Part shown: positions 1-64,000 of the stretch, one piece after another
Position numbering within the stretch: the stretch's first letter is position 1
Layout of the letters: the number at the start of each line of letters is the position of its first letter
Notes under the pieces: generated by a model
What the model saw: only the letters and a program-made list of their open reading frames with translations
Databases searched by the model: none
Told to the model about the DNA's origin: nothing
Assembly (NCBI GenBank): GCA_020744425.1
Contig: JAGMUV010000025.1
Location: 558,001-622,000, forward strand
Length of the DNA: 64,000 bases
Direction: 5' to 3'
From: Dactylonectria macrodidyma
Lineage: Eukaryota > Ascomycota > Sordariomycetes > Hypocreales > Nectriaceae
Program-made: the position numbers and the translations under genes

Positions 1-2105
1 TGCCGGTTAACACTGCGAGAACTTGAATACATGAGCTTGGTTCATGATTTTATAGCTGAGTTAGTCCGCCTTGGAAATTTAGCAATTAAAAGAGCAAAAG
101 CCAAGCAGGAGTAGATGGATAAGAGCTGTCATAAGGGTCGGGATTTTAAATCCTAAGTTGTATCGCTGACTAAAAGTTAGGTGTTTTTAATACAAATTTA
201 TATGCTATTTGAACCTATTTAAAAATGTTCCTATCTTTTTACGTTAAAAGTGATTTAAGACATTTTATTTATTTTTTAATAATTAATAAAGTCTAATCAT
301 AAGTCCCCCTGTTGCATCTAGGAGATGGAAGTGATCATGTGTGTGAGAAGCTCTTGCTATTCTTCCTATCTAATGAGGGTCTTTGGGTCAGTCTTATAGA
401 TGAAGAGACTGATGATGACCTCGTACAGCCAAGAGGGTCCGGATGCTACGGACTATTTGACTTTATCTAGCTATCCTCCTGACCATAGCTTGTGACGAAG
501 CTGATGACGAGGCCTGTGACGAGGAAAGTGGCTGTGGAACCTTATGATGAAGGGCAGAAAGCTTGACTGTTGTCATAGCTGCAAAATCCGATATCCCGAA
601 ATGTGACACCCCCTTTACTCACACGTAAGTATATATATTTGCTTTATAAAGCTACATTCCTTTTAACTCGCAGCTAGTAAGGAAAAAATTTGGATCTTGG
701 AGAGGTTATGCTTAATACCAGCTACCACAAGATTGCAAGTGCAGTCAACAACTCGAAGCCAGCGCAATGGGAGTTACAGCCCCGAACTAAGCTAAATGGC
801 AGCCATTTTTATGCGCCCCTTGCAAGGAGACACACTTCTGGTAAATCGGTCCAGATAAAGGTACCCTCGCGGAGTTTTGGCTTTTGGCGGCTTCTCTAGC
901 AAGCTTGCACTAAAAAATCCCATCTTACTGCTAGATCAAATTCAAAATACCGAGCCCGCCTTTATTTCTCCTCTCTTCGATCTGTGCTAAAGACCTGCTG
1001 ATCAGCGGACCTTAGTATCAGACGGCTCAAGTCTCAAGCTGCGCGGGTTACGCGCGAGGATAGACAGTAAGCCAAAGCATTGTGTTCCTTGATGAATTGA
1101 TCCGGAGGCCCAACCCATCGTCGCAGGAGCTGGTTTCCCACAATTGGATCTAAGTACGGATGCGCAGAGTGCAGAGTCAACCACTCGGAACTCCTCGCAC
1201 GCTGTCTTCAAGTTGTCCTGCGTACCGCTGACAGGAGCGTTCTACCCCAAGCTGAAGTTGTCTTGGGACAGACTGGTCGGATGAAGGTTGTGAGATCACT
1301 GTAAACTTTCTAAACTTTCCCGTGTTCTTCATACACTACCTATCCATTCGCACCAAACAGCGGCTTCCAAATCAAATGTACCACGAATTTAAAGGCCTAA
1401 TCTCCGTTGATGACTCGATTGCTTTGAGGGTGAACGAGGAGAACAAGACTTTCTATTAGTCAACCTGCATGAGACTCGTCTGGAGTGTTGCGAAGGATTA
1501 GGTCTCGTTTGACCGCAATACCTCAAGGCCAATTGGTTCGGACAAATTTTGAACTGGAAACTCTGCAGTAGAGATGTTCGGTTTTTTCTGAATCCATAGA
1601 ATGCTACATGCTCATACCCTGAAGAAACGCATATGTACCACGAAATATGTAGATGGGATGCGAAAATTGCCCTTCAATTCACTGCAAGGACGTTTACATC
1701 CGACGGTTTCTTCTATTCTTGGGCGTAATTCCGTTGTATAAATAGCTGAGCCGATGACTTCAAGATGAAGCTTTACGAACGAGTTTTCCCTATCGATTCT
1801 GGGATCCAGCCTGTGCCATGAATTGACGAGGGCATTTCTCGGCGTTGTGGGTTGGGTCAAGACGACTATACCAAATGGGGGCAATGGAAACGAGCAGCGA
1901 ATGCTGATAAACAAGGACCCACCTCACCAATAGACAGGAGGGAGCCGAACAAGGGTTAGGAAACTCCAGATTGACGCCAGTCTGGGCTACCTGGAAAAAA
2001 GACAAAAAAGCAGCGCTGTTTCAACTGAAAACATGTTCAAACCGTATCAGATCATTGATAAGCCATCATTGATCTCAGGATCTTTTCGGGCTACTCTATC
2101 GCACC
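1..2105. other. Gene-free left end, partly AT-rich
   Basis: No convincing gene is seen. Positions about 180-300 are very AT-rich with runs of T and A, which resembles decayed repeat DNA, but no terminal repeats could be found. Short open frames on both strands lack domain-like sequence. The last few hundred bases are presumably the promoter of the carrier gene that starts at 2106. Confidence 0.5.
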
Positions 2106-3749
2106 ATGGGTAGCGCAGGGAAGAGTACTCCTCTCAAAGATGAGACGGCGCCTCACACTCAAACCAAAAAAGCCCAGAAATTAGGGCTGCTAACTGAGGC
2201 ACCTCTGACTTCAACAACGATGCTAGTGGACTTCTCAGGTTCCGATGATCCAGGAAACCCGCGAAACTGGGCCGTGCCTCGAAAGATTACCACGACTATT
2301 CTATACGGACTACTCACGATGGGATCTACTTGGTCGTCTGCCATTTACTCGACAGCTGTAGAGCAGGTCTCTCAAGAGTTCGATGTCAGCAAAGGGCTCT
2401 CTAATTTGGGCACAAGTCTCATTCTCATAGGCTTCGGAACCGGGCCGATGCTCTGGTCTCCCTTGAGCGAGATCTACGGCCGCAAAGTCCCAGTGCTGGT
2501 TCCCTATTTTGTAGCCATGTGCTTCACCGTGGGTACTGGTGTTGCGGCTGACTTTCAGACCGTGCTCGTCACGCGGTTCTTAGCCGGCTTCTTTGGAAGT
2601 GCGCCGTTGTCTATCACAGGCGGAGTGCTGGCTGATATGTTCGAGCCCAGCCAGCGAGGATTGGCTCTGGTTGGATATGCATCAGCTGTTGTTGGTGGGC
2701 CGGTCTTTGGTATGTGCAAGCTCATGGCGATATTCTATGCTCATTTTATAGAACGCTGGCTAACGAATAATATTTTGCCGACAGCACCCGTTGTAGGAAG
2801 TGCTATCGTTGCGAGTGGGATCGGCTGGCGTTGGACTCAGTACGTCACGGCCATCTACATGCTCATTATCGTCAGCCTCGGGGCTTTGATACTCCACGAG
2901 TCATATGCTCCGGTACTTCTCGTTACCAAGGCTCGTCGCTTACGGCTCAGCACTGGTGAGTGGGCTTACCATGCTGCTCACGAAGAATGGGATCCTAGTC
3001 TGCAAGAGATGACGACCAAGTTCTTGATAAGGCCGCTTCAACTGTTGGGGACGCCCGTGTGCTTCCTCTTTGCTTTGCACGCGAGCTTCGGTACGTAAAG
3101 CATATTTCTTTTATGTCTCAGAGACTGACTTTTGGAGAAAGTATACAGCATTGTTTACCTGAATCTCGGTGCATTCCCCATCATCTTTGGTCAGATGCGA
3201 GGTTGGACACAAGTCATCGCCAGCACACCCTTCCTCGCACTTATCGTGGGGATTATTGCAGGCGCAGTCTTCAACATCCAGAGTCAGAGCTTCTACCTCA
3301 AAAAGGTGGCCTCAAACCACGGAAAATCATGCCCAGAAGCCCGTTTGCCTCCCATGATGGCTGGTGCGGCTGTCCTGACCTGCGGCTTGTTCATTATGGC
3401 CAACACCGCCGATGTCCGCTTCCCATGGATCGCCCCTATAATCGGCGCAACTATGATGGGTTTTGGATTCTTCACCATATTTCAGGCTGCGTTGAACTAC
3501 CTGGTGGACACCTTTCCAGCCTACGCTGCAAGTGCCGTTGCGGCCAACACCTTTTTGCGAAGCATCATGGCGAGCATCTTTCCTCCGATAACCGCGCACT
3601 TGTACAACCGACTGGGGGTGATGTGGGCTACCAACATGCTCGGTTTCATTGCTCTAGCAATGATCCCAATACCATGGCTATTCTACTTTTTCGGGGATCG
3701 CATTCGTGCTAGGTCCAAGTCTTCATGGGGCTCACGGAGGAAATATTAA
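2106..3749 (+). CDS. MFS transporter, DHA1 drug/polyamine type
   Basis: Predicted 12-helix proton antiporter of the plasma membrane, about 505 aa. Three exons: 2106-2709, 2785-3090 and 3142-3749. The introns (2710-2784 and 3091-3141) start GTATGT and GTACGT, and removing them restores the continuous readings GPVFAPVVG and HASFVYS. The N-terminal segment DDPGNPRNWAVPRK before helix 1, the loop motif LSEIYGRK and the central-loop motif PEARLPPMM are typical of fungal DHA1 carriers related to Tpo1 and Flu1. The first exon encodes a hydrophilic N-terminus of about 60 residues. The substrate cannot be told from sequence. No biosynthetic gene for a secondary metabolite is adjacent, so it may simply be a general efflux pump. 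The family call is firm and the substrate is open. Confidence 0.88.
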
Positions 3750-4590
3750 CTAGCAACAGAATAAAGCATACTCAGAATTGTGCGCAGAAGACTAGAAAGT
3801 AAGCGGTAAGTGCGTTTTTCTGGAGCCTTCAAGTTCTCTTGAGAATACCTTCATACATATGTGAACTAGTCCTTCCTACTACAAAGTCATTATTATATGA
3901 CAATGTGGAATTGTACATAACAATTTGTGATCCTAGCTAGACATTACCAGACTATTCTCTCATCGTCAATCGCACAGGCATCCCTTAGCCTAAGCTACGT
4001 GTGGTGTTTCCTCTCAGGCATAGGAGATGCCTAGTCAAGGTCAGGGTTAGCTATGTGATGCTATCAAGCTACAGTTGACCTAGAAATGATGCCATGGCAA
4101 CATTTGCCTCAAGATATCGGAGTATGTGTCATGGTAGTTGTCAAGATGGCTATTGCCTGACACGTGAGAGAGTCGAGGTTCTCGCTCGAATGTTTTTACG
4201 CCGTCCGAGCCGCACACGAGAGGAGCCAAATACGGTCTGCACAAGCGATCGAACACGGCTTCCACTGATGTGATCGCGTGATTGTCGGCAATAAGTGATC
4301 TCCTCGTGAGAGTGGCGGTAGAGCCTAGAATGGGGCGGTCCACTTGCGCGTTCATTATTGCCTAACTCGGTAAGTTGATTCCACGGTTATTATCTGGAAA
4401 GCCAGCGAGGCCTTCGAGTGCAACCAATGGGCTTTTTACGTCGTCGGCTTGCCTGATGTAGGATTTATGCTGCCTGGGAAACGGTGGTTAGGTCCGGCTC
4501 GACTGATTCATTGGCATTGCTCTCACCAATACCCATTTTTATGGTGCGAGGCAAGAGATGTTAACATGTAGTGCAATTCCGCTCTAAACA
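3750..4590. other. Intergenic, promoter of aminotransferase
   Basis: No gene is supported here. A short minus-strand open frame around 4080-4355 has no domain-like character. The right half should hold the promoter of the aminotransferase gene starting at 4591. Confidence 0.5.
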
Positions 4591-5992
4591 ATGAACAAGT
4601 CTTCTATTCCTAGTTATCCTTTTCCGGTTGACGACAGCCATTGCCAGTTTTACAAAAACCGCAATTTCCAAGCAACAGCACTGTCAACCATGAGTCCCAG
4701 CGCCACAGCAGAACCAGCCAAGTCAGCAGCAATGAAGCCTGAACCAATCCGAGTCAGCCAGCTTGATGCTACGGCAATGACCTTCAACCTCGTTCCCGAG
4801 TCAGAGCAAGAGCAAGTTCCAGGACTCCAAGACCCCGCCAGGATGACGCAGAGAGCCATGACGGCGCATATGGTCCAAGCTCTCTGGCGCGCAGAGTCGG
4901 GCTGGGAGTCTCCCAAGATGATGCCCTACGGCAAGATTGCACTGTTGCCCACGGCCAGCGTTCTTCACTATGCTACCGAATCGTTCGAGGGCATGAAGGT
5001 GTACCGCGGATACGACGACAAGCTGCGCCTTTTCCGGCCCTGGCTGAACTGCAAGCGACTGGCCAAGTCGAATGCGAGGGTATGCCTGCCGGACTTTGAC
5101 CAAGATGCCCTTTTGCGCATTATTTCTTCATTCCTGGCCATTGAATGCCGCAGGTGGCTTCCCGACCAGGGATCCAACCTGTATGTCCGACCAGCCATGA
5201 TTGGAAGCGGCTCTGCACTGGGAATCCAGCGTCCTCCCGAGGCTCTGTTCTTCCTATTTGCCGCTCTCTTTCCCCAGGCATCCAAGACTCCATCACCAGG
5301 CATAAAGCTGTTGGCCAGTGACCCTGAGCTCATCCGAGCATGGCCGGGAGGTTTCGGGTCTGCCAAGGTCGGAGCCAGTTATGGCCCGGCTATGATCGCC
5401 CAGGCCAAGGCGAGAGAAAACGACTGCAGCCAGACTTTGTGGCTGTTTGGCGAGAAGAGACTGGTTACGGAGGCTGGAGCTAGCAATTTCTTCGTCGTCT
5501 GGCAGCGCGAATCATCAGACGTCATTGAGCTCGTCACGAGCTCTTTGGACACGGAGATTGTCCTGGACGGCATCACGCGACAAAGTGTTCTTGAATTGGC
5601 TAGGGAACGTTTGTCTGAATCGTCTGACGCCAGGTCATCCGCTTTGGCGCCGATCCAGGTCGTAGAACGGCCATTTGGCATGGATGAGATTATCCAAGCG
5701 CAGACTGATGGGCGGCTCCTTGAGTGTTTCGTTTCTGGCACGGCAGTAAGTCCTTCTTTTTTTCACTGCCGGCTATAACTCAATAGTCTCGACTAACCCA
5801 CTTACCTAGATGTTTGTTTCATCCGTATCGGTGATCAAGTACGCGGACACGGTTGTGAACCTCCCCATGGCAGTGACGGCTGAGGGAGCTAAGACAACCA
5901 ACTCTCCGTACGCTTCGACTCTGAAATCCTGGCTCGAAGGCATCATGTACGGCAAAGAGGATCACGAATGGGCATATATTATAGAACAGTAG
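4591..5992 (+). CDS. Branched-chain amino acid aminotransferase
   Basis: Class IV PLP enzyme that interconverts Leu/Ile/Val and their 2-oxo acids with glutamate/2-oxoglutarate. Two exons, 4591-5745 and 5810-5992, joined across a GTAAGT...CCTAG intron of 64 bp, give about 445 aa. The motif SFEGMKVYRG, the PLP-lysine segment GGFGSAKVGASYGP (Lys about 259), TEAGASNFF and the C-terminal ECFVSGTA...SSVSVI match the BCAT family throughout. An internal ATG at 4690 is an alternative start, and the residues before it could be a weak organelle-targeting segment. The gene is convergent with a D-2-hydroxyacid dehydrogenase, which could reduce the 2-oxo acids this enzyme makes. Function is well supported; the cell compartment is not. 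Confidence 0.93.
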
Positions 5993-6355
5993 TGATGCGC
6001 ATTCTTTTAATAAATAGAGCACATGCGCCTAAAGCAAGTTCTCGACTCCTTGACATGAGCTCTAGCCTCCGAGTCTAGCACCTGCCCTAGCTATTTAGTT
6101 ACTTGTGTGATGATCCAATCTCAGATTTGATGCATAACACACTGCTAATCGAGAGCGCATCGTGACGCACGACATGCCCAGTTGGCATGGTGGGCAGCCT
6201 GTCTGATAGAAAACATGGATACAGTCTTAGGTCAAAGAATTTTTTATAATTTGCTTTGTTGTGATCTAATACGTTTCCAAGCCTGAACAGGCTGATCAAA
6301 GTGGCACTGGTTATGTAGGAATCTGAGATATGTGCTATTGACAAATAGATGGCGT

Positions 6356-7483
6356 TCAGAAGAAATCTTCGGCTGCTTGTAGAGCCAACTGTGCGTGTTT
6401 CTAACAAGGTCAGCTCTATCCTCAACGGAAATAGTTATGGTCAAGAATTGTACGCAACTTACACTCATGGAGTCGTGCGTAAGTCCACCAACATGCGGAA
6501 GAAGTGTAACGCATTCATATTTAAGGAGCCTCGGGTTCACTTTCGGTCTGTGATTTGGGTTTGGTCAGCTCGCATGCTCTCGAAAACGGACAAAAATTAT
6601 CATACTCGTCGTAGTGAACATCGAGTCCAATACCACCCACGATGCCGTTTTCTACCGCGTCGCAGAGCGCTTCTTCATCTATGCATTTGCCCCGAGCAAT
6701 GTTGACAATCCGAATCCCAGATCGCATTTTGGTGAAAAGCTCTTGTGACAGTAGGTGATGGGTCTCGGGCGAGTACGAGCAAGTCAATATGAGACAATCG
6801 ACGTTCGCTACGAGTTGCTCAAGGTTGGAGCAGAGCACCAAAGGCGGCAGACCTGTTGTACCGACCGAGTCGATGATCTTTCTGAGGTTAGGCCGGTCCA
6901 CACAATAGATCTCCATGCCCAGTACTGCCGCCTGCTTTGCAACGGTTTGTCCGATAGAACCCATTCCAATAATCCCCAGCTTCTTGCCAAACGGATCGAT
7001 GGCCGTCTTGGCAGAGTCGCGAAGTGCCGGCAGAAACTGATCGTCACGAACCATCCGTTCGTATTTGCTCAGCTGTCGAAGACTCGCAATGATCAGAAAC
7101 AAGCCGACGGTGGCTGTAGACTCGCTGCCGCCTGTAGTGTTTGCGAACTCAATCCCTCGTGCCTTCAAAGCCGGTACGTCTTCCTCGTCATATCCGTGGC
7201 CAAAATTGACGATTAGGCGGAGGGAGGGCGGAAGATGTGGCAATGCTCGTTTTGTCCATCCTTGGCCGATCTTTTCAATTCCAGGGGGAATGTTGAGACC
7301 GAGCCTCACAATAGTGCTGATGTCGTGACAACCGCCATCTCCTTGCATCGATTGGTGGAATGATTCAGTGGTCGTGAAGTCGTACATACGAACGTCGAAC
7401 CGTGAAGAGAATGCTGCCCAAGCCGCGTCGGAAACTAGACCCTGGGGACTACCAATTACGAGGGCCTTGGGAAGTGAGGGCAT
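6356..7483 (-). CDS. D-isomer-specific 2-hydroxyacid dehydrogenase
   Basis: NAD(P)H-dependent reduction of a 2-oxo acid (glyoxylate/hydroxypyruvate or a branched 2-oxo acid) to the (R)-2-hydroxy acid. Three exons on the minus strand: 7483-6606, 6547-6463 and 6400-6356. The first intron (6605-6548) joins DVHYDE to PKVNPRLL. The second (6462-6401) begins GTAAGT, has a GCTGAC branch site and joins DSMS to KHAQLALQAAEDFF. The result is about 335 aa, normal for the family. Visible features are the substrate-loop segment NFGHGYDE, the dinucleotide motif GIIGMGSIGQ, the catalytic Arg in NIARGK, the Glu in HYDEP and the catalytic His in LLPHVGG. Specificity cannot be told from sequence. It ends about 360 bp from the end of the convergent aminotransferase gene. 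Confidence 0.85.
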
Positions 7484-8005
7484 GTTTGGGATTTACAGGG
7501 GCTAACAGAATGGCTGGACAAAAAAAAACCCTTGACAGTTACAAACTCAATTCTTATCGTTGTCAACTCCCGTGGAAATGCGGTGTTTGTGCGTGACTTG
7601 TACTCCCCGAAGAGCATCTGGGCTACGGGAACACAGGACCGAATATGGTCATCTTAGATGCAGAATAGGACTGCACCGTTTAGGGCAATTCTGTGATACT
7701 AGCCTCAGAGAGATACATGACATTGCTCTGAAGTCAATCCAATGCTTATCACTGAACAGCTATCTCTATCAGCTCCACAATGCGTAGAATCCTTGCAAGA
7801 TCCTAAGTAGAAGAAGAGCCTTTCCTCAAAAGGAAATTCTTTACGACAGTATGGAGCATCAAGTCCCCACAGGCGTGGAGACAGTTGACCCCCAATCTTC
7901 TGTTTCCGTCAATTAACCTGACTTCACCAAGTCATTCATCCCTTCACGGCAATATTGTACGACGCTCGTCACAACCTCCAACCGGAAACACAGCATCGCA
8001 GGAAC
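7484..8005. other. Divergent promoter region
   Basis: Lies between the minus-strand dehydrogenase and the plus-strand regulator gene. No separate gene is supported. It is short enough for the two genes to share regulatory sequence. Confidence 0.5.
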
Positions 8006-10190
8006 ATGGCCCAAGCCGCAAGAAAGCGCAACGTCAGCTCGAGAGATCGCACAGGCTGCACGACTTGCAGAGCGCGCCGACTCAAATGCGACGAAGGAAA
8101 GCCCGAGTGCAACAATGTATGGACAGTTGCCGTTTCTTCGCCCTGTCTGTTTCCTGAATAGATTCGCTTACCGTGCGGCTGGTGCTGTGTGAGTACTATA
8201 GTGCACGCGTCTGAGCCTTCCCTGCGGCGGTTACACGCAGCGCGTCGTCTTCAAGGACCAAACCGAGCGGCTGAAGCAGAAACATGGGCAAGATGGACGG
8301 AGACGCTCACGAAGAGGAAGCGGTGCAGCACGAGCTGACAAGGAGAAGCGGGCTACAGCACATTTTTCGCCCTGCCATCAACAGTCAATTGTTGTCGCCA
8401 CAAATGAGAATGCTGGAGCGGAAATCAGCTTACAAGACTGCCAATGGCTGATCAATCCCGAGAGCCCACAGCCGGATTCTTACGATAGTGGGATATCGCT
8501 TGGTGTCATACCAGCCATCACCTCGCCCACTGTACCGAGTCCTCCTCACACGATTCAAGTTAATGTTGTAACGCCTTTCTACGCCAACACTTCGCCATTG
8601 CTCAACGAACCCTCCCCGAGCGAGCCACACACAGGGGCTGGCTGCTCCCCTGCAGATGTAGTGCTTTGTCCACCTGTGCCATCAATAGCAGCAGCGCTAG
8701 ATACTAGCGACGACAACCGTGGGAGTGTTGTCCTAACGCCCCCTCAGGTAGAACCAGCAACGGGACTCATCCACTACGGGCTCTTCACATTATCCAGACT
8801 CTCAGAAAGCGCAAGGTTCGTCGAGGATGTAGTCTACTATCACCACCTTCGTGACAGCTCACCGTTTGGCATCTTATCCATCCTATCGCTCGACGATATC
8901 ACCGAGGCCGAGTACCTCGACAGCACCTTTTTTCACGCCGCCCTGGCCCTGTCAGCCCTCGACATTTCTCTTTCCAACTCCCCCGCTGCGCAGAACGGCA
9001 AAGCTGCACTTCATGCCCTGGAGCACTTCGTCACAGCATTGGGGGTCGTCGGACAACTCAGTGGCGCGGCTGATCAAACTGCCGACGGTCTCTCTAGAGC
9101 CACGATTCAAGGCCACAACGGCCAGCAAAAGGCCATCTCGTGGCTGGCGACGGTCTTACTTCTCGCCCAATTTGAGCTACAAAGGGGTCAAATAAGTCCG
9201 TGGTATACGCACTGTCGCGGAGCCATCGCCTTCTTGTCGCAGAATCTCCAACTAGTTCGTGACTCTCCCGTAGGAGGGTCATTGATCCGGTCATTCTCCA
9301 GGATAGCTGCATTATTGGACATCTACGACCGCGCCTACTCAGTTCATTCGCACTTAGCCGTGTCAGACGTTTCGGCATCGCTTATCGAGTCGCTCACCAC
9401 GTCTCCGTTGCCGTTCGATCGGTTGCTTTTTATATTGCCTCGAGTGATCCAGCTAGAGGAAGAATGGCGCAGCAACCCAGGACACAAATTACACTGGCAA
9501 GAACAGGCAAGGGGATTGGTGGACGAACTGGAAGATTGGAGTGACAGCCTAGAGCCTTGTGATGTGCCACGCTTCGACGATCAGCGACTGGATGGTGCCT
9601 CGGCCAACAGGTTGGAACCAGGAGATGAACTCTCAGTCTCGCCATTGAGTCTTCCTGATTCATCTAACCCGGTCCAAGCCGCTACCAATTACATGCACTA
9701 CTTGGTATCTATTCTACGACTCAAGTATCCTCTCAAGACCAATCGGCAGCTGCCCTCTGAGGCCGAGGACATCGTACTCAACGTTTGTCGTCTCGCCGCC
9801 GGAGTACCTACCGCATCGTGCGCTGCCATCAACGCCTATGGGCATGGGATGCTTCCGGCTCTGATGAATGTCTATTACATATCAGACGACGCCCACATCA
9901 AGTCCTGGATCCGGACATGGCTCAACAATTTCCCACGGGATAGGGAAGGCATTTGGAATGTCCGACACGCCGAGCGACTGCTCACCTACGTGGACAGAGA
10001 GTATAGTAGACTCGGGCCGCGAGCAGGCTGGACCATCATTAAAGTACGTATGGTGGACTTGGATGTCAATAGCGATGATGCAACGCCTAGTACCGAGCAT
10101 GAAGAGGGAGGAAATCCAGACCGGTTCTCCGTAGAGATATATTCAAAGAGCAAGCGAGGATGGAGCATAGATTTTGTTGAGATAGAGTAG
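8006..10190 (+). CDS. Zn2Cys6 transcription factor
   Basis: Nuclear fungal-specific regulator, about 699 aa, two exons (8006-8116 and 8202-10190). The 85-bp intron (GTATGG...CTATAG) interrupts the zinc cluster. After splicing, the six cysteines at residues 18, 21, 28, 35, 38 and 45 have the canonical CX2CX6CX6CX2CX6C spacing. A basic linker with KQKHGQ and RRRSRRGS follows. The middle part (segments such as SPFGILSILSL and FFHAALALSALDIS) looks like the fungal transcription-factor middle homology region. The start at 8006 is the first in-frame ATG ahead of the cluster. It is divergent from the D-2-hydroxyacid dehydrogenase, which could be a target, but nothing in the sequence proves this. Confidence 0.87.
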
Positions 10191-10677
10191 GGGAAGGACC
10201 AAAACCAATCATAATCGCCTTCCTGGTAAATGCTTACCTGATCAATGACGAAATGTTCGATGTGTTTGCGGCATCACGTTCTTTTCCAGATTTCTCGGTG
10301 GGTACAGGGTAGGTCTGTGGCGCGTGGTGTAGGGGCGCGAGTAAAAATGTCACAGGGCGTAAGAGAAAAGGCCACAGGGCGCAGGGCGTAAGAGTTGAAT
10401 TGATATCTATTCGCGGTAAACATGTGTAAGCTTAATAATAGTGCACTTGTAGGCAAGAATATTCGTCCTACTTGCGCCCTGGCGGTGACATCATGAGATG
10501 GCGTGCCCCGCGAAGCAAGAATGACGGGAACACAGAGGAGGCTGCAAATGACGAGGAAATACAGACCCCTCGTGCTGTTCAGGAAAGACTTAATTTCTAG
10601 GTTGGGACACCTGAACTCGAGAGAGCGCTGAAGGTTAAAAAAAAGGACGTCGTTCAAAACTTAGACAGCGAGCAAGT
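10191..10677. other. Intergenic
   Basis: No gene is supported. A GC-rich near-repeat (CAGGGCG followed by TAAGAG) occurs twice at about 10353-10394, a small direct duplication. The right part is the presumed promoter of the dehydrogenase at 10678. Confidence 0.4.
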
Positions 10678-11945
10678 ATGACATCGCGTCGGACAGTTCG
10701 TTGGGGCATCCTTGCGACGGGAGGCATTGCAAAGGCATTGTAAGCTACTATCTTCCTCATATCTCAATCAAGACCTTCACTGACATTTTCAACCACAACG
10801 TCAGCGGAAAGGACTTGTCTGTTGACCCGAAAACTCGCGACGTTACAGACGTTCGTCACGAGTTGGTAGCTGCGGCTTCATCATCCTCCATCTCTAGGGC
10901 CGAGCAATTCCTACGAGAATGCGACGCTCCGTCGCACGCAAAAGCCTACGGATCGTACGCAGATCTCGCTGCGGATGAAAATGTGGACATTGTCTACATC
11001 GCAACGCCTCATTCGCACCACTACCAGAACGCGATGCTGCTGCTGGAGGCCGGAAAGAATGTGCTCTGCGGAAAGGCCTTTACTGTCAACGCTCGACAGA
11101 CCCGAGCCCTGGTTGCCAAAGCCAAGGAAAAAGGCTTACTACTTATGGAAGGCATATGGACTCGATATTTCCCGCTGTCTGCATACGTGCTAGAGGTTGT
11201 GACTTCAGGACGCATCGGAACCGTCGAGCGAGTTTTGTCTGAACACAGCTTACCATATGCTGGCCGTTTTGAAGATGACAACTACATCATGGTAAATCCG
11301 CGACTTGCTGGTGGTATTCTCCTTGATGGTGGTATCTACAGTCTCACCTGGGTCTTCCAAGCTCTCTACAGTACCCAGCCCGCTGCTACTCGCCAACCCC
11401 CTACTTTCAAGTCCATGGTTGCGAAATATGCCCCCACCGGTGTCGACTCCATGGTGACCATGATGCTGGAATTTCCCAGGGATGAGGAATACGGGGGCCC
11501 CGCTCACGCCGTTGCCTCCTGCTCTTTGGGCTTGTCGAACGACGCTGTGGCCGCTGCCGCAGACGCCGCGATACCCAACATCCGAATCCAGAGCCCTAAG
11601 GGCGAGCTTCAAGTGTTTCCTCCAGCCTACCGTCCCACTCGGACGAGGCTAATCCTCAAGGACGGCACGTGCGAGGACATTGCATGGCCCTAGCCCGGCC
11701 CTGGTGCCCGTAGCGGCTGGTTTAACGGCTACGGAGCAAGTCCGAATCCCGAGGATCAGGGACATGGCCTATTTTGGGAGGCTGATGATGCAGCTAGGGC
11801 TCTATTGGAGGGACGCAAGGAGGGCAGCTGCTTGGGATTGGATGAGAGTATCCTCATAATGGAGATCATGGATGAGGTCAGGCGTGATGCTGGGCTGGAA
11901 TATCCCGCCGTGCTTGAGACGACCGATTATCCCGTGCCGCTGTGA
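10678..11945 (+). CDS. Gfo/Idh/MocA dehydrogenase interrupted by in-frame TAG
   Basis: NAD(P)-dependent oxidoreductase of the dihydrodiol/D-xylose dehydrogenase type. Exon 1 is 10678-10739 with the dinucleotide motif WGILATGGIAKAF completed across a 65-bp intron (10740-10804). Exon 2 holds YIATPHSHHY, EAGKNVLCGKAF (family EKP/GKxF motif) and the C-terminal beta-sheet domain. The frame meets TAG at 11691-11693, giving only about 316 aa. The same frame continues after the stop for 83 more codons to TGA at 11943, with family-like segments GHGLFWEADDAAR and ILIMEIMDEVRR. The stop sits where relatives have Gln in a WPQPGPG-like stretch, so a single CAG to TAG change would explain it. The alternatives are a 45-bp intron from 11667 to 11711 that would skip the stop, or a pseudogene. 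Family call firm, integrity doubtful. Confidence 0.75.
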
Positions 11946-13052
11946 TTTCTTCTCTCCACTACGGAGAAACAAGGCGACGAGCCGGACCGAATTGCAGGCC
12001 CACTGCTTGCAGTCTTTGGGGCAGTATGAGGCTGGATTTCTTTGATTGGTTGCTTGGCACACTTCGCTCAACACGAGAGCCGTGCTGGGGTCTGAAACGT
12101 GTCAGGTTCCTTATCGTTGTGTTTAGCTACACTACTCTCCTCCACCGCCCCTACCTTCGAGTTTTTCTTTCGAGCCTCTTCTTTCCTCTGGCTTTAGTGC
12201 GTGAGATTACCGTTTTGAATAGAAGTATCATAGCAAATGGAGTCTCGGAACATCTTCATATCTTCATGACGACAGCGAGTGCAAACATGCAAGTCGTGCG
12301 TTCAAAAACTGCCCGAAAACCCACAAAGGTAAGTTCAGCCATGAATTTAAGCTTGTCATGCTTAAACTGGTGCCAACTTCGGCAGCGTCGGTAGGCTCTG
12401 TCTTGGCTCATTTCCGATGGTCGGTTTCATCCGAGAAAGGCGATCCTCATCCTTACCGGAGGCCATCCGATCGGGCCAAGAAAGCTTGTCCCCGGTTTCC
12501 GGTTGTTTGGCCCAGGAGATGTCACTCGGAAGAAGCCTTTCATCTGGGTTGTATTTCCACCAATCAGACACTAGCAAACACCGACTTTCATCTCATTAGA
12601 CAACTGAAACTGCCAAGTCAAGTAATTAGTGGCCTCACTATTCCGCTTCAAAGCTGTTCAGGCCCTGTGTCCTGGCGGTGGGTCAGTCCTGAAACTGCGG
12701 CGCCAAAAAGGGGTCAACCGCAACTGTTTCCAAATCGCGCCTAGCACACCAAACTACGCCTGACAGCCCCGTTTAAACTCGTATTTGCCAAATTAAGTTT
12801 TGAGGTTATTGGAGCATCTTGTTGAATGCGCAAGGAATAGTGACATGCTTCAGTTAAACGCCTTTTGTATATAAGACTACCCTCAGCCAGTCGAATATAT
12901 GCTTTTTCTGTCACTGCTCTTTACACTTGTCAACTCGTTCTCTAAGTTCATTCATTCATTAGCCCTGGTGGTTACAACTTTCGTCACTCTTTCAATATCT
13001 CAAAGCCACCTGCATACCACCTTTTCACCAACAACAAAGTCAATCATTCATC
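11946..13052. other. Long upstream region of pectate lyase
   Basis: No gene is supported in this 1.1-kb stretch; open frames at 11942-12744 show no family resemblance. The last 200 bp hold a TATA box and a CT-rich, CAAC-rich leader typical of strongly expressed fungal genes. It presumably contains the control region of the pectate lyase. Confidence 0.5.
12868..12875 (+). promoter_or_regulatory. TATA box of pectate lyase gene
   Basis: TATATAAG lies 178 bp ahead of the ATG at 13053. It is followed by a pyrimidine-rich leader and a CATC-rich stretch directly before the start codon. Confidence 0.55.
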
Positions 13053-13817
13053 ATGAAGTTCTCCGCTGTCTTCGCCGGCCTCATGGCCACTGTTGCCGTT
13101 GCTATGCCCCAGGGCGACGTTACTCCCAACACCATGGGAGCTCTCGAGAAGCGCGCCAGCTTCCCCATCCCCGCCTCCAAGGGCTCCGTCACCTACAAGA
13201 AGGTCCAGACCATCAAGGGCACCTTTGACGGTGGCATGAAGACCTACGGCCGTGGAGTCAAGTGTTCCGGCCAGAAGGAAGGCGGTGATGCCGATGCCGT
13301 CTTCATCCTTGAGAACGGTGCTACTCTCAAGAACGTCATCATTGGCGCTGACCAGATCGAGGGCGTTCACTGCAAGGGTGCTTGCACCATCGAGAACGTC
13401 TGGTGGAAGAAGGTCTGCGAGGATGCCCTGTCCATCAAGGGCAACGGCAACGCTCTCGTCAAGGGCGGAGGTGCCACTGGCGCCGATGACAAGATCATTC
13501 AGCACAACGGCCTCGGCACGGTTACCATTGACGGATTCACCGCTGTCGACTTCGGCAAGCTCTACCGCTCTTGCGGTAACTGCAAGACCATGGGCACTCG
13601 CAACGTCGTGGTTAAGAACGTCAAGGCTTACAACGGCAAGCTTCTCACCGGTATCAACTCGAACAAGGGCGATGTTTCCACCATCACCAACACCTGCGCC
13701 ACCTCTGTCAAGAAGATCTGCACTGAGTTCCAGGGAACCACCCCCGGAAACGAGCCCAAGGAGCTCCGGTCTGGACCTAGCTCATCTTGCAAGTACACTA
13801 CTGTCAAGTCATGCTAG
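13053..13817 (+). CDS. Secreted pectate lyase, family PL3
   Basis: Extracellular enzyme that cleaves polygalacturonate by beta-elimination, acting on plant cell walls and calcium-dependent in this family. Single exon, 254 aa. Residues 1-17 form a signal peptide ([17 protein letters not shown]), followed by a propeptide ending in the Kex2-type site KR at residues 33-34. The core has PL3 segments such as [52 protein letters not shown] and [11 protein letters not shown], with many cysteines. Codon use is strongly biased to C-ending codons, unlike most neighbours, which fits high expression. The start has a good context (ATCATGA). Length and domain cover the whole family. It suggests a plant-associated lifestyle. 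Confidence 0.95.
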
Positions 13818-15146
13818 ATGCATAACCTGTCAGTTACGTAATCAATTGGATGGGTGACTGCACGATGATCTGGTTGATAGACAGATATCGCACCCGGGTG
13901 TTTATGCAGGATCTTAATTTACCTTCTACCATGTACACTGCTTTAGTCTAATAAAAACACCGCTGTATATCAATGCGCAACTTGCTCTAAGGTGAACATA
14001 TATGGATATCCTGTTCGTAATAGGGTTGATCGCATTTCGTAGTGAATGTGAGGTGGTAAACATTTAGAAAGGTAAGACAATAGACACAGTTTGCTATGTT
14101 TGGAAAAGCTCACTCCTTGACTTGTGAGATAGCTCGACAAAGTCACTGTGATGGACAAACCTCGTAAGAAGACAAAAGCAAAAAATAAAAAACATATCAT
14201 CCCAGCTAGCACAAGAGGGATGGCTTATGGATGGGACATGGATGGAAGGTGGGTGATGGATGGACGGGAAATGGACAAATGTGTGACGAAGCACTTCAGT
14301 GTCCACAAATTCACATGCACACCCGGGAGTTGAAACTATAGCTTCCCACTGTATGACTGAGCAATACGCTAGCCGAATGAATATTAATCCTCCCTCTTGA
14401 CACTCACACTTTTTACGTCGAGTCGAGAATTGTGTCTTTGGAAAATATCCACAAGAGTCAGAAAGTAATGGCGTCGAGATATCGGATCTCGAAGGGCTGA
14501 TATTGCTACAATGTCAGCCCGTCGACAAAGGGTAGGGCGTCAGTGCCATGTGGGCTCCTCGTAAGAGGCAATTGATTCCGCGCCTTCCTTCTTTACGGTA
14601 CATCAATTTGCTCTCATTGATCCCAATGGTACTGCAATGCAACGAGGGTCTGATGAGCCAGACAGAACTTCCCCGTCAGGGGCCGGCAGAAAAACACCAC
14701 ACACCATGAAGCGGGGACTTGTTCATATCCTAAGTAATTCAATATGGTTGATATTTAGATAGGGCATAATTAAGCTCACTCTATAGACTCTCTGGTATAC
14801 AATCCATTTCCTAATTTAATCATAATTGAGCCTTGTAAATTTACTCATTTCATAATAGTCGTGAGTTTGTGTGGTGTTTTTCTTCCTCCATAGGCTTTCA
14901 CGCCGAGAATGGTGGGGTCTTTCGATGACTAATCCCACCAAGTGCCATAAGTCTCGCTCAATGCTACCGAGATCGTGCTTATTTCTTCTGCTTACGTCCG
15001 TCATTTGACCCTCTTCCGTTTTCCATCCTCACATCTCTACTCATATTTCTTTTAGAAATAGATCTTTTGTTAGAACCCTCCCTCATATCCTTTCCATGAT
15101 GTTCCAGGCAACCCTATAGAATCTGTGAAATGGTACATGAAGAAAG
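13818..15146. other. Intergenic with a MITE-like element
   Basis: No gene is supported. A short repetitive stretch at about 14215-14280 holds several ATGGATGG-like units. The interval also holds the inverted-repeat element at 14672-14895, listed separately. The right end is the presumed promoter of the regulator at 15147. Confidence 0.5.
14672..14895. mobile_element. MITE-like element, copy D
   Basis: AT-rich segment of about 220 bp bounded by a perfect 16-bp inverted repeat: AGAAAAACACCACACA at 14688-14703 and its reverse complement at 14868-14883. The outer left part (CAGGGGCCGGCAGAAAAAC) closely matches the right end of the copy at 56.3-56.5 kb read in reverse, so the two are family members in opposite orientation. 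No coding capacity. The outer limits are approximate and a target-site duplication was not identified. Confidence 0.65.
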
Positions 15147-17664
15147 ATGCCTCAGCAAACCAAGCAGGGCACGAGGGTCGCGGGTCCTGTAGCCTGTGAG
15201 AACTGTGCAAAGGCCAAGTCGAAGTGTCTTCCAGGTCCGACAGATCATCTGTGTCAAAGGTGAGCAAACAAGGCCGGTGAAAGGCTGTTCCCCATCTGCA
15301 CGGCAGTGAGGTTGTGACTGGTATATCCAATTCGATTCAGCGTTAACCTCGTTCTGTAAGATGCCATCGCCTTAGAAAAGTCTGCATTTCACAAACACCC
15401 GCCCCGAGACGAGAGAAAAAGGGTAAAAGGAAGAGACTGTCACGCGCGGATAAGTTTGAGCGCCGACTAGAGGAACTCAGCGCTCGTCTTGATGGTCATA
15501 AGTGCAGCAACGACGCGGCTGCTCCGTCAACACCAAATGAAGTCGATGAGCTGGCAAAGGGGATCAATTGTGATGACGCGGTCGCAGGAGAGAAACTTCC
15601 GGGCAGTATCACTTATTCCGATCTAATACATACCACCGTTGGAGCTACCCATGGCAAAACACAGCCACCAGCGCCCTTCGCTCCGCTCGAAAACTCAGGG
15701 CACGAAGGGCCGTACCGATGGATTTTGCCTCGGATTTCAGCAGCCGAGACGTCAGAGTCAATTCAAGGACCCCAAGAAGACGCTTTGTCAGTACAGCGCT
15801 ATAGAAACGACATGCAGCCTCTCTTTCCATTCGTCGTTGTGCAACCGGACTTGGCTAGCCCGATTACTAGTCAAATGTGGCCATTTCTGTGGCGAGCAGT
15901 CAAATTAGTAGCATCAGATCGATATCAGCTCAGATCTACCAGACTCGCGGACTCTCTCTTGCGGGATATTGCTGAGGCCATAGTGCTGAGGCCGCGCCAA
16001 GACATTGACCTAATCCAGGGTTTGCTAGTGTTGATTGCGTGGTAAGTGTCACTCTTTTCAAGGTCGTTGATGGCGTGTGTAGGGCAGGAAGCAGTTCATT
16101 GTATGGTGAGACACAACTAATAGAGCTGATTTGCTGCATGACAGGTATCACTGGGCTTTGGACAGACACCAGATAAACAACCTCCTCTCGTTCGCCCGAT
16201 CACTATGCGACATGTTCGATTTTCTACATCAGACCCAGGACCAGCTTGACGACTTATCGCAAGATCCAGACGACAGTCGCATAGACTTGGCGCGTGCGTA
16301 CTGTGGGTGGTATTATCTATCAACAGTGTAAGCTGGTTCAAGCCATTCCGCTCAAGCTTGGCCTGTCGGCTTTGTGGTAGTTTTTATGGTCAAGCTGATG
16401 ACTTGTATGGCCAGATTCTTCACAATACACCAAACCCCCTCGGCCTTTTCTAGTTCGTCTTTGACAATTCGCAACGTGTGCGCTATGCTCGCGTCAAGCA
16501 ATCGCAAGCAGTTCATTGACGACCTGGTGGTATGCCTCACGCGGATTCAACAGTTTGCCCAGAGCATTTTGGTCACGAAAACGTCACGCCGTCTACACGG
16601 ACACGCCAATGTCCCTCTGATCGTGATAACTAGCGGCTTTCGACAACATGCCGATAAATTGAGGACATCTCTACCTGCACAGCTCATGACTGGCGGTATG
16701 TTAGCAAGTGCTGCGAATTTTGCAACCTGTGCGTACTTCTAGAAAAAAGCTGACTGGCTGGGTAGAGCACGAAAAATTTGTGCGTGCTCACCTCTTGATG
16801 GTGGAGATAATGATCCATGAAATAGCAATCTCGGATTGTATTGTCCAATCCGAGGTGTACCATCGACATGATATGGTCGACCTGGTAGCGAGCTTGCCAG
16901 ATGATACGACCGACCGTGCTGAGCTACTCAGTGCGTGCATAGAATCTGTTCAGGGCTTCTTGACCAATTATACTATCGGCTCGAATAACAGCCAACGAGC
17001 GAGTTTCCTAGAATTTGTGGCTACTCTGCATTGTTACAAGTTGTTGTCGCAGCTAATCTCGTTGCATGGTGTGTTTGGGTGGAGTCTCGATGTCGTAAGA
17101 GACAAGCATAACATTAGTACGCTTTTAGAGCGCGCCACAAACGTTCTCAAGGAAAAAGCGGGCGCCTATGAACAAACCTTCCCTACTGAGTCGGCGCAGA
17201 ACTCTGGTAACCCCAAAGGGCAGATAATGCCGCCATCAAGACAGGGTCGAACAAAGAACCAGTCATTGCAGAATGAACTCGGGCTTACGTATCAACGTCT
17301 CTGCTGTATGTTATCGACCTTGGATGGCGGCGAAACAGGCGATATTGAGAGCGTTGAGGTTATCCAGGAGGACCTTCAAGGGAACCAAGACACTGGAGAG
17401 ATGGGAAGAGAGAGCGAGAGCTCGGGTGTCGCGACTAACGTCATCGACCTTCGCTTTCAGACAGAAGGCTACTCGGACAGAATAACTGAGGAAACGACAA
17501 GGGCCAATGTCCCATCGGCTATAATTAGATCGGAAAGTGATCCTCCTTGGCCGATGAATCCTGCCGCATCCTCGACGCTACCAACTGAGACAGAGGAAAA
17601 TCCGTTGCCAACCTTTGGGGGCACATTTCCTCAAATTACTCTATGGCCGAGAATCTTGCCTTAA
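15147..17664 (+). CDS. Zn2Cys6 transcription factor
   Basis: Fungal nuclear regulator, about 718 aa, five exons: 15147-15259, 15361-16041, 16145-16327, 16415-16695 and 16766-17664. All introns have GT-AG borders and joining the exons keeps one frame. The cluster has cysteines 17, 20, 27, 36, 39 and 46 (CENCAKAKSKC then CQRCHRLRKVC), split by the first intron between Arg and the fifth Cys. A basic stretch EKKGKRKR follows. The remainder has helical segments but no catalytic motif. The C-terminal 150 residues are polar and acidic and could be an activation region. The target genes are unknown. It is convergent with the SDR gene downstream. Confidence 0.82.
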
Positions 17665-17885
17665 GATTGCTTGGAATGAAGACTCCTGCCACCGAGATCG
17701 AAGTAGACACGACATCAGGTCGTATCGTTTGTGATTTAATCTACCGCACTGGTAAACACCGGTTTATAACTTATATATGACACATGTATGAGTTGAGAGT
17801 TGAGAACGGAGTTAATCATGAGGCTATAGTGAATAAATGTGCTCCAAATTTCCACAGTCCAACAAAGCAAATCTACGGCCACTGT

Positions 17886-18830
17886 TCAAGCAGGAGGCCA
17901 GGTAGAGGCCCCATGTTTGAGTAGTTCCCCATTCGTCCAATCCCACAGCTTAGAAGCAAGCTCGTCATCCCGCGACAGACTGCTCTCCTTCCCAGTTTTT
18001 CCGATCGGCTCGTAGTAAGCCCCATTAGTGATGCCGTTGCTAAAGCTACACCACAGTTGGCCCTTTGCCCCCTCTTCCGGCGAAACGCCCGTCAGAGAAA
18101 TGGCGATCAAGAGAAGTTTGTGGCCGAGCCAGTTCATGTCCTTGGCTCCGTCATAGGCCGAAGATTTGACACCACCTGGGTGCACTGCTAAGGATTTGAT
18201 TTTTGGATATCGCCTCGCAAACTCGCGGGCGAAGAGATTCTTGGCAAGCATGGCTTGGGCGTAACGTGCTGCACCTCCCATCTCGCCCATGGGAGTCTGG
18301 AGAGCGTCAAAGACGATCCCTTCTCGAGGTGCAAAGGACTTGTGCATGGTCGACGAGACGGAGATGACCCTCACATCAGCGCCTGGAAGAGCAGCCGTCT
18401 CGAGTAGTTTAGGCATAAGCAATTGAGTCAAGAGAGCGTGGCCCAGATAGTTTGTGCCGAAATGCACCTCGTAGCCATCCTTGGTCTTGGCTGCGGGCAT
18501 GGCAGCGACGCCACCGTTGAGGTAGACGATGTCAACGCGAGAAACCTCGTTGTTGATTCGTTGTGCAGCTGCTTTGACCGAGTCGATGCTAGCAAGGTCT
18601 AGCTCGAGAATGACGATGTTAGCAGACCGAGCTGAGGTAGATGTCCCTCTGATACGTTCGAGAGCGGACTCAGCTCGAGTGCGTGAACGAGCTGCCAGGT
18701 AGAGTGTTCCCGGATTGTGCTGAGCGAGAGCTGCCACAGTGGCTTCTCCGAGACCTGAGTTGGCGCCGGTAATGATGCATACCCTGTCCGACAGGTTTGG
18801 TATGTCGGATTTTGGGTTGAAGGTGGGCAT
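17886..18830 (-). CDS. Short-chain dehydrogenase with altered active site
   Basis: SDR-fold oxidoreductase resembling the retinol dehydrogenase/WW-domain oxidoreductase type, 314 aa from the ATG at 18830. An upstream in-frame ATG at 18929 would add 33 poorly conserved residues. Cofactor motif TGANSGLG (residues 21-28), LELDLAS, YLNGG (in place of NNAG) and the active-site Ser in VISVSSTMHKS are present. The family YxxxK motif reads YAQAM, so the catalytic lysine is replaced by Met (codon at 18249-18251). A lysine three residues later (LAKN) is not in the usual position. It may be inactive, or it may use another residue. The fold is certain and the activity doubtful. Confidence 0.85.
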   Translation of the reverse strand: MPTFNPKSDIPNLSDRVCIITGANSGLGEATVAALAQHNPGTLYLAARSRTRAESALERIRGTSTSARSANIVILELDLASIDSVKAAAQRINNEVSRVDIVYLNGGVAAMPAAKTKDGYEVHFGTNYLGHALLTQLLMPKLLETAALPGADVRVISVSSTMHKSFAPREGIVFDALQTPMGEMGGAARYAQAMLAKNLFAREFARRYPKIKSLAVHPGGVKSSAYDGAKDMNWLGHKLLLIAISLTGVSPEEGAKGQLWCSFSNGITNGAYYEPIGKTGKESSLSRDDELASKLWDWTNGELLKHGASTWPPA

Positions 18831-19880
18831 GGTATGTGATATGTGGTGTTGATGATGCTTGAAGGCGAGGTTGAAGTAGGAGTTGATGGTAAGAATGTTG
18901 GAACTAGAACGAGAACAGTGTTCACACATTGAGAGACACCAAGAAATGCGGGAAAAGCATCATCTTATAACATGTCTTTTCGTGACTTATCACCGCCTCA
19001 AATTGACCCGGATCCGAGTATGAACATGCCGCTTACACTGACCCCGGTCTACATGTCATCCAGTAGAAGGCCAGGGATGATGGAGTGATGGACCCACAAA
19101 TGAGATGTTGGGCCGTCGGACTGAACGAGGGCATGGTTTTGTTTCTGGTTCCGACGCTAGAGCCAATCACAGCGCGAGTTGCCTGTCTCCGACTGCTTTC
19201 CCTAAATGAAGAATTATTCTCGATCTGGATAAGGGAAACTTCTTGACCTAAATAAGGGATATTTCTCGACCTAATTGAGGGATTACTCGTTGCAAGACTT
19301 AGGATCATTCACAGTCCTTTCTAAGAGAAAGGGTAGATTCCGGTATGCACCATGTTTCATACTTGGATGTTTGTGGAAAGCGACAGTGCCGCTTTATCAT
19401 ATTAGTTCTGCATTCTGGATGTGAGAACCGTTGGGGCTTTCAGTCTTGCCTTGGTTGCTTTGGTTGTCTTTGTGGAGTTGGGTCGGAGCTTGGAGTCTTC
19501 CATGAGATAAACTTCCATTGTTTCAAGAAAACAGCAGTTGGCGCCACGTCAAGGAAATCCTGGAGGTGTGCTCAATGTTACGCTGCACTTGCTGTATTGC
19601 ATGATTTCTATTTTCACGATTGTCCTACATGGTAGTGGTGCTCGTGACCCGAGAAGAACCATGGACATGAGTCAGATGAAGGCGGCCCAATTTGGGTCTC
19701 CAACATCAATGTCACTTTAATTACTAGCAGTTTAGGATATTTTCATATATGTTTATATCCATGAGCGATTTGGATTGTCTTCTTTTGATGTGGACACGGA
19801 GTTGCTCGGTGTTTCGTTTTGACATGCGTCTTTCATTTTCTTTCATGATTGACTAAATTTCTCTACCAATCTGGAATGTT
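18831..19880. other. Intergenic
   Basis: No gene is supported. Positions about 19200-19290 hold three loosely similar stretches around TAAATGAAG/AATAAGGGA/AATTGAGGGA, a small degenerate direct repeat. Confidence 0.4.
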
Positions 19881-20876
19881 CTAAAAAAGAGAGTACTCTC
19901 CATCCACGGCCCAACATGTTCCCGCAAACAACTCCGAACGATTCTGATATGGTGTATCTCCAGCAATCTCACCGGCGTTGCTATGGGGAAGCCAAATTGG
20001 GTCATCCGCGTCCAATCCGTACCCATAGTTCTTCCAAGGGGTAAGCACCACCATAGAACTACCGTCAGATGAATTACAACACGATACTCTCGTTGCAGTA
20101 CAGCAACGATCACAATATGCACGTTGGCTGTCGATTCTATGTCGGGTTTCTTCGCCGCTCGAATGCATATGCTTGCATCGGGCTCCGTGGTTCCAAAGGC
20201 AGTTATGCTTAAATCGTGTCGCGAGGTCCGTGTCTGGTCCAAACCCTTGAAAGATGTGCTTAATGTCAGTCCATTTATAGTGCTAGCAGAGTTCCATCAA
20301 GGGGCGGTTATGTACCGTAACCTCCTTAATTAATGGCACCATGACACCCGAATCACCTTGCGGGACACATGGTTGAAGTAAGAGCTCTTATTTCACTAGC
20401 AGCTGGTTGTGAACAGCCCTGGCGCGTATCTGCACCTTCACTTCAGCACTTAATCCTGTCAAGTAGATCTCGTCGAGGCGCATCAAGTTTGGATGATAGA
20501 TTTCATTGTTGTGTCGGTGACTCCTCAGAATTGCGACGACTATGTCGAATCGTAATGGCAGCAAGTCCCCGAAGGCTTCCATTCTCTCAGTTCTGCTATT
20601 CAAGCAGGCGCACTCTCTTTCGGAATGGGACGGTTCCTCTCCTGGGCCAAGTCGGGGAAGGTGGAAGTACTGGCACACGGGACATAGAATCTCATAGATC
20701 AGATATCCATCTCGCTCAAGGCGCTGTAGAAGCAGAAATCTGTCCGAAGCCTGCAGCTTCAAGACGTCTCGACCGAGAGTGGAGTGGAATTGACGACACG
20801 AGAGAGATAGAGTTGCACGGTCGACGTCGCTGAGATGCTGGCTGATCTTCGACCAGTATTTTAATATTTTGAACAT
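19881..20876 (-). CDS. F-box-like protein gene, possibly decayed
   Basis: The N-terminal part (from 20876) reads HLSDVDRATLSLSCRQFHS, a typical fungal F-box. F-box proteins recruit substrates to SCF ubiquitin ligases through Skp1. The C-terminal part (about 20278-19881) reads CDRCC, MVVLTPWKNYGYG and DDPIWLPHSNAGEI, a W-GxG-DP-W arrangement common in fungal F-box families. Between them the first frame meets TAA at 20388-20390, and the second part lies in another frame from about 20280. Either an intron of 114 bp (20396-20283, GTGAAA...GCTAG) joins NQLL to HYKWTDI, or the gene carries one nonsense and one frameshift change. The skipped stretch itself reads protein-like, which favours decay. 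Substrate unknown. Confidence 0.55.
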
Positions 20877-23329
20877 TTGTTGATGGGGCCGTTCTTCTTC
20901 CCGGTACCCGCCTCTCCTTGAGGCTACGGAGATTCTTCATGGCCGATGCAGCCCAAGAAATCGGCATGATAAGACCAAGGGAAGCGATGAACTGAGGCGA
21001 TGGCTTTGTCGGGGAATTGGCCGAGAAGACAACTCTTGGCAGGATGAAGGGAACAGATCTTCAGGGCTCCGTTGGTTTTATGTTAAATGGAACGCGATTA
21101 AATTACGTGTCCACCCCCGCCAAGGCCGGCGCGATGCTAGCACAAGGCCCAAAAAGAAGTACCACGGTTTTTGTTCCCACAATTTAGCATTTATCTAAAC
21201 ACAAGACTTCCCTTTCACCTTTGCTAAAGTTGAATGAAGAAACCTTCTGTCTACCTAGAGAGTTTTTCGTCTAAATATCACATTTTTGTATTTTTTCGGA
21301 GGCTTCTCATAACCAGCCATTTGGATGGAACCTGCAAGGCCCTCTCTCACAGCTGAAGGTGCTGGCGAGGCAACCGCTTCCTTTCAGAGGGAAGGCAAGA
21401 GTAATCGTTGAAGCCAAGGTACAACACGATGCAGTGAGCACCATTACACCCTAATTGTCGACGACTGCATCGGGTTAACTCAAAACACATGGAAAGAGGA
21501 CAGCTCTCTTTTTACAGAGGTAGGTCGTGAATAGTTTGGCTTGACCTGGCAGACTCCATTCTCTTGGCTATATGACCAAGGCACACGTTTCCCCTGATTG
21601 GATGGTAATTGATCTCCGAGGTTGAATCATGAGAGGTGGAATTACTTGCTGGGACTCAAGATGAGCTAAGATGAGAATGCCTTTCGAGGACTCCTCCTGC
21701 AAGATTGGCAAAACCGGGTTCTCTCAGCACGAGTCCGTTATCTCAAATATTTCTTTTCGATCCGCGATGCGGTGCTCTCAATCAAAGTTGCATGCGCCAG
21801 AGTCTAAGCGAAGCGTCAGTTAAGAGTGGGAATTGGGGATGCCATCCACACTCGTGCTAATGATTAGACTTCCCTTGTATAAACGGAGCGAGAGAGATGA
21901 AGTGCTATCAAACATCTAAAAACAATAGCAAATTCATGTTACAAAGAAACCTCTGGATCAAGGAAACCCAGCGGTATGGTCGAAGCGGATTGTGGCGGCC
22001 AACTGAAAGATCATTGACTGTTCCCAATGAGACAGCGCACCTGAAGTCACATTGTGCCGCTCTCCTTTGGGAGCGGCCTCGTGCTAAAAAGTTGGTGAAA
22101 TTGAGGCAAAAGATAGACTGTTCGTAATCACAGTTCAATTCTTCTTTCACTACCACACTAGTCATTCACTTTCGGCGACATGATTTACATATCCACTCAA
22201 CGACCATGATCCTTCCACTCTGTTCGGCATCTCAGCCATTGGTGTAAGACTGAGTTCGACAAAACCTTGAACCAATCAGTGAGTTGTAAACAGCGAGTGG
22301 AGATTGGACGGGGCGCTTGTGGGAACCGAGTCCGGCCCGGGTTTCAGCAGCATCGCAATCCCTGCTCGATAAATGAAGGGCAATCCGCGATCTGCCTTGT
22401 GTTCATCAAGACGAGACGACCGGCTAGAATTTACAGATCCCATCTCTTGCCCATACACACCAGAGGGGGCTTGTTCCAACCAAAGGTGCATCGATTTCCG
22501 GGTTGTTCGGAACTCAGCTGAGGCTGAAAGAAGCAGCTCGTTAAGCATGACCTGACGCAACCCGATCAACACTGCCAGCGACCGTTCGTTGAAGTTGATA
22601 AGTCGATCATCCTCGCGAAGGCTACCCTTTTGGTCCTCAGCCCGTATCGGACGAATTTCTTACTCAAGCCTTCTTCGTAGGATACGCACGAACGGCAGAT
22701 GGTGGTTTTCCGTGTTGTTCCGGGGTGGCACAGATTGCGCGTTTTCATCACGCATCGTTTGGAACAAGGGGCGCTTAAATTTGTGGGGTGAAGGATGAAG
22801 GATTGAGCCTTGTAATTATCACGATCAGTCACGGCTGACCGAGGTTACCAAGGAGATTCGAAGGCATGGGCGTTTTATGAGTGAACCAAATCGTTATTCC
22901 CTATAAACTCTACCTTTTCCGCCGTGGAATCGCTCGTTTTATCACCATTCATCACGACGTTGTCCATGATGCCTCTGGTGCTGCCGTGCTCTGTTTGTTG
23001 GTCGAGCATTTCTTCTAATTATAGAGCCACTGCAATGCGATCCTTCGGCTGAACACATCGAATGACAGCCAACGACTTCGCCCCATTAACCCAGCACTGT
23101 AGCACCGTGTAGGGATCAGCGTCTCCTGATCCTTGACTCAGCCCAACGCAACCGCCCAGGTGTCTACCCACTATTTTTTGGAGTTTCCTAAACGCGTGTT
23201 CATTTTTGGGCCATTTCAATTCCTCAACCCCGTGGTTCTGCCCTCCAGGACTGACGTTGGTCTCCATCCTTCTACTGTTTTGCTCTGCACCGTTTCGAGA
23301 TCCTCTTCGAGGGGATCGAGCATAGCCAC
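20877..23329. other. 2.4-kb region without supported gene
   Basis: Several open frames of 60-98 codons occur on both strands but none has domain-like composition or plausible splice partners. Base composition is ordinary. The last 300 bp lead into the lectin-like gene. Confidence 0.45.
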
Positions 23330-24812
23330 ATGGCGTCTCCCAGCTACTCTGACCTGCCCGAGGTCTACAGCCAGACCAATGCGAGCCCATCAAAATTACC
23401 TCCCGTGAGCGCGACGACGAGTCTTCCCGAGGCGTATGGCCAGCGCGAGCGGGACCCATCGCAGTTACCACATGCAACCGACACGACGTACCTGCCCGAG
23501 GTCATAGAGGGACCAAAACCGTATTACGAAGTTCCCGACGAAAAGGTAAAAGAAAATGGCGATACTTTGGTCGAACGCAGAATATGGGGCATGAAGAGGA
23601 AGACATTCTTCATTTTGCTCGTAGTTGTTGCAGTCGTCGTCATTGGTGGTGCTGTCGGCGGTGCTGTCGGAGCGACTATGGGCAATGGCGGTTCTGAGTC
23701 CAGTATAAGTTCAGACGACACAGCCCCGACCACGAGCGGCAGTTCGCCGACATCTACCAATTCGGCGTCTATCTTGCCAGACTCCCAACTCTCCAGTGTC
23801 AACTGGACCGACACCAATGGCTACGACCATTACTATGTATTTTACCAGACAAACGACAAGCAAATTATCAACTCCATATGGGATTCCGAGAATAAAACCT
23901 GGGAAGCACGAAGCCTTTCAGCTAGCCTGGACTCCTCCGGCGTTACTATCAGCATCCACACCGGAACATCAATTGCAGCGGTAGCTTGGAATGCTCCGAA
24001 TGACGACTGGAATATCAGAGTCTATGTTCTCCGGATCGATAATGCCATCATCGAGCTGACCACAGATGACTCTACCGTTGGAGCGTCATGGAAGCAAGGC
24101 GGCCTTGGGACGAACAAATTATTCGCAGCCGAGGGTTCAAACCTGGCGGCATGGCACCCGAATGTCGGAAACTCTACGTGGCATCCAGAAACCGCACTGC
24201 TGTGGCAAGACGACGAGCAAGACGTACAGCTTTCAATAGGCGGCGGAAATTGGAATGAGGGTGGGACCGTCACGCAAGCTATGAACTCAACCGGCCTCGG
24301 CATAACCGCCATCCAGGGGATCCCAAGGCCAGAAGAGATTAGGTGGAGGGTATTCTATGACAGTTCCGACAAGCTGAGGGCGCAATTGATTCCTACGGAC
24401 TTGAACCTAGACGAGACAAAGTCGAGTAGGTTTTGCTCACTGCATAACCTGCGAAATGATATTAACATTTGATCTAGGCGCAATACGAAGCGATCTTCCT
24501 CAAGATGCGACCAGCAATTACGCCGTTCTTTGTATCAACGAGATTGATATTCTAGCCGTCAACCTCGGAAGCGATGGAAATCTGGTTGGTCGATACTCCG
24601 ACAACAGCATTTGGTCCGACGATTATGCACCAACCTTACACGGTTCCCCAAGTGGTATCTCCTCAAGTTCAAACTTCACTGCCATCTCAGCTCACGCTGG
24701 CAGGAGAGTATATGGAATTGTGGATGGAGAGATTCATGAGTGGAAGTTCAGCGATGATACCCCGATGGACTGGACATATGTCGGTCAAGTGAACACGACA
24801 GTGTCAAATTAA
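23330..24812 (+). CDS. Membrane-anchored fucose-lectin-like protein
   Basis: About 476 aa, two exons (23330-24425 and 24478-24812) joined across a 52-bp GTAGGT...TCTAG intron. Residues 1-87 are cytosolic-type with three loose repeats of SQLP/DLPEVY, TSLPEAYGQ and TYLPEVIEG. A single transmembrane helix at about 93-115 (FFILLVVVAVVVIGG) follows basic residues, so type II topology is likely. After a Ser/Thr-rich stalk comes a domain with repeating strands such as WTDTNGYDHYYVFYQ and WGNxT-like elements. This resembles the six-bladed fungal fucose-specific lectin fold. The domain assignment is by pattern and moderately sure. A role in surface glycan binding or adhesion is inference. No secretion signal other than the anchor is seen. 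Confidence 0.72.
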
Positions 24813-25478
24813 AAATTAGTAAAATTATTATAAATAGAGTTCTTGATACCCATTGTCGTCTAAGATTTCACGCCTTACTTTCGCTCCCCACATCTGTTAG
24901 GAACCCCAATTTTGAATGGGCTCATCGTCTAAAGCTCCAAACGTACAAGATGGTGGAATCATCAACGTAGGACGCCAGTAAATATGTGGACGTAAAATTT
25001 TAAAAATAATCAAGACAGTGAAGATATGAGTTTAGGGTTATTCTCAATTCACTACAAGACTGGCTCCCTTTTTATTATCTGGAAAAGCCAGGAATATAGG
25101 ACAGATCTGACACCCTGCCTTGGGTAGCCATGCTTGAGTGTTGACCACGCATCAGCTAGATTGAGGCTGCGGCCGCCCGAAGGCGAAAGAAGAGTCGTTT
25201 CAATTACCGGTGTGGAAAATATCTCATTGACATTTGAGTGTGCTATGCCCATCTGTTGCGGCCCTAAGGTTGACGAAACTTGTGGCTGTGCTTTAGATCA
25301 ATATTGTGACACAATCGCCATCTTACGAGAATGCACTTCTTTAACATTCACGGCCAAATATGGCCAATTCGTGGTTTGTTTTAATGTTTCGATAATTCAA
25401 GCACATATGGACCGATTAATTCCATTGTCGGCGTAGAAAACTGCGATATCGTGCCTAGTTCCTGCCACGTCCAACAGC
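24813..25478. other. Convergent intergenic region
   Basis: Lies between the 3' ends of the lectin-like gene and the minus-strand zinc-cluster gene. AT-rich from 24813 to 25020. No gene seen. Confidence 0.45.
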
Positions 25479-26038
25479 TCAATGGCCCCTTATTGCTCCT
25501 AGCATCCCTGAGCCCTTCCTAGACCGCCCAACACCAAGTGCAACACGAACCTGGACCTGAAATGTGTCGTCAGAATGGCCTACTTCAAATCTTGGCGGTG
25601 ACTTTGTGATCGTCAGGGCGTTATTTGCATATTCGGCATCCTTGAGACTCCTAATGAGGCATTCTGCTGTCCCTTGATTTATAGTTAGTGGTGAGTCGCC
25701 ACTCGTCCTCTGACTGACAACCGCATCTTGCACATAAATCCCTTGTTTCTGTCTGCATCGACCTGTTGCGGCAAACCGGGCTGCTTTTCTCGCCTCCGCC
25801 GGTACTTTGCGAATTTTGTGATGCGTGGGTATAGGTCCCTTGGGAATCGTCGGCTTTGGAAAGGTACAGTCCACGTTAGACCGCAAACATCTAGTGCAAG
25901 GAGCTGTCCCATCACACTGGGGATGCGATGGATTTCGACATCAGTGACACAAACGTCTCACATACAGTTTATATGTACGCAGGCTCTAACCTTGACTTGC
26001 CGGGAGTGACATCGGTCACAAGCTTTCTTGACGGTCAT
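25479..26038 (-). CDS. Truncated Zn2Cys6 protein
   Basis: Two exons on the minus strand, 26038-25991 and 25916-25479, with a 74-bp intron (GTTAGA...CCCAG). The spliced start MTVKKACDRCHSRQVK joins CDGTAPCTRCLRSNVDC, giving cysteines 7, 10, 17, 23, 26 and 33 in the canonical Zn2Cys6 spacing. A basic PIPTHHKIRKV stretch follows. The frame ends after about 161 aa and no middle homology region can be found before the next gene, whereas family members usually have 500-900 aa. It could be a relic, a gene with further introns I cannot see, or a short DNA-binding competitor. The zinc cluster is clear and the length is unresolved. Confidence 0.6.
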
Positions 26039-27844
26039 CAAGAATTTTGTCGGAGGGCTTGCTGGTGAGTTATGTGACAAGTTAGGAGGGATTGAAACAC
26101 TTGCCTCTCCATTGGTCATGGTGAGGCAAAAGTCAACAATATCTTAATCGGCGAGGAGTGTGGTTTCTGTGTTGAAAGATGAGGACACCGAAAGTCGCTG
26201 ACTTTCACTCTGAGAGGGGATGTTGAAGCCAGGCAACTGATTAAAGAGCAAAACGGGACTCAAAATGATTCGTCAAAGGGCCATGAAGTCCAGTCACTGT
26301 CGTTACTCATAACAAAATTCTCGGTCTATCATGAAGCGGGGGACGAACTTTGAGACCTTGGCCCCTGACTACGTCTCCACTTATCCACGAGCCACGGCAG
26401 TTGAGCCGCTGACATAAGTTATCCTCTGGCGGAAAGCGGAGAGGCCAGAGAGGCCAAGCTAGCGAGTTTCTTCACTTTTTTACGGAGTACAAGGACGCAT
26501 CCACAAGGATTATGAAGCTGCAATTTTTACGTTAATCCACGACTCCATTTTTATCCCACTGTAATGCCAAGTAATTGTCATTTGTGCGGATTGAGTTGGA
26601 GGCTGTGGCTGTGATGCAGAGCCAAGCCTAAGAATACTCGTTGATGTCAGGCCCACACTTGACAATAGAATACCATTTTCCGTTTCTCGTTTCTCATTTT
26701 TTCTTTCAAACAATAACACAACATAGAATGAGATAGGTAGGATAAGGATTTGATGACTAAAATATTTCGATGACAGTGATGTAAGGAAAAACAACTGTAG
26801 AAGACTATGCCGTGAAGCTGAACAATCGAAAAGCCTACCCTATACTGCGGTGACAGCAGGAAGATGTGTCGGGTGACGCCATAACTTCATCACAGCATCT
26901 GATCACACGTTGGAAATCATAAGAGCGATCATGAAGAGACGTATTTTCTACACCGAACTGGTGACGAGCCACTCTTTCCTTTCAGCCGTTAAGAGCAGAA
27001 ATGGGTGATCCCCAGAAGACTAATGAGACACTCTATCTGAACATCACCAATCATCCTGCGGTCTCCACTCAAGACATGTCTGACGACATTATTCTTTCGC
27101 TCCTCCATTTCCTTTTCTTCGTCACTTGAGTTGTTGATTCCCTTTGGAACTCATCTCCCATTGGATTTACCAAGAACTCCTATCGTAGTTGTCCGTGCTT
27201 GAAACGGCTTTTTTAAAGTGGCTTGCGAAGCAGCAAGACCTGAAAGTCAACAGGCTGGACTGGAGGATGGGAGCTTCGTAATAGCTCGGCAATTTCTGGA
27301 TTTAGAACACTAGTGTATTAGAAGTCGAGCTCATATTGTTGCCCGGTACTCAATTGGAATTTGCATGGTGGAACAGACCACATTAGTGTCTAAGCATCGC
27401 TTTGCCGGAGGATCTTGTAGTTTCCGGAACATTTCCCAATTAGGAAAGGCCCGCTTTCACAGCCGCCTCACTGTCCATTTACCCAATCAACGTGGAGTTG
27501 AAGCCAAGAAAAGCTCCGTCGGCTTGATGGCAGTCCGCAGCCATCATAGTTGATCCATGAGTTTGACCATCCTGGAGCAGCTGGGTTACCTAAATTAGAG
27601 AGCCACTTTATAAGCTTCTATGTTATGGGTACGACGTACGTTTATCGCTTTTACGAGTGCATCGTGTCATTGACATGGCGGCGTGTGTGGCTCAGCATAC
27701 CACATACGTGGTGAGGTTTCTTGGCAAGGCGTTGTTCAGCAATTGTAGAAAACATATTAAATAGATTTCACGCTCCTACTTTTGAGAATTGAGGCATCAA
27801 AACTATCATTACCTGCCTACTCACACCATTCGAGACCTTCCATT
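26039..27844. other. 1.8-kb region without supported gene
   Basis: No convincing gene on either strand. Short open frames at 26510-26794 and 27365-27553 lack domain-like sequence. The right end should hold the promoter of the ferric reductase. Confidence 0.45.
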
Positions 27845-29785
27845 ATGCTGATGCTAGAAACTCAGCCATATTCCGCAATCAATTTCTCACACGACTTGCC
27901 CCTCCACTCTTTCACCATGAAAGAATCTCTCAGGGCTGCTGCTATCTTCATTCTTCTGGCTGTATCAGGCGGCCTGGTTCTTGGATTGACATATGCGCCA
28001 TGTTATGCCACGTTGTGCCCAGAGGATTACTTCCCTCTGGAGACAAGACTGCACTTGGCGGCATTTTATGGTCTGCTGATGATGATGGCCTGCATGCTTC
28101 TCACGAGGGCTTCTATCAAGTCTGTACGATCATTGAGTGGACTTCATCTCACACCTGTGCTGCCCATCCTTGGCAAGCGTATATCTCTTGGTGGTTTGGT
28201 CACTTCAATATCGATCATCATGGCCACGGTTGCCACTGCCGGCTTCTGGCTCCCTGCCCAGCTTGACTTCTGGGCAGAGAGAACAGATCCACTTGAATGG
28301 ACTTCAGCAAAGATAACGCTCACCATCACTGGCGTGACAGGGCACTACGCCGATATTCTCCTTGGGCTGTTGCTGATCCCAGTTTCACGACATAGTTTGG
28401 TTGGTCGAGTTTTTGAGCTACATCAAAGCTCGTTGCTGGCTGCGCATAAGCTCATAGCATACCTTTTTCTCGTCGCAACGCTGGCGCATGGAGGCGCCTA
28501 TGCCGTAAGTGTGCCAATGTTCGCAACCTCTATCACTTTGTTAACCAACCCTTAGGCCTATGCACTTGATCCAAACAGCGAAGGCGACCTAGCCAAAGAA
28601 GAAGCGTTCGCCACTGGAAATCCAGCCATGACTCTTGCAGAGAGCAAAAAAAGAAGTTCATGGTACACCAATACCACATATACTGGTGCTGCCACGCTCG
28701 GTTTCATGATTATAATCACACTCACAGCGCTCCCCTTTGTGCGACGACGGTTTTATAATGTGTTTTACTACTGTCACATTTTCACTGGCATCTGCATCTT
28801 CGTGGGAGCATGCCTCCACGCTAGCACTGACTTTTATCTTCTTTTGCCTGGTATTTTCCTATGGGTGGTCGATTGGGGCCTACGCCTCTTTGGAGGAACG
28901 AAAGCCAACGGCCTACATAAAAAGGTTCTGGCAAGCGGAGAGGATGCTGGAAACGACTGGTTCAGAATTTCGCTTCCCGGCATGCCAAGAGCTACATACA
29001 ATGAGCATTCCGATACGACATGTATCGAAATGGCTGAGATCTGTGGTTCCCCTCTGACATGTTACTATCTCAACGTCCCTGGCATCAGCAAGATTCAGAA
29101 CCATGCCTTTACCGCAGCGATACCAGAGTCGGCGAGTTCTGGTCCGGTCTTCCTTTTTCAAAGATCACAGCGAAAGAGCGGAGAGGCTCTTGAGAAAGAG
29201 TGGACTTGGAAACTGGCAGCGAAGCTTTCTGGTTCCAGAGGAGAAGACGGGTTGGAGGTGCGGGTGGAAGGCCCATACCGACCGACCGACATGCGATTCC
29301 AGACAGCATCTCACATTATCTGCGTGGTTGGTGGTACTGGAGTCACAGGAGCTTTTAGTCTCGCCTTCTGGTGGCTCAAGACACGAGCGATGGAGCCGAA
29401 CACTAGATTCACCCTTATATGGACTATACGGGAGAGAAGGATGGCCGATCTCAAGGAATGGCATCAGCTTGAAGAGTTTTCTGTGGCAGTCTCAAACCTG
29501 ACTCTGGTGGCACATGTGAGCTCTGAAGATGGAAGGTTGGACCCTTCTACCCACATTCGGCAGCTGCTTTGGCCCAGCCAGGAGGCCACTGGCTTAGGTA
29601 GGGCTAAGGCTGGCCAAACTGAAGCAACGACGGCTTGGATTTACAGCTCAGGACCAGACAGCCTGATCCAAGCTACTGAGGCTGCTTGTGTTGAGGCAAG
29701 AAGAGAGATGAGGGGCTCGGCTAGAAATGCGGGCAATGTGGTTCTGCCAAAATTAGACTGGTATATGGCCAAATGGGAGGTTTAG
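27845..29785 (+). CDS. Ferric reductase transmembrane component
   Basis: Flavocytochrome of the FRE/NOX superfamily that moves electrons from NADPH via FAD and heme across the membrane to reduce iron or copper outside. Two exons, 27845-28504 and 28556-29785, separated by a 51-bp intron (GTAAGT...CTTAG), give 629 aa. An internal start at 27917 with CACCATG context would give 605 aa. Six to seven helices lie in the first half. The two heme-binding helix pairs show H-x13-H spacing in AHKLIAYLFLVATLAH and CHIFTGICIFVGACLH. The C-terminal half has VEGPYRP and the NADPH motif VVGGTGVTGA. The usual FAD motif HPFT/S reads NHAFT, a deviation. It is not adjacent to siderophore or oxidase genes. Family call firm, metal substrate unproven. 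Confidence 0.88.
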
Positions 29786-31163
29786 GCTCCATCTATCCAC
29801 ACAGGCTTCGGTGTGGTTTCCTATCAGAGGGGAGATATAGCGAGACTCCCACCAAACGAAACAAGATATCGAAATTTGGCATGGAGCAATGTTAGTTGAG
29901 TTATTACTTCAGGCTTAAGTACACGAGACGAATAGACAATTACAGGTATAACATGCCTCGTATTCCTGTACATTCTGATGCTATAAAATTACCTTGCCAT
30001 CCTAATCTTCCTGCCCTGAAGCTATGAATATCTCTCTGCACTTAAGTATCTATGTCACCGCGACGCCTCAAGAATACCTCAGCATGTACGGATGGGGACG
30101 GCGGGAATAATTAAAGCATCGGTACGCTCACGGCACTCCTCATTTTGATGTGGGTATTTCCAACAAGAACGATTGAAAGTGCGGCTTTCGAAAGTCAAAT
30201 CTTAATGTTGCGAGATCAAATTTGAAAGCACAAATGTGTGCTTGTTTGTGCGGCATTGTTTGGCGAGGCCTGTTCCAGCCCAGCAAAGTTGAGGCGTCAG
30301 ATAGACATGTGAATGCGTGCCCAGTGCCGCTGCTTCAGTTTTTGCTGTCTTAGATTAAACGAAATTTACTCTTGCCACACGCTGTTTGAACTGAAAAGTT
30401 GGCTTCACAAGGTTTTACACGAAGCCAATATATCTCTGTAACGTTCAGACTTAGTCCTTAAGGGAAAGAATGCATCGTATATACTAATGATACCCAATAT
30501 AAAGTAGATTACTAATAAAAATGCCACATTATTATTAAATTATAAAATAAAAAATATAGAAATATGGCTATAGAGTGAACTGACTTAGGCTATAAGTTAT
30601 AATAATAAACTGAATTTTATGAAGTAACACTGAAGACATAGAGTAACTGATGCTCTAAGGCGTGTGGTGTTTTTCTGCCACCCCTTGGTAGTAGAATACG
30701 CATCTCAACCTATTGGTGCAGCTCCATATTGATCTTTCCCTGTTTCTATGATACGCTTTCCTTGATTTTTGGCTATCTACCCCGCCAGAAGCGCGGAGAA
30801 TATGCCTCATCGATCGGTATCCATACAAGGAGTTGAGGTGGACCTCGCTTGGAAGGACATACCCACCAAATATTGTTGAACCAGGGTGTTGCATGCGTAT
30901 CGAGACCAACAGTTGGTTCATGTGGGTCTGATGGCATGATACGGCTATATGTTCCGCGTTCCCCGGTAGCACAGAGCGGTTCTTGATTTGCTGCTCCGAA
31001 TATCACAAAAAGATCATACGACGTAAAGGCGAAGTAGTAGTTGAGGGGGATCGCGTTGAAAGTGGGGAACGCCGTCCCCTCTTTAAGCACTCTGTGTTCG
31101 CACAGATCCGGAATCAAAGCTTCTACTCAGACCACACAATACCTACTTGAATCAGCAATCAAC
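29786..31163. other. Intergenic with AT-rich MITE-like copy
   Basis: No gene is supported. Positions about 30470-30640 are strongly AT-rich and belong to the element listed at 30454-30694. The remainder up to 31163 is presumed promoter of the methyltransferase gene. Confidence 0.5.
30454..30694. mobile_element. MITE-like element, copy A
   Basis: The right end reads GCTCTAAGGCGTGTGGTGTT followed by TTTCTGCCACCCCTTGGTAGTAG. It aligns with the right ends at 56.46 kb and 62.42 kb. The left end (AGTCCTTAAGGGAAAGAATG) is a diverged version of the GTCCTCCGGGCGAAGGAAAA ends of those copies. The interior is AT-rich without coding capacity. Limits are approximate. Confidence 0.55.
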
Positions 31164-32326
31164 ATGGGTGACAGTGCTCGTGCCGCCGATGCCCCGGCAG
31201 CATCAAACGGCCAAAACCGGGATGAGGTTCTGGCTGCCCCGCCAGCAATGCTTGCTCCAACTCATTGGGAGGTGAGTGAATATTGACATACTCTTCAAGG
31301 CCTTGAATGAATAACTGACGACGGATATTGTAGAATAATGAAGGCGAAGAGGATGCAAGCGAAGCTGACTCCTCCTTCGGTGATGACAATGGGAGCTCGA
31401 CGGCCTCATTAAGCTCCAGCATCCTTGAGTACCGAGTCATCAACGGCCGCACTTATCATGCTGAGCGAGGCGACGCTCAATACTGGGCATCTAATGATGC
31501 AAAAGCAAACGAGTCGCTTGATGTCATTCACCACACGTCAACCCTCCTCCTCAATGGCAGGATGTTCCTCGCACCGCTGAAAAAAGACTCGCTCACCAAG
31601 GTCCTTGACATTGGAACTGGCACGGGTATCTGGGCTATAGATTTCGGAGATGAGTTCCCCGAGGCAGAAGTGGTGGGTACCGATGTATCGCCCATTCAGC
31701 CACTGTGGGTGCCGCCAAATGTCAAGTTTGAAATCGAAGACTTTACGCTAGACTGGACATTTCCCGATGACTCGGCTGACTACGTTCATATGCGGTTCTT
31801 GTATGGGAGTGTCCCTGATTGGGCCGCATTGTATAAAAGGGCATACAGAGTTTGCAAGCCTGGTGGCTGGGTAGAAAGCCACGAGGGTGACCCTATGGGT
31901 TACAGCGATGACGGTACACTCAAGGAAGGCAGTGCTCTTGCGGAATGGGGCAAGTTCTTCCACGAGGGAGGTAAGAAGCTGGGACGAGTCTTCACGCCTT
32001 TGCCTGGCGATTTACAGGAGAAAGGACTGAGGGAGGCTGGGTTTGTTGACATCCAGTTCAAGACATTCAAAGTGCCAGTGGGAGATTGGCCCAAAGATGA
32101 AACCTTGAAGGAGATAGGGAGATTCACTCAGTTGGGAGTAGAGACGGACGCGGAAGGCCACATCACCTTTATGGCCAACTTGCTCGATGGCTGGACTCAA
32201 GACAAGGTGGCACTATACTGTGTTCAGTTGCGCCGAGAGCTGAGGAACAAGAGAATCCATGCTTACTACCATCAGCGGGTCGTGTGGGGACGGAAACCTG
32301 AAGCCGTGCCACCTTCTGAGGCATAA
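31164..32326 (+). CDS. LaeA-like SAM-dependent methyltransferase
   Basis: Class I Rossmann methyltransferase of the fungal LaeA-like group, 366 aa, two exons (31164-31271 and 31334-32326) with a 62-bp intron (GTGAGT...TGTAG). The acidic N-terminus (NNEGEEDASEADSS) is followed by YRVINGRTYHAERGDAQYW, a signature region of this group. The SAM-binding motif I is VLDIGTGTGIWAIDFGDEFP (from about residue 126). Then come GTDVSPIQP, the motif II/III segments YVHMRFLYGS and CKPGGWVESHE. The methyl acceptor is unknown. Such proteins are common singletons in Hypocreales and are sometimes found near secondary metabolite genes, but none is adjacent here. Confidence 0.88.
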
Positions 32327-33011
32327 GGCAATATTCTTGCTCTGTATATGGGGAAGTTAGTCGGTTTCTGGCGTATCATTTTTGGATTCTGATTCGGGAC
32401 CCGAAACTGAATAACTGCTTCAGCTTGCTCATTCCATCTCGCCCTCAATTGATGCGACGTCAAGTCGGAATAAATTAAATGCTCCTAGAACTATTTTGAA
32501 ACTATACGAGCCATGCACTATTGAGCCCTTGAAATCGCCGACGCTGCAACGCTCCAAGACTTATCTGTCACAAGGAGCCATCTTGCTCAAGTACTGGTTC
32601 AAACCAAAAGTTTTCCTACACTGTACATTCCTAGAGTGAAATGGTTGCTGGGAGGTGGAGCGGGGTTCATCAGACCATCGAGTGTCCAATTCTAGCTTGC
32701 AAATTTGCGTATGTAATGAGTATTATTGCCAATTAGCTGCTGCTTGCCACTGCCTTTGGAACAGTAACTGGGTCAGGTCCCGTCGGCCTATTGTTCGCCG
32801 TGGATCTTTGGAGAGTGCACTGGCCTAAATAGATACACTATGATGTGACGTTCGACCCTGTATGCCAAGAATGAGGCGCAGCTCCAGGCAGCTGAATAAC
32901 ATAGGTATCATATGATTAACCCCGCGCGAGGTTTATGGTTAAATACGGTCACAGCTAACATTAGTTCACCCAACACTGGTGAAGCGTTTGAGTCCTCCTA
33001 ACATCATCACT
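32327..33011. other. Intergenic
   Basis: No gene is supported. The interval separates two same-strand genes and must hold the 3' end of the first and the promoter of the second. Confidence 0.45.
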
Positions 33012-34232
33012 ATGCCCGTCACGGTATCCGTCGTCGACCACCCAGCTCGGCCCTGGCCAGTTTGGGCTCCGTATTTCCCCCAGGCCACAACCCCCAAAGG
33101 TCTTCTCAAAGAGGCCAGCCCTGAAGATTTCGCTCGCTGTAAGCGCATTCTCCAAAGCTCATTCTCAGACCGTACCCTTGAAGAGCATCGCACGTCAGCC
33201 TCGAAAAATGGCTTCGTTTGGGCTGCCTACGAAGCCTACAGCTACCACCATCATTTAACACTCCGCCCCGAGGATATCTGGTTCGCCATCATCGCGCAGC
33301 TAAGCTCCTACATCAACGCTAATGCTGAGAAACTACGTTCTTACTTTGTTGCACATGACGGGCAAAAGCATCTCTCGATCGAAATAGTGGAGGGTCCGAT
33401 ATTGGATGTGGACTTTGGGTATTTTGCTCAGCAGATGACACACTTGATCGCCGAGAACGTCAAGGATGCCGAGTTGCGCGCTTGGATCATGCCAAAATTT
33501 TCTACAACTACCGACACGGATCGCGTTACCGCCTCGGTCCTCTTTATGGGGGCAATGCAAAAGTACTTTTCGTACGAAGCTACTATAATCTGCGGTATCC
33601 CATCCGTAACACTACTTGGAGAGGTCACCGACTATGAAAACATTTTAGCGCGCCTGGACAAGCTCGAGCAGTTAGGCGACGAACCAACTCGATTTGCTAT
33701 CATGCTGAGACCGATCCTGCGCCGCATGATCCTGTCTTTCAGGGAGCCAACTAACCCAGAGGTCATCAGTTTCTGGAAAAAAATTGCGAACAAGTACGAC
33801 CTATGTGGCGACGAATCTTTGACCGGCTGGATCACCGCTTTTTGCTACTGGGACGCTCAAGGCAAAACTCGTTTCGGGAATACTCCGCCTGAGTTGGACT
33901 TTTATCTTGATGGAGTACGTTATCTCAAAGTCAAACTTGATGATGTGCCAGCCGGCTGCGTTACTGTGCCTGTGAAAGTTGTCGGTTATGGCAGGATCTA
34001 CCAATGCAGAATGCTAGCCGGTTCTCTCGGCATACAAGGTCTTCCAAAGAATTTGCCACAGGAACCGCCCGGCGAAATGCCGACTAAGGATGGTCAGCCA
34101 GCTCTTACACGGATCAGGCCAGTCACGGGATGGGTGATGTACGAAACTAAGTCAGATCCGAAGGGCATATGGAAATTCATTTCTTTTTGGAGACAATGCG
34201 GTGGGACCGTCGGAGAGGAAAGACGAGAATGA
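33012..34232 (+). CDS. DUF4419 domain protein
   Basis: Single-exon gene, 406 aa from the ATG at 33012; an upstream GTG in frame is not a credible start. The sequence carries segments typical of the DUF4419 family: YEAYSYHHHLTLRPEDIWFAI and AQLSSYINANAEKLRSYFV near residues 70-120, and ITAFCYWD and a VPVKV strand in the C-terminal half. No catalytic residues are known for the family that I could check, so no biochemical role can be given. There is no signal peptide or membrane segment. Neighbouring genes give no functional hint. Confidence 0.75.
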   Translation: MPVTVSVVDHPARPWPVWAPYFPQATTPKGLLKEASPEDFARCKRILQSSFSDRTLEEHRTSASKNGFVWAAYEAYSYHHHLTLRPEDIWFAIIAQLSSYINANAEKLRSYFVAHDGQKHLSIEIVEGPILDVDFGYFAQQMTHLIAENVKDAELRAWIMPKFSTTTDTDRVTASVLFMGAMQKYFSYEATIICGIPSVTLLGEVTDYENILARLDKLEQLGDEPTRFAIMLRPILRRMILSFREPTNPEVISFWKKIANKYDLCGDESLTGWITAFCYWDAQGKTRFGNTPPELDFYLDGVRYLKVKLDDVPAGCVTVPVKVVGYGRIYQCRMLAGSLGIQGLPKNLPQEPPGEMPTKDGQPALTRIRPVTGWVMYETKSDPKGIWKFISFWRQCGGTVGEERRE

Positions 34233-35071
34233 CGTTCCCAAGCAATCAGCTTGAATGAATCGCCATCACGCTTCAGACTTTGAATATAGTTGTATAATCC
34301 AGAATTCTCGGAACAGACTCTGAATTAGTCGGAGTAATGATCGATCACAGGCATTCTCTTATGTTTAATTTAGCTGTGGAAATAGATGAAGGGCTCAACA
34401 AAACGTCGCAGATGCTAGTTAGCCATGTATAAATTGACTAATTTAGGTAAAGCCAACAATTTGATGGGAGCAAGGTGCAGCTCATGAAATCTATTGAGGG
34501 GAAACCTGGGAACCATTATCGAAGATGAGGTTCTGCGCTGATTGATGGACAGGCTAACCTGTACGGTAGGTGTGGTGCGTCTGGCAAGGAGACTTGTCTC
34601 AGCTGCATTTTATGCAAGAGACGGTAGTGGCCAAATGGCGTGTGGGATGACGAATGGGAAAGACTGGGTCAAGATGCACTACTTTGACAATGTAAGTCGG
34701 TTACTACTGTGTGTAGATTTTCCACAGACTGAATTATTGTCTAGGACCCCTGCTACCATCGCCGGGTTAATGATAGGGATGTAATTACCCGAAGCCATAT
34801 TCAGAGTTCCAGGATGACAAAATTCGCCAAGGCAGACCATCAAGATCACGCGAGGAGAACTGGTTGGTTATAATCTATTATGTCACTCCATCCGCCGCTT
34901 ATTGGGGTCTAAAGATAGTTCAGGGCATGCTTGCAATTTAAGGGCATCTATCGCCAATAGAACCGAACTGGAATAATTGATGCATATATGAATGCCAATA
35001 ATTGGCTTTACAAGCAAGACGGGTCGTCGGGGGCCAAGTGACGCACTTACATTCCACCATGCCGAGGCATC
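34233..35071. other. Convergent intergenic region
   Basis: Between the 3' ends of the DUF4419 gene and the minus-strand regulator gene. Short open frames (34542-34784, 34992-35279) are not supported as genes; the second lies largely opposite the regulator exon. Confidence 0.45.
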
Positions 35072-37004
35072 TCATATGGAGTACCTGTCCAAATTACCGC
35101 CACTCTCTGTACCCATCAAACATTCTGGCATCGTAAATCCAAAAGGCCAATCCCCAGATATCTGTAGCCATATGGACTGGATGTCTGTGAGCCTGGCCGA
35201 CGTGTCGCCTGTAGCAAATTTGATGGAAGCCTGTAAGTTTGGCAAAGATATTATAGACGGGTATCCATCACCAGGCTGAGGCCTAAAGTCATCTGACCCA
35301 TCGTCATCGGAATGAACTGACCCCGGGCCGTGTGGGCTCAGGATGTTCTCATGGACTTCACCCAGATATGCAGCCTTGTAAAGAGCGAGCATGACATCGA
35401 GAGCCATTGCCCACTGCTTGGCTGCCTTCCACTGAGGCACCCATGACGAAACTAGCTGCTGAATGAGGGTAAAGTAAGACTTGGCTTCCTCTTGTATTTT
35501 TTCTCCCGAGTACGTTTCGTCTTGGGCATATTGAATCCATAGGAACGTATTTGCAATAACGAGAACTGATGACGCAACCCAAATAGTTTGAAGTGATGAA
35601 AGGCCATTCTCTTGCTCCGGGTTCATCAGAAAAGTAAGCATTTCTCCAGCTTTCAAAGCATTTGAAACACAAACTTCAATGATAGACTGATCCCTGTGTA
35701 AATATGACCAACCGGCGGCATCCACAAGGTCACACAACTGGGTATATATTGCCAAGTGAGGCAAGTAACACTGGTGAGCGGCGCAGGCGGCACTGTATAG
35801 CACAAAGTGCATTGATACAAAGGGTCTCCCTTGGCCCAGCGTACACTGGCTTCTGAAATTTTCAATGCTCCAACGAAGGCTGGGGTGTAGCGAGTCAACC
35901 CAGGTCCTCAATGCACTATACCGCTTGTAGATGACGCTCTCGGGATCGGTGGGTGGGAACGTATCCATGCGTCGTCTTGAATAAACAGTAAAGTCGGCTA
36001 GGTCGCTCCATAGACATATGCTCCTGATGAGGTATGGAACCAGGCCTAGATCCGATGGACGTTGATAGGACGCAAGATCGCTCAGCATCACGCCTCTGGT
36101 CTCCTCCTGGTACACCAAAGATATGTCGGTTCCCGGGACTGGTATTTCGATGTTGCCGAGGTCAATTGTGCGATGCTTGGCCAAAAAGTTTGCTAGCGCT
36201 CGATCAAGAAGTACGCAAGCCCAAAAGACTCGCCGCCGGACTTCTTGTTCCTTGAGACTGTGCTTTTGGTGAAAATCTTTGTTGAGTCGCATGATCTCAG
36301 CCATTCTTATAGCCGTTCCAGCAAACAGCCAATGGCGTGACCCGGAATTAGAGAGTAACTCCGCTTGGGCAAGTATAAGGTTGCCTTGAATATGTGAAAC
36401 TGAGAAAATGGATTAGAGTCTCTGAGGGCAAGGCGACGCTATGAAAGATGGAGCTTACCACTTGGCTGATCTGATGATTCCTTTGCTAACGATCGCGCTT
36501 GCTGAATGTAATATTTACATACTTCTAGACCAGACGCAAAGCCAAATAGGCTCTGGGCCTCTTGAGTAGTCAGGTAACGACTGCAGAGAGCAATAATACA
36601 TGTTGCAAGCAACTGGGATTGGCGACATTTGCGTTCAAAATCTGGCGCATGGTCGAACGACGAAAAGTCAGTAGTAAAATGCCGTTGAAAAAAAATGTCA
36701 AGGCATGTCTTTAAGCCTTGTTCTGTGTTGCGTTCGGGAGAATCAGCCTCGTCTCCGATGGTAGATTTGGGCGTCAGGGCTGCGGCCCCTGGCTGGGCCT
36801 CTTGAGCTACATCTGGGGTCGACCAAACGCATGTCACGCCTCTCGATGTGCATCGTTTGCAGCGAGGCCGAATACCGTCGCATTTGGATTTGCGGCGTCG
36901 ACTGAATCGGGTCCGAGATCAGCAATGGCATCTTCCTGACGTTGTCGGGGTGACACTGACCACGCATCGCAAGCTTGTGGAGTTCTGACGAAAGTCCGAG
37001 GCAT
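35072..37004 (-). CDS. Zn2Cys6 regulator at the edge of the amino-sugar cluster
   Basis: About 604 aa, three exons on the minus strand: 37004-36961, 36901-36459 and 36399-35072. Introns are 36960-36902 (GTCAGT...TTCAG) and 36458-36400 (GTAAGC...CTCAG). The spliced zinc cluster has cysteines 12, 15, 22, 29, 32 and 39 (ACDACRRRKSKC, then CKRCTSRGVTC). Residues from about 85 onward show the fungal middle homology region, including SLFGFASGLEVCKYYIQQAR, RHWLFAGTAIRMAEIMRLN and EVRRRVFWACVLLDR. It is divergent from the serine hydrolase gene. The shared 422-bp gap holds three CGG-N5-CCG sites of the same form that recurs throughout the cluster. It is therefore the best candidate for the cluster regulator, probably with autoregulation. 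The regulatory role is inference. Confidence 0.85.
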
Positions 37005-37028
37005 TTGCTACTGGTGGGAAGGCGTGAA

Positions 37029-37039
37029 CGGCAAACCCG
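37029..37039 (+). promoter_or_regulatory. CGG-N5-CCG site 1 (CGGCAAACCCG)
   Basis: Inverted CGG half-sites spaced by 5 bp, the architecture used by Zn2Cys6 dimers. It lies 25 bp upstream of the regulator ATG at 37004. It shares the spacer pattern NWAAC with the other cluster sites. Confidence 0.5.
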
Positions 37040-37077
37040 ATGAGGTCGAAGATGGAGGTGGATTTGTGTTTGGAGGT

Positions 37078-37088
37078 CGGGAAACCCG
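37078..37088 (+). promoter_or_regulatory. CGG-N5-CCG site 2 (CGGGAAACCCG)
   Basis: Second site in the regulator/hydrolase gap, same orientation as site 1 and 39 bp away from it. Confidence 0.5.
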
Positions 37089-37123
37089 CCGTCTTTGACT
37101 CATCGATGGACACACGGCAGCCT

Positions 37124-37134
37124 CGGGTTATCCG
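37124..37134 (-). promoter_or_regulatory. CGG-N5-CCG site 3 (CGGATAACCCG)
   Basis: Exact match on the minus strand to the form found upstream of nagB, murQ and nagA. It lies 120 bp from the regulator ATG and about 293 bp from the hydrolase ATG. Confidence 0.6.
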
Positions 37135-37426
37135 CCCGCCTCCTGGTCGTTGTGACGCTGTCATTGGCTAGGTTAATTAACTTATCTGCCCACTTGGGTT
37201 AGATAGCGGGTTCGTATGAATCCCTAGGGGCTGGGGTGACATCGTGTGGAACCCCCCATCTTGTGCTTCTGGTCTGATTGCACACTGAGTTTCCTGCTTC
37301 TCTCTTATCCAACTGTGCAATTGCACTAAATAGGGTATGTTGATTGGCAGACTTGCGAGGGGTAGTTAGGAACTGAATCGGTGAAAGGAACTACGTGTCC
37401 TAGGGATACATTTATAATCACAGCGG

Positions 37427-38779
37427 ATGCTTGCTGGCTGGTGGATAATGTTCGTGAGCCTCTACCTACCAATTGTTATCATGAAGTTCTACAACTCCTT
37501 CTGGGCCATCCCCACCCTCTACGCATGCACCACTGGAGCAGATTTCGTCCTCAGACATGGAAGTCCCTCGTCGGTTGACATGCAGGCCCAACCCCTTCGA
37601 GACATGGTCCAGAATATCTCAGCATATGCCGAGCCGCGAAACTATGGAACCGCATCTAAAAATGAAACACGAGCTCTGGAGCCTGGCTCAGTCAACCTGG
37701 TGGCACGGTACGGCGTCATTGTGAGCTCCTTCGCCACAGGCAAGAGAAAGCTCTACGCCGACGCCAACGGGACGCTGCTCAATTCGACGGACCAAGAAGA
37801 TGCTACGCTCGATACTATCTATGATCTTGCGAGTATCTCGAAGCTGTTTACCGCCGTAGCTATTCTCCGAGAGGTTGACGCCGGGCGCATTGAACTACAC
37901 GCCCCCGCCGCCTTGTACCTCCCAGAGTTTGGAGTCAACGGCAAAGAGAATATTACCATCCTGAACTTACTCACCCACACCGGTGGACTCCTGCCACTGC
38001 CAACCCCCGATCTCTGGAAGTCCAATTACTCTTCCATTGATGAACGAGTGGCGACACTTCTGAGTTTACCTCCTCAGGAACCTGCCAACACCGTGTTCCT
38101 ATACTCCGATATAGGCTACATGACCTTGCGTTACTTGCTTGAAAGGGTGACGGGTTATAGCCATGAACTGCTTGTGTACTCGTACACTATTCCTCTAGGA
38201 ATGAAATCTACCTTCTACAACCGCGGAAATCTTGAGGGTCCTCTCAACCCTTTCTATCATCGAGTTGCGCCAACTGAGTTCGAAATTCAAGCTCAGGGTC
38301 TAGAGGAGCCACAGCGCCCGCAGCCGGTACGGGGGACGGTCCACGACGAGAATACGTGGGCCTTGGACGGAGTATCTGGCCACGCGGGCTTGTTCTCCAC
38401 GGTCGAGGACGTCGCCATCTTTTGCCAGATGATCTTGAACAATGGAACGTACCACAACTTCCGAGTCCTGTCTAAGCGTGCTGTCGATCTCATCTTTACG
38501 GATTTCAACAGTAAATTCCCCGGCAACAACTATGGTGCTGGCTTCGCTCTAAACCAGACGTACACGCAAGGTAGTATGAGAAGCTTGCAGACCGCCAGCC
38601 ACTCCGGGTTCACAGGAACCACTCTCGCCATTGATCGGCCGTCTGGCACGTTTTGGATTCACTTCAGCAACCGTGTCCATCCTAGCAGGTGGTGGTCAAC
38701 CAATAATCCTGCCCGCATGGCTCTGGGATATTGGGTTGCAAAGAGCTTGGGAAGAAGTGCGACATTCCCAATTTATTAG
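37427..38779 (+). CDS. Beta-lactamase-fold serine hydrolase (AmiE-like candidate)
   Basis: PF00144-type serine hydrolase, single exon, 450 aa. The acylation motif SxxK is S136-I-S-K139 (in YDLASISKLFTAV), the YxN-type motif is Y226-S-D, and the third motif HxG is at about H392 (ASHSGFTGT). TFNSK-, HTGGLLPLP and SGHAGLFST match the family. The N-terminus is hydrophobic (MLAGWWIMFVSLYLPIVIM), so secretion or membrane anchoring is likely; internal ATGs at 37448 and 37481 are alternatives. Many NxT/S sequons (for example NISA, NETR, NGT, NSTD, NYSS) fit an extracellular protein. In Bacillus subtilis the MurNAc operon includes AmiE, an N-acetylmuramyl-L-alanine amidase of this same fold. By context this protein may remove peptide from muropeptides, but an esterase or peptidase remains possible. 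Confidence 0.8.
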   Translation: MLAGWWIMFVSLYLPIVIMKFYNSFWAIPTLYACTTGADFVLRHGSPSSVDMQAQPLRDMVQNISAYAEPRNYGTASKNETRALEPGSVNLVARYGVIVSSFATGKRKLYADANGTLLNSTDQEDATLDTIYDLASISKLFTAVAILREVDAGRIELHAPAALYLPEFGVNGKENITILNLLTHTGGLLPLPTPDLWKSNYSSIDERVATLLSLPPQEPANTVFLYSDIGYMTLRYLLERVTGYSHELLVYSYTIPLGMKSTFYNRGNLEGPLNPFYHRVAPTEFEIQAQGLEEPQRPQPVRGTVHDENTWALDGVSGHAGLFSTVEDVAIFCQMILNNGTYHNFRVLSKRAVDLIFTDFNSKFPGNNYGAGFALNQTYTQGSMRSLQTASHSGFTGTTLAIDRPSGTFWIHFSNRVHPSRWWSTNNPARMALGYWVAKSLGRSATFPIY

Positions 38780-39571
38780 GGAATGAAGAACAATATTGGG
38801 GGCGTTGTGTAGATACCTAGCGTCGGAAAACCTGATTTGCTTCCCGAGTGTTGAAGAGCGGGTTTGCTGAGACTGCCTACATAATAATGCTACGTCATTT
38901 GTTGGACTGGCACAGAAGATAGCTATTAGGCGATTTGTATTTTCACCTTCAAACTAGAGATATAGTATGACGGCGAGACTTGCCTACAATGAAATCCGTT
39001 AGCCTACGAGTATTCTCGATATATCGCCTGCCAGTCCATGGACCTAACCACAGACTCAGGGAAGTTGCACCAGACGATGATCCGCAGAATGAGAATGGTT
39101 CCCCTGGTCTTGGAATATGCTGGGGTTTATTGCCACTCTGCAACAAGCTTACTACCAGGCTATTGATTTCGTTCCGCCAGGGTCAAGATTGCTACCACGA
39201 GCGCTAGGACCCAAACCCACGCTCTGTTCATGATTCATGGACAGTATCTCTGTCGGATAACCCGATGTGGCCCCCCAGGCATCGTTCAGTTATCCACTAA
39301 CTTGGAGAACCCGATGGAGACTCGGATCGAGATGTTGATTTGGTATGACGGGGCGCAAGTCCGTCTTGTCGGTAATTGCGATATGCCCAATAGGGCATGG
39401 GCTACATGTCGAGGAGACAAAAGAGTAGTGGTCTAAGTAATGAAACATTTACATCATGGCATTGCATTTATCATTCGCTATGTTTTCTGTGGCTTTTGGT
39501 CCTCCTCCAGTTAACTTTCTGAACTCTGTTTATCATCGAATATACTGTCTACCAACCGCTCCTCAACCACC
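38780..39571. other. Upstream region of nagB
   Basis: No gene is supported. It contains the CGGATAACCCG site at 39254-39264 and a one-mismatch copy (TGGAGAACCCG) at about 39303-39313. Confidence 0.5.
39254..39264 (+). promoter_or_regulatory. CGG-N5-CCG site 4 (CGGATAACCCG)
   Basis: Exact cluster motif, 307 bp ahead of the nagB ATG. Confidence 0.6.
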
Positions 39572-40784
39572 ATGAGGCTTATCATCCGCGATCGCGCCGA
39601 GGATGCGGCAACATATGTGGCCAGCTATATCTTGCAGCGGTTGAAGGAATTCGAACCGAGCCTTGCTAAGCCTTTCGTATTAGGCCTACCCACAGGTAGT
39701 ACCCCCATCAAGGTCTACAAGATTCTTGTTGATAAGTACAAGGCCGGAGACGTATGTTGGAAGTAAATAACCTTGGCGGAAGAGCGAACTGACATATTAC
39801 TTCCTGTATTGCCTTTTAGGTATCATTCGAACATGTAGTGACTTTTAACATGGTAGGCATTGCCGCTCATCGAAGTGGAATCATCCTAACTTTACATACT
39901 TGATAGGATGAATACGTCGGCATCCCTCGGGATCATCCCCAAAGCTACCACTCCTTCATGTGGCAGCACTTCCTCTCACATGTCAATGTTCGCCCCGAGA
40001 ACGTCCACATCCTTAATGGGAACGCTCTGGATCTGGAAATCGAGTGCGTTCAGTTCGAAGCTGCTATCCAAGAGATTGGTGGAATCGACCTATTTCTGGC
40101 TGGAATCGGCGAAGACGGCCATGTCGCATTCAACGAACCTGGTTCAAGCTTGGCTAGTCGAACTAGGCTTAAAACATTGACCTATGACACGATCGTCGCC
40201 AATTCTCGTTTCTTTGGGAATGATGTGAGCCAGGTTCCCCGAATGGCCCTCACTGTCGGTGTACAAACTGTCTTGGATGCCCGAGAGGTGGTTGCCTTCG
40301 CGCTTGGCACGCGAAAGGCCGTTGCTCTGCAGAAATGTATCGAAGGAGGTGTAAACCACATGTGGACTCTCTCTAGTCTACAACTCCATCGGCATTCCAT
40401 GATAGTTGCTGACGGGGACGCAACTCTTGAGCTTAAGGTCAAGACCGTTAAGGCAGGTATCTTCCCTCCAGACGTCGCCATAAAATATATTCTAATGAGT
40501 TTCTCCGGTAGTACTTCAAGTCCATCGAAGATATATCTATGGAGCAGGGGTTCGAGCAAAAACTTCCAAGCGAGCTTAGGAAAAGAGCCAGGTGGAAGAT
40601 GAACGGATGCATTGTGGTTGATGACGAAGAGTCTTTTTCTTATGCGAATCTGAAATCGACTGATATTCAACCCTATCTGCTAAATGGGAATGACTCTGGT
40701 CTTGCTTGTACTTCCATGAGGGCAATTACTCCCGAACCGTCCTTAGATAATATGAGATCTAGGATTAGCCAGGTCACCACTTGA
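39572..40784 (+). CDS. nagB: Glucosamine-6-phosphate deaminase
   Basis: Cytosolic isomerase/deaminase converting GlcN-6-P to fructose-6-P and ammonia, the last step of amino-sugar breakdown. About 343 aa, four exons: 39572-39751, 39820-39852, 39907-40452 and 40512-40784. The second exon is only 33 bp. Motifs in order are [22 protein letters not shown] (split by an intron, contains the proton-shuttling Asp), [30 protein letters not shown] with the catalytic His, and [10 protein letters not shown]. The third intron (40453-40511) fits only with a GC donor (AAG|GCAGGT), joining KVKTVK to YFKSIED. The Kozak context is CACCATG. The C-terminal 55 residues are longer than in the bacterial enzyme, as usual in fungi. 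Confidence 0.92.
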
Positions 40785-41191
40785 TCATTTCAGTCCTAGC
40801 CTGACTCATTAGCCAAGATTGAATATTGAATATTGAACCTATGGAATACTCTTCGTAGTTTATGAAGCGGTAATCGGGATAAATGTGAATTGCATGGTAT
40901 CATATTCTTTCAGTCTTCGGGCCTTTATTCACATAATGACAGTGACTATTTATATTGACGACCCTCTGTCGTATTATCGCAAAAGGGTGAAGGCAGGGGA
41001 GTTTAAGCGGAACTTGATGAGTGATTGCCTTTATTACGACACTCTCCGTAGTAGCGCGGGTGAAATGTAAGTTTTTTTGAAGGATGCAATCTAGTAACAC
41101 AGCGAATTCTTGAGAAGAGAGAAAGTTACGAAAATGAGGCCAAAAAGTAGGAGTCACTAGCAAGAAGATGCAGGATAATAGGCAAATTTAC
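40785..41191. other. Convergent intergenic region
   Basis: Between the 3' ends of nagB and the minus-strand carrier gene. No gene or site was recognised. Confidence 0.45.
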
Positions 41192-43250
41192 TCAAATGTC
41201 CTCCTTTCCAACGGGCTTCATGCCAATCTCGCATCCCTTCTCATCTTTACCGTCCAGTGTCTGCTGAACTGAATGCATTCTGAGGGTTTTCCTGTCTTGC
41301 CACCACACGACACAGATCCAAGCAGCAAGACTAACGGAGACTACGATCATGGCGATGGAACCTTTGCGGAACCCCTGCGTTTGTTAGTCAAGGCCCTAGT
41401 CTGTAGAATTTGGGATTTGGAGCTCACCGTTGCAGCATCCGCGGCTGGGTAGAGAGTAATGCCCCAGAAAGAGAATAAGACTGAAGAACCCCCTGATGAT
41501 CACAAGTCAGCAGTTGAATAGTAATCTTCTACAACTAAACTCACCATTCATTGCGTAGAGAATAACGGCCCTTGCCGCATCATCGCCATCTCGCGCGAGA
41601 ACTTTGTTGGCCCATGTAAAGACAACGGGTTGGATCAAGTAAGCAGTGCCAGCCAGATCTATGCTGTCAGTCGAGGCCTTGCGATTGAACTCCAGAAACT
41701 TACAGTAAGCAGCCATCTTCCCCCCAGATCCGATCGTGTCCCAGCAAAGCAAGACGATGCAGCCAATAATCTGAACAGCGCATGCCATGAACCCATAGGG
41801 AGCATGAATTCCTGTTGCGTCGATTGCCACAGAAGTCAAGAGAGTCAGGACAATGCCTACGGTTGGTTAGAGAAATTGCGTCCGGTTATTGAGGACATCG
41901 TGAGAGTTGTTGTGAGTTTAAGCATACCGATTGCAGTGATTCCAAGAGGATAGGTATTATTCTGGGGAACAGTGAACAAACCCGAAGCTTTCATCCACAG
42001 AACCATACAAGTCTGCGTTGAGAAGGCTTCCAATGCGCCTCCGAGCATCCAGAAAACAGTAAAGATCCAGCTTAAAAGAAAAATCAGTGCCATCATCCCC
42101 ATTATATTGAGCTCTAGCTTACAAGTTTGGTGTGAAGAGAACTCGCTTGACCAAGGACGGGTCAATGTTGTGGCCTTCGGGGTTCTTAGGCGGCAGTCGG
42201 CTTAGAGCAAGCTCCTTCTCATGCGGCTTTAAGTAGAACGCTTTGGTAGTCTCTGGAAGATCAGGGAAGAAAATGAACCCAAAAATTGCTACCGGAATCG
42301 TGATTATGCCGTCGATGATGAAGGACTGATCAGTCACGATCGTCAGTTTGTCCAACTCCTCGCCCTTGAGAAAAATCACTTACCCATCTCCAACCGGGGA
42401 TCCCGGAGACCCCGTCCATAGTGTTCCAAATGGCTGTCATCATGATACCTGAAACACCACTAATGTTACTTGCTGTTCATGATATTCACACGGTATGCGA
42501 CCTACCGGCGAACATGGTGCCTACCATCCCGGAGGCTTGGAAAAGTCCCACACGTTTCCCGACCTCAGGACCCTTGTACCAACTGCCAATGATGTACTGC
42601 GTGCCACTGTAGGTAGACGCTTCCGCAATACCTTGAAAGAAGCGGACGGCTGCCAGGTGGGAAAACGAATTGCAAGCGGCGCAGACCATAGTCAAAAGAG
42701 CCCAAAAGAGAGTCATCAGAGGAAACCAGATGCGGGGAGGGACCTTCTGAATGACTAGACCATGGGGAACTTGGCCGATGATATCTATCATTTGTAAGTT
42801 GAGATATTGAGTTTACGGGTCCGGCCTAGAACTTACAGCCGACTGCGAGGCATGTCACTAAGAGGTTGTATTCGTTACCAGAGAGGTTGATATCCTCCTT
42901 CATTCCAGACACGTAAGCATTGCCAAGAACGGCTCGATCTAAGCATTGCGGTTAAGTTCGTTCCTCTGGGCTATGGGAGCGCAATCACATACCCAAGTAG
43001 TTGAAGAAAAAGGCAACACAACAATAAGTCTGATGCATTGATTAGGAACTGCGACTGAAGACGCTTCGGACCGGAATGGAGCGTACTAGAATGAAGAAAT
43101 CGATTTTGCGCAGAAGCTGTTGGGTATAACGTTAATACCAACTGCCCAAGTCTGGTATAAGGATGTAGCTTGACTGACCTTGCGCTCTTCCGGGGAGTCA
43201 GGCGCTTCACCCCAGACAGCCAGACGGAGCTTGTGCAGTCTCGCACTCAT
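41192..43250 (-). CDS. MFS carrier, anion:cation symporter (ACS) family
   Basis: Twelve-helix importer of the allantoate/pantothenate permease type, about 481 aa, in 12 exons with 11 introns of 45-71 bp, the most fragmented gene in the window. Exons (minus strand): 43250-43179, 43116-43087, 43029-42993, 42938-42837, 42784-42506, 42448-42384, 42325-42123, 42070-41928, 41856-41704, 41658-41545, 41492-41428 and 41374-41192. Family segments after splicing include FFFNYLDRAVLGNAYVSGM, GYIIGQVPHG, RFFQGIAEASTYSGTQYIIG, GVSGIPGWRW, FPDLPETTKAF and ARAVILYAMNGG. ACS carriers take up organic anions with protons. MurNAc and anhydro-MurNAc are carboxylates through their lactyl group, so this is a good candidate importer for the cluster, by context only. 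It is divergent from murQ, with a cluster motif in the shared gap. Confidence 0.87.
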
Positions 43251-44193
43251 GGTAACTTGAAGAAAAGGCAAATGCCCCAATGAAGGCAATGTTCTTGAGA
43301 GACGTAAGTCTAAGTCAGGGAACGGGTAGATCGTTAAAAAGTCTGCTCGAAAAGGGGCGGACGAAGGGTTTAATAACCAACGGAAACTACACCGTTTCCA
43401 GCAACGTCTCCGCATGCTATATCTGGGGAATTTCTCTTATCTGAGCTCGACGAGCCTCTCGAGCCCGTCCCCCGCAAAATCGAGATTAGCGTAAAGAAGC
43501 CGAGGCCACAGCCAGAGACGGGAAAGGGCGGGGGCCTGTTGCCGTAGGGGGATCGGGTTCAGTCCACGGAACATGCGAATGGGAGATCAAATCATTAGGG
43601 ACAGAAATTTCTCACACTAGTCCTATTTCGTCCCACTAGTTGTCTCTTCCACGGCGCCTTCTCTCTCGTCTAGGACATTGAACCACCTAGATTCGTTATA
43701 CAAACCTCTTTACAGATGTGCTCACCGTCTTCTACGGAAACATATTTAGGATTCTGGCTCCATGGCAAAAATTTAAGTCGGTGTCTTTCTTTCGTCCTGA
43801 TAAGGCTCCAGCGATGGTATCATCGATTTTCTCTTTCCGCTAATGAGTTCGGGTTGAGGCGGATCTTCGCCCCACGTTGCTAAGTCAATCGACGGATAAC
43901 CCGACATCGGCCCTAGGCATCCTACCTTCGAAGCGAATAAGGGGTGATCAAAGAGTCTCGGGCCTGATAAACAGGGCTTACCAGGAAGGGGAGCGGATAG
44001 CCGAAATTGGCTTCCTAGGCGACAACGATAACGTTCATTTGCTCATCCATGAGGATGGCGACCTACACACCTGGATTCTTCGAAATCATCCCAACTTATT
44101 TTCGTACCTCTTTCATTGCTTCAATTTCTCAACTCTGATACGCGTGATTCTTGACGTCGACTCATACAGCTGGGGGTGAAAAGGACTTGCACC
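43251..44193. other. Divergent promoter, carrier and murQ
   Basis: Shared 943-bp upstream region holding CGGATAACCCG at 43893-43903 and a shorter relative CGGATAGCCG at about 43994-44003. No gene is supported. Confidence 0.5.
43893..43903 (+). promoter_or_regulatory. CGG-N5-CCG site 5 (CGGATAACCCG)
   Basis: Exact cluster motif, 290 bp ahead of the murQ ATG and about 640 bp ahead of the divergent carrier ATG. Confidence 0.6.
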
Positions 44194-45567
44194 ATGCCTC
44201 TCTTAGCAACTAACGGGTCATCCACCCAGAATCACCACGTCTCACATCTACAAAATCAGAATGCAAGCAAGGAAAACGGCTACAAATTATCCGAATCAAT
44301 CAAAACTAACAGTTTCTCAACAAACGGGGCCTCCAATCGGTCAAATAGTCAGAGGGAAGGACCCTTGGAACTCGCAAGTCTCCAGACTGAACAAAAGAAC
44401 CCCAAAACAACGAACATCGATGACATGTCCTCGTTAGATGTGTGCCGTAGGTCTTCTTTCTACTTACTTTCGACGAGATTTTATTAATACTCAACGCCAC
44501 GCCAGGCATCATCAACGAAGAAGACGCTTCCATAGCTGTTGCGGTTCAAGCTTGTCTGCCACAAGTTGCTGCGGCCATCGACATCATTGTGCCTCGACTT
44601 GCAGGAGGCGGTCGAGTAATATACAGTGGGGCAGGAACTAGTGGGAGGTAGGAAATCGTCCATTCACATTTGCTTCATCATATACCTAACATCAACATCT
44701 AGACTCGGGATCCTGGACGCATCTGAGATGTAAGTTCATGTGTCAACTCGTATTAACCTAACCAACTAATGATCTAGCCCTCCCACTTTCTCGGCCCCTA
44801 GGGAGCAGTTCATCGGCCTCATCGCCGGGGGCGACTACGCCATCCGAAATGCCGTCGAAGGTGCCGAGGATTCTGGGGAGATGGGTGCTTCTGACCTAGC
44901 AAAGTTGATTCCGCCACTTAGTAAAGATGATACCCTAATTGGTATTGCCTCGTCAGGAAGGACGCCTTATGTTCTAGGCGGTCTCAAATATGCCCACTCT
45001 GTCGGATCTGCAACTGTGGGATTGGCTTGCGTTCAACCCAGTGCACTCAGAGGTCTTTGCGACGTTTTGATAGAGTGCTTGACCGGCCCTGAAGTTGTCA
45101 CTGGAAGCACTCGTCTGAAAGCAGGGACCGCAACAAAGATGGTGAGGCACCCCGGCAGATAAGCTTTATATGAAGCTTACCAAATTTCGCTGCTTAGATC
45201 CTCAATATGATATCGACAGGCTCACAAATTCGCAGCGGGAAGACATTTGGGAACCTCGTAAGTCCGCTCTAATTACAGTATTTCAGCTTCAGCGATAGTT
45301 CTAAAAACGAGATAGATGGTCGATTTACAAATGTCAAACGAAAAGCTCAGGGATAGAGCACGTCGTGTTGTACGAATGGTAGTTCCATCATCATCATCAG
45401 CTTTCGACATTTTAGACGATGACGTCCTCGATGAAGTACTAGCCCGGTGCAACGGCCACGTGAAGCTTTGCATTCTAGTAGCATCGTTGGGTTGTTCTCC
45501 GGAGGAGGGTAGAGCCAAGCTGGAGGCGTCATTTGGATCACTGCGCCAGGCACTGGAGACAAAGTAA
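44194..45567 (+). CDS. murQ: N-acetylmuramic acid 6-phosphate etherase
   Basis: Lyase-type etherase that splits MurNAc-6-P into GlcNAc-6-P and D-lactate. About 365 aa in six exons: 44194-44446, 44506-44647, 44703-44729, 44778-45141, 45198-45257 and 45316-45567. The family body runs from about residue 57 and reads LQTEQKNPKTTNIDD, CRIINEEDA, GGGRVIYSGAGTSGRLGILD, IAGGDYAIRNAVEGAED, ASGRTPYV, TGPEVVTGSTRLKAGTATKM and GNLMVDLQMSNEKL. The two glutamates used by the bacterial enzyme are present at about E140 (LDASE) and E171 (VEGAE), 31 residues apart as in the E. coli protein. The first 56 residues are an Asn/Ser-rich extension absent in bacteria. MurNAc is not made by fungi, so the substrate must come from bacteria. 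The close bacterial likeness with six fungal-type exons suggests an old transfer. Confidence 0.93.
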
Positions 45568-46245
45568 AGGGGGAAATATCGACCCGATGTGTTGCATTAG
45601 TTCTCTTCATTTTCGTTTGGTTTGGATAGAAATAGAGATCGTTTAGTTTTGAAATTCTAACCAAATGTGTAAGTAATTAAATCACCGCCTAGCAGCCATT
45701 CTGAGAGTCGAAGTTAATGAAACTCGATTGGTGATGTAGCAATAAAGAGGATGGAATCTTAGGATGAGAATTACTTGATACATGCCTTCTAGCTGTGAGT
45801 GTATCGGCTGCAGTGAGCGCGAGGAGATGTCCCGATCTTTGTGACCTAAACGACACCCAACGAGACCCGTCGGGTTTTCCGCTCGCCAAGAACTTAAGTA
45901 CACCAATCTCAAACCGAGCGACTGACTCAAGCAGCGCCTAGACTGTCTTCTAGCGGGGGAGCCGACGCTAGCGTGTATGCGAAGGACCTAAGACCACGCA
46001 GAACTGCGCTGCCGATATTGGAATCATGGATGAGCCATAATATTTCGATCACCGCAAGCCAGTCTGCCTATTTACGTCGCCAATGGGCTGGAATGATTGA
46101 ACCTTGTACGCTATTGGCTCTCATGTCACGGTTGACGACAAAATTAATGTTGACCTAATCTCCTAAACCCCTCATCCCAGCCTGACAAGGTCTAAAATCC
46201 CGCCTAAAATAGCGGATAATACAACATCTCCTCGTCTGTAACAAA
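45568..46245. other. Upstream region of anmK
   Basis: No gene is supported. It holds the minus-strand motif CGGAAAACCCG at 45871-45881 and a half-site CGGATAA at about 46213-46219, close to the anmK start. Confidence 0.5.
45871..45881 (-). promoter_or_regulatory. CGG-N5-CCG site 6 (CGGAAAACCCG)
   Basis: Variant with A instead of T at spacer position 2, identical to site 7. It lies 365 bp ahead of the anmK ATG. Confidence 0.5.
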
Positions 46246-47743
46246 ATGGTCGCACTCAATGTTTTGGGGCTCAACTGTGGCACAAGCATCGATGGTATGT
46301 TTTCTTTATTTCTTCTGAGCAACTTAGCTTGATTCAGATCACCCGACAGCCTCTCAAGATCCACAGCTAGACACTGTTCAATCGAAACGCTTCTCTAACA
46401 ATCTTACAAGGCATTGATGTTGCGCATTGTCGCATCTCCTCCGTTGAGGGTTCCAATGATGTCAGGATTGAACTTCTTGGATCCGCAGAGGTTCCGGTAG
46501 ACCCTGCACTTCGTTCGCAGGTCCTTCATCTTTGTCGGCCAACCCAAGAAGGCGCCGCAACTTCAATGGCCGAGATATGCGATCTCAATTTTGCTCTGGG
46601 GCGAGAATTCTCTCGAGCCATTGCGCTTTCCGGTGTTTGCCTTGAAAATGTCGATCTCATAGCCAGCCACGGACAAACTTTATGGCATCAGCCATTGGGG
46701 GAAAACCGATCTACGTTGCAAATGGCAGAACCCGCTGTAATTGCTCAGAAGACTCAAAAGTGGGTTGAAACATGACCAGTCAGTTGCGGATCCGCTAAAG
46801 AGATATTGTTAGAACTGTTGTCAGCGGCTTTCGAGTTGCTGAACTTGCCGCTGGCCGGCAAGGAGCTCCATTGGCAGGTTTCTTTGAAGCCGCGTTGCTG
46901 TCTGATCCTCACATAACACGAATTAGCCAAAATATTGGTGGCATAGGTATGAAAGTCGGTGGTCTGGCATCCCTTGCATTGACATCTTGGACAGGCAACG
47001 CGACTGTTTTACCAGCATCGGGAAATCACCGAGGAGAAAAGGCTGCGTCATCATACCTCGCTTTCGATACTGGCCCTGGCAATGTTTTCATTGATGCTGC
47101 CATGCGTATCCTCACTGACGGAGCCAAACACTACGATTGTGACGGAGAGCTAGGTGCCCTTGGTGAACCGGATATTGATGGCGGCATCGTTAGTCATTAC
47201 CTGGATAACGAGCCATATTTTCAGCAAAGCCCACCAAAAACCACTGGACGAGAGCTTTTCAGCGACGATGTAGCACTTTCAATTGTTAAGGAGATGGAAT
47301 CTGCTGGAAAATCACACCAGGCTATCATTGCGACCATCACCCGCATCACTGCCGAATCCATTGCTAGGGCGTACGAAAGTTTTGTTCTTCCGTATTTAGG
47401 AGACGACGGTAACATAGACGAGATCTACATCTGCGGCGGCGGAGCCTACAACCCTAATATCCTGAGGCATCTACAGGCAAGGTTTCCAAAGAGCCGAGTC
47501 ATGACGCTCGACGATGCTCCCGTCAAGCTTGATCCGAGCGCAAAGGAGGCAGTCTTGTTCGCATTGCTCGGATTCCTTGGTGTCTGTGGCCGAACTGTTC
47601 AGATTGCTGCCGACTCGGAATCAATGGAGCCAGCTGTGATGGGCGTTGTCACCCCTGGGTCCAACTACTGCGACGTGTTGCGAGCTGTTGTTCATGAGCC
47701 GGGTTTCGGTGTTAAAGGTGTTCTTGGTCGGATCTTGATGTGA
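46246..47743 (+). CDS. anmK: Anhydro-N-acetylmuramic acid kinase, apparent frameshift
   Basis: Kinase of the ASKHA fold that opens 1,6-anhydroMurNAc and makes MurNAc-6-P with ATP. Exons 46246-46294, 46410-46759 and 46813-47743 (introns of 115 and 53 bp). Motifs are LNCGTSID|GID (family GTSxDG), SHGQTLWHQP, TLQMAEPAVIAQKT|TVVSGF, GRQGAPLAGFFEAAL, NIGGI, FDTGPGNVFID and YICGGGAYNPNIL. The frame carrying GIDVAHCRISS runs into TGA at 46445-46447, and the conserved reading resumes one frame off with VEGSNDVRIELLG from 46443. Removing one base in the run near 46437-46442 would restore about 442 aa. It is either a real frameshift or a sequence error. Bacterial enzymes have Asp in RxxDxAxGGQGAP, where this one has Glu. 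Family identity is firm, functionality uncertain. Confidence 0.85.
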
Positions 47744-47990
47744 TAGATAGCAGCGTACCTAGTAACAGCCCCAGATTGATATCACTATTCCATCCCTTAA
47801 AGGGGCGCTGTTCTTCAACTGCACTGATAAAGCGATTGTAAACTGCCAATATGCACTGGCGCTTCGACTTCGCAAGGATGAAGGAACCCTCAGATGCCGA
47901 AGAAAGTAGCCAGACATCTAGAGGAAACTGCTAGAGTGATGTAGCCGGGTCGTTCCCTGATTCGCTATCACCCGCCAGGGTGGAGGAGGC

Positions 47991-48001
47991 CGGAAAACCC
48001 G
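47991..48001 (+). promoter_or_regulatory. CGG-N5-CCG site 7 (CGGAAAACCCG)
   Basis: Cluster motif variant identical to site 6, about 398 bp ahead of the nagA ATG. Confidence 0.5.
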
Positions 48002-48053
48002 ATCACCCACCCAAAATAGCGCTGCTCAGCTACAACGGATCGATTTTTGAAAG

Positions 48054-48064
48054 CGGATAACCCG
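48054..48064 (+). promoter_or_regulatory. CGG-N5-CCG site 8 (CGGATAACCCG)
   Basis: Exact cluster motif, 335 bp ahead of the nagA ATG. It is spaced 63 bp start to start, about six helical turns, from site 7. Confidence 0.6.
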
Positions 48065-48399
48065 TTAATAGGTGGACTCTCGGCAGATGGACGAATAAAT
48101 CAATATGAAATCGGAAAGGGGGTGGATGGTATCGTGTGCTCGGTCGTGCGGAATTCAGCGGATGGAGACTCACTGCTGGTGATAGATTCAAGGTCGGTCA
48201 GCGCCACACACGTGGGATACAGTTTGGCGTGTCTGGGCTTTGTGTAAAGGCGTCTGGTGTTACGAACTTAATGAATATAGAATGTCGCCACAGCCCACAC
48301 CATATCAGGGCGGTTGAAGGAAAGTAGTCTAGAGGGCCAAATGCCTATCACTTAATTACTAAAAAGCTCGACTTGTCTCTGTCTTGTACCCTGCTTGTC

Positions 48400-49823
48400 A
48401 TGCCAAGCACGGTCCTTCTGAAGCAGCGCGGTGGTATCACCGCCTTCACAAACTGCCGTCTCGCCCGTGGAGATGAACTTGTAGCTGAAGATCTATGGGT
48501 GAGCTCTGAGTCAGGCACTATCATCTCCGGCCAAGCGACTTTCTTTAGTGCTGGCATCCTCCCCGACAGAGTCATAGATCTGGACGGCCGCATCGTTTCT
48601 CCCGGGTTGATAGATGTACAACTCAATGGGGCTTTCGGCTTCAACTTTTCGACTTTGCCCGAGGACATTTCGGAGTATCCCAAGGCGCTGGCTGAAGTTA
48701 GCAAAAAGCTGGTTACTACCGGAGTGACCTCATACATCCCGACCTTGACTACACAAAAGCCAATCCTCTATCAAACAGTAGGTCAAATGTCATGAGAAGA
48801 GAGGAATACGTATTCTAATAGATGCCGAGATCTTACCTTACCTCAGGCCATCAACGTCCCGGAATGCCAATGATGGAGCGGAATCACTTGGGGCACACGT
48901 GGAGGGCCCGTTCCTCAGCCCGACGAAAAATGGCATACACGATGCAAACGCACTCCAACAAGCCGAGACTATCCAAGACATCGAAGCCTGCTATGGCAAA
49001 GATAACCTGGGAGTTCTAGGCGATCCGAGCAAATGTCCTCCTGCAATCAAGAAGATTACAGTTGCGCCTGAGCACGGTAACATGATGAATATTATTCCAG
49101 AGCTGACTTCGAGGGGCATTATTTGCTCTATCGGACATTCCGAAGCAACATATGAAGAAGCGTCGAGCGCCGTCGCCGCCGGAGCAACAATGATTACACA
49201 TCTTTTCAACGCCATGAGGCCGCTTCACCACCGGAACCCAGGAATCTTTGGCGTACTTGGTAGTGCTGAAGCACTTCCACGGCCGTACTTTGGAATCATC
49301 GCTGACGGCATCCACCTTCATCCTGCGGCTATAAAGATTGCTTTTAGTGCACACCCGGACGGGTTCATTCTAGTAACAGACGCCATGCACCTAGTGGGCT
49401 TACCAGATGGTGTATATCCTTGGACCAACGGAGGTGTGGACAGTCAAATCGTCAAGGTCGGTCCAACGCTGCTCCTCAAGGGTACAAACAAGATTGCGGG
49501 GAGGTGAGTACATTGCCACAAACATTCAAATTGGTCAGCTCCGACATCCTGACTGACTTAGTTCAATTACTTTGATCGAGTGTGTCAATCGGCTTCTCCA
49601 GTGGTCTGGGACTTCTATTGCCAGGGCCCTTAAGACGGTTACAGCGACGCCTGCATCCATGCTAGCTGTGGGAGAAAGGAAAGGATACCTCAAACCAGGG
49701 GCCGATGCGGACTTGATAATCTTATCAGAGGATCAAGGCCCCGGTGGCGTCGCGCAATTGATCGTTGATGAAGTGTGGAAGCTAGGAACAAGGGTGCACA
49801 AACGGGAGGGGGGAATATCGTAG
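48400..49823 (+). CDS. nagA: N-acetylglucosamine-6-phosphate deacetylase
   Basis: Metal-dependent amidohydrolase converting GlcNAc-6-P to GlcN-6-P and acetate. About 437 aa, three exons: 48400-48777, 48830-49503 and 49562-49823. The first intron ends at the acceptor CCGAG, joining LYQT to ILPYLRPS; the second is GTGAGT...CTTAG. Motifs in order are FTNCRLARG, VSPGLIDVQLNGAFG, GVTSYIPTL, GAHVEGPFLSPTKNGIH (H149, E151), CSIGHSEATYEEA, THLFNAMRPLHHR, IADGIHLHP, the catalytic Asp in LVTDAM and LKPGADADLIIL. All expected family elements are present and length is normal. It lies last in the cluster, with two regulator-type sites upstream. Its product feeds NagB. Confidence 0.94.
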
Positions 49824-51135
49824 GGTAACTATTGCGGTTTCGAGCAGTCAGCCGCCCTGTCAAGTCGTCGTCTCCATTCTTAACACGGACGTTCTATACT
49901 CAGCGCTCATGCATGTGTGTTTATCTCTTCCAAATCGTAATACTTAGACTTCCCACGTCTGCTGTTGACCGATTTCACTTTCAGCTTATTCCATTCACAA
50001 AGTCACGTTTCCGGTGTTTCTCAGGTGATCAAATCAATCCACTTGAGGGTGCAGGACTCTTTTATTATTTTAAGATTAACGGCAAAGCGAAAATCGTTTC
50101 TATGTTTCTATGGAAGAAGCTGTCCGTCACATCAGAGAGGAATTCCTGGGGCATAAGTGCGAAAAGTCGAGGTTCAGATCATCGTGTTATCACGAGTGAA
50201 TGCTGTGATGATTTTGAAGTGACAGTCCTAACTGAAATATCCCCGACGACAATGTTTCCTCTTCTATGCTCTCAGGGAGCTATGGAAGAGAGAAGTCCAC
50301 TAAGCTTTCTCGAGATCGAGATATATTGATCCGAGCACGGAGCTATAGCAGGCGGTACCTCTTCTGTAGACAACCGGGGAAGGCACGGATACCTGGTTCG
50401 ACTGTGACTCTAAAAAGACGGCTTCTGGCTAAATTCATTACGCACTGGATGGATCATCTGTCCGCAGTTAGTCAAAATGACTAGCGTATTAAAAAGTCTA
50501 GTGAAGTGCTTAATGTGACAAGTTTCATCACGCTCAGGGTTTGACCCGGCATAAGGAAGACCATGACCCAGCAAATTTGAACCTACGATAGTAAACCCAA
50601 ACTCACAGCCTCGATTGCAAAACTGGAAACGAAATCCCAAACATACCTTGGTACCCGATGACCACGAACGTGTGAACATATTTGGTGACCGAACCTGATG
50701 ACTCCTATAATCCGACACCGTCGTTTGCGAATGGTAGACTAACCAGGGACGAACTCGTATTCTATGAGAAGAAGAGATAGATTTGAGTACACGAGCATCC
50801 GAGTATTTGACTTTGTCCTTGCAGACCGGATTTTCAGTCACTTGAAAGTAACACCACAGTGCTTCGCCTCGTAATGGATCACGCGGGCGGCAAATATCGG
50901 TCTCTTTGTGGACTCTAACCTTTTCGCAAGCTGATCCAGAATTGATGCATCAATCCTGCTTACCTTGCACGGCCTCAATTGATAGGCCACATGGCTGTTA
51001 ACGTTTATACCTTGATTCATCATGGTCGAAACAACATCCAAACCCTTCGTATATATACTGACCAGCATGTGCCCCTTTCTCTCGCCATTGCCTTTCCTCA
51101 TCTGACCAAGCACCTTTCTCTCCCACACTGCGAAC
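49824..51135. other. 1.3-kb region without supported gene
   Basis: Open frames of up to 165 codons (49832-50329 plus strand, 50410-50841 minus strand) overlap one another and show no family likeness or splice logic. I do not call them genes. Confidence 0.45.
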
Positions 51136-52424
51136 ATGGGCTGCCTAGATTGCCTTCTGTCAAAGCCTTTGCCTGGTGACTCTGTCGAGTTTACCCAGCA
51201 TCGGAGCAACGACCCCTATACCCCTCAAACCATGAAACCACCTTCCTTCGCTTGTTTTCACAACGAGTCCTGTCGAATACTGGGACCGTGGGAAAACGAT
51301 TGGGAGAAATCACGCAATTACCGTTACGTGATTTACTACATCGACAACGCACTTCTCCCAAACAACAAGAAACAGGCTCAGGATAGAGTACTGGAGCACA
51401 TCAGTCAGCTTGCCGACGTTCATCAGTTGAACGTCTGGGTCAAGTGCTTGGATTATACTTCCAAGGCCAATCAAGGTTCTAAAGCAGAGGATGCCAAGAA
51501 CCTTTACCAGAACATGCTAGAAGCAACTTCTAGACTGGACCTAATCCAACTATGGGACACCAAACCGGATCATATGGAGACGTTGAAAGCTCCCTCCAAT
51601 CTTGTGATTCAATCGCGACCTACGTTGGAATGGCCCTTCAAGTCACGCAGAATTGAGATCAAAGCGGCCGAGAGGAGATCGACTCGGTCATCGAAACACT
51701 CCGTAAAGAGACGGGATTTGACGACTTAGACGCCAAATCCCAGATCGAGCCTCCAATTGTTGCTGCCTTGTCAACCTTCAACCAAGGATGGATGCTCAAA
51801 GACTTTCTGGAAAACAAGCAGACCGTTTTCAATGACCTGGAACCTGTCAAAGCCGACGGAGGCTCCAAATTGCAGGCACAATTTTTTCTCCAATGCCGAG
51901 CTACTTTCAACAGTCTTACATTAGACTCTAGAGCGAAGCCGACCGTCACCATTAATTTGCTACCCGATGTTATCGCCAATGATGTTGCCAGCACTATCGA
52001 GAAGCATTTGGCCGTGGTTGATATTCCGTTGAAGATGCGAGTTGACGAGGCTGAGAGCGCTACCCGTCAGGATCGTTCTGGGATCCAGCTGATTTCATTC
52101 GGCAACAACTACAAGGGCGGAGCGCAATGGAGTCGATTCGATGATCGCAACAAGGGTGGAATGGACATTACCGACCACCTTCATCTGAACATCAGAACAC
52201 TCGAGTCAATGGGCCTTGGCCCTTGGTTTGGACCTAAGGCCATGCTAGGATCTGTTGATCACGATGTAGATCGAGCCTCGAAAAAGCAAGCGAAAAGCCA
52301 GGCATTGTATGGCACAAGGTCTTCCCAGGTCACAATGACCGAGATGGAGCGTTGCGTTTGCCGCAACAGCCCGGATAGGGCTACAGACCAGATTAACCAA
52401 CCCGGAAAGGTGACAGGCTCTTAG
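51136..52424 (+). CDS. Hypothetical protein with a frame break
   Basis: Unrecognised protein. The first part (51136-about 51660) starts MGCLDCLLSKPLPGD, an N-terminus that fits N-myristoylation with palmitoylation of the cysteines. It continues with CFHNESCRILGPWENDW and a helical, charged stretch. The second part, in another frame from about 51675, reads EIDSVIETLRKETGFDDLD and then runs to 52424. Either a 71-bp intron (51604-51674, GTGATT...CGAGAG) or a 1-bp shift joins them; if spliced, the product is about 405 aa. Composition of both parts is protein-like and hydrophilic, with no membrane helix, signal peptide or known catalytic motif. No function can be offered. Confidence 0.5.
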
Positions 52425-53003
52425 TTTGGATGAAGAATCGGGTCGCTACTGAAGAGCAAATAATGGAAGTCGGCGAAGTAACTCCTCTCTGTACGCGATT
52501 GGTGTGTCTAGTTTGCTTGAATCAATGTTTGTCGATGCAAGACAATTTCCCATGTGATTTTAGGATAGCCACGTCAAAAATACACCTCTGGCCACTTCTC
52601 GCCCACTTCGGATTTGCCTTAGAGCAGTGCCGAGAAGTTTTGGAATCCTGTTATCGAAATCATGCCACGCGATATGGTACGTTTATGCCCAACACAGCTA
52701 AAGCGGGCTTCAAATTGAGGGGTTAAATATTGAGCAAGGATTGAATTGGCGGGAATCCGGGGTTCGGAGCTGCGGACGGGTGGGCGGAATGTGGGGTATT
52801 TCTCAGTGTAGGTTCCATCCGTTCATCCGAAGTAGCAATCTTGAGCCCTCGGCTTTGGTGTACACAGGACGGGATATAAGTGACCATGTCCTCTGTTTTT
52901 ACCACGTTCGTGAATAACATTGCAATACCACTACACACTGATTTGCAACACCTCCCAAGCACTGTCACACAATTACACACATTTGTCTTTGCACATCATC
53001 ACC
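52425..53003. other. Intergenic
   Basis: A 98-codon open frame at 52430-52726 follows the preceding gene but has no recognisable features. The last 120 bp form a CAC/CATC-rich leader ahead of the small gene at 53004. Confidence 0.4.
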
Positions 53004-53348
53004 ATGAGCTCCTCACTACAGACTGTGTGCCGTGTTCTTCGCACTCCCTCAACCACCCGAGTCCAAGTCCAAGCCTTGAGCCTAGGCGTCAACCAGGTCA
53101 GGCGACTAAGCACAACCGACGTCGATTCCTCCTACGCTCGCGGTGGTGCAGTCCGTGACGCAATCATGGACAAGCTGTGGGTGTCACCAGTCTTTCCGCC
53201 CGTTGGTCCCGTGTCTCCGACCTCAAGCACTTCCACTACTACCACCACCACCTTCACGAGCCGCGAGCCTCCGTTAGGCACATCCGCTTTCGACCCTTCT
53301 GCCGCACCCTGGTGGTCAGAGTCATCACCCTCCCCTCGACAACACTGA
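53004..53348 (+). CDS. Small protein with mitochondrial-type presequence
   Basis: Single exon, 114 aa, start in the strong context CATCACCATGA. The first 36 residues (MSSSLQTVCRVLRTPSTTRV, then the continuation ending RRLSTT) are rich in Arg, Ser and Leu with no acidic residue and end in an R-x-L-S-T processing-type site, as in mitochondrial presequences. A DxxSSYARGGAVRDAIMDKLW segment follows. The rest is Pro/Ser/Thr-rich with a run of threonines and ends SPSPRQH. No family is recognised. Similar short mitochondrial proteins exist in fungi, but I cannot name one with confidence. The composition and leader make it a likely real gene. Confidence 0.55.
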   Translation: MSSSLQTVCRVLRTPSTTRVQVQALSLGVNQVRRLSTTDVDSSYARGGAVRDAIMDKLWVSPVFPPVGPVSPTSSTSTTTTTTFTSREPPLGTSAFDPSAAPWWSESSPSPRQH

Positions 53349-54292
53349 GACCCCCAAGAGTACCAAATTACCTCGGTCAGGCAGTTGTAAGACATGAGGC
53401 CATTCTTGCCGAGTCGAGTTGTCAGAGAAGTAGCATTATAACCCACTGCAAATGAGCCCTGCAGCTGGCGACTACTGTCATCTGGAACAACTCAGGAAGA
53501 ACACCTTTGCTCAATGAATGCTGGGTTAGGCTAGGTATGAGAGACACACCACCAAGCCAAGGAATCATGGGGACAATGGTAAATGGGCATTGCTTCAATG
53601 ATGCAAACGACCACCCCTAGCCCCAACAGCATCTCCACCTCCCCCTAGCCTTAGATCCGCAGTATCTCATCTACAGGCGGATGTAGGCCTATGGCGCTGT
53701 GTAGAAACTCGAATGAGGACCTTCTATTAACAACATCAAATTTGTTTATGCTTTGGATAGCTAAATTGAGACTCATTGTCAACAGAATGTAGTCTAGTGT
53801 CATCTTGTGACAACTAAATTTTCATCCGGTGAAACGTGTGTTAGCTTGAGTCTGGCTTAAAAAAAAGAATATCACTTAAGAAAGGGCTCCATCTAGGGCA
53901 CTATCCCCATGCAATTGTAGTTGAGATCATCAGTATCAGTATCTTGAAGACCAATGAACGAAGATAAATCTACCAAACGGAGAGAGTGATGAAAGTGGAA
54001 GCAAAGCTTACCCTGGAGCATCAATGTTAACAACGCTGGCATCTAACAAACCCCTCATCTAAAATGTGAATTACGCACAAGCATGCTACGTATTAAGGAT
54101 TCGTAGACTTAAAGTACTAGGAAATCACTACATGACAAGAATTTTTAAGCGGCGCGGTAAGTGATATAGCTCGGGGTTAAAATTCTCCGCGCATTCATCC
54201 CACCTTTTGTACTGCAGAAACGAGTAAGTAACCTAGCCACGAGAAACCTTTGCGTACTCCAAATGATCTTGTGAACCGTATTGAAGCATTTT
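53349..54292. other. Intergenic
   Basis: No gene is supported in this 940-bp stretch. It ends at the 3' end of the minus-strand sugar carrier. Confidence 0.45.
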
Positions 54293-56028
54293 TTAAGACT
54301 GTTCCCTGTGGTTCACTACGACTGAAGCAGTTCCTTTTTCTGCCGATTCTTCCAAGTCCCCAGTGAATTCCTCTGGTTGGTACTTGCCAAACTTGCGAAG
54401 GCTGATACCCTCGTTGAACATGCGATCAACTTGCTCGAGCGACTTGCCCTTGCACTCGGGAACACAAAAAAACACAAAGACGATGGCCAAAGCAAGGATT
54501 CCCGCAAAGACGAACCCAACCTTTGACCCAAGGCCGGCGTATTGGTCATAAAGAAGGTAGGGGATGCTGAAGCTGACGAGAAAGTTGGTCACGACGTTGA
54601 CGATGGAAGCGGTGCGTTGCGACGCATCTCGAAGACGTAGTGCTGGGATCTCGGTAGTGATGACGTAGTTGAGAGGTGCAAAGGCAAAGGTAAAGCCGGA
54701 GCCAAAGAGGGTAAGCATGGCTACGATGCCTGATTTGACGCCGAAGGATGGATTGGAGACGGTTCCAAGCGCCCCCATGGTAACGATTGCCGAGAACATC
54801 CATCCTGCACTGGTGAACAGAAGTGGGCTGCATCAAATTAGCCATGATCAGGATGGTATCAAAATTGCAACCTACCGACGGCCAAGTCGGTCGACGAGAT
54901 ACAAGCCAGTGAATGCAGCAGTGAGGTTGACACAGGCATTGACGATAGTCATGGTGAAGGGGTTGACAGTTCCAATGTCCCGAATGAAGATGGCGCCGTA
55001 GGTCGAGGCGAACGCTTGACCTGTCGCTTGCTGGAAGAAGTTCATGGCGACAACGATGGCTGTCCGCTTGAGATTTTTGCCCTGGAAGAGCTCGACGTAT
55101 CTTCCCTGCTCGGGTTCATGTTCCAGTGCGTATTGAAGAGCGGCAAATTGCTCGTCGATCTCGGCCTCGGTTTGTTTCCCCTCGCGCAGCTTTCCAAGGT
55201 TGGCACGGGCTTCTTCGGTTCGATCTTTGGTGAGCAACCATCGCGGAGACTGTACCTGGTTAGCTCGGAAGAACCTCGCAGTGCTAGTATTAGTCGTACC
55301 TCTGGGATGAAGAAGATAGATGCCATCACAACGACGGGAATGATGAAAAAGAGGCCAAAGGGGATTCGAAACGATTGATTGCCGGATAGAGTGCTTGTGC
55401 CTCTGCAGACACAGGCCACAATTAAAGTACCCGTCTGATCAAGTTAGAGTGGCGGCGCAATACATTGGTGGAACAGGAGGAATTTACCATTAAGCTGAAC
55501 TGGTACGAGCCGACAGCGAATCCACGAATCTCGCGAGGCATGATCTCGGACTGATAGACAGGAACAACAGCAAGCTCCATGCCGATGTAAATGTCTGATG
55601 ATGCCCATGTCAGCGAATAAATAGCGGTGAGTGCGCTCGAACTTACAGTTGAGAATTCTAGTCGCCATGATTTGTTCCTTGCTCACTGATGTGACAGCCA
55701 TGATGGCCGGAACCAAAGCCCACGCACTCATACCAAACATGCACCACCTTCGGCCCCATCGCTCGCTGACCAGGCTGCCGATGATGACTCCTGCGCCGAA
55801 GCCGATATAGTTCAGGCTGTTGAAGAGCGAGAGCCAAGACGGCGAGATTTTGTAGGTGTCAGTCTCGGCATCATAATCACCAAACTGAGTCTGGAATGCC
55901 TGCATGGCCTGGGTATTGTTGTAGGCAGCATTGTCGAAGCCGTAGTTGAAGGTTGACACGGCGATGACGCCAAAGGCGAGGGCCAGGTGGCGGTTAAAGT
56001 GTCGGAGAATTCTGTTTTCGGACAACAT
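54293..56028 (-). CDS. MFS sugar transporter
   Basis: Proton-coupled hexose/disaccharide carrier of the fungal sugar porter family, about 510 aa. Five exons on the minus strand: 56028-55647, 55594-55488, 55434-55300, 55249-54876 and 54827-54293, with introns of 48-53 bp. Diagnostic segments are STFNYGFDNAAYNNTQAM, the loop motif GSLVSERWGRRW, VPVYQSEIMPREIRG, PESPRWLLTKDR (spliced), NFFQQATGQAF, GLYLVDRLGRR and the C-terminal VPECKGKSLEQVDRMF. The ATG at 56028 gives a rather short N-terminus. The frame is open further upstream (LLEPDHGSSDAM) without an ATG, so a small 5' exon may be missing. It is divergent from the double zinc-cluster regulator and near a beta-glucosidase, suggesting uptake of a glucoside or its sugar. 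Confidence 0.88.
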
Positions 56029-56245
56029 GGCGTCGGATGAGCCGTGGTCTGGTTCCAACAAGGCGAAGTGAGGATTCGGGTTGTCGATTCTTTGGTGTCT
56101 TGGAATCGACTCAACTTGGAAAGTTGGGATGTTGGTCTATTGATATACCTGGCAGGCTCAGGGCTCTCAAGCCTGACAGCATGATACCCCACAAACCGTG
56201 CGTATCACGAGTCACGCTCGCGAGAAGGTAGCGTTGTTCTAGACC

Positions 56246-56487
56246 CTGTCCTCCGGGGGAAGGAAAACACCGCACACACTAATGACGCTTGTTATAAAAT
56301 AAGCAAGCAATAAGAGCTACATTACTCCTAAGTTAGAAAATAAAATATATATATAAAAGGCCATAGATTAAACTAAATTAAGCATTAAATTCTAATAATC
56401 CATCATCCTTTATGAAATTAATATTAAGAATGTAGAAGAAGTGATGCTCCCAGGTGTGTCGTGTTTTTCTGTCAGCCCCTGCCTGAA
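56246..56487. mobile_element. MITE-like element, copy B
   Basis: The left end TGTCCTCCGGGGGAAGGAAA is followed by ACACCGCACACAC. The right end TGTGTCGTGTTTTTCTGTCA is followed by GCCCCTGCCTGAAG. Both ends match copy C and the reverse of copy D. The interior is AT-rich and non-coding. It sits in the promoter gap between the sugar carrier and the regulator gene and may carry or disturb control sequence there. Confidence 0.62.
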
Positions 56488-56703
56488 GGCGGGAGACTTG
56501 CAAGTCTTACCCCATGGGTTCAAGGTAAAGTTCTGGGGTAAGTGGAGATCGATAGCTCCTAAGCGCGGAGCGTTGTGCGGATGTCGGGGGGAAGTGCATC
56601 CCCCGAGATGAATTTTCTCTCCATCTCCGCCCGACTTCCTCTTTTCTTCGCCCCAACCTGACGCTGTCAGGTCTTGAAGCCTGTTGTTGGGTCTTGAAGC
56701 ACA

Positions 56704-59141
56704 ATGGCAGATCAACCAAATGGATCTCGCAGGCGCATTCGGAAGACATCCGAGATTTGCGCTCAATGTCGGAATCGTAAGGTATGAGGCAATTCTCTTA
56801 CCCTACACAACCTGACGCATCGTTTATCAGCAGTAAAATTCTAGGTGAAGTGCGATGGCAGCTTCAGAGGCTGTGACAACTGCAAGCGACTGCGGTTTGA
56901 GTGCTCTTTGGTAGCTGTACCTTCCGAAGACCCCGGGCATATCGAGATTCTAGAGAGGAGACGTGTGTCCAGAGCTTGCATCCCTTGCCGTGACCGCAAA
57001 TTGAAGTGCTCTGGCCGGGTTCCGGCGTGTTCTCGATGCCTGGATCGTCGTGTCGAATGTCGTTACCCGGTATCCGCAAGCCTTACTACGAGCGACCCTC
57101 AACATTCCAGCCAGGCTGAGCCGCTGCAAGCGTCCGGCTCGACATCATCAGCACGAGACTCGAACCATCCAAGCGCATCGCCCCGAGACTCAGTCCATCC
57201 GAGGGCATCGCCACGTCGAGATACTGGGCAACCTCACACGCAGCCGACCCGGTTAATGCCCATGCTTGAAACGCACCCATCATGGCAAGCCTTCTTGGAA
57301 ATGATCCCACAAACCACACCGCTGACAGTAACCTAGGGAACTCGGCATCAATAAACAAACCATCAAACAGCACATCGACGCGTTTTTCGATCTGATTTAC
57401 CCAATTCCATGCTATGGATTCTTCCATAGAGCAACGCTTCTCCAGTCGTGGTCAAGAAATGAACTCAATCCATGTGTTCTGCAAGCAATATGCGGCCTCA
57501 CATCCCGGTTCATGTTCCCAAGCAGCTCCGAACGTCGCGACGTGACGAGGACATGGATCGAGGATACAGAATCACAACTACTCTCACGACTCGCTGAACC
57601 ACGGATGTCTGATATCGAAGCGTGGCTGCTCATCACACTCGACCATTACCTTGCTCGACGCTTTAGTAAGATGCTTGTCTCTATGGCTCTGACCTCGCGG
57701 CTCGCGTACATCCTCCGCCTCAACCATGAAGACAATCGCCAGACATTTCTCGCGCAAGAACGCCGACGACGGTTGATGTGGTCCATCTATGCAATGGACA
57801 CGCTGTACTCCAGCGGCAAGGCCGAGTTTACAGCTTGCACCGCCGACACTCTTCACATCCGACTTCCTTGCAACGAAAAGTCCTTCTCAATGGATCAGTC
57901 GGTTACAACACAGCTGCTTCATCCAGCACCTGGACCTGATACACCTAACATTGGCCTCCTTGGTTACTGTTTGCGCGTTCTGGATATACGTGACCGTGTG
58001 CAAAGGTATGTGAGGTTCTCAATTGCATTTTGCGCTTCCATCCAACATGTTTAGACTCACTCTCACGATTACGAATCATCGGAAGCCCATCAATGAATGC
58101 CTCCTTGCCGTGGACGTCATTGAGAATGAGTTGCGCCAGTTCTACACCTCTTTGCCATCCCGCTATCATTTCGACCTAAAGTCGTTTTCTCTGCGTGCAT
58201 TTTCCCCATCCCGGACACCATTCCTGATGCTTCATACATGGTGGCACCAAGCGCACTGCGACTTGTTTCGATTCACCATCCCTGGCTTTAGAGAGGGCCT
58301 CCCTATTGCCGAAATTCTTCAAATGTCCCCAGAGTTCACACTATCTTGCCGCGAGAAATGCCTCTTCCATGCAGTGTCTGTGTCGAGAATTCTCGAGACG
58401 CCAAAAACGGCCGGCGGTTCAGACTTAATCAGCGACCCGTCTGTTGCCATGTGTGCGTTCCACTCTGCGAGAATCATCTCAAGACTAGCACAGTATCCTA
58501 TGGGCGATATGCCTCAAATGGAGCTCGTCGCCAGACTGTCTGCTTGTGCAAAGGCTCTTGAGGAGCAAGCTGCAATTCTTCCTACCACTGCCATCTTGAA
58601 GAAAGGCATAGAAGACCTGGTCAACGATGCTCAACGAAACCGTGACGGACCATATGCCTGCCCATCCATTTGGGAAGATGAAGAGTTTGAAAGCACTGAG
58701 CTCACAAGGCCAGTCAGAAATCATGAAGGCGAGTCTGGGACGAGGGAGGTTTACTCTAAGCATAGCGTTACAGACATCGTCTGCAATCTACACTTTCAGC
58801 CTCGAGAGCGAGACGACGACGCAGCTGGAAACCAGATGAAACCACTTCAGTCGGAAACGCCTGACACACAGCTCGAAAACGCATCAAAAGATGAGGTGAC
58901 GGAATCGATAGTGCCTGCTCCTCAGTTTATGCCGATGCTCATCACGTCTCAACTACCCGAGGCACTCGATCCGGACACCCGTCATTACGGGTATTCAAGA
59001 GAAGCAGTAGGATACGAGGATAGCTTTTTGACTCTTGGGTTTGACCCACGGTACGACTCGGGGCAGCCAGACTTATTTATGGACTCATTCTGGCCTCTCG
59101 CCGATGGAGATTGGACCATGCCGGATATCGATAGCATGTAG
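56704..59141 (+). CDS. Regulator with two Zn2Cys6 clusters
   Basis: About 746 aa, four exons: 56704-56781, 56845-57251, 57337-58005 and 58055-59141. The second intron (GTTAAT...CCTAG, 57252-57336) is the least certain. Unusually, there are two complete zinc clusters in tandem. The first has cysteines 19, 22, 29, 36, 39 and 46 (CAQCRNRKVKC, CDNCKRLRFEC); the second has cysteines 71, 74, 81, 88, 91 and 98 (CIPCRDRKLKC, CSRCLDRRVEC). They are separated by 24 residues. A Ser/Pro/His-rich linker with DSxHPxASPR repeats follows, then the fungal middle homology region (HIDAFFDLIYPIPCYGFFHR, RRRRLMWSIYAMDTLYSSGK). It is divergent from the sugar carrier and tail-to-tail with the GH3 gene, so regulation of glucoside use is a reasonable inference. 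Confidence 0.85.
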
Positions 59142-59251
59142 AGAGAAGTGAGATCGTGTCACAAAGGCATAAATGCGTAGCTGGAATTTACCAGATGTGT
59201 GTATTTCTATAAAGTGAATTTTGAAGACGTGTTGAGACTAGCTGTTCAATC

Positions 59252-61915
59252 TCATGCCCCATTCCAGTAAACGTCTCTATCAATGACAAAACTGGCTTCC
59301 ATGCTCTCACTTGAGCTCACAACTGAAGCTGTGTACGTTCCTGCTTCACAAAGCCAGCTGTCTGCCGTCTCATCCCAAACCGCGGTGCTGTACTTGTCAA
59401 GAGTCATGACCACCGGAGTCTCCTGACCAGGCTCTAGAAAGGCTTTATGGAAACCGACGAGCGTTCGGACGGGCCGTAGAAACTTCGATTTGTTGCCCGT
59501 CTTGACGGCATCAAACGAGATGTATAGCCTCAATACCTCTGCGCCAGCCATTGCCCCGCTGTTCTTCACGTCGACCAACACATCCCTCTCTGTCATTCTA
59601 ATGTTGGAGATGGAAAAGGTGGTGTAGCTCAGGCCATGTCTAAGAATATTAGTAGATGCATCAATCTGGCTCTGATGTGGACTCACCCAAAAGGGAAGGC
59701 CACGTCAATCCCACGAGTTTCAAACCAGCGATGTCCAACAAAGATATCCTCGGCATAGTAGATCCGTCCGTTGTCACTCCCAAAGCTCAGGAACGTGGGG
59801 CCATCCTCGAGTCGGCTCGGAAAGGTCACAGGCAGCTTTCCGCTCGGATTGACTTTACCAAACACCACGTCCGCGACAGCGTTGCCGGCCTCGTTCCCGC
59901 CGTACCAGCTGTGCAGGATAGTCTTGGCTTGATGACGCCATGGCATTGCGATTGGATTTCCGGCTTGGGTTATCACAATGGCATTCGGTTGAACTTCCAG
60001 GACCGCTGATACAAGGTTGTCGACATGTGGTGGAAGTGACATGGATTCCCTGTCCTTCCCCTCCTTTTCCAAGTCAGCGTTGAAGCCGACGACAACAAAA
60101 GTGTGTTTACACCTCTTTGCGAGGGCAACCGCACGGCTGACTCCCTCAGCCGGTTCGAGCTTGAGACAACCCCCAAGACGACAGGCTCCTCCGGGTATTG
60201 GGATGAATGATCCGCCAGCCACCTTGGACGTCGACGCACTGCCGGCTTCCACTCGCAGGCGATACGTTCGGCCTGCCTTCATATCGTATGTTCCGCGCTT
60301 TTCCACTGACCCGTGGCCAAAGAACATTCCGCCGTGACGCTGTTCTGACTCATTGTCAATCACTAAGTGGTTGTCAATGTACAGCTTTGAGACGCCGTAG
60401 CTGGCCAGCCCAAACTCGTACAACCCATCGACTTCCGGTCGGTAGTCGCTTCTCATCGACATGAAGAACTCTTCACCTTTGTCTGGATGGTTGTAGTCCA
60501 TGAGCTGATATGTCGTGTCGGGCATGTTCTGGTAGTCGAAAGGCTTTCTATCTGAAACCGACTCTGGTTCGTTGAAGAAGGCGATGGAAACACCAGGGTT
60601 TCCCAACTCATCAGTGACATGGTCGCCAGTGAAGTAGGGAAGAAGTACGTGTCCAAAAACGCCTGGTTCAAAGTGAATTCTTCCACTTGAGGGCAAATGA
60701 TTTTTGAGTCCCTGGAAGACCGAGCTCGTATAATACGGTCTAAGATTTGCACTCCCACCTCCACATGTAGCGGGGAGCTTGGCGTTTGGGCCGATGACGG
60801 CGATGTCCTCACAATCTCCAGGTTGGAGAGGCAGAATATGATCTGAGTTCTTGAGGAGGACAACACTCTCTGTGGCGAGACGGCCGTTGAGAGTGCGATC
60901 CTCTGGCGAGTCGCGAGTTGTCTCCTTCGCCGAAACTCGTGATGCAGCAGCATTGTTGACAAGTTCAAGCACTTTCCGTGCGCGGTCATCTATTGTTCGA
61001 CGACTAACCTTTCCAGATGTCACTGCCACTACTGCTTTATCTGCGCGATGCCTTGATGGGCCCGGCATCTCAATGTCGACGCCAGCATTGAGTGCGTCAG
61101 TGCAGCTATATGTGCCGAACCTGTTGCTGTTAGCCATGTGTTCACATGGTTAGCAGCACTTACTCACCAGTCACTCATGACCAGACCATCAAAGCCCCAT
61201 TCCTGCTGTAGCACATCCTTAAGAAGCCTTTTGCTCTCGGACACGTGGACTCCGTTGACTTTGTTATATGAAGACATGACAATCTTTGGTTTGCCATCTC
61301 GAACGGCCATTTGAAAGGGTTTTAGATAAACCTCACGCAACGCCCTCTCGGACATGCAGACGTCAGTCGACATCTTGGCGGTTTCCTGATCATTGGCAAC
61401 GAAATGCTTCAGAGCAGCCAAGGTGCCTCGACTCTGCACGCCACGTATGATAGCAGTTGCCAGCACGCCGCTCAAGTGAGGGTCCTCGGAGAAGCTCTCA
61501 AATCCACGACCATTGAGAGGTCCTCGAACCAGGTTCACCGTGGGACCCAGCCATATATGAGCACCTTTGGCTTCGCATTCGCGGGAGAGAAGCTGGCCGG
61601 CTGCATAGAGAAGATCTGGATTCCACGTGGCCCCAAGGCCAGTTCCGCACGGAATGCAAAGTGCGGGTACGGGGTTGAAGAACCGGCCGCCTCGAGCACC
61701 ATTGGGGCCATCGGTACATTTGACTGCAGGTATGTTGTGAGAAGGGATGGCGGTGGTGTGCCAGAAGTCGGCCCCTTCTGTAGTCAGTTGCGAGTATCTA
61801 TATGCAAAAATGGAATTACATCAATCTTACCGGAGAGCAGAGATAGCTTTTCAGAAAGGCTTAGGGATGCGAGTGTCGATTCGACATCGATTGGTACCCT
61901 TTGGTGAATATGCAT
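59252..61915 (-). CDS. GH3 beta-glucosidase with PA14 domain
   Basis: Retaining glycoside hydrolase, about 838 aa, four exons on the minus strand: 61915-61831, 61777-61168, 61120-59687 and 59639-59252. The N-terminal GH3 barrel has CTDGPNGARG, GPTVNLVRGPLNGRGFESFS, LKHFVANDQE, IVMSSYNKVNG and the nucleophile Asp231 in GLVMSDW, whose codons are split by an intron. The second GH3 domain (VVLLKNSDHILPL, IGPNAK) carries an inserted PA14 module (FMSMRSDYRPEVDGLYEFGL, GGMFFGHGS). A C-terminal fibronectin III-like domain follows (FGHGLSYTTF, AGAEVLRLY). There is no signal peptide, so an intracellular enzyme acting on imported glucosides is likely, which fits the neighbouring sugar carrier. Length and domain order match fungal intracellular beta-glucosidases. 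Confidence 0.92.
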
Positions 61916-63466
61916 GTTTGCGGCTGAGATTAAAGAATTAGAGTAAAAGAAAGTAGATATGTTAATAGACTTGCCTATCAAGCGTCAGCTATTAAACTGT
62001 TCATTAACACAGGTGAAACGTACTGTAGATAGTTAGTCTGGGGCTTCGGAACCCATGCGCGGATGTCGGGCGGAGCGCGGATGGAGACCAACCCCTTTTA
62101 CTCGGTTCCCCGATGCTGGCGCAGTGGATCCCGGCAATGTCGTCTTGCCACCTTTTGTGTTTGCGCTAATCTTAATGCTTCACTCGTGGTCGAGTGGCCT
62201 AATAAGTGGTCCTCCGGGCGAAGGAAAACACCGCATACATTAAAAATAGCTATGATGAAATATATAATCCATGATAGCTAAACTATTACTAAATTCTAGT
62301 ATAAACCATACATAAAAACTATCATAATGTGAATTAATTGTAAACTACTTCTATTATTTTCATTTTAAAAGTTACTAAATTAAAACTGAAGGCATAAAGT
62401 ATGGTGTGCTCTAAGGTTTGTGGTGTTTTTGTACCACCCCTTAGTAGCCAAGCAGTCCCCATAGGACTCCAGGTTCGACCTTGTGACTTGGGATTTTAAT
62501 AACAGTATTACTCATAAGTTGCTTCGCATTTAACTAGCCATCGTAATCACAGACGAAGGAGGCCTCCTTTTACCCCCTCGATAAATACCTGTCGCTGGCA
62601 CTATTTCATAACAGGGCTGGCCGGTTATGACGTATCGAAGGTGAAGCGCGCCCGATCGCTGGACTCCCTCTTTAACAGCACCTACGTAGCTTGATATTTA
62701 AAGTCACTAGCGCTATAAGCTACCCTCAGTCAGTCACCAGCCTTTTAGTGGCAGCGTGGCCTAGACTGTCATTTAACCCCATGGGACTTCAAGATTGACT
62801 CGTTCCTACACTACAAGTTTGGAAATTTAGAACAACGAAAGTGTATGAAGGCCTGAGCTTAAGACTGCGCTAGAAGCTAAGAATTAGTGAACAAAAAAAA
62901 TATTCAGTTAATATGTTTTGAAAGATCAAGTCGTCGAAGCCGAAATATAATCAACTCATCTTAATTAAGAAAATAGACCCCAAATCACAAACAAAAGACT
63001 ACAGATCTGCAGTGCACTTAAAGGTGACCCTTCAGGCATACCGGAAGATAGTCACTAGTATAAGAGGCTGTCCGCTCCATCAAGGGCAAGTTGCTGCTAT
63101 CACGAAGTAAAAAAAAACGCAGTTTTCTTCACATTTTAAGCATTTATTAAACCCAATGCTTTCACAGTTGCCGAGGATAGTCACATTGACATTCAAAATT
63201 GCATATTATCAATCTCTCATCCTTAATTGCCAACGTCCTACTCTGAAACTACCATCATAGGACCCCACTCGATGTAACTCCCACCACACAATATCGCTAT
63301 CATTAAGTTCGTTAAGGTCTATTTCCAATTAGAAATCCGTCGAAATCGGGTCAAATGTACTCTCATGATCCAGCGGATCCGTTGTCCATCGCGTAAGCTG
63401 CATTTGTCCTGTCTCTTCCATCTCTTTGCACAGACTTGGTCCCCTCAAATTGCTTCGACTTTTCTT
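61916..63466. other. Right-hand gene-free region
   Basis: No gene is supported. It holds the element at 62207-62449. Short open frames at 62055-62281 partly overlap that element. Confidence 0.45.
62207..62449. mobile_element. MITE-like element, copy C
   Basis: The left end GGTCCTCCGGGCGAAGGAAA is followed by ACACCGCATAC. The right end TTTGTGGTGTTTTTGTACCA is followed by CCCCTTAGTAG. The right end is an imperfect inverted repeat of the left and aligns with copies A and B. About 243 bp, AT-rich interior, non-coding. Confidence 0.62.
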
Positions 63467-63996
63467 TCAGCGGAAGAGATTAATACTGCTACTCTTACTT
63501 GTAACTCGGTTCACATCCTGCTGTACTACTGACAGATCTGTTAATAGGTCCTCATCTAGCACAGTTATCTCATCTGTGACAACTGCCATCTCCGAGAGCG
63601 AGTTTTTTGTTGACAGGGTGCAATCCCACGTCGTGGGTGGTTTCCATCCTTCTGTCACGTCTCCTCTTGAAGACACACTTGGGGACTGTGTTTGTTTCAG
63701 TGTGCTGAGCAGCACGGGCGACCTCTTGGATCGACTCATCAGGGCTCGAAATGGCGATTGAGATCTTTAACAGGTAAGCAATGGTCATGCTGGCTTATAG
63801 TCATCACATACCGTGTACCGGAAGAGCTAGGACGGGCCGGAGATGTGCTGTCCGCCCCGCCGGTGATTGTGACCTGGGAGCTAAGACCAAGGTCGTCATC
63901 ACCAGAGGTGCGCACCGTTGTTGTCACATGTGTGCTCCTAGAGATGAAAGAACCCTCGGTAAAGGTCTGAACAAAATGGCAGGGTTCTAAAGCCAT
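63467..63996 (-). CDS. Hypothetical protein
   Basis: Tentative two-exon gene on the minus strand, 63996-63812 and 63764-63467, joined across a 47-bp intron (GTATGT...TAAAG) to give about 160 aa. The product starts MALEPCHFVQTFTEG and is rich in Ser, Thr and Asp with no recognised domain, signal peptide or membrane helix. An opposite-strand open frame (63426-63761) overlaps it. The only support is the clean splice consensus and an ATG at the frame start. Treat it as a candidate. Confidence 0.3.
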
Positions 63997-64000
63997 GTGA

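Follow-up and report, generated by a model that had tools for sequence, protein, structure and literature searches.

Seven adjoining genes, all intact as read from the sequence, lie within the window (the whole 64-kb stretch of DNA that was analysed), and in intron-aware gene models their outer ends fall at exactly 35072 and 49823 (Table 1). The set named in the original prediction (MurQ, a kinase, NagA, NagB, an MFS carrier, a beta-lactamase-fold hydrolase and a Zn2Cys6 regulator) is confirmed by complete gene models and by the family scores given below. The introns of all seven genes are predicted from homology and splice signals alone; for the kinase, a 446-aa model with a 41-bp intron was dropped, as homology favoured a 53-bp intron and a further in-frame 48-bp intron, and for NagA a 40-bp intron gave way to one of 52 bp. 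Base composition shows no island at the cluster.

Table 1. Genes and CGGNWAACCCG sites of the cluster, in window coordinates.
Feature	Position	Strand	Details
Zn2Cys6 regulator, 604 aa	35072..37004	-	exons 37004-36961, 36901-36459, 36399-35072; gene model, Zn_clus and Fungal_trans
Three CGGNWAACCCG sites (37029, 37078, 37124)	37029..37134	.	shared upstream region of the divergent gene pair regulator/hydrolase
Serine hydrolase, beta-lactamase/PBP4B (YfeW) kind, 450 aa	37427..38779	+	1 exon
CGGATAACCCG site	39254..39264	+	318 bp upstream of the NagB start codon
NagB, glucosamine-6-phosphate deaminase, 343 aa	39572..40784	+	4 exons, one intron GC-AG
MFS carrier, 481 aa	41192..43250	-	12 exons
CGGATAACCCG site	43893..43903	+	shared upstream region of the divergent gene pair MFS/MurQ
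MurQ (MurNAc-6-P etherase family)	44194..45567	+	gene model, TIGR00274, alignment with E. coli MurQ
CGGAAAACCCG site	45871..45881	-	375 bp upstream of the kinase start codon
AnmK/levoglucosan-kinase family kinase, 426 aa	46246..47743	+	exons 46246-46294, 46411-46759, 46813-46946, 46995-47743
Two sites, CGGAAAACCCG at 47991 and CGGATAACCCG at 48054	47991..48064	+	before NagA
NagA, N-acetylglucosamine-6-phosphate deacetylase, 437 aa	48400..49823	+	exons 48400-48777, 48830-49503, 49562-49823

The MurQ protein reaches 353.9 bits with the TIGR00274 equivalog model, exceeding its cut-off of 302; aligned with E. coli MurQ, it conserves E83 and E114, the two catalytic glutamates. Best-segment identity in bacteria is up to 53%, and in the 77-Mb genome the gene maps to one place, besides a weak partial match of 24.6 bits. 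In a tree of 42 rows (the fungus, E. coli, and 40 of the 55 long hits among 80), the fungal placement has a support of 0.48 and names no donor. Glucokinase regulatory protein (GKRP) is a relative of MurQ, found among the PDB matches at up to 85 bits, and the protein could be read as a sugar-phosphate binding regulator of that kind, the cluster then being a duplicated GlcNAc or anhydro-GlcNAc pathway; this is very improbable, since the protein has the length of bacterial MurQ save for an N-terminal extension, scores 274 bits with bacterial MurQ against the 85 for GKRP, and passes the equivalog cut-off with both glutamates in place.

NagB (386.3 bits with TIGR00502, cut-off 236.9) and NagA (246.5 bits with TIGR00221, cut-off 225.65) each have a paralog on another contig (C1), where the other NagA and NagB form the canonical GlcNAc cluster with GH3, NDT80/PhoG and hexokinase genes; identity to these copies is 70, 62 and 55% over three segments for NagA, and 59 and 61% over two for NagB. 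Because the canonical cluster is present elsewhere in the genome, the copies in the window are extra ones. In ascomycetes at large this cluster is hxk3-dac1-dam1-ron1-nag3, according to the available part of its description (PMC4950302), and it shares with the present one the homologues of NagA (dac1) and NagB (dam1). The present cluster differs in containing MurQ and the kinase, and hexokinase, NDT80/PhoG and GH3 are absent from its seven genes, which bears out the earlier statement that this is not the usual fungal GlcNAc cluster.

The carrier retains its MFS label on the strength of the Pfam score (MFS_1, 131.6 bits; cut-off 33.4); its best NCBIfam model is TIGR00893, a D-galactonate transporter, at 120.4 bits and thus under the cut-off of 395, and a crude hydropathy scan places seven segments above threshold, against the approximately 12 expected for MFS. 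The regulator carries Zn_clus (37.5 bits; cut-off 21) and Fungal_trans (81.9 bits; cut-off 23). All eight window sites of the motif CGGNWAACCCG, which is of the CGG-N5-CCG type, lie in cluster promoters, with at least one before each of the seven genes; the kinase has the AA variant before it instead of the most frequent form. Across the 77-Mb genome the motif has 173 sites, which makes the enrichment in the window about 3e-18 by Poisson; 200 shuffles give a mean of 0.145 and a maximum of 2, and the pieces of the canonical GlcNAc cluster (L025 and L026) have none. About 9 kb past NagA lies a GH3 gene with a PA14 domain, which is without the motif. This distribution of sites has the look of a regulon signature, with the seven genes apparently switched jointly, and the Zn2Cys6 protein encoded in the cluster is the likely partner of the motif. 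As MurQ occupies a single place in the genome, adjoining the kinase and the extra copies of NagA and NagB, and as all motif sites of the window fall within the cluster, the grouping goes beyond chance.

The kinase belongs to the AnmK-fold family (Pfam AnmK, 231.1 bits; cut-off 24), and to that extent the original prediction of an AnmK homologue stands; this match is not diagnostic, because levoglucosan kinase (LGK) too scores well on AnmK models. The protein falls below the cut-offs of all 14 NCBI AnmK equivalog models that it matches (341.4 bits against 387 for the best), whereas LGK passes that best model with 400.2 bits. Among PDB relatives, levoglucosan kinase scores 309 bits and AnmK 134, the closest solved relative being LGK of Lipomyces starkeyi. 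In the tree, the kinase does not group with bacterial AnmK; it is sister to LGK plus a paralog on C43 (100/100), with 0.999 in a second tree, where the LGK sequence 4yh5, nearly identical to another row and for that reason omitted from the main tree, was restored. Tree and PDB scores place the kinase nearer LGK, and with the missed cut-offs the plain AnmK label is rejected. In one loop, the cluster kinase departs from its closest relative: it keeps His109 and Gln120, present in all 19 AnmK rows and lost in LGK (both PDB sequences) and in the C43 paralog, and does not have the LGK loop, where Leu and Thr/Cys replace these residues. The Leu and Thr/Cys loop would define LGK, to judge from the two LGK sequences and the C43 paralog. 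D202, the counterpart of catalytic Asp 182 in PaAnmK, is kept in the kinase and also in LGK and both paralogs. Five AnmK-typical positions are kept solely in the cluster kinase and seven are lost solely in it (eight with one LGK sequence); the 15-row residue count leaves out L124-L127, a distant AnmK-like clade that also has the His and Gln.

As the kinase lies nearer LGK and below every AnmK cut-off, its substrate is assigned from the gene neighbourhood and a small number of residues. It may be a levoglucosan (1,6-anhydroglucose) kinase that is there by chance, in which case MurQ, NagA and NagB would take MurNAc-6-P from free MurNAc via another kinase, for example hexokinase. The structural scores and the tree point in this direction, as does the levoglucosan kinase activity of a R. 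toruloides 'AnmK', well above empty vector in yeast extracts, where the A. niger protein and L. starkeyi LGK itself stayed near empty vector (in the accessible portion of PMC9476349). We nevertheless consider this unlikely, since the C43 gene, sister of LGK (99/95), already carries LGK's own loop, and the cluster kinase keeps both the His and the Gln and has the common promoter motif. A relative of the kinase shares its locus with MurQ in 24 of 80 bacterial loci, a count made without control loci.

The hydrolase scores 170.4 bits with Beta-lactamase PF00144 (cut-off 27) and shows the motifs SISK at 136 (the SxxK active site of the serine beta-lactamase fold), YSD and HSG; a hydrophobic start and eight N-glycosylation sequons make it probably secreted. 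Its best model is PBP4B (YfeW) NF002968, at 137.3 bits under the cut-off of 385, and it has 31% identity to E. coli YfeW, whose gene closes the order murR-murQ-murP-yfeW. The solved relatives are diverse beta-lactamases and esterases at no more than 70 bits, which do not tell the reaction. Bacterial relatives are NamZ fusions in nine of the ten loci scanned by Pfam (of 14, the other four having frames cut at the stretch end), and a relative is present in eight of 80 MurQ loci, as two NamZ fusions, four GH3 fusions and two stand-alone genes; the two counts overlap by one gene (L131, the same as L032:873-3278), and both draw on genomes picked for MurQ, with no NamZ or GH3 rate for other bacterial beta-lactamase-fold proteins. 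A role in wall processing would fit this company. The common motif before a probably secreted hydrolase would also suit a pathway that detoxifies or modifies bacterial muropeptide signals rather than feeding; with the full chain to NagB and a carrier, typical of catabolism, we consider this reading very improbable.

The best explanation, and in our judgement a probable one, is that the cluster forms a regulon by which the fungus feeds on the anhydroMurNAc of bacterial walls. The PBP4B-like serine hydrolase would trim wall fragments outside the cell, and the MFS carrier would import the anionic anhydro-sugar; the kinase would open the 1,6-anhydro ring and phosphorylate it to MurNAc-6-P, which MurQ would convert to GlcNAc-6-P and D-lactate, and the dedicated extra NagA and NagB would lead on to fructose-6-P, with release of acetate and ammonia. 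As regulator, the Zn2Cys6 protein would bind CGGNWAACCCG in all cluster promoters, its own included. The sequence itself shows which genes are present and that they are intact, as well as the catalytic glutamates of MurQ, the NagA and NagB paralogs and the enrichment of the motif. Every substrate here, those of kinase and carrier included, is assigned from families and context, and the route to fructose-6-P most likely starts from anhydroMurNAc, not free MurNAc. Of the complete path proposed earlier, what holds is a MurQ-NagA-NagB route that is dedicated, has a carrier and a regulator to itself and is separate from the canonical GlcNAc cluster; its completeness applies to anhydroMurNAc only, and 'MurNAc' in the earlier title goes too far, as the free sugar would need another kinase.

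NamZ, GH25 and Amidase_2 have no match in the genome, and NamZ and GH25 were accordingly rejected as supply enzymes; outside the cluster, the genome has one SLT (GH23) place, on C34 at about 4,353,988, and five GH24 places. Wall release is thus not encoded in the cluster, and the anhydroMurNAc would come from fragments shed by bacteria or from the fungus's own SLT-domain protein. GH24 muramidases would yield MurNAc in its reducing form, unusable for an AnmK-type reaction; this product counts against the anhydroMurNAc route, as does a genome without Amidase_2, NamZ and GH25 matches.

The closest known system is E. coli murR-murQ-murP-yfeW with AnmK, where murQ likewise has the genes of a regulator and a PBP4B-type hydrolase beside it and the same chemistry is expected; the fungal cluster differs in its introns, in having MFS in place of PTS and Zn2Cys6 in place of MurR, in including NagA and NagB, and in a kinase of the LGK clade. 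Free-living protists and a rumen ciliate have MurQ/AnmK (PMC7052976, PMC6925433), and Camponotini ants have murQ (PMC13320244), all cases of eukaryotic use or capture of MurQ; the available parts of these reports describe no such gene cluster. Among fungi, Monascus purpureus g1905 is annotated as murQ and placed under chitin biosynthesis, the cluster being unmentioned in the accessible text (PMC9159588). The titles and abstract openings among the literature matches listed contain no fungal MurNAc cluster; new here are the shared promoter motif, the link of the hydrolase to NamZ/GH3 fusions and yfeW, and the placement of the kinase nearer LGK.

To our knowledge, fungi make chitin and not MurNAc, and anhydro-N-acetylmuramic acid is found only in bacterial walls. 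If the proposed pathway is true, the fungus feeds on bacterial walls, a point that matters for the turnover of necromass and for competition between fungi and bacteria in soil. A natural function would then follow for fungal genes currently called 'AnmK', and with it a likely origin of levoglucosan kinase. We offer as a tentative idea, one that we hold to be rather less probable than its opposite, that a pathway for bacterial peptidoglycan sugar, dedicated to it and transcriptionally wired, exists in filamentous fungi, and that LGK, known as an enzyme for a sugar of pyrolysis, branched off from this anhydroMurNAc kinase by duplication and lost the His and Gln.

Within the window, which corresponds to C18:558001-622000 of the 77.3-Mb D. 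macrodidyma genome (77 contigs), a run of seven complete genes appears to place bacterial chemistry in a fungal regulon. Short introns, Zn2Cys6 regulators and a canonical GlcNAc cluster make the genome look like that of a filamentous ascomycete. The neighboring genes for MurQ, NagA, NagB, a kinase, a carrier, a hydrolase and a Zn2Cys6 protein that the original prediction had proposed are all found as intact, spliced models, with GT-AG splice sites throughout except for a single GC-AG in NagB, and with a GC content (0.47-0.52) inside the range of the window (0.44-0.55). Their order and surroundings are listed in the table, together with the features located elsewhere in the genome.

Features of the cluster, its surroundings and related places in the genome (L030 and L027 are sequence pieces from contigs C56 and C10; motif positions are those of CGGNWAACCCG, with -301 to -409 the range over the five forward genes together)
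Feature	Location	Strand	Motif position
Seven-gene cluster	window 35072-49823		
1. Zn2Cys6 regulator	in cluster	-	-25 to -120
2. Serine hydrolase	in cluster	+	-301 to -409
3. NagB	in cluster	+	-301 to -409
4. MFS carrier	in cluster	-	-643
5. MurQ	in cluster	+	-301 to -409
6. Kinase	in cluster	+	-301 to -409
7. NagA	in cluster	+	-301 to -409
MurQ N-terminal extension	window 44194-44366		
Single-exon DUF4419 gene, left of cluster	window 32943-34232		none
Sugar transporter, Zn2Cys6 regulator, GH3 with PA14, beyond cluster	window 54293-61820	-, +, -	none
Motif pair outside cluster	C23:773276 and 774554		
Third NagB	L030:4390-5175		
CGGCTAACCCG site near third NagB	L030:7874		
Hexokinase-like frame near third NagB	L030:8279-9850		
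C10 kinase paralog	L027:7679-9019		
SLT domain	C34:4353988-4354251		
GH24 place	C34:4035542		
GH24 place	C41:69655		
GH24 place	C22:58369		
GH24 place	C4:523286		
GH24 place	C4:457163		

The seven genes share a promoter motif, of which each has at least one site. Four copies of the strict form CGGATAACCCG lie in the window, always within cluster promoters, and eight of the relaxed form CGGNWAACCCG, again exclusively there (8/8); in 200 dinucleotide shuffles the relaxed form has a mean of 0.145 occurrences and a maximum of 2. The Poisson probability of eight sites in 11 kb, about 3e-18, is optimistic, as the motif was picked after the sequence had been seen; the genome-wide count, which came later, gives 173 sites against 302 for the reversed pattern, so that by itself it is not a frequent pattern. 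Among the 100 of these 173 sites that were listed, only one other pair, on C23, lies no more than 2 kb apart. Because of its CGG-N5-CCG form, the motif is predicted to be bound by the cluster's own Zn2Cys6 protein.

MurQ scores 353.9 bits against its equivalog model (cut-off 302). Among PDB entries, Haemophilus MurQ matches it with 274 bits, glucokinase regulatory protein with no more than 85; in the alignment the fungal protein keeps both glutamates (E. coli positions 83 and 114) that we take to be catalytic, which supports the identity first proposed. The gene occupies a single place in the genome, besides which only a weak match (24.6 bits, covering part of the model) occurs on C7; its five modelled introns and its 1.1-Mb contig rule out a bacterial contaminant. 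Best-segment identity to GTDB genomes reaches at most 53%, the top matches are spread over diverse phyla, and the tree of MurQ does not place the fungal sequence; any transfer was thus long ago, if it was a transfer at all. At its N terminus the protein is longer by about 57 polar residues that E. coli MurQ lacks. Other eukaryotes with a reported MurQ are free-living protists and a rumen ciliate (PMC7052976, PMC6925433), as well as ants, in a study that describes murQ transfer as previously unreported (PMC13320244). A gene annotated murQ in Monascus purpureus is assigned to chitin biosynthesis (PMC9159588). Searches of openly accessible literature turned up no fungal MurNAc or anhydroMurNAc cluster.

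NagA and NagB are, by sequence, extra copies. A stretch of about 17 kb on C1 holds another NagA and another NagB, their outer ends about 11 kb apart, along with GH3, NDT80/PhoG and hexokinase genes and other open frames in between, and so matches the published gene set of the ascomycete GlcNAc cluster (PMC4950302). The usual GlcNAc cluster, from which the original prediction rightly distinguished this one, thus sits on C1. Identity between the window and C1 copies is 70, 62 and 55% over three segments for NagA, and 59 and 61% over two for NagB. CGGNWAACCCG is absent from the C1 pieces and occurs once in L030, beside a third NagB on C56; a frame close to the latter appears hexokinase-like by eye, with no NCBIfam model matched. 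As the GlcNAc pathway is present elsewhere, the window copies probably serve another purpose.

For the kinase, the name first given, AnmK, has to be corrected. Its corrected model scores 309 bits against levoglucosan kinase (LGK) and 134 against AnmK in the PDB, and it passes none of the 14 matched NCBI AnmK equivalog models, of which LGK itself passes one. In a tree of 23 rows the cluster kinase branches beside a pair formed by LGK and a paralog on C43, as their sister (100/100; the pair itself 99/95), a grouping repeated in a second, quicker tree with one more LGK sequence (0.999 and 0.987). It nevertheless retains His109 and Gln120 (100 and 109 in PaAnmK), identical in 19/19 AnmK rows and presumably involved in sugar binding, where both LGK sequences and the C43 paralog have Leu and Thr/Cys. 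Five AnmK-typical positions are kept in the cluster kinase alone and seven are lost in it alone, the losses including an Asp replaced by Gly138 and another, invariant elsewhere, replaced by Ala287. We infer a fungal-branch kinase with the AnmK sugar loop retained, and a true levoglucosan kinase in C43. A third, very divergent family member on C10 (436 residues, single exon) has the loop altered from SHGQT to YDGQT and lacks His or Gln at both positions. Database names are no help here, since fungal proteins named AnmK have been assayed for levoglucosan kinase activity (PMC9476349).

For the serine hydrolase the best NCBI model is PBP4B (137 bits, below cut-off). It is 31% identical to E. coli YfeW, which is PBP4B and whose gene adjoins the mur genes (murR-murQ-murP, then yfeW). 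A match is present in 32 of 39 genomes, all picked for MurQ; NamZ, an exo-N-acetylmuramidase, forms part of the same protein in 9/10 of the best relatives scanned, and 8 of 80 bacterial MurQ loci contain a relative (two NamZ fusions, four GH3 fusions, two alone). By these counts, from MurQ-selected genomes without a control group, this branch tends to go with wall-sugar glycosidases. The cluster's hydrolase is probably secreted, judging by its hydrophobic start and its eight sequons.

The substrates given for the cluster proteins are inferred from protein family and context. The best model for the MFS carrier is a D-galactonate transporter (120 bits against 395 needed), and transport of anions would be in keeping with a sugar that bears a lactyl carboxylate. 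SLT enzymes (GH23 lytic transglycosylases) produce anhydroMurNAc ends; GH24 enzymes, the phage-lysozyme family, produce reducing ends, and a kinase of the AnmK type is unable to open these. The path originally proposed is therefore complete for anhydroMurNAc alone. NamZ, GH25 and Amidase_2 have no match in the whole genome. SLT exceeds its cut-off at one place (46.9 bits, in a 269-residue open frame), outside the cluster's contig, and this domain is a possible maker of anhydroMurNAc ends. The GH24 muramidases of this genome make up a small family of five places, all on contigs other than the cluster's and three of them free of internal stops in a search that ignores introns.
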